From: Microbulbifer sp. YPW1
Lineage (GTDB): Bacteria > Pseudomonadota > Gammaproteobacteria > Pseudomonadales > Cellvibrionaceae
Direction: 5' to 3'
Length of the DNA: 64,000 nucleotides
NCBI RefSeq assembly: GCF_013367775.1
Contig: NZ_CP055157.1
Span: 2,807,001-2,871,000 of the forward strand
Both the position numbers and the translations under genes were made by a program. The number at the start of each line of letters is the position of its first letter. Position 1 is the first letter of the stretch. Below, one piece after another: positions 1-64,000 of the stretch. Under the pieces are notes generated by a model. It was not told the origin of the DNA, ran no database searches, and worked only from the letters and a program-made list of their open reading frames with translations.

Positions 1-3000
1 GCCTCCAGGGTAAGGGAACTGGGCATAACCTTCTTATGCTGCCGGTCTAGCTCAACTTCTGTGTCGTGCGGATAGTGCAACTTCCGCATTTCCACATTCT
101 GTAGCTGGGCATTGTTCATACCTGCCACATTCAGGTTAATGGTTGTATCGATGGTCTCCAGATTATTGATCACCACGAACAGGTCGGTGCCATCTACGTA
201 GGATTGAACCTGTACATCAGGGTCGCTGGATACGGTATCTACGCGAGTGCCATCCACATCCGCCCACAGCTCGAAGAATCGGATATAGGAAGACCACTGC
301 CAGTTACCCTGATTGAGCTGAGGCTCAATCAGCATTGCGTAGTGGTAGCGGGTGGTACAGTCGCGGACCTCTTTATAGCCACAGCCACCTGGCAGATAAC
401 CCCACAGTGGCTTCGCGGGAGTAAACGGCATTGACTTGATGACGTAGTCTGGTCTGTCCAGTATCTGGAGCAACAGGCCATTAAACGACTTCAGGTTTTC
501 GATATCGTAACGTTCCTGATGTGGCTGGTTGGTCCAGGCGCCCTGAACAGAGCCATACTCCGATAACACGATGGGTTTGCGATTGGCAAAGCCATTCTTG
601 TGGACGTCATACCACTCCATCATGTCGAGCATCGCCGGCAGGTGTCCATTGCGGCGCAACGTAGCTTTGGTGTCGTCGGTCGCTCCCGGCCAGTCATAGG
701 CGTGGACGGCATAGAAGTCCATGTTGTGGCCTGCTGCGTCCATGAAACCGCGCCACATTACATCCCATTGGTACCAGTTTTCATTGCGTGTATCGTCGAC
801 GGTTGTGGTCAGTGCATTCTGGAAGAAGGCTTCCGCTTCCGCCTCGACAACTGGGTCTTCGGAGCTGATCCACTGGTCGTAGTGATTGTCAGAAACTCGC
901 GATAGTCCGTCGCGTTTGTAGAAGTCATGCAGACCCCAGGTCATGCCGCCAATCATCGGGGCTTCGTTGCCGAGTTTTGAGCGGATCTCCTGTGCCACCA
1001 GATTATGGTATTCCCAGAGTGTTTCTTGGTTGGTAACCATAAAGGCCCCGGTTTTCATCAACATGTCTGGCTCGTTGATCACTTCCCAGTACTTCGGCAT
1101 TGGCTCGCCCACGTGTCCATTGCTGGTGTTGGCAAAGTAGTGCTGCATGTACTGGCCAACCCAGGTTGCCGATGTCTGAATATCCATGGGCTGCCAGTTG
1201 TGCCAGGTCTGCCCGTTAGGGTTCCAGCTTAGCGTTGGATAGGTCGGGTGAGGGTTGGTACCCGCAATCATTTCCATTTTGTCTGCAGGGAAACGTTGGT
1301 AGAAAGCATTGCTCTCGTGTGCCTCGCGGAGTTCCTGCCCGCGTGTCACCATGTAGTCCAGGTCTGGCCAGTTGGCCTTATTGGGGTCTTCCTTGGTGTC
1401 CTGGAACTTCCAGGTAGCGCTGCCATTGTCTCGGCCGCCAATCACATCCAGTGTATTCACGAGATAATTCAGTTTGTCGGCATGGCCGTTCCAGTCGTTC
1501 TCGTAAATGGTGGTGTGCGCGGTCATATGCCGTTTGCGGCCAAAGTCAGACACGCCGTTGACACTGTGTTTTATATTGGCGTTTACAGTGACGCTCGCGC
1601 TATGGGTGTTACCCACCTGTGACGCGGAACAGCCGGCTTCGTTTGCGAACTCGCTGGCAGGTGTGGAAGGACAGTTATCTGCACTGTTTGCAACACCATC
1701 GCTGTCGCTATCGGCGAAGCCTGTGCAGCCTGACGGGTCAACATTTTGTCCGAACGGTGTGTTTGCGCACTGGTCGACGCTGTTCAGCACTCCGTCAAAG
1801 TCATCGTCGTCGCCACCAGGGCTGGCACAGCCCACTGCATTCACGAATTCTCCGGGATTGGTCGCTGCGCACTGATCCAGGTTGTCGGTGATCCCGTCGT
1901 TATCGCTGTCCAGTTGGGATGGAGCACAACCGACGCTGTTCGCTGTTTCTGCTGGGTCGGTACTGGGGCACTGATCGTTGACATCCGGAACGCCATCGCC
2001 GTCGCCATCCAGGCTCAGGTCCGCATCGCCAATGCGCTCGAAGGTCGCGTAGTCGATATTGAACTGGAAGTCCTGCGTGCCGGCCCCGTAGATGCGGATG
2101 GTGAGATCACCGGCGAACAGGTTGATATCGCTCGAAGCGTTGAGCAGATAGAAGGTATCCCAGTCCCCCTGACTCTGTACGTCGGTGGTGTTCTTGATGA
2201 CTAGCTCATCTTCGTGGTCAGTGGCCATCAGGCCCACCTGAACGCCGGAGGGATTGCCGGTGCCGACGAAGAACTTCGGCCGGTACAGACCGGACGTATC
2301 CAGTGAGAGGTTGTACTCCAGATAGTCGCCACTATTGAAATAATTGACCGCAGTACTGCCATTGACAACGTAGGTGTCGATCTCGCCACCGATGGTGTGC
2401 GCGCTCTCTGCCTGCAGGGTGAACGTGCCCGATACCGGGGCACCATTTCCGGGTGAGCTACCACCGGAGCTTGAGCTGCCCGAACTTGATGACGAACCAC
2501 TACTGGAGCTGGAGGAGCTGGAGCTTGACGAGCCCCCCGAGCTGGAGGAGCTGCTTGAGCTGGAAGATGAGCTAGAGGAGGAGCTAGAGGAGGAGCTGGA
2601 ACTCGAAGAACTGGATGAAGTTCCTCCCGAGCTCGAAGAGGCGCCCGTGTAACTAAACTCCATGCGATCCAGGTTCCACTGCCAGTCGTTGGTGCCGCCG
2701 CCGTAGACGCGGATCTGTTGCGTCCCCGAGGGCAGGTAAACACTGCCGCCGGCCAGCGGCTGAAAGTTGTCCCAACCAATATTCGGTACACTGGTTTGCG
2801 TCAACGTCTGCCAGCTACCGCCAATGTTGTGCTGAAAGTCGATGCGGCCACCGTTGATGGCAGTACCCGCAAAATAGGTCAGATCGTAATTACCCGCCTG
2901 CGGTACAGAAACACTGTACTGCGCGTAGTCTCCCTTGTTGACGTAGTTAATCGCCGTGGCGCCGTTGACAGTGTACACACTGATTTTCTGCGGCTGTCCG

Positions 3001-3614
3001 TCAGCATAGGTGCCGCCCACCTGGGTAAAGCTCTCTGCTTCTACTGTGAACTCGGTACTGCCACCGCCGCTCGAACTGCTACCGCCACTACTTGAGCTAC
3101 TACCGCCGCTAGTGATCTTGGTGAGCTCCAGCGCGTCGAGGTTCCACTGCCAGTCATTGCTACCGGAACCGACTACGCGAAGGTTGATGGTCCCCGCGGG
3201 AAGCGATACATCGCCGGCATTGAGGGGCTGGAAATTGTCCCAGTGCCCCATCGGAACACTTTTCTTGACCAGCGACGTCCAGCTGGAACCACTGCCGATC
3301 TGGAAGTCGATTTCCGCACCCGAAGTCATACTGGTGCCGATCAGATATTGCAGGTTATAGGTACCTGCTTCGGCAACCTGCAGGGTGTACTCAGCGTAGT
3401 CGCCACGGTTCACGTAGTTAATTGCAGTAACGCCATTGACGTTATACACACTGATTTTTTGAGGCTGACCATCGGCGTAGGTACCGCCGACGGTGGTGAA
3501 GTTTTCAGCTTCAATTCGATAGTCCGCAGCGGTTGCTGCAGTACTGAAGGCGATACCAGCGGCCAGCACAGACTGTGCCAGCACCAGTGGGCGCCTGGGG
3601 TAGGGGAGTTTCAT
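1..3614 (-). CDS. Multi-modular GH86 beta-agarase/porphyranase with three CBM6 (3' end outside window)
   Basis: Secreted endo- or exo-galactanase attacking agar or porphyran. About 1,204 codons read from ATG at 3614 without a stop; the C-terminus lies beyond base 1. Signal peptide is about residues 1-30 (cut before DYRIEAENF). CBM6 modules lie at about 31-165, 187-321 and 395-521, separated by Ser/Gly linkers; the 321-388 linker is almost pure serine. Thrombospondin type-3-like Asp-rich calcium repeats ([22 protein letters not shown]) fill about 526-658. The GH86 TIM barrel starts near 665. Predicted acid/base is E848 in WEVINEP and nucleophile E1019 in VLSEYG, by analogy with clan GH-A. The order resembles Saccharophagus Aga86E as I recall it. 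A 19-bp operator lies about 210 bp upstream. Agar versus porphyran specificity cannot be read from sequence. Confidence 0.93.
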
Positions 3615-3821
3615 CGCTTGCTCCGAGATTGAGACACGGTACAGCTGGTGTCGTTATTATTTTTTGAACCGCTCTGGCATTTCGCTGATACGTCTGATTG
3701 GCGAAGGTTCTTGGGCGGCCCCAGATCGACGGCAGTGGCCGCTGGGTGCAGCATGGTTGTGCTGATTTGGGTGTGCGGCACTATTAGCGTTATGTCTGCC
3801 GTCAATCAGATTTAATAACAT

Positions 3822-3840
3822 ATTGTTAACAGTTGACAAT
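3822..3840. promoter_or_regulatory. 19-bp galactan-regulon operator, copy A
   Basis: ATTGTTAACAGTTGACAAT. The shared pattern is ATTGT, an inverted ACAAT completing a 12-bp palindrome, and a second ACAAT 7 bp further on. This copy is also nearly symmetric over its whole 19 bp. It lies upstream of the multi-CBM6 GH86 gene. The GntR/FCD protein at 34066-34674 is the inferred binder. Confidence 0.75.
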
Positions 3841-3943
3841 GGTGCTTCGGTGCGTTGGCGCGTTTTTGTTCAGAACATTTTCTGCGATGAGAACTGGCGC
3901 CACTTATTTATGGGGAACGCAAGAGGAGAGAAGTGGGAAATGC

Positions 3944-3965
3944 GCCGGCGGAAAATTCCGCCGGC
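3944..3965 (-). terminator. Hairpin downstream of GH86 lipoprotein gene
   Basis: Ten-base arms GCCGGCGGAA/TTCCGCCGGC with a 2-base loop lie about 60 bp past the stop of the GH86 gene at 4026. No run of T follows on the minus strand, so it may be a weak terminator or an mRNA 3'-end stabiliser. Confidence 0.45.
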
Positions 3966-4025
3966 ATTGTGAAGATAATCCAGTGAATTTATATCGCGTG
4001 GTTCGTAACCAGCGCGACAGTCAAG

Positions 4026-6461
4026 CTACTCGCGCGCACCGCGTGACAGTGGCGCCGTGGTGTTGAATACCTGCATGGTTGCAGTGCTCAGGAAACCGCC
4101 ATCATCATCAAATACGATCTCGATCGCATTGTCCTGGCGCAGGTAGGCGATATCCACTGGAATCTCAATGACACCAAAGTATTGGGGGCGCCCCTTACCG
4201 TTATAGTACTGGTCGTAGCCCTGATAGTCCTCTGGTGCGCTGACGGCATTTCCATTGATGGTCACCGTCGGTGTCAGGGATTTACCATGGTCGCGGCCTA
4301 TCCCCAGGCGCAGCACTGCTTCACCGTTTTCGCCGACAGTCACATCGTTGATTGCAAACTGCAGCTTTGAGCCGGCGGTGATGGGCTGCATGTACTTATC
4401 CGCGTAGTACTTGGTTTCCATACTGTCGCTGGCGATCGCAATACTGTCCGCGAATGTCAGCTTCAATACCGCGGTAGCTTGCGACTTCAGGGCAAACTCC
4501 TGTGGCATTTCGGCGGACTCGGTTTCATCCAGTACCGGTTTGCCGTCATTGCCGTAGTGCAACTCCTTGATATTCACGCTCTGCAGAGTGTTGCCCGCTA
4601 CCCCTAGGACAGAGAGATCCAGCGTGGACGCCTCTTCCTCCAAATTGTTCAGGATCAGGTATGCGGTATTGCCGTCTACATACGCATTGGTTTGCACGTC
4701 GAGGTCGCTGGCCCAGCTGTCTACGCGGGTGCCTTTGACTTCAGACCAGAGCTGGTAGAACTTTACGAACTCGGTATACACCCACTCGTCTCCAGTCTCG
4801 CCACTGGCCTCCTTCTTCTGGCGCATCAGTCGGTTAGAGTAGGGTACAGTTTCCGATTGGCGGCCCCACTCGGCCTTGATGGTCACAAACGGAATGGATT
4901 TGAGGATCTGATCCGGCCGCTCCAGCATGTTCATGGTCAGACCGTTGAGCGCGCGCAGTTTGTAGCCGTCGCGCTCGGGAGACCAGGGATCATTCATCAT
5001 GCTGTGCACGGTGGCTCCGATCTCGGAGACCAGAAAAGGCATGCGCGCGCCGGTGGCCATGAGGCTGTACTGCTCAAGCATATCGAATGTGGCCTCCACA
5101 TTGCTGCCGCGACGCAACTGTCGTGTTCCGCTAATTGCGGGAAAGTCGTAAAAATGTATCGACAGGAAATCCATATTTTCGCCGGCGATGTCGATAAACA
5201 GTTTGTCGCGCTCTTGCCAGCGATTGAAATTGTCCTTGTCAAAGTCCGGGAAGGCCACGGTGTAACCGCCGATCAATACATCGTCGTGGGAAGGCTGATC
5301 CCAGGCGTCGCGATAGGCTCTTACCTCATTGGCTACGGCATTGTGAAATTTGAAGACATCTTCCGGCGTGGTACCTTCGTCTTTCGTTTTCGGGTAGTCC
5401 ACCAGATCATAGAGTGGTTCGTTCATTACCTCGAGAAATAAGGGTTTCGGCTGACCGTAGGCATCGCCTTCACCCCGATTGAAATACTCGTAGAGGAAGT
5501 TCGCCATATAATGGCCAACTGCTGTGCCGAAGGGCTCTTCCTCGGTATCGGTGGTCGAGAAGGACCAGCCCATGCCGGTATCGTCGCCGTTGGGCCAGTA
5601 GGGGTGCTGCTGACCGCCGACAATCATATCCGTCGCCCGGTGTTCGTGCTGTCGCGCAAGCTGTGCACTATCGGAAGTACCTTCGGTGTAATTCCAGCGC
5701 ATACCACCACCTTGACTGGCCGCGGCTGCTTCGTCGATAAAGCCAGGGCGCGCGCCGTCCTCGGGTAGCTGGCTCAGTTGCCATTTCATGCCACCGGTAT
5801 CCCGTCCCAAATAGACATCATAGCCATCCAGGAAGTTGGTCATCAGGTCGGGATCTTCATTGGGTGCCCCGGCACTCTGCGCATTACCGCCGATCCAGTC
5901 ATTCTCCGTATTCGACGCGTGCACGGTTATGAACTTGCGACGGTCGAACTCGCATTCCCCGCCCACGGTATGGCGCATATTCAGGTTGAAATCGACCCTA
6001 ACAGAATCGCTTGTCGGCGGCTCTGGCTCCGGTAGGAGCTCTGCTTTGGTTGTTACGGTGAAGTCGGCGCTTATCCCACCAATGGTAAGAGACGCAGTAA
6101 CCGCTGTGCCGTATTGGGATCCGGTGCTAATGCGGACCACCACACTATCTCCATCTTCAACCGTTGCCGTACTATCGCTAAAGGCGCCGTTATTTACCGA
6201 GTACTCACCACCGCTGATGCTGATATTGGCCGCGGCATTGATCCCGGAAACGGTAATGGCGGAAGAAGTGTACTCGGTGTTCAATTCTGCATCGTTCACC
6301 GCGGTAAAGGAGAATGTATCCGGGCGAGTATCTTCTTGAATAGATCCATTGTCTGGTGGTTGGTTCTCGTTGTCACTACCGCTACCTCCTCCGCCGCAGG
6401 CACTTAGGGTGCCAGCCAGAATCAGTATCGCGAGCCGCTCAGAAAAAATCAGGCGCGTCAT
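4026..6461 (-). CDS. GH86 beta-agarase/porphyranase, outer-membrane lipoprotein
   Basis: Surface-anchored galactanase of 811 residues. A lipoprotein signal peptide ends in LSAC with the lipidated cysteine at C22, followed by a Gly/Ser/Asn-rich tether; with no Asp at +2, outer-membrane sorting is expected. An immunoglobulin-like domain spans about 48-140. The GH86 barrel begins near 150 (VRVDFNLNMRH). Predicted acid/base is E348 (EVMNEP) and nucleophile E480 (LVSEIG). A C-terminal beta-sandwich follows. GGAGA precedes the ATG by about 10 bases. It is the last gene of a probable three-gene operon after two GH16 genes (78-bp gap to the previous one). It lacks the CBM6 modules of its neighbour, so it probably acts on soluble or surface-bound oligomers. 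GH86 also includes porphyranases, so specificity is open. Confidence 0.92.
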   Translation of the reverse strand: MTRLIFSERLAILILAGTLSACGGGGSGSDNENQPPDNGSIQEDTRPDTFSFTAVNDAELNTEYTSSAITVSGINAAANISISGGEYSVNNGAFSDSTATVEDGDSVVVRISTGSQYGTAVTASLTIGGISADFTVTTKAELLPEPEPPTSDSVRVDFNLNMRHTVGGECEFDRRKFITVHASNTENDWIGGNAQSAGAPNEDPDLMTNFLDGYDVYLGRDTGGMKWQLSQLPEDGARPGFIDEAAAASQGGGMRWNYTEGTSDSAQLARQHEHRATDMIVGGQQHPYWPNGDDTGMGWSFSTTDTEEEPFGTAVGHYMANFLYEYFNRGEGDAYGQPKPLFLEVMNEPLYDLVDYPKTKDEGTTPEDVFKFHNAVANEVRAYRDAWDQPSHDDVLIGGYTVAFPDFDKDNFNRWQERDKLFIDIAGENMDFLSIHFYDFPAISGTRQLRRGSNVEATFDMLEQYSLMATGARMPFLVSEIGATVHSMMNDPWSPERDGYKLRALNGLTMNMLERPDQILKSIPFVTIKAEWGRQSETVPYSNRLMRQKKEASGETGDEWVYTEFVKFYQLWSEVKGTRVDSWASDLDVQTNAYVDGNTAYLILNNLEEEASTLDLSVLGVAGNTLQSVNIKELHYGNDGKPVLDETESAEMPQEFALKSQATAVLKLTFADSIAIASDSMETKYYADKYMQPITAGSKLQFAINDVTVGENGEAVLRLGIGRDHGKSLTPTVTINGNAVSAPEDYQGYDQYYNGKGRPQYFGVIEIPVDIAYLRQDNAIEIVFDDDGGFLSTATMQVFNTTAPLSRGARE

Positions 6462-6538
6462 AAAAAATATTCTCCAAACTACATTTCGTTATCTATTTTT
6501 TTGGGGTTTCCAGCCTTTTCTCTTTGAGCGTAGATTTT

Positions 6539-7957
6539 TTAGTCCGGCCGTTGGCAACGATCTACATCACCATTTCTCGGCTTTTCACTTTCGGTATTGC
6601 GATGTAGAGACTGCCCTTTGTTGCGGGAGAACCGAACCTCATCACCATTCCACTGCCAAGCCGCGCCGCCGGAGCTTTGTACCCGCAGTGTGTGAGTGCC
6701 GGTATTGGCAATATAGATCGGGTTTTCCAGCTCAAAATCCCGATACTTCTCCCATCCGCCGGTGTTAGTAACGGTGATAGTGCCCTCATAGGTGCCATCC
6801 AGCTGTACGTCTGCGGCAGTCCCCGATGGGGTAGGCGTGGCGGCGGCCAGTGTTACCCAGTAGTAGCCTGCGCGCGGAAATTCCACCTGATATTCCGCCC
6901 AGTCTCCCAGGGTGTTGTAGTTAATATTTTCGCCATTCGCGTTGAATCCGTGTACCGCGTCCCAGGCAACCGGTGCGCCATCCTTGCCCGTTGAGGTGAA
7001 TTCGGACATTTCGATCGTAACTTCAATACCGCTATTTCCGGGAGCAGTATCATCGGGCCCGCAGTTGCTGGCTTCGGGAACCGGTTTGTAAAAGCGTACC
7101 CATTCAACCTGGAATTTATTGCGCGCAGGATCAGCCAACTCTTCGTCAGACGGCGGTAGTGTTCCCTGCGTATCACGCCAGCCCTGGTGTTCTGCATCAA
7201 AAATGGCCTGCATCGGCTTGTTTAGGCCAGTGCCATTGGTAAATCCGTAAGGGTCGATTACATCAGCACCAGAGGAGACACGTACCAGTTCACCGTTAAC
7301 GTAATACTCCAGCGTCCACGGGTCTTTCCAGTAGGTACCTACGCGCACATAGTCTTCTCGCCAGCTGCCGCCGTCGGGTTTCGCATACCAGGTACTAGGA
7401 TCCTTCGGCTGATAGTCCTGGAAAGGATCGCGGATAAAGACGTGGTGGCTCAGATGGATACGCTGGTCGAACCAGACTTCCGATGGACGGTCACTGCCGT
7501 AGGTTTCGAGGATATCGATTTCCTGGGTGGAGTCGGCGCTCAAAAGCCAGAAGGCATTGGCCAGAGTGAGGTTGGTGATTTTCACGCTGGCTTCCATGTA
7601 CAGCGGATAAATCAGGCTCTCTTTTGAGTGAATCGCGCCAGTATGGATTTTTTCCGTGCCCGGCTTGCGGCTCGCCTTGATAATCAGATTGCCATTTTCG
7701 ACCGACGAGTTTGGTCCGTAAAATTCGGTCAGGTCGGGGCCCAGCCACGGGTTGATAAAGCCTTCACTCCAGCGTTCAAAGAAAGCTTCACTCTTACCAA
7801 AAGCGGCTGCGTCGTAGTTGAAATCATCCGACAGTGATTGGAGTTCCCAGGTATTACCTTCTCCGGGGTCGGCGGGTACAGGGATTCCGTCCCAATCTGC
7901 GGCAAGTACAGTTGATGACAGGGCGATGGCGGTCATTGCGATAGCAGTGGTTTTCAT
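6539..7957 (-). CDS. GH16 beta-agarase with one CBM6
   Basis: Secreted endo-beta-1,4-agarase of 472 residues. A Sec signal peptide (about 1-19) precedes ADWDGIPVP. The GH16 jelly roll spans about 20-300 with the family signature EIDILE: nucleophile E146, helper D148, acid/base E151. One CBM6-type module follows (about 315-445, ending QWNGDEVRF), and then a 25-residue basic, low-complexity tail unlike anything in its paralogue. The neighbour at 8012-9769 is a close paralogue with an extra CBM6, so this looks like a tandem duplicate that lost or never gained the second module. It sits 54 bp downstream of that gene and 78 bp upstream of the GH86 lipoprotein gene, and is probably co-transcribed with both. 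Confidence 0.93.
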   Translation of the reverse strand: MKTTAIAMTAIALSSTVLAADWDGIPVPADPGEGNTWELQSLSDDFNYDAAAFGKSEAFFERWSEGFINPWLGPDLTEFYGPNSSVENGNLIIKASRKPGTEKIHTGAIHSKESLIYPLYMEASVKITNLTLANAFWLLSADSTQEIDILETYGSDRPSEVWFDQRIHLSHHVFIRDPFQDYQPKDPSTWYAKPDGGSWREDYVRVGTYWKDPWTLEYYVNGELVRVSSGADVIDPYGFTNGTGLNKPMQAIFDAEHQGWRDTQGTLPPSDEELADPARNKFQVEWVRFYKPVPEASNCGPDDTAPGNSGIEVTIEMSEFTSTGKDGAPVAWDAVHGFNANGENINYNTLGDWAEYQVEFPRAGYYWVTLAAATPTPSGTAADVQLDGTYEGTITVTNTGGWEKYRDFELENPIYIANTGTHTLRVQSSGGAAWQWNGDEVRFSRNKGQSLHRNTESEKPRNGDVDRCQRPD

Positions 7958-8011
7958 GGCGTTGTTCCTTTTGCCCCCATGCCGGGGGCGACGGTTATTT
8001 TTGTGGGCTCA

Positions 8012-9769
8012 TTAATTGGCTGTGAGGACTAATCTGTCCAGATTCCATTGCCAATCGTTTGTGCCTCCGCCGTACAGGCGTAGCTGATGGGTACCCGCGC
8101 TCAGGTAAACCGAACCGCCCGCGAGAGGCTGAAAGTTGTCCCAGCCCACATTTGGAACGGCCTTTTGTGTTTTGTTGACCCAGCTTCCACCCTCGAATAA
8201 CAGGAAATCGACTTGGCCACCGGCTACGCCGGTGCCGATGTAATAGGTAATGTCGTAAGTGCCCGCTTGGGCAACGGAGATGGAATAGTCTGCGAAGTCG
8301 CCTTTGTTGACGTAGTTGATCGCCGTAGCGCCATTTATGCTGTAGACACTGATAGCTTGTGGCTGGCCATCGGCGAAGGTACCGCCCACGGCGTCGAAGC
8401 TTTCCGCTTCTACGGTGATACTCGATCCAGAGCCTGGAGGCGGTGAGCCGCCATCCTCAACCTTGGTAAAACGGATTTCGTCACCGTTCCACTGCCAGGC
8501 ACTACCTCCTGAGCTTTGGACCCGGATGGTGTGATCACCTGGCGTGGCGATGTAGATGGGGTTAGCGAGAGAAAAGCTGCTGTATTGCTCCCAGCCGCCA
8601 GTACTGCTGATCGAAACGGTGCCTACATAGCTGCTGTCGACGCTAATGTCAGCGCCAAGCCCACTGGACTCCGGTGATGCTGCGACCAATTCAACCTGGT
8701 AGTTTCCAGATTCGGGAAAGTTGACAGTGTAATCACCCCAATCCCCGAGGGTGTTGTAATTGATGTTGTCTCCGTTTGGATTGAAGCCGATTACGCTATC
8801 GCCGCCGACTGCAGTACCGTCTTTACCGGTTGTGGAAAAACTGGCCATCTCTTTGACAATGGCATTACCCGAACCATTGCCCGTATCCGGAACAGGTTTG
8901 TAAAAGCGCACCCAGTCGACCAGGAATTTGTTGCGCGTCGGATCTGCCAGTTCAGCATCTGTCGGTGGCTCTGTGCCCTGCGTATCGCGCCAGCCTTGAT
9001 GTTCCGCATCAAAAATAGCCTGCATGGGTTTGTTAAGGCCGGCACCTCCGGTGTAGCCGTTGGGGTCGATCATCGCGACGCCGGAAGTTACTCGGGCGAG
9101 TTTTCCATTGACGTAGTATTCCAGTGTCCAGGGATCTTTCCAGTAGGTGCCTACACGAACAAAGTCATCGCGCCAGCTGCTGCCATCTTCTGTGGCATAC
9201 CAGGTGCCAGCATCTTTGGGCTGGTAATCCTGAAACGGATCGCGGATGAATACGTGGTGGCTGAGGTGGATGCGCTGGTCAAACCAGGCCTCGCTGGGAC
9301 GGTCGCTGCCGTATGTCTCAAGCGTGTCGATTTCCTGTGTGGAATCAGCACTCAGCAACCAGAAAGCATTGGCAAGCGTCAGGTTAGTAATTTTTACCCG
9401 TGCTTCCATGTATAGCGGGTAGGTCAGGCTCTCTTTGGAGTGGATCGCACCGGTATAGATTTTGTTGGTGCCCGGCTTGCGGCTCGCCTTGATCACCAGG
9501 TTGCCGCCTTCGACGGACGAGTTTGGTGCGTAAAACTCGGTCAGGTCCGGTCCAAGCCAGGGATTGATGAACCCCTCGCTCCAACGTTCAAAAAAAGTAC
9601 TGCTCTTGCCCACCGCCGGGGCGCTGTAATTGAAGTCGTCAGAAAGCGACTGTAATTCCCAGGTGTTGCCCGCTCCGGGGTCGGCGGGTACCGGAATCCC
9701 GTCCCAGTCGGCGGCGTGAAGGTTTGAGGCACAGACAAGCGCTGCTAACGCACAGAAGGAAAGTTTCAT
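8012..9769 (-). CDS. GH16 beta-agarase with two CBM6
   Basis: Secreted endo-agarase of 585 residues and first gene of the GH16-GH16-GH86 operon. The open frame extends upstream to 9931, but I place the start at ATG 9769: it is preceded by GGAG at about 8 bases and begins a clean signal peptide ([12 protein letters not shown], cut before ADWDG). The GH16 domain (about 21-300) carries EIDTLE with E146, D148 and E151; the paralogue has Ile where this has Thr. The first CBM6-like module is about 305-430, then a Pro/Gly/Ser linker and a second CBM6 (about 445-585) closely similar to those of the GH86 at 1-3614. A 19-bp operator lies 62 bp upstream of the start. Confidence 0.94.
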
Positions 9770-9830
9770 CACTAGGCTCCATTGCCTCCGGCTTGCGGAG
9801 GGTATTATTTTTATTTGGCTGTCGGAGCCT

Positions 9831-9849
9831 AATGTTAATTGTTGACAAT
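9831..9849. promoter_or_regulatory. 19-bp galactan-regulon operator, copy B
   Basis: AATGTTAATTGTTGACAAT on the plus strand; read on the minus strand it matches the ATTGTNAACAAT palindrome plus a third half-site. It lies 62 bp upstream of the GH16-GH16-GH86 operon. Confidence 0.72.
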
Positions 9850-10017
9850 GGCAACCGAGGAGCGGGCGAAGATACGTTTTTGTGATGAATATGCCTCTGA
9901 CACCATGCTTGATTCTTTGTTTTGGCGCCAATTCCCACTGGTTGTAGACCAGAGTTCAGGCTTCACGGTATGTGTTTGAGGCTGGTTACTTCGGAATCGA
10001 ATAGTGGTTGCAGGATC

Positions 10018-10036
10018 ATTGTCGATTGTTAACAAT
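10018..10036. promoter_or_regulatory. 19-bp galactan-regulon operator, copy C
   Basis: ATTGTCGATTGTTAACAAT, whose reverse complement ATTGTTAACAATCGACAAT equals the regulon consensus exactly. It lies 68 bp before the MFS-GH50-lactonase operon. Confidence 0.78.
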
Positions 10037-10103
10037 GTAGGTACTTATTTAGTGCGATCTTGGAATCGAGATGTAAATTTGGGGCACGCGAGAGAATAAT
10101 CCT

Positions 10104-11393
10104 ATGCCGACCAACGGGCGTTTCAGTGTATTGGCGCTGATCTTTATCAGTGTGGTGATCAATTATATGGACCGCACCAATATTTCGGTCGCGGCCAATG
10201 CAATTTCACAGGACTTGAGCCTTACCCCGGTACAGATGGGAATTATCTTTTCCGCGTTCGCCTGGACCTATTCCATCATGCAGATTCCAGGTGGAATGAT
10301 CGTGGATGTGGTGAAGGTGCGGATTCTCTATCCGTTTATCCTAGTCGCCTGGTCGCTGGCGACAATCCTGCAGGGGCTTGTCAGTTCCCTGGCGGCGTTG
10401 GTCGGTTGCCGAATGGCCATAGGCCTGTTTGAAGCGCCGTCCTATCCTGCGAACAACAAGATTGTTACCCAATGGTTCAATGCGCAGGATCGGGCGGGGG
10501 CTATTGCTGTTTATACGTCCGGACAATTTATTGGGCTGGCTTTTCTAATGCCAGTCCTCGCGGTTATTCAGGAGTGGTTAGGCTGGCGCGGTTTGTTTGT
10601 GGTTTCCGGGGTAATTGGCATTGTTTGGGCGGCCGTCTGGTATTGTCTGTATCGTGAGCCTTCGAACGAGGTGAGGGCGGTTGCTCCAGTTGAGGATAGT
10701 GAATCCTCGACAAACGGGGGTTCTACGACCTCAGTGACCTGGCAAAATATTCGCTTGGCCTTTTGCAGCCGTAAACTGTGGGGCATCTATATCGGCCAAT
10801 TTTGCCTCGGTAGCACACTAATCTTCTTTCTTACCTGGTTTCCAACCTATTTGGCCGAGTATCGCGGACTGGGCGAGCTAAAAACCGGCTTCATTGCCTC
10901 GATACCTTTTCTGGCAGCATTCTGCGGTGTATTACTTTCAGGCTTTCTGTCCGACTGGATGGTGAGACGCGGCTTATCCAACGAAGTTGCCAGAAAGGTA
11001 CCCGTTATAGCCGGACTATTGTTGTCCGGCTCTGTAATAGGCGCCAACTTTGTTGACCACCCCGCCTGGGTAACCTTTTTCCTTTCACTATCGTTTTTTG
11101 GCAACGGTTTGGCATCGATTAGCTGGGTGTTCGTATCCCTGCTTGCACCTAAGCGCATGGTCGGTCTTGTCGGAGGTTGCTTTAACTTCATAGGTGGTCT
11201 TTCTGCGGTTGTAATACCGGTAGCGATAGGTTTTCTGGTGCAGGAAGGAGACTTTCGGCCCGCGCTATTTTTGATCGGCGTAATCGCATTGATCGGCATG
11301 AGTTCGTATCTGTTTCTTGTTGGCAAGATTGAACAGGTTGAATTACCGATCAACGATGTAGCCAATACCAAAAATCCAGTCATGAATTACTGA
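10104..11393 (+). CDS. MFS transporter, ACS (anion:cation symporter)-like
   Basis: Inner-membrane importer of 429 residues with about 12 hydrophobic segments. NYMDRTNISVAANAI at the first helix and the motifs that follow are typical of the ACS subfamily, which includes D-galactonate and hexuronate symporters. GFLSDWMVRRG is the loop after helix 8. The ATG at 10104 follows a weak purine tract (GAGAGA). It is first in an operon with a GH50 agarase (29-bp gap) and an exported lactonase, so an acidic sugar or a small agar product (galactonate-like, anhydrogalactonate or neoagaro-oligosaccharide) is a reasonable but unproven substrate. A copy of the regulon operator precedes it. Confidence 0.88.
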   Translation: MPTNGRFSVLALIFISVVINYMDRTNISVAANAISQDLSLTPVQMGIIFSAFAWTYSIMQIPGGMIVDVVKVRILYPFILVAWSLATILQGLVSSLAALVGCRMAIGLFEAPSYPANNKIVTQWFNAQDRAGAIAVYTSGQFIGLAFLMPVLAVIQEWLGWRGLFVVSGVIGIVWAAVWYCLYREPSNEVRAVAPVEDSESSTNGGSTTSVTWQNIRLAFCSRKLWGIYIGQFCLGSTLIFFLTWFPTYLAEYRGLGELKTGFIASIPFLAAFCGVLLSGFLSDWMVRRGLSNEVARKVPVIAGLLLSGSVIGANFVDHPAWVTFFLSLSFFGNGLASISWVFVSLLAPKRMVGLVGGCFNFIGGLSAVVIPVAIGFLVQEGDFRPALFLIGVIALIGMSSYLFLVGKIEQVELPINDVANTKNPVMNY

Positions 11394-11422
11394 TTGCTGA
11401 ACATTAACGGAGTATTTGAATA

Positions 11423-13738
11423 GTGATAAATAAAAATATGCTAGCGTCCTTATCTCTGGCATCAGTTACGGTATTGCTGGGTGCTTGTGGAAACCAGGGC
11501 GATGCACAGAAAGAAAGCGAAACCCTTCTGTGGAACTTTGAAAGCGGCCAGATACCTGCAGCGTTTCAGCTTGAGAATGCCAAGGCTGAATTGGTGAACT
11601 TGGGCGACGGATCGGCGCTAAAGTTCATCCTGAATTCAAAGACACACAAAGATGCCGGATTTACGATTGCCCCGGAGACTCCCTGGAACTGGAGTGAGCT
11701 AGGTAACTTTGCATTCGCGCTGGACATTGCAAACCCGCAATCATCATCCGTCCATCTGTATGTCACTGCCACGGACGCGTCTGGCAAGACACACAACCGG
11801 AATGTCCAGATTGCCGAACACTCTACCGGTACCTATTTCATGGAACTCAAGGGTCCTGACCTGACGGTAGAGACCGGCATGCGGGGAAATCCTCCCAGTT
11901 GGAATACGGAGTATCAGGACATCATCTGGCGCTGGGGCGATAAACAGCTGGATCTCAGTGCGGTGGAAAGCGTCAAGTTTTCCGTTGCTGGCGTGCTGGA
12001 GGACAAGACGCTGGTGATCGATAACGTTCGCCTAATCCAGCCCAAATCTCTGGACGAGAACTACCTGAAAGGCCTTGTGGATAAATATGGCCAGAACGCG
12101 AAGCGAGACTTCGTCAATAAAGTCGGTAGTGTCGATCAGCTACGTGAAATCGCATCCGAAGAGCAGTCGCAGCTACGGGATACTCCATTGCCCGGACGTT
12201 CGCAATTTGGCGGTTGGGCGGATGGTCCTCAACTGGAGGGGACTGGATACTTCCGCACAGAAAAAGTCGGTGGGAAATGGGCCCTGGTGGATCCGGAAGG
12301 GTATCTGTTCTTTTCCTCCGGTATTGCCAATGTCCGATTGGCCAATACTTCCACCATTACCGGCTACGATGTTGACGCGAATGTGGTTCCACAACGTAAA
12401 GAACATGACCTGACCCCGGAAGATTCAGCTGGCTTGAACCGGGTACCACTGTCTGCCGTTGCCACGCGGTATGTGAGCTCTCCCTTGCGTGCGGAGATGT
12501 TTAACTGGCTGCCGTCCTACGAAGGACCGCTGGGAGACAACTTCGGCTATCGCCGTGAAGTCCATACCGGGGCTGTCGAGCGTGGAGAAACATTCAGTTT
12601 TTATCGCGCCAACCTACAGCGTAAGTACGGCCTTGATGACAACACGGAACTGATGGCCGCATGGCGCGAGACGACTGTGGACCGCATGCTTACCTGGGGC
12701 TTCACCTCATTTGGTAACTGGGTTGATCCCGGTTACTACCATATGGATCGCATTCCCTATTTCGCCAATGGCTGGATCATTGGTGACTTTAAAACCGTCA
12801 GTAGTGGGAATGACTACTGGAGTCCGCTGCCCGATCCGTTTGATCCGGAGTTTGTAAAGCGGGCGGATATTACCGCGCAGCAAATCGCCGATGAGGTACA
12901 GGGTAATCCTTGGTGCGCCGGTGTATTTGTCGATAACGAAAAGAGCTGGGGGCAAGAAGGCTCCATTGCGTCCCAATATGGAGTCGTGATCAATACATTG
13001 ACCCGACCCGCCGAGGAAAGCCCCAGCAAAGCCCAGTTTGTAGATTTGATGCGGAAGAAGTATGGCGAAATCGCTAAACTCAATCTCAGCTGGGGAACTG
13101 AAATCGCCTCGTGGGATGCGCTCGCAGAAGGTGTGGAACTGACAGAATTTAGCGATGCGATGGTGGCTGATTTCTCTATAATGCTCGAACACTATGTCGA
13201 TCGCTACTTTAAGGTCGTGCGCGATGCCGTTAAGCACTATATGCCCAATCATCTCTACATGGGGGCGCGTTTCGCGAGCTGGGGGATGACACCGGAAGTA
13301 CGTCGCGCTGCCGCAAAGTATGCGGATGTGGTGAGTTACAACTACTACAAGGAAGGCGTGAGCGAAAAGTCCTGGCAGTTCCTCGCGGAGCTCGATCGCC
13401 CCAGTATCATTGGCGAGTTCCATAACGGCGCGCTGGACTCCGGGTTAGTGAATCCCGGCTTGATTCTTGCCAGCTCCCAGGCGGATCGCGGCAAGAAATA
13501 CGCGGAGTATATGAACAGTGTTATCGACAACCCCTACCTCGTGGGTGCGCACTGGTTCCAATATATTGATTCGCCTCTAACCGGACGTGCCTACGATGGG
13601 GAGAACTACAATATTGGTTTTGTCAGTGTGACGGATATCCCGTACCAGCCTCTGGTAGATGCCGCTGCTGAAGTAAATAGCAAACTCTACCAGCGTCGTT
13701 TTGGCGAGATGCTGGAGGCCTCGGCGGATGCTCAGTAA
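11423..13738 (+). CDS. GH50 beta-agarase lipoprotein
   Basis: Exo-type agarase family releasing neoagarobiose from agarose or oligomers. 771 residues from GTG 11423, chosen because ACGGAGT lies about 10 bases upstream; the next ATG (11438) is too far from it. Lipobox LLGAC puts the lipidated cysteine at C22. An N-terminal beta-sandwich covers about 33-200, then the GH-A barrel. Catalytic residues by family analogy: acid/base E506 in VDNEKS and nucleophile E665 in IIGEF. PYLVGAHWFQYIDSPLTGRA is the usual GH50 tail. It shares its overall plan with the GH50 at 26652. The downstream lactonase gene overlaps its end by 11 bp. Confidence 0.93.
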   Translation: MINKNMLASLSLASVTVLLGACGNQGDAQKESETLLWNFESGQIPAAFQLENAKAELVNLGDGSALKFILNSKTHKDAGFTIAPETPWNWSELGNFAFALDIANPQSSSVHLYVTATDASGKTHNRNVQIAEHSTGTYFMELKGPDLTVETGMRGNPPSWNTEYQDIIWRWGDKQLDLSAVESVKFSVAGVLEDKTLVIDNVRLIQPKSLDENYLKGLVDKYGQNAKRDFVNKVGSVDQLREIASEEQSQLRDTPLPGRSQFGGWADGPQLEGTGYFRTEKVGGKWALVDPEGYLFFSSGIANVRLANTSTITGYDVDANVVPQRKEHDLTPEDSAGLNRVPLSAVATRYVSSPLRAEMFNWLPSYEGPLGDNFGYRREVHTGAVERGETFSFYRANLQRKYGLDDNTELMAAWRETTVDRMLTWGFTSFGNWVDPGYYHMDRIPYFANGWIIGDFKTVSSGNDYWSPLPDPFDPEFVKRADITAQQIADEVQGNPWCAGVFVDNEKSWGQEGSIASQYGVVINTLTRPAEESPSKAQFVDLMRKKYGEIAKLNLSWGTEIASWDALAEGVELTEFSDAMVADFSIMLEHYVDRYFKVVRDAVKHYMPNHLYMGARFASWGMTPEVRRAAAKYADVVSYNYYKEGVSEKSWQFLAELDRPSIIGEFHNGALDSGLVNPGLILASSQADRGKKYAEYMNSVIDNPYLVGAHWFQYIDSPLTGRAYDGENYNIGFVSVTDIPYQPLVDAAAEVNSKLYQRRFGEMLEASADAQ

Positions 13739-14729
13739 TCGAGCTTATTCCATGCAGGGCGTAATTTTCGCCCTGCTGGGAATATCGATGAATGCCTTGT
13801 CGGCAAATACTCATCAAGTGGAAATCTTCGACACGCGGGCACTGGATGTACTTGCCCAGAATGCCGAAGTCGAATTACTCGCGGAGGGTTTCGAATGGAC
13901 AGAAGGGCCGGTGTGGGTGGAAGCCAACCCGGCAGCAGGGGGATTTGATAAGGGAAGCTTGCTGTTTTCGGATATTCCCACCCATCGTGTTCTGCGTTAT
14001 GTGCCGGGGGAGGGGGTTTCGGTCTATCTCGAGGACAGCGGCTTCTCCAACGGTCTTGTTCTGTCGCAGGGAAAGCAACTGCTATTGATGCAATCCCGCT
14101 CGCGACAGGTGGCACGAATGGATGCGCCCTTGGCTCTGCCGCAGCGACAGTTCAAGGTACTTGCCAGCAAGTACGAGCATGGACGCTTGAATAGTCCGAA
14201 TGACGGTGTGCTGCATAACAGCGGTATTCTCTTTTTTACTGACCCGCCCTACGGCCTGCCAAAGCAATTGGAAGATCCGGAGAAAGATCTGGACTTCCAG
14301 GGAATCTATGCGCTTCACCCCGATGGGCACTTGCTGCTTATCGATCGGGAGGTTCGCTACCCAAATGGCATTGCGCTTTCACCAGAACAGCATACCTTGT
14401 ATGTGGCCGCATCGGATCCGGAAGCCCCCGCCTGGTATGCCTATGATGTAGATGAAGAGGGAAGGGTTGGACAGCGCCGTGTCTTTTATAGAATCGATGT
14501 GGATCGTAAATTAGAGCACGGACTCCCGGATGGCTTAAAGGCGCACAGTTCAGGCATGCTTTTTGCGACTGGCCCTGGTGGTGTCTGGCTGTTTGATCCA
14601 TCCGGCAAGGTACTTGCGAAAGTCCACACGCCCAGTATTGCCGCCAATCTTGCATTCAATAGTGACGAATCTGCTGTATATTTCACCGCGCATAAGACAC
14701 TGCTTCGCCTGAATCTACGCAAGCAGTAG
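13728..14729 (+). CDS. Exported SMP-30/gluconolactonase-family lactonase
   Basis: Six-bladed beta-propeller lactonase family; metal-dependent aldonolactone hydrolysis is the usual reaction. 333 residues from ATG 13728, which overlaps the GH50 stop and has CTGGAGG 10 bases upstream. The hydrophobic N-terminus (GVIFALLGISMNALSA) looks like a signal peptide, implying periplasmic location. Metal-site residues are visible: E59 (TEGPVW), Asn in SPNDG, Asn in YPNGIA, Asp in LPDGLK. A second, cytosolic family member is at 35986. Why a lactonase would be exported with an agarase is unclear: it implies a periplasmic sugar oxidation or an incoming lactone. Confidence 0.85.
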   Translation: MLSNRAYSMQGVIFALLGISMNALSANTHQVEIFDTRALDVLAQNAEVELLAEGFEWTEGPVWVEANPAAGGFDKGSLLFSDIPTHRVLRYVPGEGVSVYLEDSGFSNGLVLSQGKQLLLMQSRSRQVARMDAPLALPQRQFKVLASKYEHGRLNSPNDGVLHNSGILFFTDPPYGLPKQLEDPEKDLDFQGIYALHPDGHLLLIDREVRYPNGIALSPEQHTLYVAASDPEAPAWYAYDVDEEGRVGQRRVFYRIDVDRKLEHGLPDGLKAHSSGMLFATGPGGVWLFDPSGKVLAKVHTPSIAANLAFNSDESAVYFTAHKTLLRLNLRKQ

Positions 14730-14893
14730 GTTGGGCTTAGAGAATGATAAGCACGATTTACCCTTTTGAGGGAACTGGCGGGGTAATGCGAGACGGCGGC
14801 AGTTGCACAATTTTCCCACCGAGATGTATAGCCCAGCGAGACGCGAGCATTTGAAGTGAAGCCGCGCCGCACAGAGTGCGGCGCCAAAAATGG

Positions 14894-15274
14894 TTACACT
14901 GAGTGCGATACTTTTGCTAACAGGATTAAGCTTTTATCGTCACCGTTCACCCATCCGTGCGGGGTATTGGGCTTGAACGTGATGAAGTCTCCGGCCCCGT
15001 AAGTAATACCTTCGGTCCGGTTTTCTCCCGCATCGCCCGCATACAGGGTGCCATGACCACTGACCACATAGGCCAACCACGCCTCGTCAGAGGTGTGAAT
15101 CGGATACTCCACCGCGCCAGGATCAATTTCAAACTGGAACATGAAGATCCCCGCGTCTTCGACCGCGCGAGCCTTCCAGCCCGACATGTTTTCGTGACTT
15201 GTGAAATCTGGTGCATCAACGGTTTCGATGGTGCTGGCGCTTTCATGCTCGAACATGATGTGATGTTTAGACAT
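14894..15274 (-). CDS. Small cupin-domain protein
   Basis: Single-domain cupin of 126 residues. The start is ATG 15274 (MSKHHIMFEH), with AGAGGGA just upstream; the frame stays open to 15319. Cupin motif 1 is around HTSDEAWLAYVVSGHG and motif 2 around PNTPHGW, giving plausible metal ligands. Cytosolic. It follows the aldehyde dehydrogenase/CoA-transferase operon in the same direction but is separated from it by a terminator-like hairpin, so it may be only partly co-expressed. Such cupins act as isomerases, epimerases or metabolite sensors; the sequence does not say which. Confidence 0.75.
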   Translation of the reverse strand: MSKHHIMFEHESASTIETVDAPDFTSHENMSGWKARAVEDAGIFMFQFEIDPGAVEYPIHTSDEAWLAYVVSGHGTLYAGDAGENRTEGITYGAGDFITFKPNTPHGWVNGDDKSLILLAKVSHSV

Positions 15275-15308
15275 TGCATTCCCTCTTGTTATTGTTTTTA
15301 AAAGAAGA

Positions 15309-15336
15309 AACGGAGGCATTTGCCTCCGTTTTTTAC
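15309..15336. terminator. Intrinsic terminator after aldehyde dehydrogenase operon
   Basis: Perfect 10-bp stem AACGGAGGCA/TGCCTCCGTT with a 2-base loop, T-rich on both sides (T6 on the plus strand, TTTCTTCTTTT on the minus strand). It lies directly after the aldehyde dehydrogenase stop at 15342 and before the cupin start. Confidence 0.75.
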
Positions 15337-15341
15337 GTTGC

Positions 15342-16790
15342 TTAATTGCAGTTCAGGTACACCGCACGTTTTTGCAGATAACCTTCGATACCATAGATGC
15401 CATCTTCGCCACCGATGCCGCTGCGCTTGTGGCCTGAATGGTAACCCTGGATGTAACCCACAATCTGTTTGTTCACAAACACGGTGCCAACTTCCAAACG
15501 TGCAATGGCATCCATAATGGTGCGGTAGTTATTGGTCCACAGGTAGCAGCTCAGGCCGTCATTGCGGCGATTGGTGATCTCCACTGCTTCCTCGTAGGAG
15601 GAAATAGTGACGATTGGCAGTACCGGGCCGAAAATTTCTTCCTGTGCCGCTGGCATATCGGCGCTCACACCAGACAATACGGTAGGCTGGTACCAGTTGC
15701 CCTTGGCAAATTCTTCACCTTCCGGGCGCTGTCCGCCACACTCCAGTGTTGCGCCGGCGTTGATAGTTTCCTGCACGATGGAGTCCACCCGGTCCAATCC
15801 CTGAGCAGTCACAGATGGCCCCATGTTGGGGTTTTCCATCGGGTTGCCCACGGTCAGCTGTTTGACCTTCTCCACCACCTTGCGGGTGAATTCTTCCGCC
15901 AGACTTTCATGGACCAGAACCAGCTCGGCACAAATACAGACCTGTCCGCAGTTCGCATAGCGGGAAATAACGACAGCATCCACGGCCTTATCGATGTCTG
16001 CATCATCCAATACGATGAAGGAAGCTTTGCCGCCGAGTTCCAGGGAGACGGCAGTGACGTTTTCCGCCACAGAGCGGCAGATGGCCTGGCCTGCGCGGAT
16101 ACTGCCGGTGAGGCTCACCAGCTGCGTGATGGGGCTTTTCACCAGATGTTCGCCCACGGTAATACCTGATCCGCTAATGACGTTGATGACCCCCTTTGGA
16201 ATACCGGCTTCTTCTACGACCTTGGCAAATTCCATCGCGGTGACTGGGGTGGCCTCGTGGGGCTTGATAATCATGGTGTTGCCGGTAACCAGTGCAGGAC
16301 CCACCTTGCGGCCGATAAGGGCCAGCGGGTAGTTGAACGCACACAGACCGATGGTTACACCGAACGGCACTTTCTGGATCCACAGCTGTTCATTCGGGCT
16401 GTCAGACGGAAAGATGTTGCCTTCGAGGCGGCGTGCTGCCTCGGCAGAGTAGGTGAGGTAGTTCAGTGTGTCGTCGAATTCGCCGTAGGCCTCATTCAGG
16501 GTTTTACCCTGTTCCTGCACCAGTAGGCGGGCGAAGTGCTCGCGCTTTGGTTTGAGTGCTTCAACCAGACGGAGAAGGTGGCGGCCGCGCTCAATGGCCG
16601 GCAGCAACTTCCAGCTCTGCAGGGCCTGCTGTGAGGACGCCAGGGCCGCATCTGCCTGCTCCAGGGTACAGTCGGGGACGCTGGCGAATACCGCACCCGT
16701 TGCAGGGTTTTCTACAGAAAGTTTTGTGGCGCTATCTATCCATTCGCCATCGATATAGCACTGATAATGTTGTTGGGTCTCGCTCATCAT
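15342..16790 (-). CDS. NAD(P)+ aldehyde dehydrogenase, lactaldehyde dehydrogenase (AldA)-like
   Basis: Oxidises an aldehyde to the acid; 482 residues, full length for the family. Catalytic residues: C285 in CGQVC, E251 in LELGGK, N153 in AFNYP; the cofactor loop is GSIRAG. The C-terminus ([11 protein letters not shown]) resembles E. coli AldA and the other aldehyde dehydrogenase at 32460. ATGATG start with GGGAG upstream. It closes the operon of two CoA-transferases and an enoyl-CoA hydratase (36-bp gap), so its acid product may be what the CoA-transferases activate, or its aldehyde may come from that pathway. The substrate is unknown. Confidence 0.9.
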
Positions 16791-16826
16791 CTACTCCCTT
16801 GGGCGTTATCTTTTCTTGTGTATTAC

Positions 16827-17621
16827 TTACTGGTTGAACTTTGGTACGCGCTTCTCAAGGAATGCGCTTAGGCCTTCTTTCGCGTCTTCTGTGCGGTAGA
16901 GCGAATCCGCGAGCTCGGCCTCCAGGCGCAGGGCATTATCCAGTGGCATGGAGCTTCCCTCGCGCACCGCACGTTTGGTGGCGGCAATGGCGAAGCCAGG
17001 GCCGCTGGCTAACTCTCTCGCAAAGTTGAGAGTGCCTACTTCGAGTGCTTCATCTGTGTAGAGACCATCCAGCAACCCAAGTTCCTGAGCGTGTGGTACG
17101 CCGAAGGTGTCGCCGGTTAGCAGGATTTCCATGGCCGCGCGTCGGCCGATTCGGCGCACCAGTCGTTGGGTTCCGCCATTACCGGGGATCAGTCCTAACT
17201 TGATCTCTGGCAATCCAAACCGGTAATTGCCTTCTGCGGCAAAGATAAAATCGCAGGCCATAGCAATTTCCAGGCCACCGCCAAGGCAGTGGCCGGAAAC
17301 TTGCGCGATATAAATTGCGCTGCTGTTTTCAATGGCATTTGCATTGGCGCGAGCCTGCTCCACCAATGCGAGGTTTTGCTCCACCGTATTGTTGGCAAAA
17401 ACCTTGATGTCGGCGCCGGCGCAGAAGAACCGCGCCAGGTGACTATCGATGATGACAACACGGATGGACGGGTTCTGCTCTGCCACTTTAATTGCAGCAC
17501 CTATATCGCTCAGAAAGGACTCGTGGTATGCGTTTGCCGGTGCAAGGTTCAGGCTGATACGCGCGATACCGTCCTCCTCTACATTGAGAATGACATTGTC
17601 GGACTGATGCTCTTCACTCAT
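16827..17621 (-). CDS. Enoyl-CoA hydratase/isomerase (crotonase) family protein
   Basis: Crotonase-fold acyl-CoA enzyme of 264 residues. The oxyanion-hole segment is FFCAGADI; both hydratase glutamates are kept: E118 (GGGLEIAM) and E139 (GLPEIKLG). This supports a hydratase or hydro-lyase over a thioesterase or dehalogenase. The start has a strong GGAGG 5 bases upstream and overlaps the end of the CoA-transferase gene by 8 bp, indicating translational coupling. With two CoA-transferases and an aldehyde dehydrogenase it would add or remove water on a CoA-activated acid. Confidence 0.9.
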   Translation of the reverse strand: MSEEHQSDNVILNVEEDGIARISLNLAPANAYHESFLSDIGAAIKVAEQNPSIRVVIIDSHLARFFCAGADIKVFANNTVEQNLALVEQARANANAIENSSAIYIAQVSGHCLGGGLEIAMACDFIFAAEGNYRFGLPEIKLGLIPGNGGTQRLVRRIGRRAAMEILLTGDTFGVPHAQELGLLDGLYTDEALEVGTLNFARELASGPGFAIAATKRAVREGSSMPLDNALRLEAELADSLYRTEDAKEGLSAFLEKRVPKFNQ

Positions 17622-18774
17622 TACCGCCTCCGTTATTTTTTATTTCTTGCAGGATGGCACTCCGGTGTTGCCCCAGCTTTGGTGCCGGTTTGCTGCCCCA
17701 CAAAATAGCGTCGTCAATACGGATGGGGCAGCGGCTGGTGGTCAATGTACCGCCGCCATCCAGTGGAATTTGTTGCAGCATGTCCACACTGTTGAAGCCG
17801 TCATGGTTCATCAGTTGGTCCCAATCGAGCACCTCGGCGCACCAGATATCCGCAGGCTCCAGCAGGGAGAGCCAGTGGGCGGTGGTTTGTGTCGGCATGT
17901 GGTCGGCGAGGATTTGCTTGATCGAGTCGCGTTCGCTGAAGGCGCAGGCCGGATCGCTGTATGGCAACAATGCAGCGCAATCCAGCAGTTGTGCCAGGTC
18001 GGCGACACGTCCCATGGACAGCGCGATATATCCGTCGGCGGTGCGGTAAAACCCGTAGGCACCCGCGACCAGGGTATGTGCGCCGTTGACACTTGCGCGT
18101 TCGATTTTTTGCACCGGGTCATGCAGGAGAATGGTCAGCGGCTCGAACTGAAAGTCGATCATGGCCTCGAGCATACTGATTTCCACATGGGCACCTTCTC
18201 CGCTCACAGCCCGCCCGTACACGGCGGCGAGAATACCCTGCACCAGTTGTGCGCCGGTAAAAATGTCGGCGACGGGTACACCCATGGCGACGGGACCATC
18301 TTTGCTGCTGCCGGAAAGCCAGGTGAGTCCAGACAGGGCCTGTAGCAACAGGTCCTGGCCCGGACGACTCTTCCACGGCCCCTCACTGCCATAGCCGGTG
18401 ATTTCACCGTAGATCAGCTGTGGGTTGATGGCCTTTACGGATGGGTAGTCGAGCCCCAGCCGCGCCATAACACCGGGGCGGAAATTGGCGATAAGGATGT
18501 CCGCTTGGCGAATCAGAGCATCAATTTCCGCGCGGTGCTCGGGGTTCTTGAGGTCCGCACTGAAGCTTTCCTTGTCGCGATTGATGGCGTGGAACAATGT
18601 CGATTCGTCTTCCAGTACACAGTCGGAAAGATAGAGGTTGCGGCAGTCATCGCCACCTTGCGGACGCTCGATTTTAATCACGCGGGCCCCCAGGTCTGCC
18701 AGACGCAATGCGGCAGAAGGGCCCGAGAGAAACTGAGAGAAGTCCAAAACCAGTAAACCGTCCAGCGGTTTCAT
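17614..18774 (-). CDS. CaiB/BaiF family (class III) CoA-transferase, copy 1
   Basis: Moves CoA between carboxylic acids without ATP. 386 residues. Family features: [14 protein letters not shown] at the N-terminus, VIKIERP, ENF-like [16 protein letters not shown], and catalytic Asp D170 in VPVADI, matching Asp169 of formyl-CoA transferase. It overlaps the second CoA-transferase gene by 4 bp (ATGA) and the hydratase gene by 8 bp. The two copies are clearly paralogous (similar GPW, PGQDLL and SGL blocks) but diverged; they may form a heteromer or activate two acids. Confidence 0.92.
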
Positions 18775-19925
18775 CGCAGAGCCTCCAGGATTCTGGCAGT
18801 GTCGGCGCCCAGGGATGGGGCCGCTTTGTTGCTGGTTGCCGCTTGGCCATTGATACGTATCGGACAGCGGGTGGTTGTCACCTTTACCGGGCCGCCATTT
18901 CCGTTATTGGCCTTACGGGTAACCTGTAAGGACATGGAAACCGCGTTAAACGCCGGGTGTGAGAGCAACTGGTCATAATCGAGCAGCTCTGAGGCCCACA
19001 GGTCGTGCGCTTGCATCCGTGCCAACCAGTATTCAGTGGTGTTGGTTTGCAACTGTTCGGCCAGCGCTTCCTTTAACGCATCGCGTTGTTTAAAGGCTTC
19101 GCTATTCGGTACATCGAGAGCTGGGCATTCCAGTGCCTGAGCCAGCTGGGGCAGCGAACCCATCGAGATGGCAATCCAGTCGTTCTGTGTTTGGTATATA
19201 CCGTAGGGTGCACCGAGGAACGCGTGGGCGTTCGCAATCTCACTGCGGGTTGGCATCTGGCGGCCGTTATTCAAATAGGTGGTAAGGCCCTCGAACTGGA
19301 AGTCGATCATTGATTCCAGCAGGCTAGCCTGTACCTTGGCACCGGTAGCCTGTTTCTGGCGGCGTACCAATACCGCAAGAATGCCCTGAGCAAGGTGAGT
19401 GCCGCAGAGCATGTCGGCAATTGCCAGCCCCAGTGGAATCGGGTCCTGATCTTTGTTGCCGCTCAGCCAGCCAAGTCCCGATACTGCCTGGGCCAGCAAG
19501 TCCTGCCCGGGCTTATGTGCCCAAGGGCCGGTGTTTCCGTAACCACTGACTTCGCCATAAATCATCTGAGGATTAATGGCCTGTACTTGTTCGTAATCCA
19601 GGCCAATCTTTTCCATTACCCCGGGCCGGAAGTTGTGGGTCATCACATCGGCGGCGGCGATGAGCTTCTTCACGGTGGCGAGATCGTCCGGGTTTTTAAG
19701 ATCCGCGCAGAAGGACTCTTTATTCCGGTTAATCGTGTGAAACAGCAGGCTGTCACCATCGACCGTGAGGTCTTTGGTGGCCAGCTGCCGACAGGCGTCA
19801 CCGCTGCCGGGGCGTTCAATCTTGATCACCCGCGCGCCGAGATCTGCCAGACGCAGGCCCGCGTAGGGGCCTGCCAGGTACTGGCTGAACTCAAGGACGG
19901 TGACACCTTTCAGGGGTTGCAACAT
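18771..19925 (-). CDS. CaiB/BaiF family (class III) CoA-transferase, copy 2
   Basis: Paralogue of the next gene, 384 residues. The N-terminus [36 protein letters not shown] and catalytic Asp D171 in LAIADM are all present. It starts 3 bp after the stop of the solute-binding-like gene and ends in an ATGA overlap with copy 1, so the operon is tightly coupled. Donor and acceptor acids are not predictable from the sequence. Confidence 0.92.
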
Positions 19926-19928
19926 AAA

Positions 19929-21110
19929 TCAATCCTGACGGGATTTAACGTAGAGTTGGTTGAGGTGCGCGAGTAATGCCTCAGCATCACCGCCGTTCAT
20001 CAGATATTCACGGATGGGTGCACCGGAGTTGTCCTGGAAGAACATATGTCCGTGGTAGCGAGGGCGCAGGAACGCGCGGTCAAGCGTGGGTAGGGTGTTG
20101 ACGAAGTAGTTGTTCGTCAGATTGTTGGCCGCGGTACTGGTCCACGCATTACGATGTCCAGGTTGACCACCATATTGTATGTAGAAGGAGGCTTGCAGCG
20201 CAGGGTCTCCTGCGAACTGGACGAATTGCGCGGCGATTTCGGGGTGTTTGCTGCGGCTGGAAATTGCCAGGCCGGTGCCACCGAGGGTGGTTTTAAGGTG
20301 TTCGCCTTTGGGGCCGGCGGTCACGGTATCGCGGAATTCCAGCAGTTTGCGTGCATAACCCGGTTGTGCGTAATTTGCATAGCCGTAAGCAAATGGGCAG
20401 TAAGCGAAATCATCGCTCAGGGTCATTGCCTCGTACACCTTGATGGGGTTCCAGTCGAAGCAGCGGCGATCGAGATTGTCAGAGAGGGCCTTCAACATAC
20501 CCAGCGCTTCGATCCCGACCTCTTTGCTGACGACCTCGTCGTCGCGAACACACGGATCTTCGCCCATTGCGGAGCAGAGCATGTAGAAGTTCATCAGGGT
20601 GTCTTGCGGGATGCTGGGGACCGCTACCAGGCCTTTGCGGGCCAGCTCCATCAAGTCTTCCCAGGCCTGGGGTTCTTCCAGTCCTCTCTCGCGCAACAAA
20701 TCCGGGCGGATTGACGCAACCGGGGTCGCCGCGTCCAGCGCCAGTGCCCACTGTTGGCCATCGTAATGATAGGAGTTGTGTGATTCACCTACCGCGTGGT
20801 CAGCCTGATCTTTCAGAAATTCGGCAGGAAGCCATTCATCCAGTGGCAGGATCACCTTTTCCCGCGCGGCGAACCCGGTCCAGGGGTGATCGATGACCAG
20901 CAGGTCGTAGCGGCTTGCCAGGTCGTCAATGGGGTGGTCGGCAAAGGCCTGCAGGGAGCGCTTGTCCCATTCGATGGTGACATGCGGATTCAGTTCTTCG
21001 AAACGCTGGGCGGCGGCCACCATGGGAGTGAAACCACGGGTGTGGTTCCAGGTCATGCCGCGCAGGGTAATAGGTTCCGGTTTAGCCACCGGAGCGTGGG
21101 AGCTGCTCAT
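19929..21110 (-). CDS. Solute-binding-protein-like protein without signal peptide
   Basis: 393 residues resembling family-1 extracellular sugar-binding proteins of ABC transporters (ITLRGMTWNHTRGF, AAAQRFEELNPHVTIEW, DLLVIDHPWTGF, TTLGGTGLAIS, AQFVQFAGDP). I place the start at ATG 21110 (MSSSHAP, with AGAGAG upstream); the open frame reaches 21203, but neither start gives a hydrophobic signal, lipobox or membrane segment. No ABC permease or ATPase gene occurs nearby. It is the first gene of the CoA-transferase operon, 3 bp from the next gene. It may be a cytosolic metabolite-binding protein or substrate shuttle for the enzymes, or a fold recruited as an enzyme. Function unknown. Confidence 0.85.
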   Translation of the reverse strand: MSSSHAPVAKPEPITLRGMTWNHTRGFTPMVAAAQRFEELNPHVTIEWDKRSLQAFADHPIDDLASRYDLLVIDHPWTGFAAREKVILPLDEWLPAEFLKDQADHAVGESHNSYHYDGQQWALALDAATPVASIRPDLLRERGLEEPQAWEDLMELARKGLVAVPSIPQDTLMNFYMLCSAMGEDPCVRDDEVVSKEVGIEALGMLKALSDNLDRRCFDWNPIKVYEAMTLSDDFAYCPFAYGYANYAQPGYARKLLEFRDTVTAGPKGEHLKTTLGGTGLAISSRSKHPEIAAQFVQFAGDPALQASFYIQYGGQPGHRNAWTSTAANNLTNNYFVNTLPTLDRAFLRPRYHGHMFFQDNSGAPIREYLMNGGDAEALLAHLNQLYVKSRQD

Positions 21111-21187
21111 GGTTTTCTCTCTAGTGCAATTGCTGCCCCGTGGACGGAGGCATGCGGTTGGTGGCTCATCAGGATGTTTTTTATATA

Positions 21188-21202
21188 TGAAATTATTGTT
21201 CA
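21188..21202. promoter_or_regulatory. Possible IclR operator in divergent promoter
   Basis: TGAAATTATTGTTCA, an inverted repeat with 4-bp arms, sits in an AT-rich patch (21176-21213) between the divergent CoA-transferase operon and the IclR gene. IclR-family sites are often weak palindromes of about this length. This is only a guess from position. Confidence 0.3.
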
Positions 21203-21308
21203 AGTATAAAAACTGGTTTTGAAGAGTGTCAACCTGTGCTTAAATCTCTGCGCAACCTGAGAAGTTGCAGAAACAACAAAGATTGGCTGGTCATGAGGCG
21301 AGCCGAGG

Positions 21309-22100
21309 ATGAATTTGGGGTGCCGGGGGGGAACGATGGCAGTAGCGGTGGCAGAAAGAGTGAGTAAGTACGCGGTGCCCGCGCTGGATAAGGCGCTGGA
21401 AATACTGGAATTTTTGGCGGCGGAATCCCTTCCGCTGTCGCAGTCGGATATAGCGCTGGGGATCGGTCGCACCAATAGTGAGATTTATCGCGTTTTGGTC
21501 GGCCTGGAGTCGCGGGGTTACATACTGCGCGATGAAGTGTCCGGCAAATACCGGATGTCGCTCAAGCTACTGGAGCTGACTCGTACGCTCTCACCGGTGT
21601 CGCAGCTGCGATTTGCTGCTCAGCCGGAGATGGAGGCGCTGGCTGCCCGGCTGGGGCAGTCCTGTCACTTGAGTGTGATTCACCAGGGGCAGTTGATGGT
21701 GGTTTTGCAGGTGGCGAGCCCGGGGCCGGTTTCCCTGTCTTTCAATGAAGGTACCTTGTTCCCGCTGCTGCAGACCGTATCCGGGCGCTTGCTGCTGGCG
21801 AACTGTGAGAGTGGCCGCCGGCAGCGCGTGCTCGATGATTTGGCAGAGGCCACTGACAGGCCCGCGTTGGAGCAAAACTTGAACCGTATCCGTGAAATCG
21901 GTTTTGAGGTTCGCCCCAGCGAATTGACCGATGGGGTGACCGATTGTGCGGCACTGGTCGGCAAGCCGGATGGTGCAACAATTGCCGCACTCGCGGTCTC
22001 CAGTTTGACTTCGGTCGTGGGTAAAAAACTGGAGCAAAGTGAGCTGGTAAGCGAAGTGCGTACGTCCGCAGCCAAAATTAGCGCGGCCCTGGGACTTTGA
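21309..22100 (+). CDS. IclR-family transcriptional regulator
   Basis: 263 residues: winged helix at about 20-85 (YAVPALDKALEIL, LPLSQSDIALGIG, NSEIYRVLVGLESRGYI) followed by the IclR effector-binding domain. Divergent from the CoA-transferase operon with about 200 bp between, so it most likely controls that operon in response to its substrate. ATG 21309 is used; ATG 21336 after a G-rich tract is an equally credible start and would remove nine residues. No 19-bp galactan operator is present here, so this module seems to be controlled separately from the agar genes around it. Confidence 0.9.
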   Translation: MNLGCRGGTMAVAVAERVSKYAVPALDKALEILEFLAAESLPLSQSDIALGIGRTNSEIYRVLVGLESRGYILRDEVSGKYRMSLKLLELTRTLSPVSQLRFAAQPEMEALAARLGQSCHLSVIHQGQLMVVLQVASPGPVSLSFNEGTLFPLLQTVSGRLLLANCESGRRQRVLDDLAEATDRPALEQNLNRIREIGFEVRPSELTDGVTDCAALVGKPDGATIAALAVSSLTSVVGKKLEQSELVSEVRTSAAKISAALGL

Positions 22101-22123
22101 TTCGCCGCAGCATTGCTGTTTGT

Positions 22124-22157
22124 GAATAAAAAAACGCCCCGGTGAACGGGGCGTTGA
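22124..22157 (-). terminator. Intrinsic terminator of dgoA
   Basis: Stem AACGCCCCG/CGGGGCGTT with a 5-base loop, followed on the minus strand by a run of T. It lies about 80 bp past the dgoA stop, between the convergent iclR and dgoA genes. Confidence 0.8.
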
Positions 22158-22234
22158 AGCGTGAGAGAAGATGCCCGAATGGCAATACGGGCAAATGGTC
22201 ACGAAGAGTCAATCGAAACTTGTATGGCGTCCAG

Positions 22235-22888
22235 TCAGCCTAATGTGCGGGCGTGGTTCGCCGCGGCCACCATTACTCTGGCCTTGTCGGCAATCTGGCT
22301 GGCGTTGTCGCCGGCCGAGTAAATATTGGATCCCAGACCAAAACCGCGAGCGCCAGCTCTCCAGTAGGTTTCCATGTTGTCGGCGGTGATGCCGCCCACG
22401 GCCAGGGTAAGTATCTCTTTCGGGATCACCGCGCCGAGCGACTTCAGGTATTGAGCCGGGAAGTCGGCCACAGGGAACATCTTCAGTGCCCGGGCGCCGG
22501 CTTTCAGTGCGCTGAACGCTTCCGTAGGGGTAAGGCATCCGGGCGCGGAAACCAGGTCTTTCTCCAGCGTTGCAGAGATCACTTCGGGATCACAGTTTGG
22601 TGAAATAATGATCTTTCCGCCGGCATTTTGTACACTGTCGACTTGCTCCACAGTGAGTACCGTGCCCGCGCCACAGATGGTGGTTTCACCATAGTCATCC
22701 ATGATGCGGGCGAGCCGCTCGATGCTCTTGAGTGGCTCTACCGGAGAGTTCAGCGGAACCTCAATGGCTCTAACGCCGGCCTCCAGCAGAGTGTGGGCAA
22801 CCATATCGATTTCGTCCGGGGTTACGCCGCGGACGATGGCAATCAGGGGGCAGGTTTCCAGTGCGGCGTGGAACTGCTGGCTGGACAT
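22235..22888 (-). CDS. dgoA: 2-dehydro-3-deoxy-6-phosphogalactonate aldolase
   Basis: Cleaves KDPGal to pyruvate and glyceraldehyde-3-phosphate, last step of the De Ley-Doudoroff galactose route. 217 residues, normal for the Eda/DgoA family. Schiff-base lysine K136 (ALKMFPV) and general acid/base E43 (AIEVPLNSP); the VPLNSP block and GLGSNIYSAG phosphate site are closer to E. coli DgoA than to Eda. It is transcribed away from the MFS-SDR-dehydratase-GH50 operon, sharing a 19-bp operator between them. It could also serve as KDPG aldolase for the anhydrogalactose branch, since no separate eda is visible here. Confidence 0.92.
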   Translation of the reverse strand: MSSQQFHAALETCPLIAIVRGVTPDEIDMVAHTLLEAGVRAIEVPLNSPVEPLKSIERLARIMDDYGETTICGAGTVLTVEQVDSVQNAGGKIIISPNCDPEVISATLEKDLVSAPGCLTPTEAFSALKAGARALKMFPVADFPAQYLKSLGAVIPKEILTLAVGGITADNMETYWRAGARGFGLGSNIYSAGDNASQIADKARVMVAAANHARTLG

Positions 22889-22958
22889 GGCTCAATTCCG
22901 TGGGTCAGGTGTGTTTTTAGTGTCGGGCCAGTATACGGGGCTGGCGAAGTATTTGTAC

Positions 22959-22977
22959 ATAGTTAATTGTTAACAAA
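22959..22977. promoter_or_regulatory. 19-bp galactan-regulon operator, copy D
   Basis: ATAGTTAATTGTTAACAAA; on the minus strand TTTGTTAACAATTAACTAT. It lies between divergent dgoA (71 bp) and the sugar-porter operon (100 bp) and can control both. Confidence 0.75.
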
Positions 22978-23076
22978 ATGGATGTGGGGTTGTATGATGC
23001 ACGGACATTAAGTGGTGTCCGCTCGTGCAATCAAGCCGTGGTCGGAGCGCCAATAACAATAAAGAGAGGTGATCCG

Positions 23077-24642
23077 ATGAGAGGATTCCAGCTGACCGCA
23101 TTCAAGTTCGCCGCAATCGTGGCGTTTGGCGGTTTCATTTTTGGACTGGATGCCGCACTGATTTCTGGCACGGTCCGTTTCATTACTGCCGAGTTCACGC
23201 TGTCGGACCTGCAGGTGGGCACCGTGGTGAGTGCCCCCGGTTTCGGGGTGATTTTTGCTCTGATGGTGACAGGGCGTATCTGTGATGCCTATGGCCGCAA
23301 GGCGGCCCTCGTGATAATCGCTTTTCTTTATCTGCTTTCCGCGATTGGGTCCGTGTTGGCGCCTAACTTTGAATGGTTGGTTGCCGCTCGATTCCTGGGT
23401 GGCCTTGCGTTTACTTCGCTTTCACTGGCTTCCATGTATATCGGTGAAATTGCACCGCCGGATATGCGCGGCAAGCTGGTATCCATGAACCAGATCACGA
23501 CAGTGGTCGGTTTGTCTGCCGCGTACTTTGCCAACTACCTGATTCTGCGGGCATCCAGCGCGGATGCCGCCTGGGTTGTGGCACTGGGTATTGATCAGTA
23601 CACCTGGCGCTGGATGCTGGGGGTGGAAGTCATACCCGCGCTCGTCTGGCTGATGATGCTGCTGTTAATTCCGGAAAGTCCGCGCTGGCTGGTGATGAAG
23701 GGCCGGTTGGACGATGCTCGTAAGGTCATGAGTCGTTTGCTGCCACAGGCGCAAATCGAGCCGCAAATTCAAGAGATCCAGGAGAGTGCTGCCGCATCTC
23801 CCACCGGCAGTTTCCGCCAGCAGGTGGCCGAAATCTTCAAGCCGCGCCTGCGCACCGCGTTTTGGGTTGGATTGGTGATCGCCATCGCGCAGCCGATTAC
23901 CGGCATCAACGCCATCATGTTCTATGCACCTACGGTGTTTGAGCAGGTGGGCATTGGTACCGATGCCGCGTTCCTGCAGGCCGTGGTTGTGGGCGTGGTG
24001 AGTGTAATGTTTACCATTCTGGCGCTGCTGTTGATCGATCGCCTTGGTCGCCGGCCGCTGGTGCTGTTTGGCCTTGCGTGGGGTGGCCTGAGTCTGTTTC
24101 TGTGCAGCTGGGCGTTTTCCCATGCGGTGTATGAATTGACCCCGGCATCCCTGCAAGCCCTGGCCAATGTGAACCTCGATGTAGCCAACCTTCAGGCGCT
24201 GGTGGGAACCGCTTTCGCTGATGATGTTGCCTTTAAGCAGGCGATGTATCAGGCGCTGGGTGAAGCAACGGCCCGCGCGAATGAGGCCGTACTGATTCAG
24301 GAGGCGATACAGATCGATGCGACTCTGGTACTGCTCGGTATCATGTGTTTTATCGCCTCATTCAATCTCTCCATTGGCCCCGTCATGTGGGTGCTGTTTT
24401 CGGAGATTTTCCCCACCCACGTGCGCGGTATTGCGATTCCCTTCTTTGCACTGATTGTGAGTACGGTCAGCTACTTCGTGCAGCAGTTTTTTCCGTGGCA
24501 GCTCAACAATATGGGCGCGACGGAAATCTTCCTGTTCTATGCCGCATGTATTAGTGGCTGTCTGGTGCTGCTGTACTTTTTACTGCCGGAGACCAAGAAC
24601 AAATCCATTGAGGAAATTGAAGCCGCGCTGGTGCGCGCCTGA
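23077..24642 (+). CDS. MFS sugar porter (galactose/glucose type)
   Basis: Sugar:H+ symporter family, 521 residues and 12 membrane helices. The frame opens at 22978, but ATG 23077 (MRGFQLTAFKF) is preceded by GAGAGGTG and starts just before helix 1. Sugar-porter signatures: GRKAALVI loop, PESPRWLV after helix 6, DRLGRRPLVLFG in the second half, PETKNKSIEEIE at the end. A long insert of about 70 residues (about 360-425) lies between helices 9 and 10. First gene of an operon with an SDR, a galactonate-dehydratase-like enzyme and a GH50 agarase; D-galactose is the likeliest cargo. Confidence 0.92.
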   Translation: MRGFQLTAFKFAAIVAFGGFIFGLDAALISGTVRFITAEFTLSDLQVGTVVSAPGFGVIFALMVTGRICDAYGRKAALVIIAFLYLLSAIGSVLAPNFEWLVAARFLGGLAFTSLSLASMYIGEIAPPDMRGKLVSMNQITTVVGLSAAYFANYLILRASSADAAWVVALGIDQYTWRWMLGVEVIPALVWLMMLLLIPESPRWLVMKGRLDDARKVMSRLLPQAQIEPQIQEIQESAAASPTGSFRQQVAEIFKPRLRTAFWVGLVIAIAQPITGINAIMFYAPTVFEQVGIGTDAAFLQAVVVGVVSVMFTILALLLIDRLGRRPLVLFGLAWGGLSLFLCSWAFSHAVYELTPASLQALANVNLDVANLQALVGTAFADDVAFKQAMYQALGEATARANEAVLIQEAIQIDATLVLLGIMCFIASFNLSIGPVMWVLFSEIFPTHVRGIAIPFFALIVSTVSYFVQQFFPWQLNNMGATEIFLFYAACISGCLVLLYFLLPETKNKSIEEIEAALVRA

Positions 24643-24672
24643 AAAGACCGTTCAATTAAGTGAGAAGTTTTC

Positions 24673-25446
24673 ATGTCTAAAACCTTGCTGGAACAGAAGG
24701 TGGTTGTTGTCACCGGTGCCGCTGCGGGAATTGGTTGGGGCATCGCCCAGGTGTGTGCCGAGGCGGGTGCAACGGTGGTGCTGGCAGATATCAATGATGC
24801 GAGCAATCGCGTAGAGACCCTCAAGGATCGTGGTTTTGATAGCGCGTACATGCCACTAAACGTGGGCGACGCGGCTGCCATCGAGCCGTTTATAGCGGCC
24901 GTGGTCACACGCTTCGGCCGTATCGACGGTCTGGTAAATAACGCTGGGGTCACGATTGAAGGCGATTTTCTCGATTTTGAACTGGACAAAATCGAGTGTC
25001 TGTGGGAAGTCAATCAGCGCTCGGTATTTCTGCTGTGCCAGGCGGCGGCGAGACGCATGCAGGCGGGGGCCGCTATTGTGAATATCGCCTCTAACCACGC
25101 CGGTGCCAGTGTTGCGGGTTACGAGATGTATGCTGCCACCAAGGGAGCCATCGTTGCGATGACCCGCGCCATGGCTTGGAGTCTGGGCCGAAAAGGTATT
25201 CGCGTGAACAGCCTTTGTCCCGGGCTGACTAAAACGGAAGCGGTTGCCAAGGTGGAGGAAGATAACCCTTCTCTGGCGATGTCATTTGGCAAAATGCATG
25301 CGGATGGTCAATACAACACCGTGGATGAAATCGGGCACATAGCCGCATTTCTTCTCTCACCTCATGCCGGCGCGTTGACGGGCTCCAACCTCACCGCTGA
25401 TCACGGCATGAGCGCGGCGCTGTGTCCCACTGACGATCTCAAGTAA
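24673..25446 (+). CDS. SDR-family oxidoreductase, candidate sugar dehydrogenase
   Basis: Classical short-chain dehydrogenase of 257 residues: cofactor loop TGAAAGIG (14-21), NNAG (89-92), catalytic S140, Y153 and K157. ADIND after the second strand has an acidic residue that suggests NAD+ preference. GAGAAG precedes the ATG. Placed between a sugar porter and a galactonate-dehydratase-like enzyme, it is the best candidate in the window for the galactose 1-dehydrogenase that a De Ley-Doudoroff route needs. That assignment rests on context only; oxidation of another carbon is possible. Confidence 0.85.
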   Translation: MSKTLLEQKVVVVTGAAAGIGWGIAQVCAEAGATVVLADINDASNRVETLKDRGFDSAYMPLNVGDAAAIEPFIAAVVTRFGRIDGLVNNAGVTIEGDFLDFELDKIECLWEVNQRSVFLLCQAAARRMQAGAAIVNIASNHAGASVAGYEMYAATKGAIVAMTRAMAWSLGRKGIRVNSLCPGLTKTEAVAKVEEDNPSLAMSFGKMHADGQYNTVDEIGHIAAFLLSPHAGALTGSNLTADHGMSAALCPTDDLK

Positions 25447-25458
25447 AAGGTCTATTTG

Positions 25459-26613
25459 ATGAAAATTACCGATATCAAGGTATACCCGGCCTGGGTGGGG
25501 CACCGCAATCTGTGTCTGGTGAAAGTGGAGACCGATGAGGGAATCTACGGTTGGGGTGAGTCCGGCTTGTCTAGTCGGGAACTGGCGGTAGCCGGTGCCG
25601 TGAAGCACTTCCGTGAATTTCTGATTGGACGTGATGCGCGTAATATCGGCGCGCTCTGGCAGGAAATGTATCGCAGCCAGTATTTTGAAGGCGGCCGAGT
25701 ACTGACTGCAGCCATTTCTGCTATCGATATCGCATTGTGGGATATTGCCGGTAAAGCCCTCAATGTGCCGACTTATCAGTTGCTGGGTGGCAAGCAGCGT
25801 AACGAAATTCCGCTGTTTGTAACTTCGACCAAGCCGATGGGGCAGGCGCTGATGGACGACTTCCGTGCGCTGCGGGAGCAAGGCTGGGAAGTAATTCGTG
25901 CGACCACTGGCGAGCAGGGCTCGCCGATCGAGCCCACAACCTTTGATGTACGCAAATCGATTGCGGCTGCAGCGGGCAGCCTTAAGGAAATTCGCCAGGA
26001 GCTGGGTGAGGAATTGGTCCTGGGTATCGATTATCACCACCGCCTGTCGGTCGCGGAAGCCGCCAGTTTCTGTCAGAAGCTGGGTGAGGGTGTGCTCGAT
26101 TTTCTTGAAGAACCGATTCGCGATCAGTCGCTCGGTGCTTATCACGGGCTGCGCAAAATGACGAATATCCCCTTTGCCATTGGTGAGGAGTTCGCCTGCA
26201 AATGGGATTTTATGCCGTATATCGAACAGGACCTTACCAATTTTGCGCGCATTGATGTGTGTAATGTCGGCGGCCTAACCGAGGCCATGAAAGTTGCGGC
26301 AATGGCGGAGAGCCACTATATCGACATTATGCCGCACGATCCGCTCGGCCCCGTTTGTACCGCGGCTACGATCCAGATGTGTGCAGCCGTGCCAAATCTC
26401 TCCTGGTGTGAGATCGCGCCCTACGACAGTAATAAATCCGACCACGATAAATACTTCATCAACCGCCCAATAGAGAGCAATCGCGTCTACCCGGTGGGTG
26501 ATGCGCCTGGTCTGGGAATCGATGTGCATGAGGAAATGCTGGCGGAGCAGTCTTTCAAGTTTTGGGAAGCGCCCCGGTTGTACAAACCGGACGGTAGTTA
26601 CACCAACTGGTAA
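25459..26613 (+). CDS. dgoD: Enolase-superfamily sugar-acid dehydratase, probable D-galactonate dehydratase
   Basis: Dehydrates an aldonic acid to the 2-keto-3-deoxy acid. 384 residues; start at ATG 25459 (the TTG just before it is not needed) with AAAAGG upstream. Metal ligands D191, E217 and E243; catalytic histidines H193 (DYHH) and H293 (MPHDPLGP), the pattern of the galactonate/gluconate dehydratase group of the superfamily. The N-terminal capping domain has GWGESG and AISAIDIALWDIAGK. It lies between the SDR and the GH50 gene in one operon. Exact acid specificity (galactonate versus a related acid) needs assay, so the symbol is tentative. Confidence 0.85.
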   Translation: MKITDIKVYPAWVGHRNLCLVKVETDEGIYGWGESGLSSRELAVAGAVKHFREFLIGRDARNIGALWQEMYRSQYFEGGRVLTAAISAIDIALWDIAGKALNVPTYQLLGGKQRNEIPLFVTSTKPMGQALMDDFRALREQGWEVIRATTGEQGSPIEPTTFDVRKSIAAAAGSLKEIRQELGEELVLGIDYHHRLSVAEAASFCQKLGEGVLDFLEEPIRDQSLGAYHGLRKMTNIPFAIGEEFACKWDFMPYIEQDLTNFARIDVCNVGGLTEAMKVAAMAESHYIDIMPHDPLGPVCTAATIQMCAAVPNLSWCEIAPYDSNKSDHDKYFINRPIESNRVYPVGDAPGLGIDVHEEMLAEQSFKFWEAPRLYKPDGSYTNW

Positions 26614-26651
26614 CCACAGATACAAATTGAAAAATAAGATCGGGAACAATA

Positions 26652-29105
26652 ATGAATTCAGAGCGATTGGAGTTTAATACAGGCAAGCGTATTGCTCGCT
26701 CCCTGCTGGGCTTGACGATTGCGGCAGCGGCTACCGGTGGGCTGGTTGCCTGCGGCGGTTCCGAGCTAGCAACTGAAAGCAAGCAAGCTTCCGCGGAGCA
26801 ATCGGCTGGAAGCCAGTCGCGTTCAAGTTTGCTCGCGGAAGAGCTTGTTCTGGAGGGGTTTGATGGTGGAGGGATTCCGAACTCTGTACAGGTGTATAAC
26901 GGAAGCGCAGCGCTGGTAGGCGGTGAGGACGGTAATCAGGCGCTTCAGGTCAAGCTCAAGCTTCGTGACAATAACAGTGCCGGTTTGGTAATAGAGCCCT
27001 CAGTCCCCTGGGACTGGAGTGAGTTTTCTGACTTCAACTTTGCTTTTGATGCTGTTAATCACGGAACAGAGTCGTTGCAGATTGATGTCACCATGACCGA
27101 TAAAAATGGTGACAGCTACACTCGAGGGATGGTGGTCGCAGCGGATGGAAAATCGAGCACCTTCTATGCAAAGCTGGACGGGCATGATCAACAGGACCCT
27201 GACAGTGCGGCAAAAAATGAATTCAATTTTTCATCAGGGCTGCGCTCCAATCCGGTCACCTGGCATTCGGATGACCAGCAGTTACATTCTTTTTGGGGCA
27301 AAAAGCAGCTCGACCTTAGTGGTATCACCAAGATTGTATTTGGCTCCGACGGTAGTTTGAGTGACAGGCAATACACAATTGATAACCTGCGTCTGCGCGC
27401 AAACCCCGCAATGGACAAGAATTTTCTGAGCGGACTACTGGATAAATACGGCCAGAATGCCAAGGTGGACTACGAAGGCAAGATTCATTCCGACGAGGAG
27501 CTGGCTGGCGTTGTTGAGAAAGAGCTGTCTGGCTTGTCCGGAAAGCCGAACTCTGACCGTTCCAGATTCAGCGGCTGGAAGAATGGTCCAAAATTCGAGG
27601 CAACCGGTTTTTTCCGCACGCAGAAAGTAGGTGGTAAATGGTCGCTGATCGATCCGGAGGGATACCTGTATTTTTCAACCGGTATCGATATCATTCGCCT
27701 CTCCAATTCTTCGACGATTACAGGATACGACTACGATCACGCTCTGATTCCCAAGCGTGACGCCGATGAGCTGGTGGCGGAAGATGATCAGCCGCTCAAC
27801 CGGGTTGACCGCAAGGCCTGGGAAACCCGCACTCTGGTTTCCGACACGCGCGCCAACATGTTCAATTGGCTACCGGATTACGATGATGACCTCGGCAATC
27901 ACTATGGCTATCGCCGCGAGACCCAGTCTGGTCCCGTGAAGCAGGGCGAAACGTTCAGTTTCTACAGTGCAAATCTTGAGCGCCGATACGGTGAGACTTA
28001 TCCAGAGTCGTATCTGGACACGTGGCAGAAGGTTACTGTGGACCGGATGCTGGACTGGGGTTTCACTTCCTTGGGGAACTGGGCTGCCGAGCCCTATTAC
28101 AAGCAGAAGCAGATTCCGTTTGTTGCCTTTGCCGATATCATCGGGGAGTTCAGTACGCTTTCCAGTGGTTTCGATTTCTGGCACCCAGTACCGGATCCCT
28201 ATGATCCGCGCTTCTATCAGCGGTCATTGGTCGCTGCCCAATCTGTTTCCGAGCAGATTGAAAACAGCCCATGGTGTATGGGGGTTTTCTTTGATAACGA
28301 GCAGAGTTTTGGTCGTCTGGAAAGCGACGAACTGCACTACGGTATCGTGATCAATGCACTGTCGCGGAGCGGCGAGGACACGCCAGCAAAAGTTGCCTTT
28401 ACCAAAATCCTGAAGGAAAAGTATCAAACCATCGACGCCCTGAACAAGGCATGGGGAAAGCAGGTCGCGTCCTGGGAAGCCTTTGAAAAGGGCATGGACT
28501 CCAGTATTACCAGCGATTCGCAACGGCAGGATTACGCATCCTTGCTTCTCGACTACGGAAATCAGTACTTTGGTACGATAAACCGGGCCATGAAGTCGGT
28601 AATGCCCAACCACCTGTATCTGGGGTCTCGACTTCCCAGCTGGGGGATGCCGGAAGAGATCGTGAAGGCTGCCGCGAATCATGTGGATATCATTTCCTAC
28701 AACCTGTACGAAGAGGGACTGGTGCCTTCAAAGTGGGAGTTCCTATCCGAAATTGACAAGCCGAGCCTTATTGGTGAATTCAGTTTTGGTGCTGATGATC
28801 AGGGGCACTTTCACCCAGGCATCGTGATTGCTGCCGACCAAAAGGATCGGGGGCTAAAGTTCAAGAACTATGTAAATTCCGTGGTCGATAACCCCTATTT
28901 TGTCGGCGTGCATATGTTCCAGTATATGGATTCCCCTATTACCGGGCGCGCATTCGATGGGGAAAATTATGCGAATGGGTTTGTCTCCGTCGCAGATGTT
29001 CCCTACGTAGAAATGGTGAAAGCCGCCAAGGATGTACATAAATCACTTTACGAGCGCCGTTACGGTGATCTCACAGGTGCTGTAGCGAGCAAAAATAGTT
29101 ACTAA
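26652..29105 (+). CDS. GH50 beta-agarase lipoprotein, second copy
   Basis: Exo-agarase family, 817 residues. Lipobox GLVAC with lipidated C34, then a Gln/Ser-rich tether; outer-membrane location expected. N-terminal beta-sandwich about 55-235; barrel follows. Predicted acid/base E550 in FDNEQS and nucleophile E709 in LIGEF. It has the same layout as the GH50 at 11423 but a longer leader and many differences, so the duplication is not recent. Last gene of the porter-SDR-dehydratase operon; a strong terminator follows at 29149. Such surface GH50 enzymes usually convert agaro-oligosaccharides to neoagarobiose for uptake. Confidence 0.93.
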   Translation: MNSERLEFNTGKRIARSLLGLTIAAAATGGLVACGGSELATESKQASAEQSAGSQSRSSLLAEELVLEGFDGGGIPNSVQVYNGSAALVGGEDGNQALQVKLKLRDNNSAGLVIEPSVPWDWSEFSDFNFAFDAVNHGTESLQIDVTMTDKNGDSYTRGMVVAADGKSSTFYAKLDGHDQQDPDSAAKNEFNFSSGLRSNPVTWHSDDQQLHSFWGKKQLDLSGITKIVFGSDGSLSDRQYTIDNLRLRANPAMDKNFLSGLLDKYGQNAKVDYEGKIHSDEELAGVVEKELSGLSGKPNSDRSRFSGWKNGPKFEATGFFRTQKVGGKWSLIDPEGYLYFSTGIDIIRLSNSSTITGYDYDHALIPKRDADELVAEDDQPLNRVDRKAWETRTLVSDTRANMFNWLPDYDDDLGNHYGYRRETQSGPVKQGETFSFYSANLERRYGETYPESYLDTWQKVTVDRMLDWGFTSLGNWAAEPYYKQKQIPFVAFADIIGEFSTLSSGFDFWHPVPDPYDPRFYQRSLVAAQSVSEQIENSPWCMGVFFDNEQSFGRLESDELHYGIVINALSRSGEDTPAKVAFTKILKEKYQTIDALNKAWGKQVASWEAFEKGMDSSITSDSQRQDYASLLLDYGNQYFGTINRAMKSVMPNHLYLGSRLPSWGMPEEIVKAAANHVDIISYNLYEEGLVPSKWEFLSEIDKPSLIGEFSFGADDQGHFHPGIVIAADQKDRGLKFKNYVNSVVDNPYFVGVHMFQYMDSPITGRAFDGENYANGFVSVADVPYVEMVKAAKDVHKSLYERRYGDLTGAVASKNSY

Positions 29106-29148
29106 ATAGCCTGAACAAACCATAGGAGCTGCCCCGACAGCTCGGCGA

Positions 29149-29188
29149 TAAAGCGCAATGTCATAGTCTGGCATTGCGCTTTTTTTGT
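29149..29188 (+). terminator. Intrinsic terminator of the porter-GH50 operon
   Basis: Stem AAAGCGCAATG/CATTGCGCTTT with a loop of about 12 bases, followed by seven T, about 45 bp after the GH50 stop. Confidence 0.85.
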
Positions 29189-29247
29189 GCGGGAAGTTCA
29201 CAGCACAGCAATACGATGAACTGAAACGTTTACATCGTCATTGAATA

Positions 29248-29266
29248 AATGTAGATTGTTAACAAA
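29248..29266. promoter_or_regulatory. 19-bp galactan-regulon operator, copy E
   Basis: AATGTAGATTGTTAACAAA (minus strand TTTGTTAACAATCTACATT). Distal of two sites before the anhydrogalactose operon, about 200 bp from its first start. Confidence 0.73.
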
Positions 29267-29403
29267 GCGGGGCTGGGAAATCGTTGCCCGGGTATCTTTC
29301 CCGGCCTGATTCCACATTAGAACAGTAACTCTGTACTGAATGTAAGCCCTTGAATGACCCAATGCCGTTAGGTTGCGGTAGGGCAAAAAACTCATTGAAA
29401 AAA

Positions 29404-29422
29404 ATTGTTAACAATCCACAAT
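29404..29422. promoter_or_regulatory. 19-bp galactan-regulon operator, copy F
   Basis: ATTGTTAACAATCCACAAT, one base from the consensus. Proximal site, 43 bp before the cycloisomerase start. Confidence 0.78.
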
Positions 29423-29464
29423 GAGCCAAAACGATAACGAGCGAACAGATATTGGGGTTCCTCC

Positions 29465-30604
29465 ATGTTGATGGAAGTGCAAGATCAGATGTCGCGCCAG
29501 CTGGCGCCCGCGACTATCTCGACAACCAAGGTTGAGTATTACCAGGTTCCTCTGGCCGAGGTTCTGTCGGACGCCAAGCATGGGGACCATACCCACTTCG
29601 AATTGCTGGTATTCCGGGTACGCTGTGTCGACGGCCTGGAAGGTGTTGGTTACACCTACACCGGAGGGCGCGGCGGGCGGGCGATCTATTCCCTGTTGCA
29701 GGACGATATCCAGCCGTTGCTGGAGGGGCGTGACGCCTCTGAGATATTTGCCATCTGGGAAGAGATTCAGAGCCACCTGCATTACGTGGGGCGCGGCGGC
29801 CTGTTGAGCTTTGCCGTATCTGCGGTCGATATTGCGCTGTGGGATCTTCGCTGCAAGCGACTGAGTTTGCCTCTTTGGAAAGTGGCCGGCGGTGCTTCCA
29901 ATACCACCAAGTGTTATGCCGGCGGTATCGACCTGAACTTTTCAGAAAGCAAGTTGCTGGACAACATTTCCGGGTATCTGGCGCGTGGTTTTAGCGCGGT
30001 GAAGATCAAGGTCGGTAAAGAAGACTGCCGCGAAGATGTTGCCCGTGTTGAGGCAGTGCGTAACCTTATAGGTGCTGATGCCACCTTTATGGTGGATGCC
30101 AATTACTCGATGACCGTTGAAAAAGCAGTGCGTTTTGGCCGCGCGATTGATCACTGCGATATCACCTGGTTCGAAGAACCCACCATTCCCGATGATTACC
30201 TCGGCTACGGCCGTATTGCCGATGCGATCAATATTCCATTGGCGATGGGGGAGAACCTGCATACGGTGCATGAGTTCACCTACGCCATTGATTTGGCCAA
30301 GCTCGGTTTTCTGCAGCCCGATGCCTCGAATATAGGCGGTATTACCGGCTGGCTGAAAGTGGCTGAACTGGCATATGCCCACAACCTCCCGGTTTGCAGT
30401 CATGGTATGCACGAGCTGCATGTGGGGCTGATGGCGAGTCAGCCACATGCGGGCTACCTGGAAGTCCACTCGTTCCCCATTGACGAATACACAACCCGGC
30501 CCATCGTGCTGGAAAACGGTCGCGCCGTCGCCTCAGACGAAGCGGGCACCGGTGTGACCTTTGATGAAACTCTGCTGAAGCCGCATCTGGTCAAGCATTC
30601 TTAA
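29465..30604 (+). CDS. Enolase-superfamily enzyme, probable 3,6-anhydro-L-galactonate cycloisomerase
   Basis: Opens the anhydro ring of 3,6-anhydro-L-galactonate to give 2-keto-3-deoxy-L-galactonate (as known for Vibrio sp. EJY3). 379 residues, mandelate-racemase subgroup: KxK base K180/K182, metal ligands D211, E237 and E263, histidine H313 (CSHGMHE). It differs from the dehydratase at 25459, which lacks KxK. It heads an operon with a zinc dehydrogenase, a KduD homologue and an aldehyde dehydrogenase, exactly the other steps of the anhydrogalactose route; that context is the main reason for the call. A galactarate or other acid-sugar dehydratase is the alternative. Two in-frame ATGs (29465, 29471) are possible. 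Confidence 0.82.
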   Translation: MLMEVQDQMSRQLAPATISTTKVEYYQVPLAEVLSDAKHGDHTHFELLVFRVRCVDGLEGVGYTYTGGRGGRAIYSLLQDDIQPLLEGRDASEIFAIWEEIQSHLHYVGRGGLLSFAVSAVDIALWDLRCKRLSLPLWKVAGGASNTTKCYAGGIDLNFSESKLLDNISGYLARGFSAVKIKVGKEDCREDVARVEAVRNLIGADATFMVDANYSMTVEKAVRFGRAIDHCDITWFEEPTIPDDYLGYGRIADAINIPLAMGENLHTVHEFTYAIDLAKLGFLQPDASNIGGITGWLKVAELAYAHNLPVCSHGMHELHVGLMASQPHAGYLEVHSFPIDEYTTRPIVLENGRAVASDEAGTGVTFDETLLKPHLVKHS

Positions 30605-30616
30605 TAGGTATTTTCC

Positions 30617-31648
30617 ATGCAAGTTCAAGCAGCCCAGTACGTTGGTAACAAATCTTTCGAAGTGGTCGAGGGTCGCTGTGAGGCGCCGGCTGCTGATGAG
30701 GTGCGCCTTAAAGTTGGTTATGTTGGAATCTGCGGAACCGACATGCACATCTACCATGGTGTGATGGATCAGCGTGTAAATCCGCCGCAAGTGGTGGGGC
30801 ATGAGATGTCTGGTGTCATCGATGCAGTGGGCGCGAATGTAAAAGGCTATGACATTGGTGACCGGGTTGTTGTGCGCCCGCTGGACTACTGTGGCAGCTG
30901 CCCCGCTTGTGATGAGGGCCACAGCCATATTTGTCACAACCTGAAGTTTATGGGCATTGACTCCATTGGTGCCTTCCAGAGCTACTGGAATGTCAAAGCC
31001 CGCACCCTGCACAGGCTGCCGGAAAACGTGTCCCTGAAGCAGGGCGCTTTAATCGAACCGCTCGCTGTGGCTTGCCACGATATTTCCCGGGCCCGCCTGA
31101 AAGCCGGGGAAAAAGCGGTAATTCTTGGCGGTGGTCCTATTGGTCAGCTGGTAGCCCAAGTTGCTCTTGGGATTGGCGCCGAAGTAATGATTTCCGAGCC
31201 GAGCCCCGAGCGACGCGCTTTTGCGGAAAAAACCGGTGCGCTGGCAGTAAATCCGATTGAGCAGGACCTGAAAGCGGCGGTGGAAGACTGGACTCGCGGA
31301 AAAGGCGCGGATGTGGTCTTCGAGGTTTCTGGCGTGCAGCCCGCGGTAGATGCCATGACCGAGATTGCCGCCGTGCGCGGTCGAATCTGCATGGTTGCCA
31401 TTCACTCGCAGAAACCGCAGCTGGATCTGTTCAAGTTCTTCTGGCGAGAACTGGAACTGGTGGGTGCGCGCGTATACGAAGCTCAGGATTTTGAGCAGGC
31501 GATCGAAATGGTCGCCAAGGGCAAGATCGACCTGGTGCCATTCATCAGCAAAATCGCGTACTTGAATGATATCGGCAGCGCATTCGCCTCTATGGACGGC
31601 AACCCGTCTGGTATGAAAGCCCTAGTGGCATGTGGAGCAGAGGACTGA
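30617..31648 (+). CDS. Zinc-dependent dehydrogenase (MDR), probable 2-keto-3-deoxy-L-galactonate 5-dehydrogenase
   Basis: Medium-chain alcohol dehydrogenase of 343 residues. Catalytic zinc ligands C39 (GICGTD) and H62-E63 (GHE); structural zinc cysteines C92, C95, C98 and C106; dinucleotide loop GGGPIG. The family includes L-threonine, sorbitol and L-galactonate 5-dehydrogenases. By operon position between the cycloisomerase and the KduD homologue, it should oxidise C5 of 2-keto-3-deoxy-L-galactonate to the 2,5-diketo acid, which KduD then reduces to 2-keto-3-deoxy-D-gluconate. The chemistry is supported by sequence; the substrate is inferred. Confidence 0.83.
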   Translation: MQVQAAQYVGNKSFEVVEGRCEAPAADEVRLKVGYVGICGTDMHIYHGVMDQRVNPPQVVGHEMSGVIDAVGANVKGYDIGDRVVVRPLDYCGSCPACDEGHSHICHNLKFMGIDSIGAFQSYWNVKARTLHRLPENVSLKQGALIEPLAVACHDISRARLKAGEKAVILGGGPIGQLVAQVALGIGAEVMISEPSPERRAFAEKTGALAVNPIEQDLKAAVEDWTRGKGADVVFEVSGVQPAVDAMTEIAAVRGRICMVAIHSQKPQLDLFKFFWRELELVGARVYEAQDFEQAIEMVAKGKIDLVPFISKIAYLNDIGSAFASMDGNPSGMKALVACGAED

Positions 31649-31690
31649 GTTGTCCATTGCGTACCGAAAAAGAACTTAGAGAGTAATACG

Positions 31691-32455
31691 ATGTTGCAAA
31701 AATTCAGTCTCGCCGGAAAAAAAGCCCTGGTAACCGGATGTAACCGCGGTATCGGCAAAGCCATGGCCGTTGCCCTGGCGGAAGCGGGTGCGGATGTGAT
31801 CGGCGTTTCCGCCAATCTCGATCTGAATGATTCCGAGGTGGGTCGTGAAGTGGCCGCCGCAGGCCAGCAGTTCTTTCCTTACCAGTGCGACTTTTCCGAC
31901 CGCAGTTCACTTTACGGATTTATCGACAAGGTAAAAAGCGAACACGCCCAGATCGATATCTTGGTTAACAATGCCGGCACCATTCTGCGCGCGCCAGCCG
32001 CAGAGCACGGGGATGATCTGTGGGACAAGGTGATCGAAGTTAACCTGAATGCCCAGTTTATCCTCAGCCGCGAAATCGGTAAGGAAATGGTTGCCCAGGG
32101 TTCTGGCAAGATCATCTTCACCGCATCGCTGCTGACCTTCCAGGGCGGTATTACCGTACCCGGCTACGCGGCCAGTAAAGGAGCCATCGGCCAGATTACC
32201 ATGGCGCTGTCTAATGAGTGGGCTTCCAAAGGTGTGAACGTCAATGCCATTGCCCCGGGTTATATCGCGACCGATAACACCCAGGCGTTGCGCGAAGACA
32301 GTGAGCGCGCGGCAAGTATTCTTGCTCGTATCCCCCAGGGTCGCTGGGGTGAGCCGGAAGACTTTAAGGGCCCTGTGGTATTTCTCGCCTCTGAAGCCTC
32401 CAATTACATGAATGGCAGCGTCCTCCTGGTGGACGGTGGCTGGATGGGAAGGTAA
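31691..32455 (+). CDS. kduD: KduD-like 2-keto-3-deoxy-D-gluconate 5-dehydrogenase / diketo-acid reductase
   Basis: SDR of 254 residues very like E. coli KduD along its length: TGCNRGIG (15-22), NNAG (93-96), [10 protein letters not shown], catalytic S146, Y159 and K163, [14 protein letters not shown] and the C-terminus LVDGGWMGR. KduD interconverts 2-keto-3-deoxy-D-gluconate and the 2,5-diketo acid. No pectin or alginate genes are nearby; in this operon it would run as a reductase, inverting C5 of the anhydrogalactose-derived acid. The end is 4 bp from the next start. Confidence 0.88.
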
Positions 32456-32459
32456 ACCC

Positions 32460-33914
32460 ATGGCGATCGAAATCAAGAACAACGTGAATTTTGTCAATGG
32501 CGCATATGTTGCTTCCGCGGCAGGCGACGTTATTGAGGTGCTGAACCCGAGCACGGGTGAGTTACTGGGTACTATTCCCAAAGGTTGCGCAGAAGATGCA
32601 GAAGCGGCACTGGTCAATGCCAAGCAGGCCCAGAAAGCCTGGGCAAAGCGTACTGCGCGTGATCGTGCAACCTTGTTGCGCAAATTCGCCGCGGCCATTC
32701 GCGCAGAGACCGAAGGCCTGGCGGAGCTGTTGGTAAAAGAGCAGGGCAAGCTGATCAGTGTAGCCCGCGATGAAGTCAACGCCACCGCGACCTTTATAGA
32801 ATACGCCTGTGACAACGCGCTGACTCTGGAAGGCGATATTCTGCCTTCCGATAACGAAGGCGAAAAAATTTATATCCACAAAGTGCCGCGCGGCGTTGTG
32901 GTAGCAATTACTGCCTGGAACTTCCCGCTGGCACTTGCCGGCCGCAAGGTTGGTCCGGCACTGATCACCGGCAACAGTATTGTGATCAAGCCAACCCAGG
33001 AAACACCACTGGCGACCATGGAGTTGGGGCGCATCGCCAACCAGGCGGGTATCCCCGCAGGCGTTCTGAATATTGTGAATGGTGAGGGTTCAATCGTCGG
33101 TCAAGCGCTGTGCGAAAGCCCGCTCACCGCGATGATCACCATGACTGGCAGTACCCGTGCCGGCCAGATCATTCACCAGGCCAGCGGCAAGCACATGATT
33201 CCAGTGATGCTGGAGCTGGGCGGCAAGGCGCCGTTTATCGTGATGGAAGATGCGGATCTGGATAAAGCCGCGGAAGCCGCACTGTGGACCCGTTTTGCCA
33301 ACTGCGGACAGGTGTGTACCTGTGCCGAGCGCTTGTATGTGCACGAAAGCGTATACGATGCCTTTATGGACAAGTTTCTACCCAAGGTGAAGTCGCTGAA
33401 AGTGGGCAACCCCCTGGATGCATCTTCGCAGATGGGGCCGAAGGTGAGTGCCCGTGAGATTGAGCATATCCACGAGTTGGTGCAAAAAAGTATCGCCCAG
33501 GGCGCCGAGCTGGTTACCGGCGGTAAGCCCGCAGAGGTTGCAGGCTTCGAAGGCGGCAATTGGTACGAGCCTACCGTGCTCGCCAACGTGCAGCAGGATA
33601 ATATCTTGGTGCACGAAGAAACGTTTGGTCCGATTTTACCGGTCGTGAAGATCTCCAGTATTGATCAGGCGATCCAGTACACCAACGACAGCGAATACGG
33701 CCTCTCAGCCTATCTGTTTACCGAGAACATGCGTTACATCCATCGGTCCATTGCGGAAATGGAGGTAGGTGAGGTTTATGTCAATCGCGGTATCGGTGAG
33801 CAGCATCAGGGCTTCCACAACGGCTGGAAACTATCTGGTATCGGCGGTGAAGACGGTCGCTACGGACTTGAGCAGTACGTGGACAAGAAAACAGTTTATC
33901 TTTCCGAAGCCTGA
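32460..33914 (+). CDS. Aldehyde dehydrogenase, probable 3,6-anhydro-L-galactose dehydrogenase
   Basis: 484 residues from ATG 32460 (MAIEIKNN); the open frame runs back to 32412 inside kduD but the ATG just after the kduD stop fits better. Catalytic C286 (GQVC), E252 (LELGGK), N154 (AWNFP). It is a paralogue of the enzyme at 15342, both AldA-like. As last gene of the cycloisomerase operon it most likely oxidises 3,6-anhydro-L-galactose to the anhydrogalactonate used by the first enzyme of the same operon. Known anhydrogalactose dehydrogenases belong to this family. A T-run terminator follows. Confidence 0.87.
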
Positions 33915-33960
33915 TCGGCTTGGGGCTCTTCCTTTCATCTCATCAGGATGATCACTTGAC

Positions 33961-33986
33961 GCGGGGTTTATCCCCGCTTTTTTTTG
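33961..33986 (+). terminator. Intrinsic terminator of the anhydrogalactose operon
   Basis: Stem GCGGGG/CCCCGC with a 5-base loop followed by nine T, 47 bp after the aldehyde dehydrogenase stop. Confidence 0.9.
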
Positions 33987-34008
33987 TCTGTCTGAAAAGT
34001 TGCTTATA

Positions 34009-34036
34009 TAAAAAAGCCCGACGCGATGGCCGGGCT
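34009..34036 (-). terminator. Intrinsic terminator of the GntR/FCD gene
   Basis: Stem AGCCCG/CGGGCT, followed on the minus strand by T6, about 30 bp past the regulator's stop at 34066. Confidence 0.8.
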
Positions 34037-34065
34037 ATTCTACGTGAGCTTGATAGGAGGTTGGC

Positions 34066-34674
34066 CTATTTAATGTTGGCCTTCAGTGCAGTGACCGCAA
34101 CATTAATCTTGTTGGCCTTTAGAGCCTCCAGAATTGCCTTGTGCTCATCTACACAATCCTTCGGCTGGGAAATACGTTTGTAGTTCATGCGCATGCGGAG
34201 GACGATTGGATGCCAGAGATTTACCAGCTCATCACCTCCAGCGGCATTTACCAGATAACGATGGAAGTCGATGTCTGCTTTGGTGACTTCATTAAACTCT
34301 TTCGCATCGAATGCATCCTGCAGTCGCTCGAGAATGTCTTCCAGCTCGGCAAAGTCCATTTCTGTCAGCTTGCCTTTCAGGCCCTGGATTGCGAAGACTT
34401 CAATTTTGCGACGGATATCAACCATCAGTTCCTGCATGCTCGGATCCAGCACGCTATTGACGGAAACCCCGCAGTTGTTTTTTGCGACTAATAAGCCTTC
34501 TTTGGTCAGTTGCAGTAAAACGTCACGTACCGGGCCACGAGAAACTCCGAACCGACTGGCGAGCTGCTGTTCGTTGAGCTTGGTGGTCGGAGCAAGCTCT
34601 CCGGAGATGATGTCAGAGCGCAATTGTTCCGCGATCTGCTCGCGCACGGGAATAATTTTTGTAGCTTCACGCAT
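34066..34674 (-). CDS. GntR-family regulator with FCD domain
   Basis: 202 residues: GntR winged helix at about 12-75 (LNEQQLASRFGVSRGPVRDVLLQLTKEGLL) and an all-helical FCD ligand domain (DIDFHRYLV, MRMNYKRIS, DEHKAILEAL). FCD proteins usually bind a metal through Asp and three His; here the C-terminal helix ends ALKANIK with Asn where the last His is expected. It lies between the anhydrogalactose operon and dgoK. The divergent region holds two copies of the 19-bp operator found before every nearby agar unit, so it is the prime candidate for the regulon's repressor, probably released by a galactonate or 2-keto-3-deoxy-acid. Confidence 0.9.
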   Translation of the reverse strand: MREATKIIPVREQIAEQLRSDIISGELAPTTKLNEQQLASRFGVSRGPVRDVLLQLTKEGLLVAKNNCGVSVNSVLDPSMQELMVDIRRKIEVFAIQGLKGKLTEMDFAELEDILERLQDAFDAKEFNEVTKADIDFHRYLVNAAGGDELVNLWHPIVLRMRMNYKRISQPKDCVDEHKAILEALKANKINVAVTALKANIK

Positions 34675-34887
34675 ATTTGATTTCGCAACCAGTTTATTGT
34701 TCCTTCAGGGGAGGTTGCCTCGCTCAACACGGCTGACACCTTCTCCCCTGTATACCCTAGGACTTGTAAAAGACTGACCTGACGAGTAAGAGCCTATTGC
34801 TACGGACCGCCAAGTGGGTTCAGTCCAGTATTCCATAGCTAATTTACTGTAAATAGTACCTCAGACCATAGGGGTTAGCCTATCTAA

Positions 34888-34906
34888 AATGTTAACAATC
34901 GACAAT
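34888..34906. promoter_or_regulatory. 19-bp galactan-regulon operator, copy G
   Basis: AATGTTAACAATCGACAAT, one base from the consensus; 214 bp upstream of the gntR start and 122 bp upstream of dgoK. Confidence 0.78.
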
Positions 34907-34979
34907 TGAATCGATTAAGATTGGTTAATTGTAAGCAGAACAGTCTTGCGCATCACGCGATGCAGGCAGGCTACGTGTT

Positions 34980-34998
34980 CTGGTTAACAATCAACCAA
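34980..34998. promoter_or_regulatory. 19-bp galactan-regulon operator, copy H
   Basis: CTGGTTAACAATCAACCAA, a weaker match that keeps the GTTAACAAT core and third half-site. It ends 29 bp before the dgoK start, a position suited to repression. Confidence 0.62.
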
Positions 34999-35027
34999 TA
35001 ACAGAGTTTGTGGCCGTAGGAGTCAAT

Positions 35028-35933
35028 GTGGTGGGTGATATTTTGGCGTGTGACTGGGGTACTTCCAGCTTCCGGCTGATGCGACTGGATAAGCAGGGGA
35101 ATATTCTTACCGCAAAGGAAACAAAAGGCGGGATAAAGTCCCTAAAGCATGTGGAAATTGAGCGGTATCTTGTCGATCACTGCTGTGAAATCGCAGGCAG
35201 AGAGGCTTTGCCTGTGGTTATGTGTGGCATGGTCGGTTCTGGTATCGGCTGGCATGAGGTGCCTTACGTGGATTGTCCGGCCTCTGAGGCGACGTTAGCT
35301 GCGGGCATGCGGCAAGTTCCCTGTGACGTTCTCGACGCCTATTGCGTGCCGGGAGTGAAGTTGCAGTCGTTGGTGGGGGCTGCGGATGTTATGCGAGGCG
35401 AAGAGACGCAGGTGGTGGGTTGGTTGTCCCAAGCGAGTGAGGGGGAGCGCGCCCACAGTATTTTGTGTATGCCCGGGACCCACAGCAAGTGGGTCACTAT
35501 TACCGATGGCGGCATTAGCGCCTTTTCAACCGCGTTTACCGGCGAGCTCTATGCCCTACTGACAGATCACAGTGTATTGGTGCAGGGGGAGCAGCGAGAT
35601 AGCGCCGAGGCGTTTTCCGCGGGGCTGCGGGACAGCTCAGACAGTGCCAGTCTAATTCATCAATTGTTCAACGCCCGCAGTCGGGCTGTGCTCGGCTTGC
35701 AGGAGCCTGCCCATAGCGCAGCCTACCTCTCCGGGTTGCTGTTGGGCAGTGAAGTGGGTGCTATGGCTGGTGCAATTGGTAGTGATCCGGTACACCTGAT
35801 ATGTGGAGATTACTTGGCGGGGCCATACCGTCAGGCGTTCGAGCACTATGGTGTGGACTGCAAACACTACTCCGGGGGTACCTTCTCGGCCAAAGGCCTG
35901 TGGACCATTGCTCGGGTTGCGAAGCTGGTGTGA
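35028..35933 (+). CDS. dgoK: 2-dehydro-3-deoxygalactonokinase
   Basis: Phosphorylates 2-keto-3-deoxygalactonate at C6 for DgoA. About 301 residues. The frame opens at GTG 35010, but GTG 35028 has AGGAG at an ideal 5-base spacing and is preferred; the protein then begins just before ACDWGTSSFRL, the phosphate-binding loop of the DgoK/ASKHA fold. Other DgoK blocks: CGMVGSGIGW, PGTHSKWV, FSTAFTGELYALL. It stands alone after two operator copies and is separated from dgoA by 12 kb, but presumably belongs to the same regulon. It may also have to serve the anhydrogalactose branch, since no KdgK is visible. Confidence 0.9.
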   Translation: MVGDILACDWGTSSFRLMRLDKQGNILTAKETKGGIKSLKHVEIERYLVDHCCEIAGREALPVVMCGMVGSGIGWHEVPYVDCPASEATLAAGMRQVPCDVLDAYCVPGVKLQSLVGAADVMRGEETQVVGWLSQASEGERAHSILCMPGTHSKWVTITDGGISAFSTAFTGELYALLTDHSVLVQGEQRDSAEAFSAGLRDSSDSASLIHQLFNARSRAVLGLQEPAHSAAYLSGLLLGSEVGAMAGAIGSDPVHLICGDYLAGPYRQAFEHYGVDCKHYSGGTFSAKGLWTIARVAKLV

Positions 35934-35985
35934 ATCTCCACGGCGCCGGCCGCTGTGACCGGCGAGGGCATCTCCGGAGCCGGGA

Positions 35986-36876
35986 TCAGCCCGCGTAACC
36001 AGTCTCTGGAATGCCGTGGGTATCAGTTTGGTAAACAAACAGGTGCCCGGCCTTGGGTTGTTCTCTCAGTGCCGCGGCGTCCAGGCCAAACTTGGCGGTG
36101 TTTACAAACAGCAAATCGAGATTTTCACCGCCGAAGGCGACGCAGGTTGCCTGTTTGACGGGAAGCTGGATTTCGCCGGCAGCGCTACCATCCGGAGCAT
36201 AGCGCACAACTTTGCCGTTGCCCCACTGCGCATTCCAGATAAAACCCTCGCAGTCGACAGTGGACCCGTCCGGGTGAATACCCTGCTCGGTAGTCGCGAT
36301 TACCCTGCGGTTACTTAGTATCCCCGCTTCTGGTTCGTAGTCGAATGCGTAAATCTCATAGCGGGGTGAATCGGCGAAATACATGGTGCGGTTGTCTGGG
36401 GACCAGCCCAGGCCGTTACTGATGCGGATATCTTCTAAGTGTTCCGAGATGTTTCCCTCCCGGTCCAGGCGATAGAGTTTGCCGCGCTGGGTCGGGTCTT
36501 CGGTCCACAACTCTGCATTATCAATGAGCGAGCCGACCCAAAAACGCCCCTGGCGATCCATGCGTCCATCATTAAGGCGGACCTTGAGATCCTTGGGGAG
36601 GCGGAAAATCCAATCCAGTTGTTGTGTTTCAGGTTGAAAACGCGCGATACCGCTCTGGAATGCGCATAGTAGCCAATCACTGTTTTCGATGAACGCAAAT
36701 GAACAGAGGTTTTCTGCGGTGGGAAATACCTCAGTTCTGCGCTCCTCTGGAAAATAGCGCCACAGCTGGTTATTGGGCATGTCCGTCCAGTAAATCGCAC
36801 GGTGCTCAGAATGCCACAGTGTACTCTCGCCCAGGCCGCATGCCGTGGGGATCACGTCGATCAGCGTTGTATTCAC
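35986..36876 (-). CDS. Cytosolic SMP-30/regucalcin-family lactonase
   Basis: 296-residue beta-propeller lactonase without signal peptide. Metal ligands as in regucalcin: E17 (GEST), N102 (LNDG), N154 (ISNGLGW) and D203 (HPDGS). Likely opens an aldonolactone, here galactono-lactone made by the galactose dehydrogenase step. Convergent with dgoK (52 bp apart). A perfect inverted repeat lies 19-35 bp upstream. It differs from the exported family member at 13728, giving the locus one lactonase per compartment. Confidence 0.86.
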   Translation of the reverse strand: MNTTLIDVIPTACGLGESTLWHSEHRAIYWTDMPNNQLWRYFPEERRTEVFPTAENLCSFAFIENSDWLLCAFQSGIARFQPETQQLDWIFRLPKDLKVRLNDGRMDRQGRFWVGSLIDNAELWTEDPTQRGKLYRLDREGNISEHLEDIRISNGLGWSPDNRTMYFADSPRYEIYAFDYEPEAGILSNRRVIATTEQGIHPDGSTVDCEGFIWNAQWGNGKVVRYAPDGSAAGEIQLPVKQATCVAFGGENLDLLFVNTAKFGLDAAALREQPKAGHLFVYQTDTHGIPETGYAG

Positions 36877-36894
36877 GGGAACCTCAGTCTTGTT

Positions 36895-36911
36895 TTGTAG
36901 ATAGTCTACAA
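36895..36911. promoter_or_regulatory. Palindrome upstream of cytosolic lactonase
   Basis: TTGTAGATAGTCTACAA: 7-bp perfect arms with a 3-bp spacer, 19 bp before the lactonase start. The TTGT...ACAA ends resemble GntR/FCD half-sites, but the core differs from the 19-bp regulon motif, so a second regulator is possible. Confidence 0.55.
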
Positions 36912-37030
36912 TTGTGGGACCTCTGGCGGTAGTAGCTGAGAGCTGGGAAGTTTGCTGGCCACCGCATGAAGCTATCGTTAGTGAGGGTTCAAGCTAACCG
37001 CTGAAGGTGTGAAATTGGAGTGTTCAAATA

Positions 37031-38047
37031 ATGATGAAAGCAATTGGTTATAGGGCTCCTGGTCCTATTGGCCGGGAAGACGCATTGATAGACTTCGAAA
37101 AAGAGAAGCCCCTGCCGGAGGGAATGGACTTACTTGTGAACGTCGAGGCGGTCTCGGTAAACCCTGTCGACTACAAAATCCGACAGGGAGTTGCTCCGGA
37201 GGGAAATGAGCCAAAAATTTTGGGCTGGGATGCCGTTGGAATCGTTGCTGAAGTCGGCGACAAAGTAACAGGCTTCAAGTCTGGTGACAAAGTTTGGTAT
37301 GCCGGGGCGGTTAATCGCGACGGCACCAACGCCGAATATCATCTGGTGGATGAGCGCATCGTTGCACTTGCACCAACTTCTGTACCATCCGACGCGGCAG
37401 CGGCACTGCCGTTAACCGCGCTTACGGCTTATGAAATGTTATTTGATCGTTTAAAGGTGAGTGATCCCGTGCCCGGAGCGGCGAATACCATCCTCATCAT
37501 TGGCGGTGCCGGAGGTGTGGGCTCCATCGCGATTCAGCTACTCCGGGCTCTCACAGATATCACTGTCATTGCGACCGCGTCACGGTCGGAAACTGAAGCC
37601 TGGGTGAAGGAACTTGGCGCGCACTACGTAGTTGACCATCGTAAACCGTTGCCTCCGCAAATAGAGGCGCTGGGGGTCGGTGCGCCGGCATTTGTTTTTT
37701 CTACCAATCATTCCGACGCTTATATCCCGCAAGTTGCAGAACTGATAGCACCTCAAGGGCATTTTGGATTGATCGACGATCCAGAAGTGGTCGATGTAGT
37801 GCCTCTGAAAACTAAGGCCGTATCGACACACTGGGAGTTGATGTTCACGCGCTCTCTTTTTGCGACCGAGGATATGGCGCGGCAAGGCGAGATCTTACAG
37901 CATGTGGCAAAGCTACTGGATGAAGGAAAGCTCAAATCCACCGCCTCAGTGACGCTGGGTCTAATTAATGCAGCCAATCTAAAGCGGGCACATGCGATAC
38001 TGGAAAGTGGAAAAGCGAAAGGGAAGTTGGTACTGGAGGGCTTTTGA
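37031..38047 (+). CDS. NADPH:quinone reductase-like / zinc-type alcohol dehydrogenase
   Basis: MDR-superfamily reductase of 338 residues, of the zinc-free type: no structural-zinc cysteines; GGAGGVGSIAIQLL is the NADPH loop; the N-terminus VEAVSVNPVDYKIRQG is typical of YogA/ZADH1-type quinone or enone reductases. GGAGTG precedes the ATG. It starts about 155 bp from the divergent lactonase gene. The substrate is unknown; such proteins reduce reactive enones or quinones. There is no clear functional link to the agar genes. Confidence 0.82.
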   Translation: MMKAIGYRAPGPIGREDALIDFEKEKPLPEGMDLLVNVEAVSVNPVDYKIRQGVAPEGNEPKILGWDAVGIVAEVGDKVTGFKSGDKVWYAGAVNRDGTNAEYHLVDERIVALAPTSVPSDAAAALPLTALTAYEMLFDRLKVSDPVPGAANTILIIGGAGGVGSIAIQLLRALTDITVIATASRSETEAWVKELGAHYVVDHRKPLPPQIEALGVGAPAFVFSTNHSDAYIPQVAELIAPQGHFGLIDDPEVVDVVPLKTKAVSTHWELMFTRSLFATEDMARQGEILQHVAKLLDEGKLKSTASVTLGLINAANLKRAHAILESGKAKGKLVLEGF

Positions 38048-38085
38048 GCGTTCGGAAGTGCAGCGTAATGTTGCACCCCGCCGGT

Positions 38086-39075
38086 TCATTGCACATCTAG
38101 CTGCAGTGACCAGGATCTAGTGCTATTGGGCGGGACCTTGGGCGCAGTTTTCCTGGAGAGTAACGCCGAAAGACTGTCGGCGTTACCAATCGCGGGCTCC
38201 ATTACCAGATTGAAATAGGGAGTAATGCCATCCGGCGCCCATCCACCACAATTAAGCCATAGCGCGATATGCGGTATTTCTTCAGGTAAGAAGGAAAATA
38301 ACAGTCGCTCTGCTGTCGCCGGGTTTTCAATTCCGATCATCGCTGGCTCACTTGCGTCACGTATATCATTTAAGTTGGTGGAGCTCAGCAGCTTAGCGGC
38401 GAAACCGGCACCGGGGGCCGTTTCGGGAATGCTGGTAAGGTTTATTCCACTGGTAGCTATCGGCCAGTTAAAAGTTTCTCCAGTGTATACGGGTGCTCCT
38501 GGAGTGGCATAAGAACAGTGAACCTGATGTCCATCGGGTACCAGGATGCGCATCCCGGGCGTCACCTGCAGGGCCGGGTGCATGCACCAGCTGAATGGAA
38601 CTGGCATCACCCCATTGTTCACTAATCGGTAGTTTATCGTAAGCGGCGCATCTCCTTGTGGCAGAATCAATGTGCGCTCAAAGGTTACAGGTATTGTTTG
38701 GCAGTCGTGCTGAAGTTTCAGTATAGCGCGGCCATCTTCTTCTACTGTTGCGACAGAACGACTCCAAGGGCGGCCAAATAACTCACCGTGATCTGGCAGG
38801 CTGATTCCTGCAAAGTAGCCTGCTGATTCTGGGAGCACACACGCATCTACACTGGGGAAGCATTCGTCGATACCTCCTGTATCATGTAATTCCGTATAGC
38901 TTTGAGACTCTAGTGCGGTTCGGTACTCAAGGTTCAGGTTACGCCACAGCCATTCTTTGCCACTCGCTGCGGACGTTAGGCTGATTATTTTTCCACCTAG
39001 GTTGGGAATGATGTCCAGAGAAAGGCGATCGTTCTTAAGTCGAATTGCGGGGTATCCATTAAACTGGCGGGTCAT
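38086..39075 (-). CDS. Aldose 1-epimerase-like protein
   Basis: 329 residues with the galactose-mutarotase-like beta-sandwich: IIPNLGGKIISL near the N-terminus, GELFGRPW and FSWCMHPALQV with the putative catalytic His, and a C-terminal NLVMEPAIG with a Glu. Cytosolic. It could interconvert anomers of galactose or another sugar from the neighbouring locus. Convergent with the quinone-reductase-like gene (38 bp between stops). Upstream lies a 31-bp-period repeat (39205-39261) of unknown role. The family call is good; the substrate is not known. Confidence 0.75.
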   Translation of the reverse strand: MTRQFNGYPAIRLKNDRLSLDIIPNLGGKIISLTSAASGKEWLWRNLNLEYRTALESQSYTELHDTGGIDECFPSVDACVLPESAGYFAGISLPDHGELFGRPWSRSVATVEEDGRAILKLQHDCQTIPVTFERTLILPQGDAPLTINYRLVNNGVMPVPFSWCMHPALQVTPGMRILVPDGHQVHCSYATPGAPVYTGETFNWPIATSGINLTSIPETAPGAGFAAKLLSSTNLNDIRDASEPAMIGIENPATAERLLFSFLPEEIPHIALWLNCGGWAPDGITPYFNLVMEPAIGNADSLSALLSRKTAPKVPPNSTRSWSLQLDVQ

Positions 39076-39204
39076 TGAGGCTCGTTTTTGCTTCTTCTCA
39101 TGTCCATCAAAGATACTAGCTTCCCACCTGTTGGGGCTAGGTACATGGTAAAAACCTTGTGGGGGCGCACACTGTCATTGATTGCCTACTGATCAACTGG
39201 AAGG

Positions 39205-39261
39205 GGTTAGTGTGCAATCTTTATTGTTCCAAATTGGTTAGTGTGCGAACTTTATTGTTCG
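39205..39261. repeat. Tandem 26-bp direct repeat
   Basis: Two copies, at 39205-39230 and 39236-39261 (31-bp period), 23 of 26 bases identical, each running from GGTTAGTGTGC to TTTATTGTTC. They lie between the aldose-epimerase-like start and the marR stop. No coding role is seen; it could be a tandem operator for the epimerase gene or a mobile-element scar. Confidence 0.7.
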
Positions 39262-39279
39262 GAGACAAACCCCATGGCC

Positions 39280-39771
39280 TCAGTGGCCGGACGAAGTGCG
39301 GGCCAGGAAACCGCGCAGTAGTCTGATCAGCTGCGCTTTCTCCCGTTCGTTCAATACGCTTAACAAGCTGTCCTGAGTGGCCACGTGGTGTGCCATCACC
39401 TTCTCGATAACCGCGCGCCCTTTTCGTGTCAGGGCGACCTGTCGGCCCCGCCTATCGTCCTCACTCACCTCACGCCGGATGAGCCCTTGTTTCTCCAGGG
39501 AGTTCAGGCGGCTGGTCATGGATCCGGATGTCACCAGCATTTGCTCGAGTAACTGTGTCGGGGTCAGTGTATGTGGCGGTCCGCTGCGCAGCAGTGTGGC
39601 CAGTACATCGAACCCTGCGTCGGTCAGGCCGTGACGGCGAAAGGTCTGCGACATCGCCTGGGTCATATGCTTGTGCACCAGCTGCAGCCGGCCGATCAGT
39701 GCCATTGAGCGGGTGTCCAGTTCAGGCATCTGCTTGGCCCAGAGAGATTGTATGTGATCCAGGTTGTCCAT
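39280..39771 (-). CDS. MarR-family transcriptional regulator
   Basis: 163 residues with the MarR winged helix: LTPTQLLEQMLVTSGSMTSRLNSLEKQGLI as recognition helix region and the wing RREVSEDDRRGRQVALTRKG. Divergent from a catalase-like/cytochrome b561 operon. The 115-bp spacer has two matching palindromes (39791-39806 and 39818-39833), fitting a MarR dimer autoregulating and controlling the divergent operon. No conserved cysteine is obvious, so ligand rather than thiol sensing is likelier. Confidence 0.9.
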   Translation of the reverse strand: MDNLDHIQSLWAKQMPELDTRSMALIGRLQLVHKHMTQAMSQTFRRHGLTDAGFDVLATLLRSGPPHTLTPTQLLEQMLVTSGSMTSRLNSLEKQGLIRREVSEDDRRGRQVALTRKGRAVIEKVMAHHVATQDSLLSVLNEREKAQLIRLLRGFLARTSSGH

Positions 39772-39790
39772 ATCTGCGTACAGGTGAGAA

Positions 39791-39833
39791 ATCTTGAGTT
39801 CAAGATACCAATGAATTATCTTGAATTAAAGAT
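39791..39833. promoter_or_regulatory. Twin MarR-type palindromes
   Basis: ATCTTGAGTTCAAGAT (39791-39806, perfect 7-bp arms) and ATCTTGAATTAAAGAT (39818-39833, one mismatch), centres 27 bp apart. They lie between divergent marR and the catalase-like gene. Confidence 0.75.
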
Positions 39834-39886
39834 AGTTTCTGGGTGAAGAGCCGGGATAAAGAGGTTAGTGCAATGAGGTCAATGCA

Positions 39887-40960
39887 ATGAGGGTGGATGA
39901 TCTAGTCTACTTTACCAAGCGCTACTTACCGCTGGTGGCAGTGGTCGGCGGTCTGGCCGGGGCCTTTGTTTACGCGGCGGGCGGATTTGGCAGCGGGCGT
40001 GTCACTGCGCAGCAATTTGTCGATTTGCAGCAGGGCAACAAGGTCCACGAGGGATTTCGCCGCGCCCATGCCAAAGGATTCTGTGTTGCGGGCGAGTTTG
40101 TTTCCGACGGTACATTGCAGCCATATACTACGGCGCTTGTGTTTTCCAAACGCACAACGCCGTTCACTGGGCGTTTCTCCATTGCCGGTAATGACCCGAC
40201 AGCCCCAGATCTGAAAGCGCCGGTACGCAGCCTGGCGCTGAGTATCGCCGTTGATCCTCAGAATGTCTGGCGCACCGCCATGAACACGCCGCCCGTAATG
40301 GCGGTGCGTAATCCCGAGGATTTTTACCAGCAACTGACCGCACTGGCGCCAGATAAAGAGACCGGCAAGCGGGATCCGAAAAAAATACAGCAGTTCTTTG
40401 CCGCGCATCCGGAAAGCAGGGCGTTTACCCGCTGGGCATCTGAGTACCGGGCAAGCGACAGCCTGGCAACCGAAACCTATCACAGCATCAATGCGTTCTA
40501 CCTGGAGGATAGTGCGGGCCACCGGCGTGCAGTGCGCTGGGAAGCGCGGCCGGGTAAAACCGAGGAGGAAGACCATGGCGTGACTACCGGGGAGGGGAGC
40601 AACGCACTACAAGATGAGTTTTTCCGCCGTCTTGCATTCGGTCCGGTAACCTTTGACCTGGTGTTTACCCTGGCGGAAGAAGAGGACGATGAGAGCGACC
40701 CCACACAGCCCTGGCCCGCTGCGCGGCAGCAGCTGGTTGCCGGCAAAGTCGTCATTACGGATGCGACTCCACAGGTAAACGGCAGTTGTAACGCGATCAA
40801 TTTCGACCCCCTCGTCCTGCCCCCGGGAGTGGCTGCCACAGATGATCGCATCCTGCGGGCACGTTCTGCAGCCTATGCGGAGTCGTATCGCCGTCGCGCC
40901 TTCGAGCACTGGAAAATGGAAACACTTAACTCCAATGGCGAGGAGAGCGCTGATGAGTAA
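39887..40960 (+). CDS. Catalase-family peroxidase with N-terminal membrane anchor
   Basis: 357 residues, shorter than true catalases (about 480), fitting the catalase-related peroxidase group. A hydrophobic segment at about 13-32 acts as signal anchor, so the domain is periplasmic. Distal His is likely H61 (RRAHAKGF); the proximal heme Tyr is likely Y330 in RSAAYAES. TGAGGT lies upstream of ATG 39887. It overlaps the cytochrome b561 gene by 8 bp, implying the two work together: b561 could pass electrons to the heme peroxidase. Control is probably by the divergent MarR protein. Confidence 0.87.
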   Translation: MRVDDLVYFTKRYLPLVAVVGGLAGAFVYAAGGFGSGRVTAQQFVDLQQGNKVHEGFRRAHAKGFCVAGEFVSDGTLQPYTTALVFSKRTTPFTGRFSIAGNDPTAPDLKAPVRSLALSIAVDPQNVWRTAMNTPPVMAVRNPEDFYQQLTALAPDKETGKRDPKKIQQFFAAHPESRAFTRWASEYRASDSLATETYHSINAFYLEDSAGHRRAVRWEARPGKTEEEDHGVTTGEGSNALQDEFFRRLAFGPVTFDLVFTLAEEEDDESDPTQPWPAARQQLVAGKVVITDATPQVNGSCNAINFDPLVLPPGVAATDDRILRARSAAYAESYRRRAFEHWKMETLNSNGEESADE

Positions 40961-41510
40961 CTCTGGGAACCGCGTCATCCGATACAGTCTGAGCGTCCGA
41001 ATCCTGCACTGGGGAATGGCGGCATTAGTATTTTCCATGCTGTTTGCCGGCTTGCTGATGGTACGCAGCCTTGAACCCTGGCAGCCGACCCTTCTCTCGA
41101 TGCACAAGTCGTTCGGGATCATTGCCTTTGTCGCGGTAGTTTTCAGGGTTGTGGTGCGCCTGATGAGTGCCGCGCCGTCCCTCCCGGCTGGCCTGTCAGG
41201 TTTACAACGCCTCATTGCAAGGGGCAGCCATCTGCTGCTGTATGTGGCAATGATTGTGCTACCTGTCAGCGGTTATCTGATGCAGAATGCCGCCGGTAGA
41301 CCTCTTACATTTTTCGGGCAATTTGCCATGCCACCGGTTTTACCGACTAGCCTCGATACCTACGGCTTGCTGCGGGAAGTGCACGGACTGATGGCACTCG
41401 GGTTGATGGGACTGGTGCTGTTGCATATTGCCGGGGCGCTTTATCATGGTTGGGTCAGAAAGGATGGCGTGCTGCAAACGATGTTGTCTTACCGCAGGGA
41501 TCAGCATTGA
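40953..41510 (+). CDS. Cytochrome b561
   Basis: Four-helix inner-membrane di-heme protein of the bacterial b561 family, 185 residues from ATG 40953, chosen over the longer open frame because GGAGAG lies just upstream and the protein then begins normally (MSNSGNRVIRYS). Likely heme histidines are in ILHWG, SMHKSFG, EVHG and LLHIAGALYH. It overlaps the catalase-like gene. It probably moves electrons from quinol to a periplasmic acceptor, perhaps that protein. Confidence 0.9.
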   Translation: MSNSGNRVIRYSLSVRILHWGMAALVFSMLFAGLLMVRSLEPWQPTLLSMHKSFGIIAFVAVVFRVVVRLMSAAPSLPAGLSGLQRLIARGSHLLLYVAMIVLPVSGYLMQNAAGRPLTFFGQFAMPPVLPTSLDTYGLLREVHGLMALGLMGLVLLHIAGALYHGWVRKDGVLQTMLSYRRDQH

Positions 41511-41549
41511 CGTTAGCCTAACCGCCGAGCAAACAGACTGGAGACCCTT

Positions 41550-41735
41550 ATGGGGGACGTACTGCCATTCAAGCGAAAAACCGCGTGGGAAAAACACAAA
41601 GGCAGTAGCCTGTGTCGCGATGGATTCCACAAGTGGAAAGTAGTGACCGAGCGGAAATTTGATGTGAAAAGAGGGAAGCTGGTTACCGAATCCCGCTGCC
41701 AGCGGTGCGGCAAAGTAAAAACGGAATTGCTGTAA
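41550..41735 (+). CDS. Small zinc-ribbon-like protein
   Basis: 61 residues, basic, with one Cys at LCRDGFHKW and a CxxC pair (RCQRCGK) near the end; together with His this could bind one zinc. GGAGAC lies 5 bases before the ATG. 39 bp after cytochrome b561, same strand, so possibly co-transcribed. Similar short proteins of unknown function occur in marine gammaproteobacteria; no specific role is recognised. Confidence 0.7.
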   Translation: MGDVLPFKRKTAWEKHKGSSLCRDGFHKWKVVTERKFDVKRGKLVTESRCQRCGKVKTELL

Positions 41736-41814
41736 TCTTATCGAATTCTCATATCAGGCCAGCTGGCCCGGGCTCGAGTAAAACGAGTCCGAGCCAGCTC
41801 CGCCCACTTGCTGG

Positions 41815-42012
41815 TTAGCAGTCCTGGTCCTCTGCGCCGGCTTTTTCTTTCACATCTTCACAGGCGTCTTCCACGGCATTGCCCATGTCAGTCACCGTCT
41901 CATCGATGGTTTCGCCTACTTCCTCCGCGCCGGACTCCTTTTCACAGGCAGTGATACCCGTTACCAGTAGCGCGGCAAATCCGATGACGCTCAATTTTTT
42001 CAAAATATCCAT
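41815..42012 (-). CDS. Small acidic lipoprotein
   Basis: 65 residues: a signal peptide ending TGITAC (lipidated C23) and then a highly acidic segment (EEVGETIDETVTDMGNAVED) with two more cysteines. The start is ATG 42012 with AGGAGC upstream, although the frame stays open to 42330. It resembles entericidin-like or short stress lipoproteins in size and layout, but there is no clear family match. It stands alone between the zinc-ribbon gene (convergent) and the TonB receptor gene. Confidence 0.7.
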   Translation of the reverse strand: MDILKKLSVIGFAALLVTGITACEKESGAEEVGETIDETVTDMGNAVEDACEDVKEKAGAEDQDC

Positions 42013-42212
42013 AAGGTTGCTCCTTTCAGCTCGGGTGGATTCTGTGCTGCGTGCAATAGCATGCAGTATGCGCTGCTGTGTATGACATGCGTGCGCACAT
42101 TTTGATTTCAAGGGATGAAAGCGCGGCGAGCTCGACGAAAGGTGTGGAACGTTAAACGAATCACAAAAGTAGGGGCTAGCAGTCGTGGTGATCTCCGTTT
42201 TTGTGGGTGGGC

Positions 42213-42240
42213 ATAAAAAAAGCGGCCCCGGAGGGCCGCT
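42213..42240 (-). terminator. Intrinsic terminator of the TonB-dependent receptor
   Basis: Stem AGCGGCCC/GGGCCGCT with a 4-base loop, followed on the minus strand by seven T, 42 bp past the receptor stop. Confidence 0.88.
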
Positions 42241-42281
42241 AATCCCAATAGAACACCGTGGTGGTGTTCGGCCGCAAGGAA

Positions 42282-44696
42282 TCAGAAGTTGTATGACACG
42301 GTGGCGCCAAAGGTGCGCGGTGCACTCCAATTGGAGTAATTGCTGAAAACACCGTCGTCGTTGGTGCTGGTGCGATAGTGACGATCGGTCAGGTTCCTGC
42401 CCCAGAGTGCCAGGTTCCAGTCACCGGCTTCCTGGAACAACTCGGCGCGGGCATTGACCAGTGTGCCTCCTTCTTCTTTGGAGTAGGGTTCGTTGGTGAT
42501 ACTCAGGTAGTAGTCATCGGTCCAGTTAACACCCAGCTGCAGCGCCGCGCCGAGCTCGTCGGTCACGCCAAACTCGTAGCGTGCCAGGGAGCTCACGCTC
42601 AGGCCGGGGGCGTTGTTGAGCTGGTTGCCCACTACATCCACTTCCTGACCGAGGATATCGTAGATACGGCCGGTACCACTCGGGCCCTTCACGATTTCAG
42701 TATCCATGTAACCCAGGCCCATGCGCAGGTCCAGCCCAACGATTGGCAACCAGCGCAGGTCCAATTCGGCTCCGCGGGTTTCGACGTCACCCATGTTGGT
42801 CAGGCCCGCGAAGGTGGCTGTCTCGGTCTGGATTTCCAGCGGCGACTGGAAACCCTTGTAGTCGTAATGGAAGATGGCGCCGTTCAGCTGCACTGTGTTG
42901 TCAACCAGGGTGGACTTGAAGCCCAGCTCTACCGCTGTGTTGGTTTCCGGCTTGTAGGATTCCACCGCCTCGGCATTGAAGAAGAAGCCACCGAAGAAGC
43001 CGCCAGACTTGAAAGTGTGTCCCACGCTTGAGTACAGCAGGGTGTTGTCGGTGGGTTTCCAGTCCAGGGTTACTTTCCAGGACGGATCTTTTTCGTCGTA
43101 GGTTGCCGGGGTTCCGGAAGACAGTTGAATCGGTTGGTCTTCATAGCCCTCAAGGCAGGTCTGATAATCTGCAAAGCCCCAGGCGTAACAGGCCCAGGCA
43201 CCGTCGTTGACCAGTACGCCGCCGACATAGTCCTTCTGCTCGCGGGTGTAGCGCAGGTCGGTAGTCAGGGTAAAAGCTTCGTTGAAGTCGTATACCAGCT
43301 GGCCGTATGCGGAACTGACCCGGGTTTCCTGCTCATAGGTCATGGTGCCGCAGCCGGGGAAGGCGAACCAGTCGGCGAACAGGTTGGCGCCGAAGGAGCA
43401 GGTCCGGTTTTCGTCAAGCTGGTCCTGCGCGTAGCTGACGCCCGCCATCCAGTTAAGAGCCCCGTCGTTGTTCGACAGCAGGCGCAGCTCCTGGGACAGT
43501 GAGCTGATATCCGAGTTGTAGTTGGTGACGTAGTTACTGTCGAAGTTGATATCGCGACCGACCAGCTCGGCATAGGCCTCCCACTCGGCCTGATTGGCCG
43601 CACCGGTGCCGACCCCTCCAGGGCTGTTGGTGTGGAAGAAATCCAGGGTGGTGAAGTTGCTTACTGACACCAGGGTCACAGCGTCCATTTCCCACTCAAC
43701 GTTGAGCGAGGTGGAATGGAAGGTATCGTCAAAGTGGCGCACGACTGAATCTTCACCGCGATAGATACCGTCGGGAGTCTTGCCATCCATGGTTACGCAG
43801 CTGGAATCGGGGATACCTTTATTGATGACTGAGTCACAGTAGTCACCGGGAATGGGGCCCTGAATGTCGGGGGTGGCATTACCCAGGCCGTCTTCCAGTC
43901 CGGTGGGGCCGAAGCTGTTGTTGGGGTTCAGGTAACCTTCGGGTTCGGGAATGCCCACTTCGGACTTGTCGCGGCCGAAGGTCTGGCGCAGGTCCAGGCG
44001 CAGGGTGTCGGTGGGTTCGTAGGACAGGGTGACCCGTGCCTGGGTCTTGTCTCGGCCACCCTGTTTGCGGTTAAGGTAAGTGTTTTCGTACCAACCTTCG
44101 CTCAGCTCGTTTTGCAGGGCCACGCGCGCCGCCAGTTTGTCGGTGAGAGACAGGTCGGCACCCGCGCGCACGTTGAAGGTGCCATAGTTACCGACGTCCA
44201 CGGCGGCGTTGGCCTGGTTCTGGCCCAATTCCGGGCGGCGTGAAACGATATTTATGGCGCCGCCGGTGGAGTTGCGTCCGTACAGACCGCCCTGGGGTCC
44301 TTTCAGTATCTCCATACGCTCGGTGTCGAACATGGCGAATGCGCCATAGACCCCGAAGGGTTGATAGACATCGTCCACGACCATTGCCGTGGTCGGGGTG
44401 TTATTGGGGTTAAAGTCCTGCAGTCCTACCCCGCGAATCACGAAAATGGGGATGCCTGAGTCGGGCGACATGCCCAGCTCCATGTTGGGCACAAATTCGG
44501 TGATTTGCGAGGCCTCCATTACGCCGAGGTTTTCCAGCTCTTCGCTGCCCATGGCGGCGATGCTGATGGCCACATCCTGCGCACTCTGAGCACGCTTTTG
44601 CGCTGTAACCGTTACCTCTTCCAGGGTCTGGGCAAAGGCTTGTGGAACCATCGTCACACTGGTGGCGATTGCTAGGTAAAGTAAGTTGCGTCTCAT
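42282..44696 (-). CDS. TonB-dependent outer-membrane receptor
   Basis: 804-residue importer. The start is placed at ATG 44696 (MRRNLLYLAIATS) with GAGGAC upstream, giving a clean signal peptide cut after QAFAQ; the frame opens at 44735. TonB box region LEEVTVTAQKRAQ; plug domain about 40-160 (EEVTVTAQ to GPQGGLYGRNSTGGAINIVS); 22-strand barrel after that, ending in the usual aromatic YNF. The ligand is unknown: no TonB, siderophore or sugar genes adjoin it. Two matching palindromes lie upstream (44912-44957). Confidence 0.93.
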   Translation of the reverse strand: MRRNLLYLAIATSVTMVPQAFAQTLEEVTVTAQKRAQSAQDVAISIAAMGSEELENLGVMEASQITEFVPNMELGMSPDSGIPIFVIRGVGLQDFNPNNTPTTAMVVDDVYQPFGVYGAFAMFDTERMEILKGPQGGLYGRNSTGGAINIVSRRPELGQNQANAAVDVGNYGTFNVRAGADLSLTDKLAARVALQNELSEGWYENTYLNRKQGGRDKTQARVTLSYEPTDTLRLDLRQTFGRDKSEVGIPEPEGYLNPNNSFGPTGLEDGLGNATPDIQGPIPGDYCDSVINKGIPDSSCVTMDGKTPDGIYRGEDSVVRHFDDTFHSTSLNVEWEMDAVTLVSVSNFTTLDFFHTNSPGGVGTGAANQAEWEAYAELVGRDINFDSNYVTNYNSDISSLSQELRLLSNNDGALNWMAGVSYAQDQLDENRTCSFGANLFADWFAFPGCGTMTYEQETRVSSAYGQLVYDFNEAFTLTTDLRYTREQKDYVGGVLVNDGAWACYAWGFADYQTCLEGYEDQPIQLSSGTPATYDEKDPSWKVTLDWKPTDNTLLYSSVGHTFKSGGFFGGFFFNAEAVESYKPETNTAVELGFKSTLVDNTVQLNGAIFHYDYKGFQSPLEIQTETATFAGLTNMGDVETRGAELDLRWLPIVGLDLRMGLGYMDTEIVKGPSGTGRIYDILGQEVDVVGNQLNNAPGLSVSSLARYEFGVTDELGAALQLGVNWTDDYYLSITNEPYSKEEGGTLVNARAELFQEAGDWNLALWGRNLTDRHYRTSTNDDGVFSNYSNWSAPRTFGATVSYNF

Positions 44697-45167
44697 CACG
44701 TCTGTCCTCTGGGTTTTATTGTTTAGCGAGGTCACTCCGTCGGGGGATCTCCCTCCACAACTGCGTGAGCGCTAACTGAATAGCGTCCTGAGAGGGGGCT
44801 GCTGCCGTGTCGCCATCCCGCCGGGTGGCGGCGGGGAGGTGGCATCGACAACAATTTGCATCCGAGCCTGTGTAAGCGGCTGGCAGTTGCTCCATTGAGT
44901 AGCCTTATAAGTTACAGCTACTGTAAGTTCCCAAGTAAGAAATTACAGCTGCTGTAATTATGCGTCAAGGGGCGGAACTGCATGCCGTCATCTGGTCGTT
45001 TTTTGACCTCGAGGAACTCTTTGGCTGCCCCGTTGGTGGCGGGAATGGAAGGTGACGCTGGGCCGGTTGAGAGGAGCTAGTGATCGGACCCGATAGCCGT
45101 GACATCCAGATGCGGATCCCGTCACGGGAGGTTTGGGGCTGGGAGGGAGGGGCGCAGAAACAAAAAA
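44697..45167. other. Upstream region of the TonB-dependent receptor
   Basis: 471 bp without a recognisable gene. It contains the twin palindromes at 44912-44957 about 215-260 bp before the receptor start, implying a long leader or a distal promoter. The remaining sequence shows no clear coding content. Confidence 0.55.
44912..44957. promoter_or_regulatory. Twin 15-bp palindromes upstream of receptor gene
   Basis: TTACAGCTACTGTAA (44912-44926) and TTACAGCTGCTGTAA (44943-44957), 14 of 15 bases identical, centres 31 bp apart, i.e. three helical turns on one DNA face. This suits a cooperatively binding dimeric repressor of TetR or similar type. No regulator gene adjoins. Confidence 0.7.
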
Positions 45168-45193
45168 ACCGGCGCAAGCGCCGGTTTTTTCTT
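45168..45193. terminator. Bidirectional terminator after S46 peptidase gene
   Basis: Stem AACCGGCGC/GCGCCGGTT with a 2-base loop, with A-rich and T-rich flanks on both sides, so it can work on either strand; it directly follows the peptidase stop. Confidence 0.88.
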
Positions 45194-45208
45194 CGTGCGG
45201 CAGGGCCG

Positions 45209-47536
45209 TCAGTCCGCAGGTTGCGCTTCGACTGATCCGGCTGCCACGCCCATCTCCTCCAGCAGGTTATGGGCGCCGTCCACCTTTTCCATTACCCACA
45301 GCATGTATTCCACATCGACGTGGATAGCGCGGGTGTTGTCGTTGAAGTCCCAGTCGGCGTTGATGCTGTCATAGGTACCGTCAAAAACCAGACCGATCAG
45401 CTCACCCTTGGCGTTCATGGTGGCGGAGCCGGAGTTGCCGCCGGTGATATCCACCGTTGTCAGGAAGTTGACCGGAACGGAATCCAGCTTCTCATCGTAG
45501 AAGCGACCGTAGTCCTTGTTTTTGATCGCATCCAGCAGTGCCTGGGGGGCATCGAACGGATCTTCACCGGTGTACTTGGCTTCAATGCCGCGCAGGGTGG
45601 TGAAGGGCACAAAGCTGTCTTCTCCGTCGTTACCATCGGCCGGACCCGTGATGGTACCCGCAGGTGGTGTGTAGCCTTTTACCAGGCCGTAGGTCAGGCG
45701 CAGGGAGCTGTTGGCATCCGGGTATACCGGTTTGCCCTGTTCGTTGTAGTAGGCGATCAGCAGGTCCATATACTGCGGACGGAGCTCGGCAAATTTGCCC
45801 GACATCATTTTGTCGTGTTGCTCCAGTGCGTAGCGGTCATCATAGGTGGCTACCGCCAGCTGGATGAACGGATCTTCGCTATTGCGGAAATCTTCCGGGG
45901 ATTTATCCATCCACTCGAGTCGGGTTTCGGTGTCGGTGAGGCCGGTTGCCTCGTACATGGCTCCGAGCTTCTGCTGCAGCGCGTCGCCACTCAGTTCCCC
46001 GTCAAAGAATTTGTCGAAGCTCTCCAGATGCTGGTTTTTCGGCAGCGCGTTGTAGCGCTCGATAAAGTAGGTCCAGATAGCCTGGTCTACCGAAGGCTCG
46101 AAGTTGCGTTCGATACGCTTCATGCTTTCGGTAAAGCGGGTCATATCGCGTTCCTGGTAGCCCGGCTCGCGTTCCATATTCGGTTTCTGCTTTTCCAAAC
46201 TCAGGCGGTACAGGCGCTGTGCGGAACTCAGCATGGATGAGCGGCTCATGTAGCCCAGCAGCATGTCGCGTTCCTGGGTGGACTGTTGTTCCGCAATCAG
46301 TTTTTGCAGGTCTTTGATCACCGAGGCGTATTTTTTCTTGGACTCCGGGTTGGCTTCGATCCACGCCTGCAGGTCCTTTTCCAGACGCTGTTTGCGCTGC
46401 AGCAGGTCGCTGCGGTTGTAGCCTTCCATCATGCCGGTGAAGTTTTTCGAATAGTTGTTCAGGCCGGCAACCAGGCTTGCGTATTTGAGCGCCGCGTCCT
46501 TGTTGTCTGCGGTGGTTTTGCCGATGACTTCAGACCACTCTGCCAGCACCTTCTGCATGGTGGGGTAATACCAGTTGAAGTTGTTGTTTACTTCAACCGC
46601 GGTGCGGTAACGGTTGGTGCGTCCGGGGTAACCGGCAACCATTACGAAATCGCCTTCCTGCGGTCCTTCGGTAGAAACCTTCAGGTGATGCTTGGGCTTG
46701 TAGGGTACGTTGTCTTTGGAGAAGTCCGCGGGCTTGCCGTCCGGGCCAACGTAGGCGCGCAGGAAGGAGTAATCACCGGTATGGCGCGGCCACATCCAGT
46801 TGTCGATATCGCCACCGAACTTGCCGATGGAAGATGCGGGGGCGTGCACCAGGCGCACATCGCGAATGGCCAGCTGTTTGATCAGGTAGTAGCTGGCACC
46901 GCCGTAGTAGCTGTAGACCTCACAGCGGTGGCCCGGATCGGATTCACAATCCGCGACCAGCGCTTTTTCCGCGTCTTCAATGGCCTTGAAGCGGGTGGCA
47001 CCATCCATGTCGTCGCTGAGTTTACTTTTCACCTTGTCGGTGACTTCCTGCATGTCCACGGTGACATAGATGCGCGAGCCCGGGGCTGCGGGCACTTCCT
47101 CATCGAGAGTTTTGGCGAGGAAGCCGTTGGCCAGCAGGTCGTTGTCTTCGGTGGAGTTATAGGAGATGGAGCCGTAGGCGCAGTGGTGGTTGGTGGCCAC
47201 CAGGCCCTCGGGGGAGACGAAAGACGCGGAGCAGCCGCCGAGGCTGACCACCGCGTTCATCGGGAACTGGGTCAGGTCGGTCATGGTTTTGGGGTCCAGC
47301 TGCAACCCGAGGTCTTTCAGTTTTTCGCCAATTTCCGGCAGCTGGCGGGGCATCCACATGCCTTCGGTGGATACGGCATCGGAAGCGCCTGCGGCTGCCG
47401 TGCTGTTGTTCGCGCCGGGCGCTGCGGTCTCGGTTGCCGCGTCTTGCGCGGGCTTGCTACAGGCGGAGAGCAGGGCAATAGCGAGGGAGAGCCCGAGAGG
47501 CAGACCCAGGCGCTGGGGAAGCTTTTTATCGTTCAC
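45209..47536 (-). CDS. S46-family dipeptidyl-peptidase, lipoprotein
   Basis: Serine exopeptidase removing N-terminal dipeptides from peptides in the periplasm or at the outer membrane. 775 residues from GTG 47536, preceded by AAGGAA at 5 bases. Lipobox LLSAC (C26) and an Ala/Thr tether. The catalytic His is in ATNHHCAYG (H118), the Asp in the NWMWPRHTGDYS region, and Ser is S702 in TGGNSGSA. In DPP7 and DPP11 one position after the serine sets preference: Gly (hydrophobic P1) versus Arg (acidic P1). Here it is Gly (G720 in VFDGTY), so a DPP7-like preference is predicted. Confidence 0.92.
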   Translation of the reverse strand: MNDKKLPQRLGLPLGLSLAIALLSACSKPAQDAATETAAPGANNSTAAAGASDAVSTEGMWMPRQLPEIGEKLKDLGLQLDPKTMTDLTQFPMNAVVSLGGCSASFVSPEGLVATNHHCAYGSISYNSTEDNDLLANGFLAKTLDEEVPAAPGSRIYVTVDMQEVTDKVKSKLSDDMDGATRFKAIEDAEKALVADCESDPGHRCEVYSYYGGASYYLIKQLAIRDVRLVHAPASSIGKFGGDIDNWMWPRHTGDYSFLRAYVGPDGKPADFSKDNVPYKPKHHLKVSTEGPQEGDFVMVAGYPGRTNRYRTAVEVNNNFNWYYPTMQKVLAEWSEVIGKTTADNKDAALKYASLVAGLNNYSKNFTGMMEGYNRSDLLQRKQRLEKDLQAWIEANPESKKKYASVIKDLQKLIAEQQSTQERDMLLGYMSRSSMLSSAQRLYRLSLEKQKPNMEREPGYQERDMTRFTESMKRIERNFEPSVDQAIWTYFIERYNALPKNQHLESFDKFFDGELSGDALQQKLGAMYEATGLTDTETRLEWMDKSPEDFRNSEDPFIQLAVATYDDRYALEQHDKMMSGKFAELRPQYMDLLIAYYNEQGKPVYPDANSSLRLTYGLVKGYTPPAGTITGPADGNDGEDSFVPFTTLRGIEAKYTGEDPFDAPQALLDAIKNKDYGRFYDEKLDSVPVNFLTTVDITGGNSGSATMNAKGELIGLVFDGTYDSINADWDFNDNTRAIHVDVEYMLWVMEKVDGAHNLLEEMGVAAGSVEAQPAD

Positions 47537-47797
47537 TTTAATTCCTTATGCATGCGCGTCGGAGTATGTGCGACGGTTGAAAAATGAACGGCCGCAAAGG
47601 CGGCCATGTAACCAGATGCTGCCACAGAACCGCTGGCGTCAGAATTACTTCTGCGGCCAGTGGTGCTTTCGCTGGGATAAGTTACTCACAGTGTAGAATG
47701 TGTGCCGGTAACCGATGAGATGTCGATGCGGGTGCTGCAGTACCCCAAGGTTCAGGGGATAAATCACTGGCGGATCCGCAAACGTAGTACAGGAATC

Positions 47798-48016
47798 ATG
47801 ATGTTGGAAAAGCAGGACCTGATAGATATTGCCCGTACCGAGATGCCTTTCGGCAAGTATGCGGGGCGGCCTTTGATCGACTTGCCGGAGGAGTACCTGC
47901 TCTGGTTTGCCAAAAAGGAGTTTCCCAAAGGGCGCTTGGGTCACCTGATGGCGATTACGCTGGAGATAAAAATCGAAGGCCTGGAAGGACTGGTCAAACC
48001 CCTGAAAAAACAATGA
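47798..48016 (+). CDS. DUF3820-type small protein
   Basis: 72 residues, beginning MMLEKQDLIDIARTEMPFGKYAG; the DUF3820 core (FGKYAGRPLIDLPEEYLLWF) is clear. The longer frame from 47702 lacks a ribosome site, while AGGAATC precedes ATG 47798. The family is called a putative quorum-sensing-regulated virulence factor in domain databases as I recall, but no role is established. Single gene between the divergent S46 gene and the convergent glycine-zipper gene. Confidence 0.8.
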   Translation: MMLEKQDLIDIARTEMPFGKYAGRPLIDLPEEYLLWFAKKEFPKGRLGHLMAITLEIKIEGLEGLVKPLKKQ

Positions 48017-48067
48017 GCCCCGGCGGGGGCTCAAATGGTTGTACTTAAACGGTGCAATAAGCTGTGT

Positions 48068-48334
48068 TCAGCGATAGACCCGGCGACCGTAGCGGTCGTA
48101 GTAGTAGCGCCGTTTTTTCTCGCGGTCATACAGGTAGCCACCAGCACCGCCCAGGACTGCGCCAACCGCAGCGCCGCCAGGTCTGCCCGTAACCAACGCG
48201 CCGGTTACCGCGCCAATACCAATACCGGTACCCACACGGCGATCGGTATCACTCATGTTGGCACAACCCTGGCCCGCAAGGCCTGCAACCATTACTGCGG
48301 CCAGCCCCAAACTTTTCATCGACTTAATCTGCAT
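48068..48334 (-). CDS. Glycine-zipper lipoprotein
   Basis: 88 residues from ATG 48334 (AAAGGTG upstream). Signal peptide with lipobox AGQGC (C24); then a glycine-zipper helix (GTGIGIGAVTGALVTG, GGAAVGAVLGGAGG) like the SlyB/Omp-lipoprotein type, and a Tyr/Arg-rich tail (RRYYYDRYGRRVYR). Probably an outer-membrane-associated envelope protein. Confidence 0.82.
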   Translation of the reverse strand: MQIKSMKSLGLAAVMVAGLAGQGCANMSDTDRRVGTGIGIGAVTGALVTGRPGGAAVGAVLGGAGGYLYDREKKRRYYYDRYGRRVYR

Positions 48335-48546
48335 AGGTACACCTTTCTCCACTCGTTCGAGTACAGCGAGATCGAATAACCAGTTGAATCAGCTCCCGTG
48401 TCACTAGTGAAACTCGGGAAACAGTCGGAGGGAGTGTATGGTCGCGTCTTCCTGACCACAAAAAATCTGCGGTGGACCGGATTGCGTGTATGTCCTCAGA
48501 CGGCGATGGGGTAAGCTTTCGCCTGCGAGTTCGAGCTGTCATCAGC

Positions 48547-48570
48547 ATGACGCAATGACGCAATGACGCA
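48547..48570. repeat. Three 8-bp tandem repeats
   Basis: ATGACGCA repeated three times without gaps, ending 41 bp before the TetR gene. Such a run could vary in number and change promoter spacing; it may also be chance. Confidence 0.7.
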
Positions 48571-48611
48571 AGGTAACAGTCGAGAAGCAGCCAGGGACTG
48601 ATGGAATAACA

Positions 48612-49247
48612 ATGTCGCAACCCGATCTCACATTGGTTCAGGTGCCGGAGCCAAGCCAGATCCGCAGCCGCCAGGCCCTTGAGCGCCTGCTGGCGGCTGG
48701 GGAGGAACTGCTGGCCAACAATCAGTTTGAGGAAGCGAGCGTGGCCGATATTGCCAGCCAGGCTGATTCTTCCGTAGGGACTTTTTATCGACTGTTGGGG
48801 GATAAAGAGACCCTGTCTCTCCTCTTGTTGCAGCGCTTTATGCAGCGCCTGGTCGAAGCGACAGCCTCCCTGCGGGATGCCGGTGCAGGCTGCCAGAACC
48901 TCGCGGAGGGGGTGCGCCTGCTCACGGATACCTACATCGATGTGTATACCGGCAGACGAGGTGTGCTCCGGGCCGTCATTCTCAGGGCTTCCCGCAGTAC
49001 GGCTTTCCGGGATCGGGTACACCAGCTGAATACCCATATCTCCGAGACCGCCTGTGACTGCCTGGCGCCCTATATGGACCAGGTGCTGCACGACAACCCC
49101 CGCCAGGCGGTAGCATCCGGAGTGCAAATGGTGCTCGGTGCGCTTAACCAGCACACGGTAACCGGCACTCTCGGTGGCTTGCCAGCGAACGCCCTGCGAA
49201 ACGAGATTGCCCGCTTATTGTTGGGGTACCTGCGCGGTCCCCGATAA
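48612..49247 (+). CDS. TetR-family transcriptional regulator
   Basis: 211 residues with an N-terminal TetR helix-turn-helix (EEASVADIASQADSSVGTFYRLLGDKETL, about 38-68) and a helical ligand domain. It lies upstream of an alpha/beta hydrolase gene on the same strand, 238 bp away, with an inverted repeat between them (49390-49407). It is likely to control that gene and itself. The ligand is unknown. Confidence 0.88.
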   Translation: MSQPDLTLVQVPEPSQIRSRQALERLLAAGEELLANNQFEEASVADIASQADSSVGTFYRLLGDKETLSLLLLQRFMQRLVEATASLRDAGAGCQNLAEGVRLLTDTYIDVYTGRRGVLRAVILRASRSTAFRDRVHQLNTHISETACDCLAPYMDQVLHDNPRQAVASGVQMVLGALNQHTVTGTLGGLPANALRNEIARLLLGYLRGPR

Positions 49248-49389
49248 GCGATTCCTCCTGTCGTCATCGCCGATTTCACACCACTTCCACGGTTCCCCGT
49301 GGCCTGCCCGGCCATTTGCTGGCGCCTAAATTTATTTCTGCCGAATTAACGCCTTGCGGAGAGCTGGCGGGAGGAGTAATCTTCAGTTA

Positions 49390-49407
49390 TCGGAATCCGT
49401 ATTCCGA
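49390..49407. promoter_or_regulatory. Inverted repeat before hydrolase gene
   Basis: TCGGAATCCGTATTCCGA: 7-bp perfect arms with a 4-bp spacer, 78 bp before the hydrolase start. A candidate TetR operator; a small hairpin role cannot be excluded. Confidence 0.55.
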
Positions 49408-49485
49408 TTCCATTTCTGGCGGTAGTCCTGTAGGAAGTGGGTTAACCCACGCAGAAAAATAACAATAGCGAAATGAGAAGATTCC

Positions 49486-50313
49486 ATGCCGTACCTGAGC
49501 CGCAATGGCCACAATCTCTACTTCACTGACAGCGCCGGACATGGCGAGCCCCTGTTATTGCTCCATGGGCTCGGGTCCCAGGGCGCGGACTGGCAGCCTC
49601 AGGTTGACAGTCTGGCGGACGAGTTCCGCGTGCTCACACTCGACTTTCCCGGCCACGGCCGCAGCGACGCCCCCGGGGGGACCATATCCATGCATTCCCT
49701 GGCCGAAGATGCCGTGGCACTGCTGGATCATCTGGCGATAGACCGTGCGCATATCGCCGGCCTCTCCCTGGGTGGGATGGTGACCTTTCAGCTGCTCGCC
49801 AGCAACCCAGAGCGGTTGCGTTCGGTCACGGTCATCAATTCCGGGCCGGGGATGCTGGCTGGACGCTGGCGTCTGAACATGGTGGTCGCGCTGCGCAGTT
49901 TGATGGTGCGAAGCTTCGGTCTGCCGGCCCTGGCAAAACGCATTGCTCCCAAGCTCTTTCCCCGTGCCGATCAGCAATTGCTGCGCGAGCAGTTCCTGCA
50001 CAGCATTGCCGCGGTGGATAAGGAAACCTACTTGAAAATCCTGCGTACAATTGGCCGTTTCAATGTCTGGCCCGAAATTGCGGGCAGTCCCGTGCCGGCA
50101 CTGATCATGACGGCAGACAGGGATTACACCCCGGTTACCTACAAAGCGGAGTACGCCGCAACCATGGGAAATGCCGAGCTTTTTGTTATTGAGAACTCCG
50201 GCCACGCTTCACCCATGGAGGTGCCGGAAGTTTGTAACGCGAGAATCCGCGCGTTTCTGCGCACACATTCCAAGAACACGACGCGGTTGCCGAGTGCGGA
50301 AATCGCCGACTGA
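49486..50313 (+). CDS. Alpha/beta-hydrolase
   Basis: 275 residues, alpha/beta fold: LLLLHGLGSQGADW oxyanion loop (HG at 27-28), nucleophile elbow GLSLGG with S94, acid Asp probably in ADRDYTP, His in NSGHASP. No signal peptide, so cytosolic esterase or lactonase type. A weak purine site precedes the ATG. It follows a TetR gene and is followed by a broken TonB-receptor gene, suggesting a once larger uptake-and-hydrolysis unit. Substrate unknown. Confidence 0.88.
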   Translation: MPYLSRNGHNLYFTDSAGHGEPLLLLHGLGSQGADWQPQVDSLADEFRVLTLDFPGHGRSDAPGGTISMHSLAEDAVALLDHLAIDRAHIAGLSLGGMVTFQLLASNPERLRSVTVINSGPGMLAGRWRLNMVVALRSLMVRSFGLPALAKRIAPKLFPRADQQLLREQFLHSIAAVDKETYLKILRTIGRFNVWPEIAGSPVPALIMTADRDYTPVTYKAEYAATMGNAELFVIENSGHASPMEVPEVCNARIRAFLRTHSKNTTRLPSAEIAD

Positions 50314-50366
50314 AATGAACAGAAAAATGATTTCACAATAAAACGAAAGCGAGAGAGGAATTGAAT

Positions 50367-50679
50367 ATGCCTAAACCGACGGGATCTCAAGGTGGCGGTT
50401 AGTACGCCGTTTGCGCAAAACCTGTATGCCAGTCGGGCCCAGAGGTCCTTTGAGCGCGATGGCTTTGGGGAAAACAGCCTCACCGGCGCTGAAGTTTCCA
50501 AAAAGCAGCTCTACGCCGGGCGCGCGGCGCTCGAGTGGAGGCCGAGCGATCAGTTGTCTCTCAATCTCTCACACGATGCAGTCTATGATCGATCTGCGGT
50601 ACCTGGTGCCCAGCGTATGGTGGTGAACGGCATTGAATCCTTGGTAACTATCCAAACAGAGATAGTTATCTATTATTAG
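50367..50679 (+). pseudogene. TonB-dependent receptor remnant
   Basis: A receptor-like start (GAGAGAGGA then ATG 50367) breaks after 11 codons. In another frame, from about 50377 to 50640, there is a stretch typical of TonB-receptor barrels: RRDLKVAVSTPFAQNLYASRAQ, GFGENSLTG, LYAGRAALEWRPSDQLSL, AVPGAQR. After that comes unrelated sequence to a stop at 50679. Signal peptide, plug and most of the barrel are missing, so it looks like a receptor collapsed by deletions at both ends. It directly follows the TetR/hydrolase pair. Confidence 0.75.
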
Positions 50680-50815
50680 CGGCTCGTGTCAGAGTAACTT
50701 GTAGTTTATTGGTCAAAAAGAGTTGACCACACACTAGCGTATTTCGAGTCCGCCTCGATCGGAGCCCGATTTTTGAGCAGAAGCAAAGAGTCCTCATTCA
50801 GACCTTTCCGCTCTA

Positions 50816-51487
50816 TTACAAAACAAGAAAAACAACTAGTCGAGACGGCCCATGTGCCCCAAACGCGAGCGTCTGTTGAATGTCCGCGGTTTTTGATGGC
50901 CCTGACACCAGCACGATGTTGGTGGGCATGGATGATCCCCAGGGGCTGAGCGCCATATAACTCTCGAGATCTGGATGCAGGTCTTTCTCGCGGATGATTA
51001 CCAGATGCGTTGGGGGAATCAGTGAGAGTGAGCGGGGCTCTGTGGCACTCGGGATCAGGACCAGGCTACCGGTCTCCGCGATGCCCGCAGCTGCGGTGGT
51101 AATTGCGACCGGTGTCAGGGAAAACAAAGTTTCTTTTTTCTCTGCGTCATTGCACTCCGTTGGCCACTGTTGCCATTGGAGGGACATCTCCCCTAGCTCG
51201 CCAAGCAGGGACCGCACCTCTTCACCGCCCATTAAACGAGTGATACCTAGGTCTCGCATACAGGTAATAACCAATTCGGCGAGCCCCAAGTCATTGGTCT
51301 CCATTACCTGGGCATGGTTTGCGCGGAGTAGTTCAATAAACTGCTGGCGCATCTGATCGGTTGTTATGGCTTTGTTGCCTGCATGCGATACCAGGTCGCC
51401 AGCACCGTGCGCCGCATTGCGATGCACTACCGGATGCGGTGCGGAACCATTGCGCAAACGGCTTAGTATATTTTCTCTTGCGGGCAT
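50816..51487 (-). CDS. lutC: LutC/LldG-type lactate utilization protein (LUD domain)
   Basis: 223 residues, one LUD domain; subunit of the iron-sulfur L-lactate oxidation complex LutABC. The start is ATG 51487 (MPARENILSRLRN) after AGGAG; it overlaps lutB by 25 bp. The same frame stays open to 51982, but that stretch is a shadow of lutB. Core: VITCMRDLGITRLMGGEEV, AAAGIAETGSLVL and HLVIIREKDL, with the usual PSKTADIQ near the end. Confidence 0.88.
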   Translation of the reverse strand: MPARENILSRLRNGSAPHPVVHRNAAHGAGDLVSHAGNKAITTDQMRQQFIELLRANHAQVMETNDLGLAELVITCMRDLGITRLMGGEEVRSLLGELGEMSLQWQQWPTECNDAEKKETLFSLTPVAITTAAAGIAETGSLVLIPSATEPRSLSLIPPTHLVIIREKDLHPDLESYMALSPWGSSMPTNIVLVSGPSKTADIQQTLAFGAHGPSRLVVFLVL

Positions 51488-52926
51488 GGGCTCGCGCTCC
51501 TGCGTTGTCTGTTTTTCAAAGCGGTGTGCAAGGTAATTTTCGCCGGCTGTGGCATGGTACGTTGTGTTTTCCAGCGGCTGGGTAGGAATTTGAATAGCTT
51601 GCGACCGTGGGCGGCCAGCGAGGCACCCCGGTGGTAAATCGCGGGGTGTCGACAGGCCCAGGACCAAATTCTCCACACCAGAGCCTCTAGTGGTTTGCGC
51701 CCGCTGCCCGCACCTTTCACTTTTTCCTCTGCTGTACCCGCGTGACTGCTCTCGACTCGCAGCCGTTGCAACAATTTGGGAATGGGAATGCGCACCGGGC
51801 AGACTTCCTCGCAGGCGCCGCACAGGGAGGATGCCGTGGGCAGGTCCTTGGTGGCATCCAGCCCCAGCAGATGCGGACTCACGATTTTGCCGATCGGTCC
51901 CGGGTAGGTGGTGCCATAGGCATGGCCACCGATACGGGTATACACCGGGCAGTGATTCATGCAGGCGCCGCAGCGAATACACTGCAGGGTTTTACGCAGT
52001 TCTTCATCGGCAAACGCCTGGCTGCGGCCATTGTCCAGCAGCACAAGATGCACTTCTTCTGGCCCATCTTGCTCGCCTGGCTTGCGTGGGCTGGAGATCA
52101 TATTGAAGTAGGTGGTGATCTTCTGACCGGTGGCGGAGCGGGTGAGCAGTGAAAGCAGCGGCGGAACATCGCTCAGCTGTGCGACCACTTTTTCAATCCC
52201 GGTTACCGCGATATGCAGCGGTGGAATCGTGGTGCACATGCGCCCGTTGCCTTCATTTTCCACCAAGCAGAGGGTGCCGGTCTCGGCAACGGCGAAGTTG
52301 ACCCCGGTGATCCCCACATCGGCATGTTGAAACCGCTCACGCAGCTGTTGTCGGCCGATCCCAATCAGCCGGTCGACATCCTCGGTATAAGGCGTATCTT
52401 CAAGGGTTTTTTCGAACAAACTGGCGATCTGCCCGGCGTCCTTGTGGATGGCGGGCATGATGATGTGGGAGGGTGTTTCTCCCGCCAGTTGCACGATGAA
52501 TTCGCCCATATCCGACTCGATGCATCTCACTCCGCGATCATCCAGGTAATCATTGAGGCCAATTTCCTCGGTGACCATGGATTTGCCTTTGACGGCGTGC
52601 TTGCCGCTGCGAGCGCGGATCAGGGATTCGATAATCTGGTTGGCTTGCGCCGGGGTTTCTGCCCAGTGCACCTGGATACCGTTACGGGTGCAATTTTGCT
52701 CCAGCTGTTCGAGAAGCGCCGGCAGTTGCTGCAGGCAGCGCTGTTTGATGGCCTCGCCGCGTCGGGACAGCGCGTCGAAGTCACCGCCCTCAGCATCATC
52801 AACGGCAAACGCCGTACGGCGCTTGCTGCGCAGGAAATCCATGGCCCCACGAAAGTTACTGCGTAGCACTGGGTCGGCGAGAGCCGCGGTGCTGTTAGGA
52901 TGAAATGCTTCCGGCTGCTGTTTCAT
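51463..52926 (-). CDS. lutB: LutB/LldF-type iron-sulfur lactate utilization protein
   Basis: 487 residues. An N-terminal LUD domain (about 60-290) is followed by ferredoxin-like cysteines CIRCGACMNHCP and CGACEEVCP for two 4Fe-4S clusters, then a C-terminal helical domain. Oxidises L-lactate to pyruvate together with LutA and LutC. The start codon overlaps the lutA stop by 4 bp (ATGA), the end overlaps lutC, so all three are translationally coupled. Confidence 0.93.
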   Translation of the reverse strand: MKQQPEAFHPNSTAALADPVLRSNFRGAMDFLRSKRRTAFAVDDAEGGDFDALSRRGEAIKQRCLQQLPALLEQLEQNCTRNGIQVHWAETPAQANQIIESLIRARSGKHAVKGKSMVTEEIGLNDYLDDRGVRCIESDMGEFIVQLAGETPSHIIMPAIHKDAGQIASLFEKTLEDTPYTEDVDRLIGIGRQQLRERFQHADVGITGVNFAVAETGTLCLVENEGNGRMCTTIPPLHIAVTGIEKVVAQLSDVPPLLSLLTRSATGQKITTYFNMISSPRKPGEQDGPEEVHLVLLDNGRSQAFADEELRKTLQCIRCGACMNHCPVYTRIGGHAYGTTYPGPIGKIVSPHLLGLDATKDLPTASSLCGACEEVCPVRIPIPKLLQRLRVESSHAGTAEEKVKGAGSGRKPLEALVWRIWSWACRHPAIYHRGASLAAHGRKLFKFLPSRWKTQRTMPQPAKITLHTALKNRQRRSASPCPQEKIY

Positions 52927-53729
52927 CCTGCAGCCTCCGCCAGTACCTGTGTTGCACCCGGCTGTCGGTCCGCTTCCGAGACGCCGATTCGCTCTGCTAG
53001 AAAGCTGATCAGGTGGCGTCCGCGCAGGGGCTGCTGAGCATATTCCAGCGTGGTATTCAGGTTCAGCATGCAGCCCCAGTCGGTGCTGACGAACTCATCA
53101 ACGCCGGCGCCCAGCAAGTTACGTGTTTTGTCTTCCGCCATGGCGGCGGAAATATTGGCATGCTTGACCGAGAAGGTGCCGCCGAAGCCGCAACATTCTT
53201 CCTGATAATCGTGAGGGACCAGATGCACCTGCTGAAGCTGGCCAAGGAGCGCCAGGCCGTGCTCATGGATGCCGAGTTCGCGCCGGCCCGCACAGGAGGT
53301 GTGTAGTGTGACCCTGGTCGGGTCACCCTGATCGGTGAGTGTGGGCTGAACCACGTGGCGCAGGAACTCGGTGAATTCAAACACCCGCTCGGTAAAGGCC
53401 ACCACTTCCGATGCTTGATCAAACAGCGCGGGATAGTGCTTGCGCATCATGCCGCCACAGGAGCCAGATAGAATCACGATGGGCCAGGGTTCGGGAAACA
53501 AGTCCATCTGGCTGCGCGCCACGGCGCGTGCCTCGCGGTCGTACCCGGAATTGTACGCGGGCTGGCCACAGCAGGTTTGTGCGTGTGGGAAGGCAGCTTC
53601 AATACCGAGATACTTCAGCAGTGCGATGGCATCGAGTCCGGTCTGCGGTGAAAAGCTGTCGACCAGACAGGTACCAAACAGGTACACCCTGTCCGGCTTC
53701 GGCGGGTAGATGCGGATGGCCTCGGCCAT
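52923..53729 (-). CDS. lutA: LutA/LldE-type lactate utilization protein (cysteine-rich CCG domains)
   Basis: 268 residues with two CCG-type cysteine motifs: CCGQPAYNSG and CCGFGGTFSVKH, plus LSGSCGGM and TSCAGRRELG, as in heterodisulfide-reductase-like proteins. First gene of the lutABC operon (minus strand), with GGAAGC upstream of the ATG. Divergent from a LysR gene; two GTTAAC palindromes lie in the gap. Confidence 0.92.
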   Translation of the reverse strand: MAEAIRIYPPKPDRVYLFGTCLVDSFSPQTGLDAIALLKYLGIEAAFPHAQTCCGQPAYNSGYDREARAVARSQMDLFPEPWPIVILSGSCGGMMRKHYPALFDQASEVVAFTERVFEFTEFLRHVVQPTLTDQGDPTRVTLHTSCAGRRELGIHEHGLALLGQLQQVHLVPHDYQEECCGFGGTFSVKHANISAAMAEDKTRNLLGAGVDEFVSTDWGCMLNLNTTLEYAQQPLRGRHLISFLAERIGVSEADRQPGATQVLAEAAG

Positions 53730-53800
53730 AAGCTGCTTCCTTTATAGCTTTTGTTTGTTTATTGGAAGACAAGGCTAAAGCATTGAGATTGCTGAAACTA

Positions 53801-53840
53801 TCGTTAACGAGTAAATTGATTATTTCCAATTGTTAACGAA
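53801..53840. promoter_or_regulatory. Paired GTTAAC palindromes in lut / lysR gap
   Basis: TCGTTAACGA (53801-53810, perfect) and TGTTAACGAA (53831-53840), centres 29 bp apart, between divergent lutA and lysR. They share GTTAAC with the agar operator but lack its third half-site, so are treated as a separate site. Confidence 0.5.
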
Positions 53841-53897
53841 TATTCTGATCGATTACGTGCAATCCCGCTTTCGAATCAGGCACCCGAGGTTCACTCA

Positions 53898-54815
53898 TTG
53901 ATTGAAGCATCAGATCTCGCACTGTTCGCGCTGCTGGCGGAAGCGGGAAGCTTTCGCAAGGCGGCGGAGCAGGCCCGAATGTCCACGCCGGGGCTGAGTA
54001 AGCGGATCAGTCGCCTGGAAAGTGCTCTCGCTACCCAGTTGGTGTTTCGCAATACCCGCAACATGACACTGACGGAGGCTGGTCGGCGCCTGCTTACCCA
54101 CGCGAGTGCGGTTAAACAGCATCAGGAAGCCGCGCTGGCCGAGGTTTCCAATCTGAGCAACACTCTGCGCGGCCAGCTGGTGGTCAGTGCGCCCACCATC
54201 TCCGGTGACATCCTGCTGTCGGATCTGGTGGCGGACTTCTGCGCGCGCTACCCGGAAGTACGAGTCGATTTGCGTCTAGACAATCGCTATGTGGACCTGG
54301 TGCGCGATGGGGTCGATATTGCCGTGCGCACCGGTACCTTGCGGGACTCGTCTCTGCGCGCGCGCTGGTTGATCGACTCAGACTGGGTCGTATGCGCAAC
54401 GCCCAATTACTTGAACCAGCATGGATCCATAGAAGAACCCGAGCAGCTACAACAGCACAACTGTCTGATCTATGCGCTACAAGATGGTGGGCCGCGTAAC
54501 TGGCTGTTTGGTGGGGAAGAGAGGACTTACACCGTGACCGTGGATGGCAGCCTAGAAGCAAACAACGCGCTGGTGCTGAAAAAAGCAGCGCTCCGGGGCC
54601 TCGGCGTAATCTACGTTCCCCGCTGCCTGGTGCATCGGGAGCTGGATGGAGGCGAGTTACTGCCACTGTTAACCCCGCACACCGCGAAGTCGCAAGGCGT
54701 CTACGCGATCACGCCCTTCGCTCGCCACGCGACACCTGCGGTGCGCTGCCTGATCGACGAAATAGCCAGCGCCTATCGGGCGCGTGAGCACTGGTTTTGC
54801 GCCACGCAGAAATAA
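53898..54815 (+). CDS. LysR-family transcriptional regulator
   Basis: 305 residues with TTG as the likely start (GAGG about 10 bases upstream). N-terminal helix-turn-helix (FRKAAEQARMSTPGLSKRISRLESAL) and a LysR substrate domain (VVSAPTISGDILL, VDLRLDNRYVDLVRDGVDIAVRTG) typical of the AaeR/DmlR-like group. Divergent from lutABC, so it probably controls lactate use. Confidence 0.88.
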   Translation: MIEASDLALFALLAEAGSFRKAAEQARMSTPGLSKRISRLESALATQLVFRNTRNMTLTEAGRRLLTHASAVKQHQEAALAEVSNLSNTLRGQLVVSAPTISGDILLSDLVADFCARYPEVRVDLRLDNRYVDLVRDGVDIAVRTGTLRDSSLRARWLIDSDWVVCATPNYLNQHGSIEEPEQLQQHNCLIYALQDGGPRNWLFGGEERTYTVTVDGSLEANNALVLKKAALRGLGVIYVPRCLVHRELDGGELLPLLTPHTAKSQGVYAITPFARHATPAVRCLIDEIASAYRAREHWFCATQK

Positions 54816-55181
54816 TCATGCGTCCTGGCCGCACGTTTGTTAGTCGAAAACAGGGGCGAGGACGTTGCTCTGAGTGGCTATTTTCTTTGGAAATCTCATC
54901 GCAATCTCCCTTTTGAGTGGTTTTTAAGCATCTTCTTCCGGGAAGTGATCAAGCAATGATTGATTTCTAACTGTCTGTTTTATAAGGTTTTTTTTATTGG
55001 TATTTGAGAATCCGAAGTTTTTTTTGAGCTAATTTGAAAAATATTTACTTCTGATTTCTGAATGCGAAGTGGCAAGTGCAAGCCCGTGGGTATAGTGAGT
55101 CGTTAAGGTGTCTGGGCGGGAGGAAACTCGACCCGGCGCCTGAACGATAACGACAAACAATAACCACAAAAGTACTTTGCC
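54816..55181. other. AT-rich intergenic region before the mannose locus
   Basis: 366 bp without a recognisable gene. Several T runs (about 54988-55025) and AT-rich tracts suggest termination after lysR and a promoter for the following operon, but I see no clear hairpin or palindrome. Confidence 0.5.
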
Positions 55182-56498
55182 ATGCCAGCGATGATGAATG
55201 ACTCCGGGCGCGCCGCATCCCGAGGCACCGACGGCGCCAAGACGGCCTACCTGTTTCCCCTGTTGGTAATGACCAGCCTGTTTTTTATCTGGGGCTTTAT
55301 TACCGCTCTGAACGATATCCTGATTCCGCACCTCAAGAGTGCCTTCTCTCTAAGTTACGTACAGGCGATGCTGATTCAGTTCGCTTTCTTTGGAGCCTAC
55401 TTCCTGGTCTCGATTCCCGCCGGCGCCATGATCAAGCGCTTGGGTTACCAAAACGGTGTTTCGGTGGGGCTGCTGGTGGCGGCAGCCGGGTGTCTGCTGT
55501 TCTACCCGGCTGCGGAAGTGCGGGTGTATGGACTCTTCCTGGCCGGGCTGTTCGTGCTGGCAAGCGGTATAACCATTCTCCAGGTCTCAGCCAACCCGTA
55601 CGTCGCCGTACTGGGCTCACCGGAGACCTCGTCAAGCCGGCTGAATTTCTCCCAAGCCATCAATTCCGTGGGGCACACCGTGGCACCGCTGTTCGGGGCG
55701 TTGCTGATTATGGGCGCCGTGCACTCCGGCGGCGAGAGTGGAGAGGGTATGGCCGATCCCCGCGCGGTGCAGGTGCCTTATCTGATCATTGCCGGATTCC
55801 TGATTGTTGCGGCGATTGTATTCAAGCTGCTGAAACTGCCAGCGATTGAAGGGGAAGCCGAGGCGGCCAACCTAGCGGGCCCTAGCTCCAGTATTTGGGC
55901 GCATAAACACTTGGTGCTGGGTGCCGTGGCGATCTTTCTCTACGTGGGCGCGGAAGTGGCGATTGGCAGTGTGCTGATTAATTACATCGCGCTGCCGGAA
56001 ATTGCCGGCTTTAGCGAGCAAACTGCCGCCCAGTACCTCACCTTCTATTGGGGCGGTGCCATGGTCGGGCGATTTATCGGCTCGGCGATCCTACAATTTG
56101 TGGCACCCACCCGTGTGCTCGCCTTTAACGCCGTGGCCTGTATTGCTCTGCTGGCAGTGGTGTTGACCGGTAGTGGGCATGTGGCCATGTGGGCGGCGTT
56201 GGGTGTTGGCCTGTTCAATTCCATTATGTTCCCAACCATTTTCTCCCTGGGTATCCGCAAGCTCGGACCCATGACTTCTCAGGGCTCCGGCATTCTGTGC
56301 CTTGCTATTGTGGGTGGCGCGGTGGTGCCCATGGCACAGGGGCTGGTCGCCGACCTGAGCGGCCTGACTATGAGCTTCCTGGTGCCGCTGCTGTGTTACG
56401 TCTTTATCGGCTGGTACGCGCTGAAAGGGGCTAATGCCGGCATGCTGAAATCCGCAACTGCTGATTCCCAGAGGGAGGCAACCCAGCCGGCTGGCTAA
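55182..56498 (+). CDS. FHS-family sugar:H+ symporter (FucP/GluP-like)
   Basis: 438 residues, 12 membrane helices, fucose:H+ symporter family: SLFFIWGFITALNDILIPHLK in helix 1, FFGAYFLVSIPAGAMIKRLGYQ and LQVSANPYVAVLG are family hallmarks. Relatives import fucose, glucose, galactose or mannose. Here the following fructokinase, mannose isomerase and alpha-mannosidases point to mannose (inference). ATG 55182 has no strong ribosome site; M4 or M5 could also start. Confidence 0.9.
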   Translation: MPAMMNDSGRAASRGTDGAKTAYLFPLLVMTSLFFIWGFITALNDILIPHLKSAFSLSYVQAMLIQFAFFGAYFLVSIPAGAMIKRLGYQNGVSVGLLVAAAGCLLFYPAAEVRVYGLFLAGLFVLASGITILQVSANPYVAVLGSPETSSSRLNFSQAINSVGHTVAPLFGALLIMGAVHSGGESGEGMADPRAVQVPYLIIAGFLIVAAIVFKLLKLPAIEGEAEAANLAGPSSSIWAHKHLVLGAVAIFLYVGAEVAIGSVLINYIALPEIAGFSEQTAAQYLTFYWGGAMVGRFIGSAILQFVAPTRVLAFNAVACIALLAVVLTGSGHVAMWAALGVGLFNSIMFPTIFSLGIRKLGPMTSQGSGILCLAIVGGAVVPMAQGLVADLSGLTMSFLVPLLCYVFIGWYALKGANAGMLKSATADSQREATQPAG

Positions 56499-56564
56499 CG
56501 GCCTTGTCTGGTTCCGTTGACCTTTAAAGCCTCAGTGCATCTGGAGAATGTGGAGAGTAGTAGG

Positions 56565-57539
56565 ATGGCCAATCGAAAACTGGTGTGTTTTGGCGAAGCG
56601 CTGATCGACTTGCTGAACACGGGCAGCGATCACAGCGGCGACACAGCGCTCAACCAATTTACCCAATACCCCGGTGGTGCGCCGGCCAATGTGGCCGTCG
56701 CAGCCGCCAAGCTTGGTGTGCCGACGCGATTTCTGGGGCAGGTCGGAAACGACACCTTTGGGGACTTTTTACTGCGCTGTCTCAAGCAGTACGGCGTAGA
56801 CACTTCCCTGACTCTGCGGCACCCGACGGCCAAGACCTCGCTGGCATTCGTATTTCTGGACGATACCGGCGACCGCTCGTTCGAGTTTTACCGCGATGAC
56901 ACCGCAGACACCTTGATGCAGGCAGATCAGCTTGAGAGCGCCCACTTCGATGACTGTGGCCTACTGCATTTTTGTAGCAATACCCTCACCTCCAAGTCAC
57001 TTCAGCTGACCACTGCGGCAGCGATCGAACTCGCACGCGCACAACAGGCGCTGGTGAGCTTTGATGTGAATCTTCGTCACAACCTGTGGCGCGCAGGTGC
57101 GGCGGATGGCGATGTGGTGAACGCGTTCGTACGCAGTGCTGACATCCTAAAATTTTCCCGCGACGAGCTGGAATTCCTGTGTAAGGACAGTCCCTTTGTT
57201 GGGGACGTCGATGGCTATGTCCAGGCGATACTCGCGGGAACTCCGCAATTGATCCTTGTCACTGATGGTGGCGAAGCGGTTCAGTGCTACACCCGCGACA
57301 CCCGCTTTGCCGTTGCAATTCCACCCATAAAAGTGGTGGACACCACCGCCGGCGGTGACGGGTTTACCGGTGGCTTGTTGCGTAAAGTGCTCGAACATGG
57401 ACTGGTGGATCTGCTGGGGGATAAATGGCTACTCGAAGACAGTGTCCGCTTCGCGACCCTGAGTGGCGCCATCGCCGTTTCGCGCCCCGGCGCCTTTCCT
57501 GCCCTGCCGACATTGGCCGATATCGAAAATTTTAAGTGA
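56565..57539 (+). CDS. PfkB-family fructokinase
   Basis: 324 residues from ATG 56565 (MANRKLVCFGEALIDLL), with GGAGAG 5 bases upstream; the frame opens earlier with a TTG. Ribokinase fold: N-terminal GEALIDLL, sugar site QYPGGAPANVAVAAAKLG, anion-hole/catalytic DTTAGGDGF with D265. It matches bacterial fructokinases more than 2-keto-3-deoxygluconate kinases. Between the symporter and the mannose isomerase, it would convert fructose made from mannose to fructose-6-phosphate. Confidence 0.88.
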   Translation: MANRKLVCFGEALIDLLNTGSDHSGDTALNQFTQYPGGAPANVAVAAAKLGVPTRFLGQVGNDTFGDFLLRCLKQYGVDTSLTLRHPTAKTSLAFVFLDDTGDRSFEFYRDDTADTLMQADQLESAHFDDCGLLHFCSNTLTSKSLQLTTAAAIELARAQQALVSFDVNLRHNLWRAGAADGDVVNAFVRSADILKFSRDELEFLCKDSPFVGDVDGYVQAILAGTPQLILVTDGGEAVQCYTRDTRFAVAIPPIKVVDTTAGGDGFTGGLLRKVLEHGLVDLLGDKWLLEDSVRFATLSGAIAVSRPGAFPALPTLADIENFK

Positions 57540-57556
57540 GCCTGCGAGACATCACT

Positions 57557-58753
57557 ATGAATACATCTTTAACGCCCGATTTCCGCAGTGCGGATTTTCT
57601 TACCGGGCATATCCAGTCGATTCTCGATTTCTACTCCCCTAATTTCCTCGATGAAAGTGGTGGTTTTTTCCATAACTATCGCGACGACGGTAGCCTGTTC
57701 AATCCGGGCCTGCGTCACCTGGTCAGCTCGACGCGTATGGTGTTCAACTACTGCACCGCTTTCCGCCTGTTCGAAAAGCCCGAGTACCGTGATGCCGCTG
57801 TGCACGGCCTCGCCTATGTAGACGAAGCGCACTGGGACCCAGAGCGCGAGGGCTATCACTGGTTACTGCAAGACCATGAGCCGGTGGATCAGACTAATCA
57901 TTGTTACGGTCTGGCCTTTGTAATGCTTGCTTATTCAAGTGCCGTAGGTATCGGTATTGAGCGTGCCCGAGACGGTATCTACCGAGTGTGGTCACTGCTG
58001 GAAAAACACTTCTGGCTGCCGGAGAGGGGAATCTATGCGGATGAAGCCACTGCTGATTGGAGTCATATCTCCAGCTACCGGGGGCAAAACGCTAACATGC
58101 ACTGCTGCGAGGCGTTGATCGCTGCCTTTGAGGCGACGGGCGATGATCAGTTTTTCCAGCGCGCCCGCGACCTGGCGGAAACCGTTGCGGTCAAGCTGGC
58201 GGAAAAAGGCGGGGGCTTGGTGTGGGAGCACTATACCGAAAACCTGGACGTAGACTGGGATTACAACCGCGACGATCCCAAAAATCTGTACCGCCCCTGG
58301 GGATTCCAGCCCGGGCACCAGACCGAGTGGAGCAAACTGCTCCTGACGATGCATCGACACAAGCCCGAAGAATGGATGCTGCATCGCGCCCGTGCGCTGT
58401 TTGATGAATCCTTTGACCGTTGCTGGGACAGCGAACGCGGTGGCATTTTTTACGGCCACAGTCCCGAAGGCGACATCTGCGATGACGATAAATATTTCTG
58501 GGTGCAGGCGGAATCCTTTGCGGCCGCGGCGATGCTGGCGGAAGCGACCGGAGATGAACACTACTGGAAGATTTACCAGAAAATCTGGGACTACTGCTGG
58601 GCCCACATGGTGGACCACAAGCACGGTGCATGGTACCGCCTGTTGAATGCGGATAACCAGCGCTACAGTGACGAGAAAAGTGCTGCCGGTGCTAAATGTG
58701 ATTACCACACCATCGGTGCCTGTGCGCAGACACTGCAGTTAATTATCGAATGA
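57557..58753 (+). CDS. AGE-family D-mannose isomerase
   Basis: (alpha/alpha)6-barrel isomerase of 398 residues. ATG 57557 is chosen (CGAGAC upstream); GTG 57536, overlapping the fructokinase stop, is the alternative. Active-site histidines fit mannose isomerase/YihS: FQPGHQTEW and CDYHTIGA near the end, with RPWGFQPG and ADEAT around them. Converts mannose to fructose, which the upstream kinase phosphorylates. N-acylglucosamine epimerase is the related alternative, but the neighbours favour mannose. Confidence 0.88.
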   Translation: MNTSLTPDFRSADFLTGHIQSILDFYSPNFLDESGGFFHNYRDDGSLFNPGLRHLVSSTRMVFNYCTAFRLFEKPEYRDAAVHGLAYVDEAHWDPEREGYHWLLQDHEPVDQTNHCYGLAFVMLAYSSAVGIGIERARDGIYRVWSLLEKHFWLPERGIYADEATADWSHISSYRGQNANMHCCEALIAAFEATGDDQFFQRARDLAETVAVKLAEKGGGLVWEHYTENLDVDWDYNRDDPKNLYRPWGFQPGHQTEWSKLLLTMHRHKPEEWMLHRARALFDESFDRCWDSERGGIFYGHSPEGDICDDDKYFWVQAESFAAAAMLAEATGDEHYWKIYQKIWDYCWAHMVDHKHGAWYRLLNADNQRYSDEKSAAGAKCDYHTIGACAQTLQLIIE

Positions 58754-58781
58754 ACGTAAAAAGATGGTGGAGAACAAAATA

Positions 58782-61100
58782 ATGAGAGTGAAACAATCAA
58801 TCGGGTGCTCTATGCGTACCCTCAGTCTGGGGGTGGGCATGCTCGCTTCCAGCTTCGTGCTGTTAGGCTGTAACGCCGAGCAGAAGGCCGCCAGCGATGC
58901 GCCCGCGGCGGTCGCTGAGGCCAAAGCCACTTCGGTCACCCAGTGGGTAGATCCGTTTATAGGGACCGCCAATGAGGGCAATACCTATCCCGGCGCAGTT
59001 CTGCCCTGGGGTATGGCCTCCGTGGTGCCGCAGAGTATTGATTTCAGCAAAAACAAAAATTCTGCCGCTTATCACTTTGGCGCCGAGCATATTTACGGTT
59101 TCGGCCACATGCAGCTGTCTGGTGTGGGCTGTCCAAGCAGCGGCGCCTTCCCGGTAAAAGTGATCACCGGCGAGCTGGCACTGACCCCGGAAGAAACTCG
59201 CAGCCGCTATTCCAAGGAACAGGCAGAGCCGGGTTACTACAAGGTATTCCTGGATACCTTCAACGTCTGGGCCGAGATGACCGCGACCACCCGTTCCGGT
59301 ATCTCCAAGTACCAGTTCCCCGCAGGAAAAGCCCACTTGGTTTTCGACCTGGCGGTGAACCAGGGCGAAATGCGCGGTGGACGCTTCACCGAGCTGAGCG
59401 CCAACCGCATAGAAGGTTACCAGGTCGAAGGTAATTTCTGTGATGCGGGTCAGGAGCGCAAGATTTATTTCTCCGCAGAACTCAGCCAGCCCGCCGCAGT
59501 ACATGGCCAGTTCGATTCCCCGGCGTTTTTGGCTACCCAGAAAAAATCCCCCAATGCCGACTACGTAGGTGCAAGCTTCAGCTATGAATTTTCTGAACCC
59601 GCCGAGCTGGAACTGCGAGTCGGTATTTCTTTTGTTTCCGTGGAAAACGCCCGGAAAAACCTGACGGTAGAGCAGGGCGGGAAATCCTTTGCTGAACTGC
59701 GTAAAGCCGCCAGTGCAGCCTGGGAAAAAGAGCTTTCGGTAGTGGAAGTCACCGGTGGCGACGCGGAAGATAAAACCAAGTTTTACACCGCCCTGTATCA
59801 CTCGCTGATAATGCCGCACGTCAGCAGCGACGTGAATGGTGAGTATCTGAGTGTTGACGGTGAAACTGTGAAAAAAGCGGAGGGGTTCACCCGTTACTCC
59901 ACGTTCAGCCTTTGGGATACCTACCGCACCGTACACCCGCTGATTACGCTGACGCATCCTGAGCAGCAGCTGGACATGGTGAGATCCATGGTCGATACCG
60001 CCGAAGACAGCGGCTGGCTGCCCAAGTGGGAGCTGATAGGCATGGAAGCGGCCACCATGGTCGGCGACCCCGCCGTGCCGGTGATTGTCGATACCTACCG
60101 CAAAGGCCTGAAAGATTTCGACGTGGAAACGGCCTATCAGGCAATGGTAAAAGCGGGTACCCAGTACGAAACGTTTAACCTGCTGCGCCCGGGCATCAAA
60201 CACTACCTGGACCTCGGATATATCCCCATGGACGACCGTGGCGGCGACCCGATGGAATTTGGCTGGTTCAACGGCATTGTGTGGGGGCCAGTATCCACCA
60301 CCCTTGAATACAACCTGGCAGACTGGAATATCAGCAAGCTGGCAGGAGAGCTGGGTTATGAAGAAGATGCCAAGCGTTTTTACGAGCAGGCCCAGAGCTA
60401 CCGCAAACTCTATGACGAGGAAACCGGATTCCTGCGCCCGCGTAATAAAGACGGCTCTTGGATGACCCCGTTTGATCCGCTGGATCGGCACTGGGATATT
60501 CGCTGGAAAATGAGCGGCGGCCAGGGTTATGTGGAAGGTACCGCATGGCAATACCTGTTCTTCGTACCCCACGACATTCCGGGCCTGATTGACCTGATGG
60601 GTGAAGAGCAGTTTGTTGATCGCCTGAGCAACAGTTTTGAAAACTATTACTTCGATATGACCAACGAACCGGACATCCAGTATCCGTTCCTGTTTAATTA
60701 TGTCGAAGGGCAGGAACACCGCACTCAAGATATCGTTACCTTCGCAGTGGATAAGTATTTCAATACCACCCCTTGGGGCATTCCAGGCAATGATGATGCC
60801 GGCACCCTTTCTGCGTGGCTGGTATTTGCCATGATGGGCTTCTACCCGGACCTGGTCGGCGAGCCTCAGTATCAGCTGGCAACGCCGTCATTCGAGTCGA
60901 TCACTATTAAGCTCGACAAGGACTTCTATCCGGGGGAGGAATTCCGCATCGAAGTGGAGAACTTCGCCGAAGAAAACCGCTACATCGCAAGCAAGTCCCT
61001 GAACGGCAAGCCGTTTAATCCATTCCAGCTCCAGCATGAGGATATGGTGAAAGGTGGTGTACTGAAGGTGACCGCCAGTGAGCGTGCCGCACTGAATTAA
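58782..61100 (+). CDS. GH92 exo-alpha-mannosidase lipoprotein
   Basis: Calcium-dependent alpha-mannosidase family acting on N-glycans or mannans. 772 residues from ATG 58782 (GGAG 9 bases upstream); ATG 58764 has a weaker site. Lipobox VLLGC (C30). GH92 blocks: WVDPFIGTANEGNTYPG, GFGHMQLSGVGC, HVSSDVNGEY, SLWDTYRTVHPL, LPKWELIG (candidate acid Glu), GNDDAGTLSAW (candidate base Asp), MGFYPDLVG. It follows the isomerase by 28 bp in the same operon. Linkage specificity (alpha-1,2/1,3/1,4) is not evident. Confidence 0.94.
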   Translation: MRVKQSIGCSMRTLSLGVGMLASSFVLLGCNAEQKAASDAPAAVAEAKATSVTQWVDPFIGTANEGNTYPGAVLPWGMASVVPQSIDFSKNKNSAAYHFGAEHIYGFGHMQLSGVGCPSSGAFPVKVITGELALTPEETRSRYSKEQAEPGYYKVFLDTFNVWAEMTATTRSGISKYQFPAGKAHLVFDLAVNQGEMRGGRFTELSANRIEGYQVEGNFCDAGQERKIYFSAELSQPAAVHGQFDSPAFLATQKKSPNADYVGASFSYEFSEPAELELRVGISFVSVENARKNLTVEQGGKSFAELRKAASAAWEKELSVVEVTGGDAEDKTKFYTALYHSLIMPHVSSDVNGEYLSVDGETVKKAEGFTRYSTFSLWDTYRTVHPLITLTHPEQQLDMVRSMVDTAEDSGWLPKWELIGMEAATMVGDPAVPVIVDTYRKGLKDFDVETAYQAMVKAGTQYETFNLLRPGIKHYLDLGYIPMDDRGGDPMEFGWFNGIVWGPVSTTLEYNLADWNISKLAGELGYEEDAKRFYEQAQSYRKLYDEETGFLRPRNKDGSWMTPFDPLDRHWDIRWKMSGGQGYVEGTAWQYLFFVPHDIPGLIDLMGEEQFVDRLSNSFENYYFDMTNEPDIQYPFLFNYVEGQEHRTQDIVTFAVDKYFNTTPWGIPGNDDAGTLSAWLVFAMMGFYPDLVGEPQYQLATPSFESITIKLDKDFYPGEEFRIEVENFAEENRYIASKSLNGKPFNPFQLQHEDMVKGGVLKVTASERAALN

Positions 61101-61129
61101 TTCCGTGCGCACTCATAACAATAAATAAG

Positions 61130-61170
61130 AGAACGGCCGGTGCTACACGGCACCGGTCGCTTTTCCCCAA
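61130..61170 (+). terminator. Hairpin between GH92 and GH38 genes
   Basis: Stem CCGGTGC/GCACCGG with a 6-base loop, then TCGCTTTT, about 40 bp after the GH92 stop. A weak terminator that could reduce read-through into the GH38 gene. Confidence 0.5.
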
Positions 61171-61253
61171 CCCTTCTTTTCAATGTCTGCGTGTGATTCG
61201 CGGGATCGTTTGTGCCACTCCCATGGAAACCAGCGCAGCACTGGGAGTAACGC

Positions 61254-64000
61254 ATGCAAACTTCAAAGTGCAACCTCTTGCGACAATCGATTATCACGTT
61301 AGGCAGCGGCATCGGCGCACTGTTGATTTCACACACCGCTACCGGTGATCCCGTTCTGGAATCCACAAAATACAAGCCGGTACCCGCATCAACCCTCGAT
61401 TACATCAAACGTGCGGCTGATGGCGACCACCTTGCCTTGGAGGGCGGGCACCTGGCGCTGGACGGGCACGTTATGCCGTATCCTTATTTCCAGGCCCATG
61501 AAATCCTGTTTTTGGAGCGCCTCGGCAAATTGCGTCACACGATGCTGTGGAAGGTCGATCGGGTAAAGCGTGTTGACGACTGGGACCCGTCGTATCCTGA
61601 ACAGGATGTGACCGAATCTGAGATTCAGCAGAACCCCAGCAGCCTTGTAGGTGGACGGCACAGCAAACATACCTACTGGTTCGACATCCCTCCACTGCCG
61701 TCCTCCGATAGTGGTGCCGAGCGCTTTTTCACTGTCAAGCCCATGGATATGTCCGTTCCCGGTTGGCCGGAAACTACCATCTTTGTCAACGGCGAACCCA
61801 AGGCCGCATTACAGCGCAAGCACTTCTACTGGTCCACTGATTCGATGATGGATCTGTCTCAACCCAATCGCATTACCCTGAAAAGTTTTGGTGTATTCGA
61901 TCAGCCCCGGGGGTATAGGGAAATTGGCATCGTGGAGCGTAATCCGAATGCCGATGAAGTCTACTGGCGTATGCGGGTATTGATCGAAGCGGCTTCCATC
62001 CTCGCCGAGGATTCTTCGGAATACCGCGCGGTTCGTGAACTCGCTGACAAGGTACTCACTTCGGTTAACCTGGAAGTCGCGGGTTCCGAATTACTGGATC
62101 TACAGCTGGCGGCGGCAGTTGAAGTATTGGAGCAGGGGTATGAAGACCTTGCACAAATGGCCACGCCCAGCGAGACCCTCATGGTCCTGATGCACGGTCA
62201 CCTCGACAGTGCCTGGCGTTGGACTTTTGATCACACCGACGACAAGATCCAGCGGCTGGCGTTGAACAATCTCTATCTGATGGATCGGTTCCCCGAGTAT
62301 CAGTATGTGTTCACCACGCCCTACCATTACGAGCGCATGCAGGCTCTGTATCCGGATCTGTTTGGCCGCGTGAGGGCCAAAATCGCCGATGGGCAGTGGA
62401 TCGCCAATGGTTCCACTTATGTCGAAAACGACATGAACCTGCCCGGTGGTGAGAGTGTGGTCCGACAGTTCCTGTATGGACTCGATTACTACGAGAAGCA
62501 ACTGGGTGTAACGGACAACACGCTGTTTCTGCCCGACACCTTTGGGCATCCACCGTTTATTCCGCAGGTGGCACGGAGCTTTGGGCTGGATCACTTGATC
62601 GGAATGCGCACCAACACCCCGGAAATCGACAGTAGTATCTACCGCTGGCGAGGGCTGGACGGCTCGGAAATCCTGGTGAATTCGCTCACCACTCCAGCCT
62701 GGGAATATCCGTTCAACGATCCCATCCACGATTACCGTTTTGAGGATGGCAGCCTGATTACCACCTACAACGCCCCGGATGCCGCTCCGCGGCGACTGGC
62801 AGGTACCTGGAACCAGTTTAAAAACAAAGACGCCACAGATAACCAGCTGTTACTGGTGGGTTGGGGGGACGGTGGAGCCGGCGGCTCCGAGGATCAGATC
62901 GAGGTGATTCAACGGGTTAAAGCGTTGCCTGGCTTCCCGGCGGTGGAGTGGACCACGTTGCACGATTATGTCCAAGGGCAGCAGGTAAACTGGGATAAAT
63001 TTCCGCTCTACAATGGCCGCATATTGCCTGAGGCCTGGATGGAGCGGACGTTCATGATGGCTAACGGAATCAAGGCGGCAAACCGCGCGGTGGAACAGCG
63101 CTTGGCTGAGGCCGAAGCCGTGTCTGCGCTGGCGTCGCTGGAAGGGCTCGACTACCCGGCAGAAGACTTGAAGAAAATCTGGAAAGCCTTGTTGGTAAAC
63201 CACTTCCACGATGTGATTACCGGGATGGCCGTACCCGAGGTACTGGAAGCGGCCAATATGCATTTGCGCAGCCTGGAGCAACAGGCCACAGAATTGCGCG
63301 ACCGTGCGATGCTTCATCTGCAGGAAAAGATGGCGCTGCAGGGCGAAGGACTTCTGTTGTTCAACGGTGCACCGGTAACCCAGCAGGGGCTGATCAGTCT
63401 CGGCGTTCGTGAAGCGAAAGCCAGCACACTGGTTACTGCAGACGGACTAACGGTGCCGGTAGTGCGCAAGGATAGTGGGGAATTATTTGCCGAACTGCCC
63501 CCATTGCCGGCAGGACAGTTTCAGGCACTTTACTGGGACGATGCATCGAGCCTCGATGTCTCTTCCATGATTGCCGAGAAACGTGTGCTGGAAAATTCGG
63601 TAGTCAAGGTCACCTTTAACAAGCACGGACAGATTACATCCTTTTGGGACAAAGAGGAGCAGCGTGAACTGGTACCGGAGGGCAAATTGTGGAACGCCAT
63701 GATGAAGGTGTCACACGAAGACCAGTCCGTAACACCGATTTCCGCAAGCGCGCGCTTCAGTGACTATTTCACCAACGCCCTGCAAGCGGGTGTCACCATT
63801 CGCTATCAGATTGGCGATTCGGATTTCACCCAGCAGGTTTGGTTGGGTAAAGGTGAAAAACAGCTCAATTTCGACAATCACATCCGCTGGGTCGATTCCG
63901 ATCGGCTTGAAGTAGATTTCCCCCTGAACGTGAACAGCCACGAGGCCCATCACGGAATTCAGTTCGGTTATATCGATATGGAGCGGGGCAATTATGGAAA
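61254..64000 (+). CDS. GH38 alpha-mannosidase (3' end outside window)
   Basis: 915 codons visible from ATG 61254 (GGGAG 6 bases upstream), no stop before the window end. A signal peptide of about 31 residues (ITLGSGIGALLISHTATG) makes it periplasmic or secreted. An unusually long N-terminal part (to about 300) precedes the GH38 domain: zinc ligands H314 and D318 in HGHLDSAW, nucleophile D428 in LPDTFGH, H650/H652/D653 in HFHDVITG. The C-terminal beta-sandwich has started by about 700. GH38 enzymes trim alpha-linked mannose retaining configuration; with GH92 this suggests N-glycan or mannan use. Confidence 0.93.
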   Translation, partial: MQTSKCNLLRQSIITLGSGIGALLISHTATGDPVLESTKYKPVPASTLDYIKRAADGDHLALEGGHLALDGHVMPYPYFQAHEILFLERLGKLRHTMLWKVDRVKRVDDWDPSYPEQDVTESEIQQNPSSLVGGRHSKHTYWFDIPPLPSSDSGAERFFTVKPMDMSVPGWPETTIFVNGEPKAALQRKHFYWSTDSMMDLSQPNRITLKSFGVFDQPRGYREIGIVERNPNADEVYWRMRVLIEAASILAEDSSEYRAVRELADKVLTSVNLEVAGSELLDLQLAAAVEVLEQGYEDLAQMATPSETLMVLMHGHLDSAWRWTFDHTDDKIQRLALNNLYLMDRFPEYQYVFTTPYHYERMQALYPDLFGRVRAKIADGQWIANGSTYVENDMNLPGGESVVRQFLYGLDYYEKQLGVTDNTLFLPDTFGHPPFIPQVARSFGLDHLIGMRTNTPEIDSSIYRWRGLDGSEILVNSLTTPAWEYPFNDPIHDYRFEDGSLITTYNAPDAAPRRLAGTWNQFKNKDATDNQLLLVGWGDGGAGGSEDQIEVIQRVKALPGFPAVEWTTLHDYVQGQQVNWDKFPLYNGRILPEAWMERTFMMANGIKAANRAVEQRLAEAEAVSALASLEGLDYPAEDLKKIWKALLVNHFHDVITGMAVPEVLEAANMHLRSLEQQATELRDRAMLHLQEKMALQGEGLLLFNGAPVTQQGLISLGVREAKASTLVTADGLTVPVVRKDSGELFAELPPLPAGQFQALYWDDASSLDVSSMIAEKRVLENSVVKVTFNKHGQITSFWDKEEQRELVPEGKLWNAMMKVSHEDQSVTPISASARFSDYFTNALQAGVTIRYQIGDSDFTQQVWLGKGEKQLNFDNHIRWVDSDRLEVDFPLNVNSHEAHHGIQFGYIDMERGNYG

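Follow-up and report, generated by a model that had tools for sequence, protein, structure and literature searches.

What does an operon of CoA-transferase genes do among the agar-degradation genes of Microbulbifer sp. YPW1? The locus lies in a stretch of 64,000 nucleotides, hereafter the window, in which a first-pass annotation had described tightly coupled genes for a signal-less solute-binding-like protein (SBP), two different CaiB/BaiF CoA-transferases (CaiB1 and CaiB2), an enoyl-CoA hydratase (ECH) and an aldehyde dehydrogenase (ALDH), followed by a cupin gene and with a divergent IclR gene. All seven predicted genes are found where they had been placed (Table 1), with Pfam scores of 53.5 bits (SBP_bac_1), 332 and 316 (CoA_transf_3, PF02515, cut-off 23.3, which makes both CaiB proteins members of CoA-transferase family III), 198 (ECH_1, PF00378), 505 (Aldedh), 41 (Cupin_2) and 81 (IclR_C). 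The coordinates also agree with the tight coupling, i.e., a 3-bp gap between SBP and CaiB1, overlaps of 4 bp (CaiB1/CaiB2) and 8 bp (CaiB2/ECH) and 36 bp between ECH and ALDH. The cupin gene does follow, after 22 bp, but since a terminator-like hairpin separates it from the ALDH, the tight unit comprises five genes; this hairpin is weak statistically (12 such sites in the region vs. 9.2 expected) and well placed. The cupin is 34-45% identical to cupins at eight relatives' loci.

Table 1. Features of the CoA-transferase operon and of its agar-related context (window coordinates).
Feature	Position	Strand	Basis or remark
Small cupin	14894..15319	-	Pfam, relatives' loci
Terminator-like hairpin, 10-bp stem, between ALDH and cupin	15308..15331	-	motif scan
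ALDH	15342..16790	-	NCBIfam, nearest solved chains
Enoyl-CoA hydratase/crotonase, both catalytic Glu	16827..17621	-	Pfam, column check
CaiB2, family III CoA-transferase, second of pair	17614..18774	-	Pfam, NCBIfam, residue check
CaiB1, family III CoA-transferase, first of pair	18771..19925	-	Pfam, NCBIfam, residue check
Signal-less CUT1-type SBP fold, 393 aa	19929..21110	-	Pfam, structure search
31-bp palindrome TTTATAcTTGAA-N7-TTCATATATAAA, candidate IclR operator	21180..21210	.	overlaps -10 box
Sigma-70-like promoter TTGACA-18-TATACT, 11/12 consensus matches	21203..21232	-	consensus match alone
IclR-family regulator, divergent	21309..22100	+	Pfam
3,6-Anhydro-L-galactonate cycloisomerase (context)	29465..30604	+	5xd7, 515 bits
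Zn-ADH 30617-31648, KduD-like SDR 31691-32455, ALDH 32412-33914 (context; probable anhydrogalactose branch)	30617..33914	+	solved-chain matches

The likeliest start of the SBP gene is at 21110, as in database entry P0001, and not at 21203. Structure search and Pfam both support the fold of a CUT1-type binding protein, which as a fold does not reveal the function. In a 15-sequence alignment including the window's protein and read by eye, at most about a dozen residues precede the first conserved strand in every sequence, which leaves no room for an export signal, as the first reading had it. A cognate permease and ATPase are absent from the operon by gene list and Pfam, and ABC-transporter genes adjoin some relatives' loci (L022, L033, L034). 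A role for this fold inside the cytoplasm is our guess. Current database entries name the gene "ABC transporter substrate-binding protein" or "extracellular solute-binding protein".

CaiB1 and CaiB2 are 51% identical, and in a tree of 89 first and 89 second CaiB sequences the two split without exception (support 0.999), which marks them as an apparently ancient pair. The position of the aspartate that we take to be catalytic, located via alignment with YfdE, holds Asp in all 187 CaiB sequences of the loci. The substrate cannot be read from these sequences, because they score far below every matched NCBIfam equivalog cut-off (oxalate, succinate-glutarate, mesaconate, formyl and carnitine; best 217.6 vs. 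522 and 210.5 vs. 750). The claim of both catalytic glutamates in the hydratase was borne out by a column check, and among the ECH sequences near the relatives' genes both are present in 49 of 51, the exceptions being one incomplete sequence and one remote relative (26%). Where a MaoC-type hydratase is encoded nearby, the D-x4-H-x-D motif is present in 36 of 41 sequences.

A search for the same gene set in other genomes, which the first-pass annotation had proposed, showed that the SBP-fold gene, CaiB1 and CaiB2 (hereafter the trio) recur together. Both CaiB genes adjoin the SBP gene in 98 of 100 fetched loci, 89 by gene calling and nine by tblastn (the locus end truncates L009 and L010). The 100 loci are the best 80 of 386 relatives, 18 from a further search and two short ones, and 96 of them are distinct, as four pairs (L009/L020, L010/L027, L115/L051, L116/L058) come from the same genomes; Labilibacter marinus contributes two loci (L049, L091). 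They come from Proteobacteria, Actinobacteria and Bacteroidota (the bacterial classes of named records being our own assignment). In the two remaining loci, L052 and L128, the SBP gene stands without CaiB, L052 having ECH and ALDH within the locus, and the Demequina locus (L038) lacks ECH and ALDH beside its trio. Among 293 genomes of the host's order, eight have an SBP match, three of them strong; we treated the other five (E 1.7e-9 to 4.2e-4) as ordinary binding proteins and left them uncounted.

The trio accompanies agar use. The anhydrogalactonate cycloisomerase was found in all 43 genomes searched (42 of agar type and Demequina, whose match is only 45% identical; the set does not include L069 or the L082 and L117 genomes). 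Seven of the 293 order genomes have it, including all three with a strong SBP match; of the four without the trio, one (G052) is 75% complete. The idea that the operon interrupts the galactan regulon was not upheld: agar genes flank it on both sides and the association recurs in other genera, so that it is no odd insertion but a conserved companion of agar use. Its genes are not the anhydrogalactose dehydrogenase or cycloisomerase, as the ALDH and cycloisomerase of the context genes match the solved enzymes much better. A sulfatase motif lies near the trio in 12 of 73 non-terrestrial loci vs. none of 27 terrestrial ones, which, with our own grouping of habitats, is suggestive only.

The relatives outside the agar degraders say more about the chemistry. 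In Bacteroidota pectin and rhamnoside loci the trio stands beside RhaT- or MFS-type sugar transporters, a GFO/IDH dehydrogenase, lactonases and a MaoC hydratase; a fuconolactonase-like amidohydrolase lies within the trio operon in four loci, and 2,4-diketo-3-deoxy sugar-acid hydrolase-like genes are among the neighbours. Nine Bacteroidota trio operons carry a Zn-ADH and a KduD-like SDR, 54-57% and 73-77% identical to those of the window, which together would convert an L-2-keto-3-deoxy sugar acid to KDG. In Flavobacterium flavigenum (L125, genome G654) the trio is next to an L-fucose dehydrogenase (357 bits, cut-off 300), a fuconolactonase-like gene (271 bits, cut-off 400) and a 2,4-diketo-3-deoxy-L-rhamnonate hydrolase-like gene (368 bits, cut-off 500), in a locus with genes that we take by eye to be GH28, pectate lyase, GH105 and pectin methylesterase; the lactonase and hydrolase relatives in L120 (genome G481) are 80-86% identical. 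Hymenobacter-type loci have alpha-L-rhamnosidase-like genes on the flanks of the trio. The L-rhamnose isomerase route does not account for the rhamnoside loci, RhaA being absent from 37 of 39 trio genomes (present in G753 and G757).

The oxidative L-fucose/L-rhamnose pathway consists of a 1-dehydrogenase, a lactonase, an MR/MLE dehydratase, an SDR and a diketo-acid hydrolase. Trio relatives include or lie next to genes for a dehydrogenase, a lactonase-like protein, an SDR and a hydrolase-like protein, and in L125 and L130 part of the pathway lies in one locus in which no MR/MLE gene was found. Unlike the known pathway, G481 and G654 have the CoA trio and MaoC, and in the two dehydratase families searched, MR/MLE and IlvD/EDD, no sugar-acid dehydratase beyond housekeeping types was found in either genome. 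The best names for their MR_MLE_C matches are enolase, which (in G654 as in G750) is our assumption, and, from best matches below their own curated cut-offs, MenC and an amino-acid/dipeptide epimerase-type protein; the sole IlvD/EDD gene of each genome sits among what are presumably leu/ilv genes (L144, L145, by eye). The argument was completed for these two pathway-bearing genomes. Larger MR/MLE proteins occur in several further trio genomes of this kind, e.g., G344 (nine matches), G525 (the genome of L130), G580 and G461, and the same test failed in G756, a marine relative without cycloisomerase, which has two further MR/MLE proteins. Since agar degraders have the ordinary dehydratase families (six MR_MLE_C matches, one enolase-like, and four IlvD/EDD in the window's own genome), the argument is confined to the distant relatives.

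Taken together, we tentatively propose, at a little under an even balance, that the trio and a hydratase, either ECH or MaoC, together remove water from an L-aldonate via its CoA thioester, L-galactonate being the likeliest substrate in agar degraders. The cytoplasmic SBP-fold protein and CaiB1/CaiB2, probably as a complex, would bind the L-aldonate and transfer CoA onto it, and the hydratase would take the 3-hydroxyl off the aldonyl-CoA as water, giving the enol of 2-keto-3-deoxy-aldonyl-CoA. The CaiB pair would then hand the CoA to the next aldonate, and CoA would therefore work catalytically, the module substituting for a sugar-acid dehydratase of the MR/MLE or IlvD/EDD family. In agar and porphyran degraders L-galactose (desulfated L-galactose-6-sulfate) would become L-galactonate and then L-KDGal, which would enter the anhydrogalactose branch, with the operon ALDH oxidising the sugar itself or else L-glyceraldehyde; for loci of the Hymenobacter and Flavobacterium types, L-rhamnonate or L-fuconate would be the substrate. 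The earlier scheme of acid, acyl-CoA and hydrated acyl-CoA is thus kept in its acid, its acyl-CoA and its hydratase step, which fit the genes, but a sugar acid and dehydration are favoured, because the relatives carry sugar transporters and sugar dehydrogenase, lactonase-like and diketo-acid hydrolase-like genes. In this reading the operon would be a catabolic module for an L-sugar, conserved and spread by horizontal transfer. The fuller statement, of a three-protein CoA-shuttling complex with the SBP fold as cytoplasmic sugar-acid receptor, which with a crotonase or MaoC would be an L-aldonate dehydratase of oxidative sugar pathways across several phyla and supply an unassigned branch for L-galactose when agar and porphyran are used, is possible but rather doubtful. 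D-galactose was considered as a substrate and set aside, since galactokinase, present in 18 of the 20 trio genomes checked for it, makes an extra route unneeded in most of them.

It is unlikely, yet worth weighing, that the operon instead processes a by-product, acid or aldehyde, as the first-pass annotation had suggested, or else an agar sugar so modified (e.g., 2-O-methyl-anhydrogalactose or pyruvylated galactose) as to be beyond the standard route. The constant company of the agar route, together with recognisable genes for both standard agar branches in the window, would fit this, as would genes present in some trio loci (clusters 28-30) that we take by eye to be the P450, ferredoxin and reductase of a 6-O-methylgalactose demethylase-like set. 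However, the agar route is missing from relatives at pectin and rhamnoside loci (in a second set of 45 genomes searched, 22 are without cycloisomerase; the L. marinus genome falls in both this and the agar-type search set), so the trio chemistry is not bound to an agar-only compound.

The ALDH leads to a reading which we consider distinctly improbable, namely a role further downstream: the ALDH would oxidise L-glyceraldehyde (or L-lactaldehyde) to L-glycerate, CaiB would form glyceryl-CoA, and ECH would remove the 3-hydroxyl to give pyruvate. The nearest solved chains of this ALDH are 6j75 (441 bits) and 3k2w (440 bits), which we take to be anhydrogalactose dehydrogenases, then aldehyde dehydrogenase A, and chains of the latter or of lactaldehyde dehydrogenase are within the four best; the best NCBIfam match is NF007497 (PRK10090), presumably AldA, at 491 bits vs. 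a cut-off of 500. Against this, Bacteroidota trio operons hold genes for whole sugars, such as the transporters, GFO/IDH and lactonase-like genes above, and ALDH is missing at many trio loci. Parts of two published accounts lend the downstream role some precedent, in that fungi cleave L-KDGal to pyruvate and L-glyceraldehyde (PMC11219438) and deoxyribonate use is proposed to involve glyceryl-CoA and a CoA-transferase (PMC6365646). A second, CoA-dependent opening of 3,6-anhydro-L-galactonate (ALDH oxidising anhydrogalactose, CaiB activating, ECH eliminating the 3-oxygen) is very improbable, for although elimination is the same kind of step and the operon ALDH has a relative in the window's second ALDH (441 vs. 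641 bits to 6j75), it would be redundant with the cycloisomerase in every one of the 43 genomes, a general duplication for which no reason is apparent.

The proposed L-aldonate dehydration has partial parallels. Carnitine CaiB/CaiD is a CoA-transferase with a dehydratase, and the likeness would lie in the CoA thioester, the crotonase dehydration and a family III transferase passing CoA on; the window's CaiB proteins, however, score 75 and 72 bits with the carnitine transferase model (cut-off 413) and so fall outside it, and two CaiB with an SBP protein in a sugar context differ from it. YfdE (CoA:oxalate CoA-transferase) and succinate--hydroxymethylglutarate CoA-transferase are among the solved structures nearest to CaiB1 (4hl6, 199 bits; 9br6, 171 bits), which is nevertheless far under the equivalog cut-offs (218 vs. 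522; 205 vs. 750). The 3,6-anhydro-L-galactose pathway accompanies the trio and would share the product L-KDGal, but has its own enzymes in the window (29465-33914); the oxidative L-fucose/L-rhamnose pathway differs in that an aldose 1-dehydrogenase and a lactonase are absent from the window's agar-type operon itself. For deoxyribonate use in Klebsiella michiganensis, the excerpted account in PMC6365646 likewise proposes a sugar acid as CoA thioester (deoxyribonyl-CoA), with a CoA-synthetase, a dehydrogenase, a thiolase and one CoA-transferase proposed for glyceryl-CoA, and in those excerpts names neither a crotonase dehydration nor an SBP protein. A full-text search, whose reach excludes most subscription papers, returned no published description of the present gene set or of such a way of breaking down sugars, and neither assay nor expression results for it.

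If the proposed dehydration is right, CoA-dependent water removal from sugar acids would be added to known chemistry, a fold familiar elsewhere from the binding proteins of transport would have a cytoplasmic role, the oxidative L-fucose/L-rhamnose route of pectin-using Flavobacterium without a recognised dehydratase would be explained, and red-algal galactan degraders would have a candidate for L-galactose use. Mechanism aside, a gene set common to several phyla and accompanying the agar route deserves its own annotation name.

Regarding regulation, the region holds two promoter-like sites vs. 4.5 expected by shuffling, and that in Table 1, upstream of the operon, is near-perfect. The palindrome overlapping it is a conserved candidate operator of the operon's own, through which IclR may control the operon. 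Its two strands are the sole matches in the window (none expected by shuffling), and the host genome has one further match, with three mismatches. An IclR homologue is close to the trio in 48 of the clustered loci, and upstream of the relatives' operons 23 of 83 regions beat all of 30 shuffles, where close relatives match partly by construction, because the template was the window's own palindrome arms. As for a common galactan operator, which the first-pass annotation, naming no motif, had said the operon lacks, the window contains no perfect palindrome (arms of 6-7 bp, spacer of 0-8 bp) in four or more copies. A wider IclR regulon was also considered from three further palindrome sites, leaving aside those with three mismatches and one two-mismatch site in G711, and was not adopted: the G710 and G293 sites are near genes without evident link, and mismatched sites outside Microbulbifer are weak, because a reversed control pattern matches several genomes too (in G293, control 3 and 8 vs. 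pattern 4 and 7). The third site, in Neiella (G715), is just upstream of a GH2 gene and next to a divergent IclR gene, and a GH2 gene often accompanies the agar-type operon.

All genes claimed by the first-pass annotation (a solute-binding-protein-like (SBP) gene, two CoA-transferases, a crotonase, an aldehyde dehydrogenase (ALDH), a cupin and a divergent IclR) are present in the window, and the claimed spacing, with overlaps of 4 and 8 bp and a 3-bp gap, matches the coordinates; the two transferases, CaiB1 and CaiB2, share 51% identity. The surrounding genome measures 4.58 Mb in a single contig, and the SBP protein has a relative at 98% in M. mangrovi. Outside the operon the window carries genes for agar and porphyran use, among which both standard agar-sugar branches can be recognised.

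Features of the operon and of the surrounding agar/porphyran locus
Feature	Position	Strand	Remark
SBP-like gene	19929-21110	-	probable start, as in database entry P0001
CaiB1, family III CoA-transferase	18771-19925	-	
CaiB2, family III CoA-transferase	17614-18774	-	
Crotonase (enoyl-CoA hydratase, ECH)	16827-17621	-	
ALDH	15342-16790	-	
Cupin	14894-15319	-	
IclR	21309-22100		divergent from operon
Near-perfect promoter	21232-21203		upstream of operon; consensus match only
Terminator-like hairpin	15331-15308		between cupin and first five genes; consensus match only
3,6-Anhydro-L-galactonate cycloisomerase	29465-30604		515 bits to 5xd7
Second ALDH	32412-33914		close to 3k2w and 6j75
MR/MLE, galactonate-dehydratase-like	25456-26613		
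2-Keto-3-deoxygalactonate kinase	35010-35933		
Gluconolactonase-like gene			within window
Porphyranase-domain protein			within window
CBM6 proteins			within window
Agarase-CBM proteins, two			within window

In 29465-33914 the cycloisomerase gene is followed in compact order by those for a Zn-ADH, a KduD-like SDR and an ALDH, probably an anhydrogalactose branch, and relatives of this Zn-ADH and SDR lie inside operons of the SBP/CaiB1/CaiB2 trio at nine Bacteroidota loci. Further along, 51463-52926 encodes a LutB-like lactate-utilisation iron-sulfur protein, possibly connected with L-lactate or L-glycerate use, and 55182-61100 is a separate locus, perhaps for mannosides, with consecutive MFS transporter, PfkB kinase, GlcNAc 2-epimerase-family protein and GH92.

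Among the best 120 of 4971 SBP relatives, those outside Microbulbifer share 59-72% identity and belong to agar-degrading Gammaproteobacteria, Hirschia, Bacteroidota and a planctomycete. When named genomes were scanned, 386 relatives were detected, the best 80 of which were fetched as loci; with 18 loci from a Bacteroidota sample (match in 19 of 395 genomes) and 2 from an order sample, 100 loci were examined, 96 of them distinct. The trio occurs together in 98, of which gene calling recovered 89 and tblastn a further 9, with median spacings of 4 and 2 bases in the 89 gene-called loci, while CaiB was not found in the remaining two, L052 and L128; in L052 the SBP gene lies directly 5' of ECH and ALDH. 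As the first and second CaiB copies form two clades (89 + 89, zero misplaced, support 0.999) and the catalytic Asp is present in 187/187 copies of the examined loci, the pair is ancient and both members seem active. A metagenome protein of 644 aa (P0042), with SBP fused to or running into an operon-type ALDH, may have arisen from an assembly in which the intervening genes dropped out.

It is near certain that the module is real and agar-associated, and the earlier claim that it was inserted into the agar locus is wrong: the cycloisomerase of the agar route was found (E 1e-80 or better) in 43/43 genomes, namely 42 whose loci contain ECH or ALDH and Demequina, where the match is weaker. It was found in 23 of 45 other genomes and not in the remaining 22, which are Hymenobacter- and pectin-type genomes and G756. 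In the order sample of 293 genomes, 7 have the cycloisomerase, and the 3 with a strong SBP match are all within those 7; since 4 cycloisomerase genomes (one 75% complete) are without the trio, agarose itself can evidently be used in its absence, which suggests that the trio serves a component that not every agar degrader uses. L-galactose is described in PMC5613140 as occurring in agars and porphyrans, the scanned genes of the window include no other recognised L-galactose route, and the substrate in agar degraders would presumably derive from this sugar.

The loci fall into 44 of agar type, 37 of a second type, 4 of a third, 9 mixed (one genome entered twice, and the ECH of L082 a remote relative) and 6 other. 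Agar-type loci combine the trio with ECH and ALDH, often with a GH2 protein related to beta-mannosidases, and 8 have a cupin. The second type holds a RhaT-like or MFS transporter, the trio, a second SBP-like protein, a GFO/IDH dehydrogenase and often MaoC, with Zn-ADH and KduD-like SDR added in nine marine-type loci. The third (L129-L132) has the trio, a fuconolactonase-like amidohydrolase, GFO/IDH and MaoC, with RhaT in 3/4, and L130 additionally an SDR and a 2,4-diketo-3-deoxy-L-rhamnonate hydrolase-like gene. In the midpoint-rooted SBP tree, third-type and pectin/Hymenobacter loci fall outside the marine group. The second SBP-like protein of Bacteroidota operons (e.g., L060, 14261-15496) is cytoplasmic, and its place is occupied in L129-L132 by the lactonase-like amidohydrolase gene. 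The Vibrio and Alginatibacterium forms (L022, L033, L034) lie near ABC-transporter genes, CUT2 kind by eye, and adjoin a GntR regulator gene, with no IclR homologue seen in these loci.

Regarding metabolism, the first-pass annotation was half right: the order acid, acyl-CoA, hydratase is retained, and its hydration of a by-product acid gives way to sugar-acid dehydration, favoured by the pathway genes of locus L125 (Flavobacterium flavigenum, genome G654). Beside the trio there lie an L-fucose dehydrogenase gene, over its cut-off, and fuconolactonase-like and diketo-deoxy-rhamnonate hydrolase-like genes, each under its own cut-off; the step absent between lactonase and hydrolase is a dehydratase. 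The comparison covered two dehydratase families, MR/MLE and IlvD/EDD. In G654 and G481 (the genome of locus L120), the proteins matching MR_MLE_C have MenC, an amino-acid/dipeptide epimerase-like protein and enolase as best names, those of MenC and the epimerase resting on scores under curated cut-offs, and the sole IlvD/EDD gene sits among leucine/isoleucine genes. Two Hymenobacter genomes, G746 and G750, gave zero IlvD/EDD matches, and in G750 the two MR_MLE matches other than enolase resemble MenC and an epimerase. L125-, G481- and Hymenobacter-type loci do carry the CoA-transferase pair and a hydratase, and the simplest reading is dehydration via the thioester. Carnitine is dehydrated via a CoA thioester, a logic that the proposed route through trio and hydratase would share. 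For Klebsiella, a sugar-acid thioester is proposed in PMC6365646. However, larger MR/MLE proteins occur elsewhere in several trio genomes, including G525 (locus L130) and G344, and agar degraders possess ordinary dehydratase families. The module likely acts on a sugar acid; of the single mechanisms, CoA-dependent dehydration ranks first, with odds slightly below even. The explanation as a whole, in which trio and hydratase would dehydrate an L-aldonate through a CoA thioester, is held tentatively, its chances lying just on the short side of balance, and we consider it rather more doubtful that this is a new kind of sugar-acid dehydratase, a three-protein CoA-shuttling SBP/CaiB1/CaiB2 complex with crotonase or MaoC, in several phyla.

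A 31-base palindrome, a candidate operator to which the IclR protein may bind, overlaps the -10 box of the operon promoter. Copies of it also precede the SBP gene in Microbulbifer, Gilvimarinus, Agaribacterium, Neiella, Hirschia and Dyadobacter. Across six Microbulbifer genomes searched, matches with <=2 mismatches occur only at the SBP-operon promoter. With the Neiella copy described below, the regulon therefore looks local, in keeping with the earlier proposal of separate control for the operon and the genes around it. In Neiella (L189, 7616-7646), a second copy of the candidate operator immediately precedes the gene for the beta-mannosidase-like GH2 protein, in which no signal peptide is seen by eye; this suggests that a cytoplasmic glycosidase is part of the pathway.
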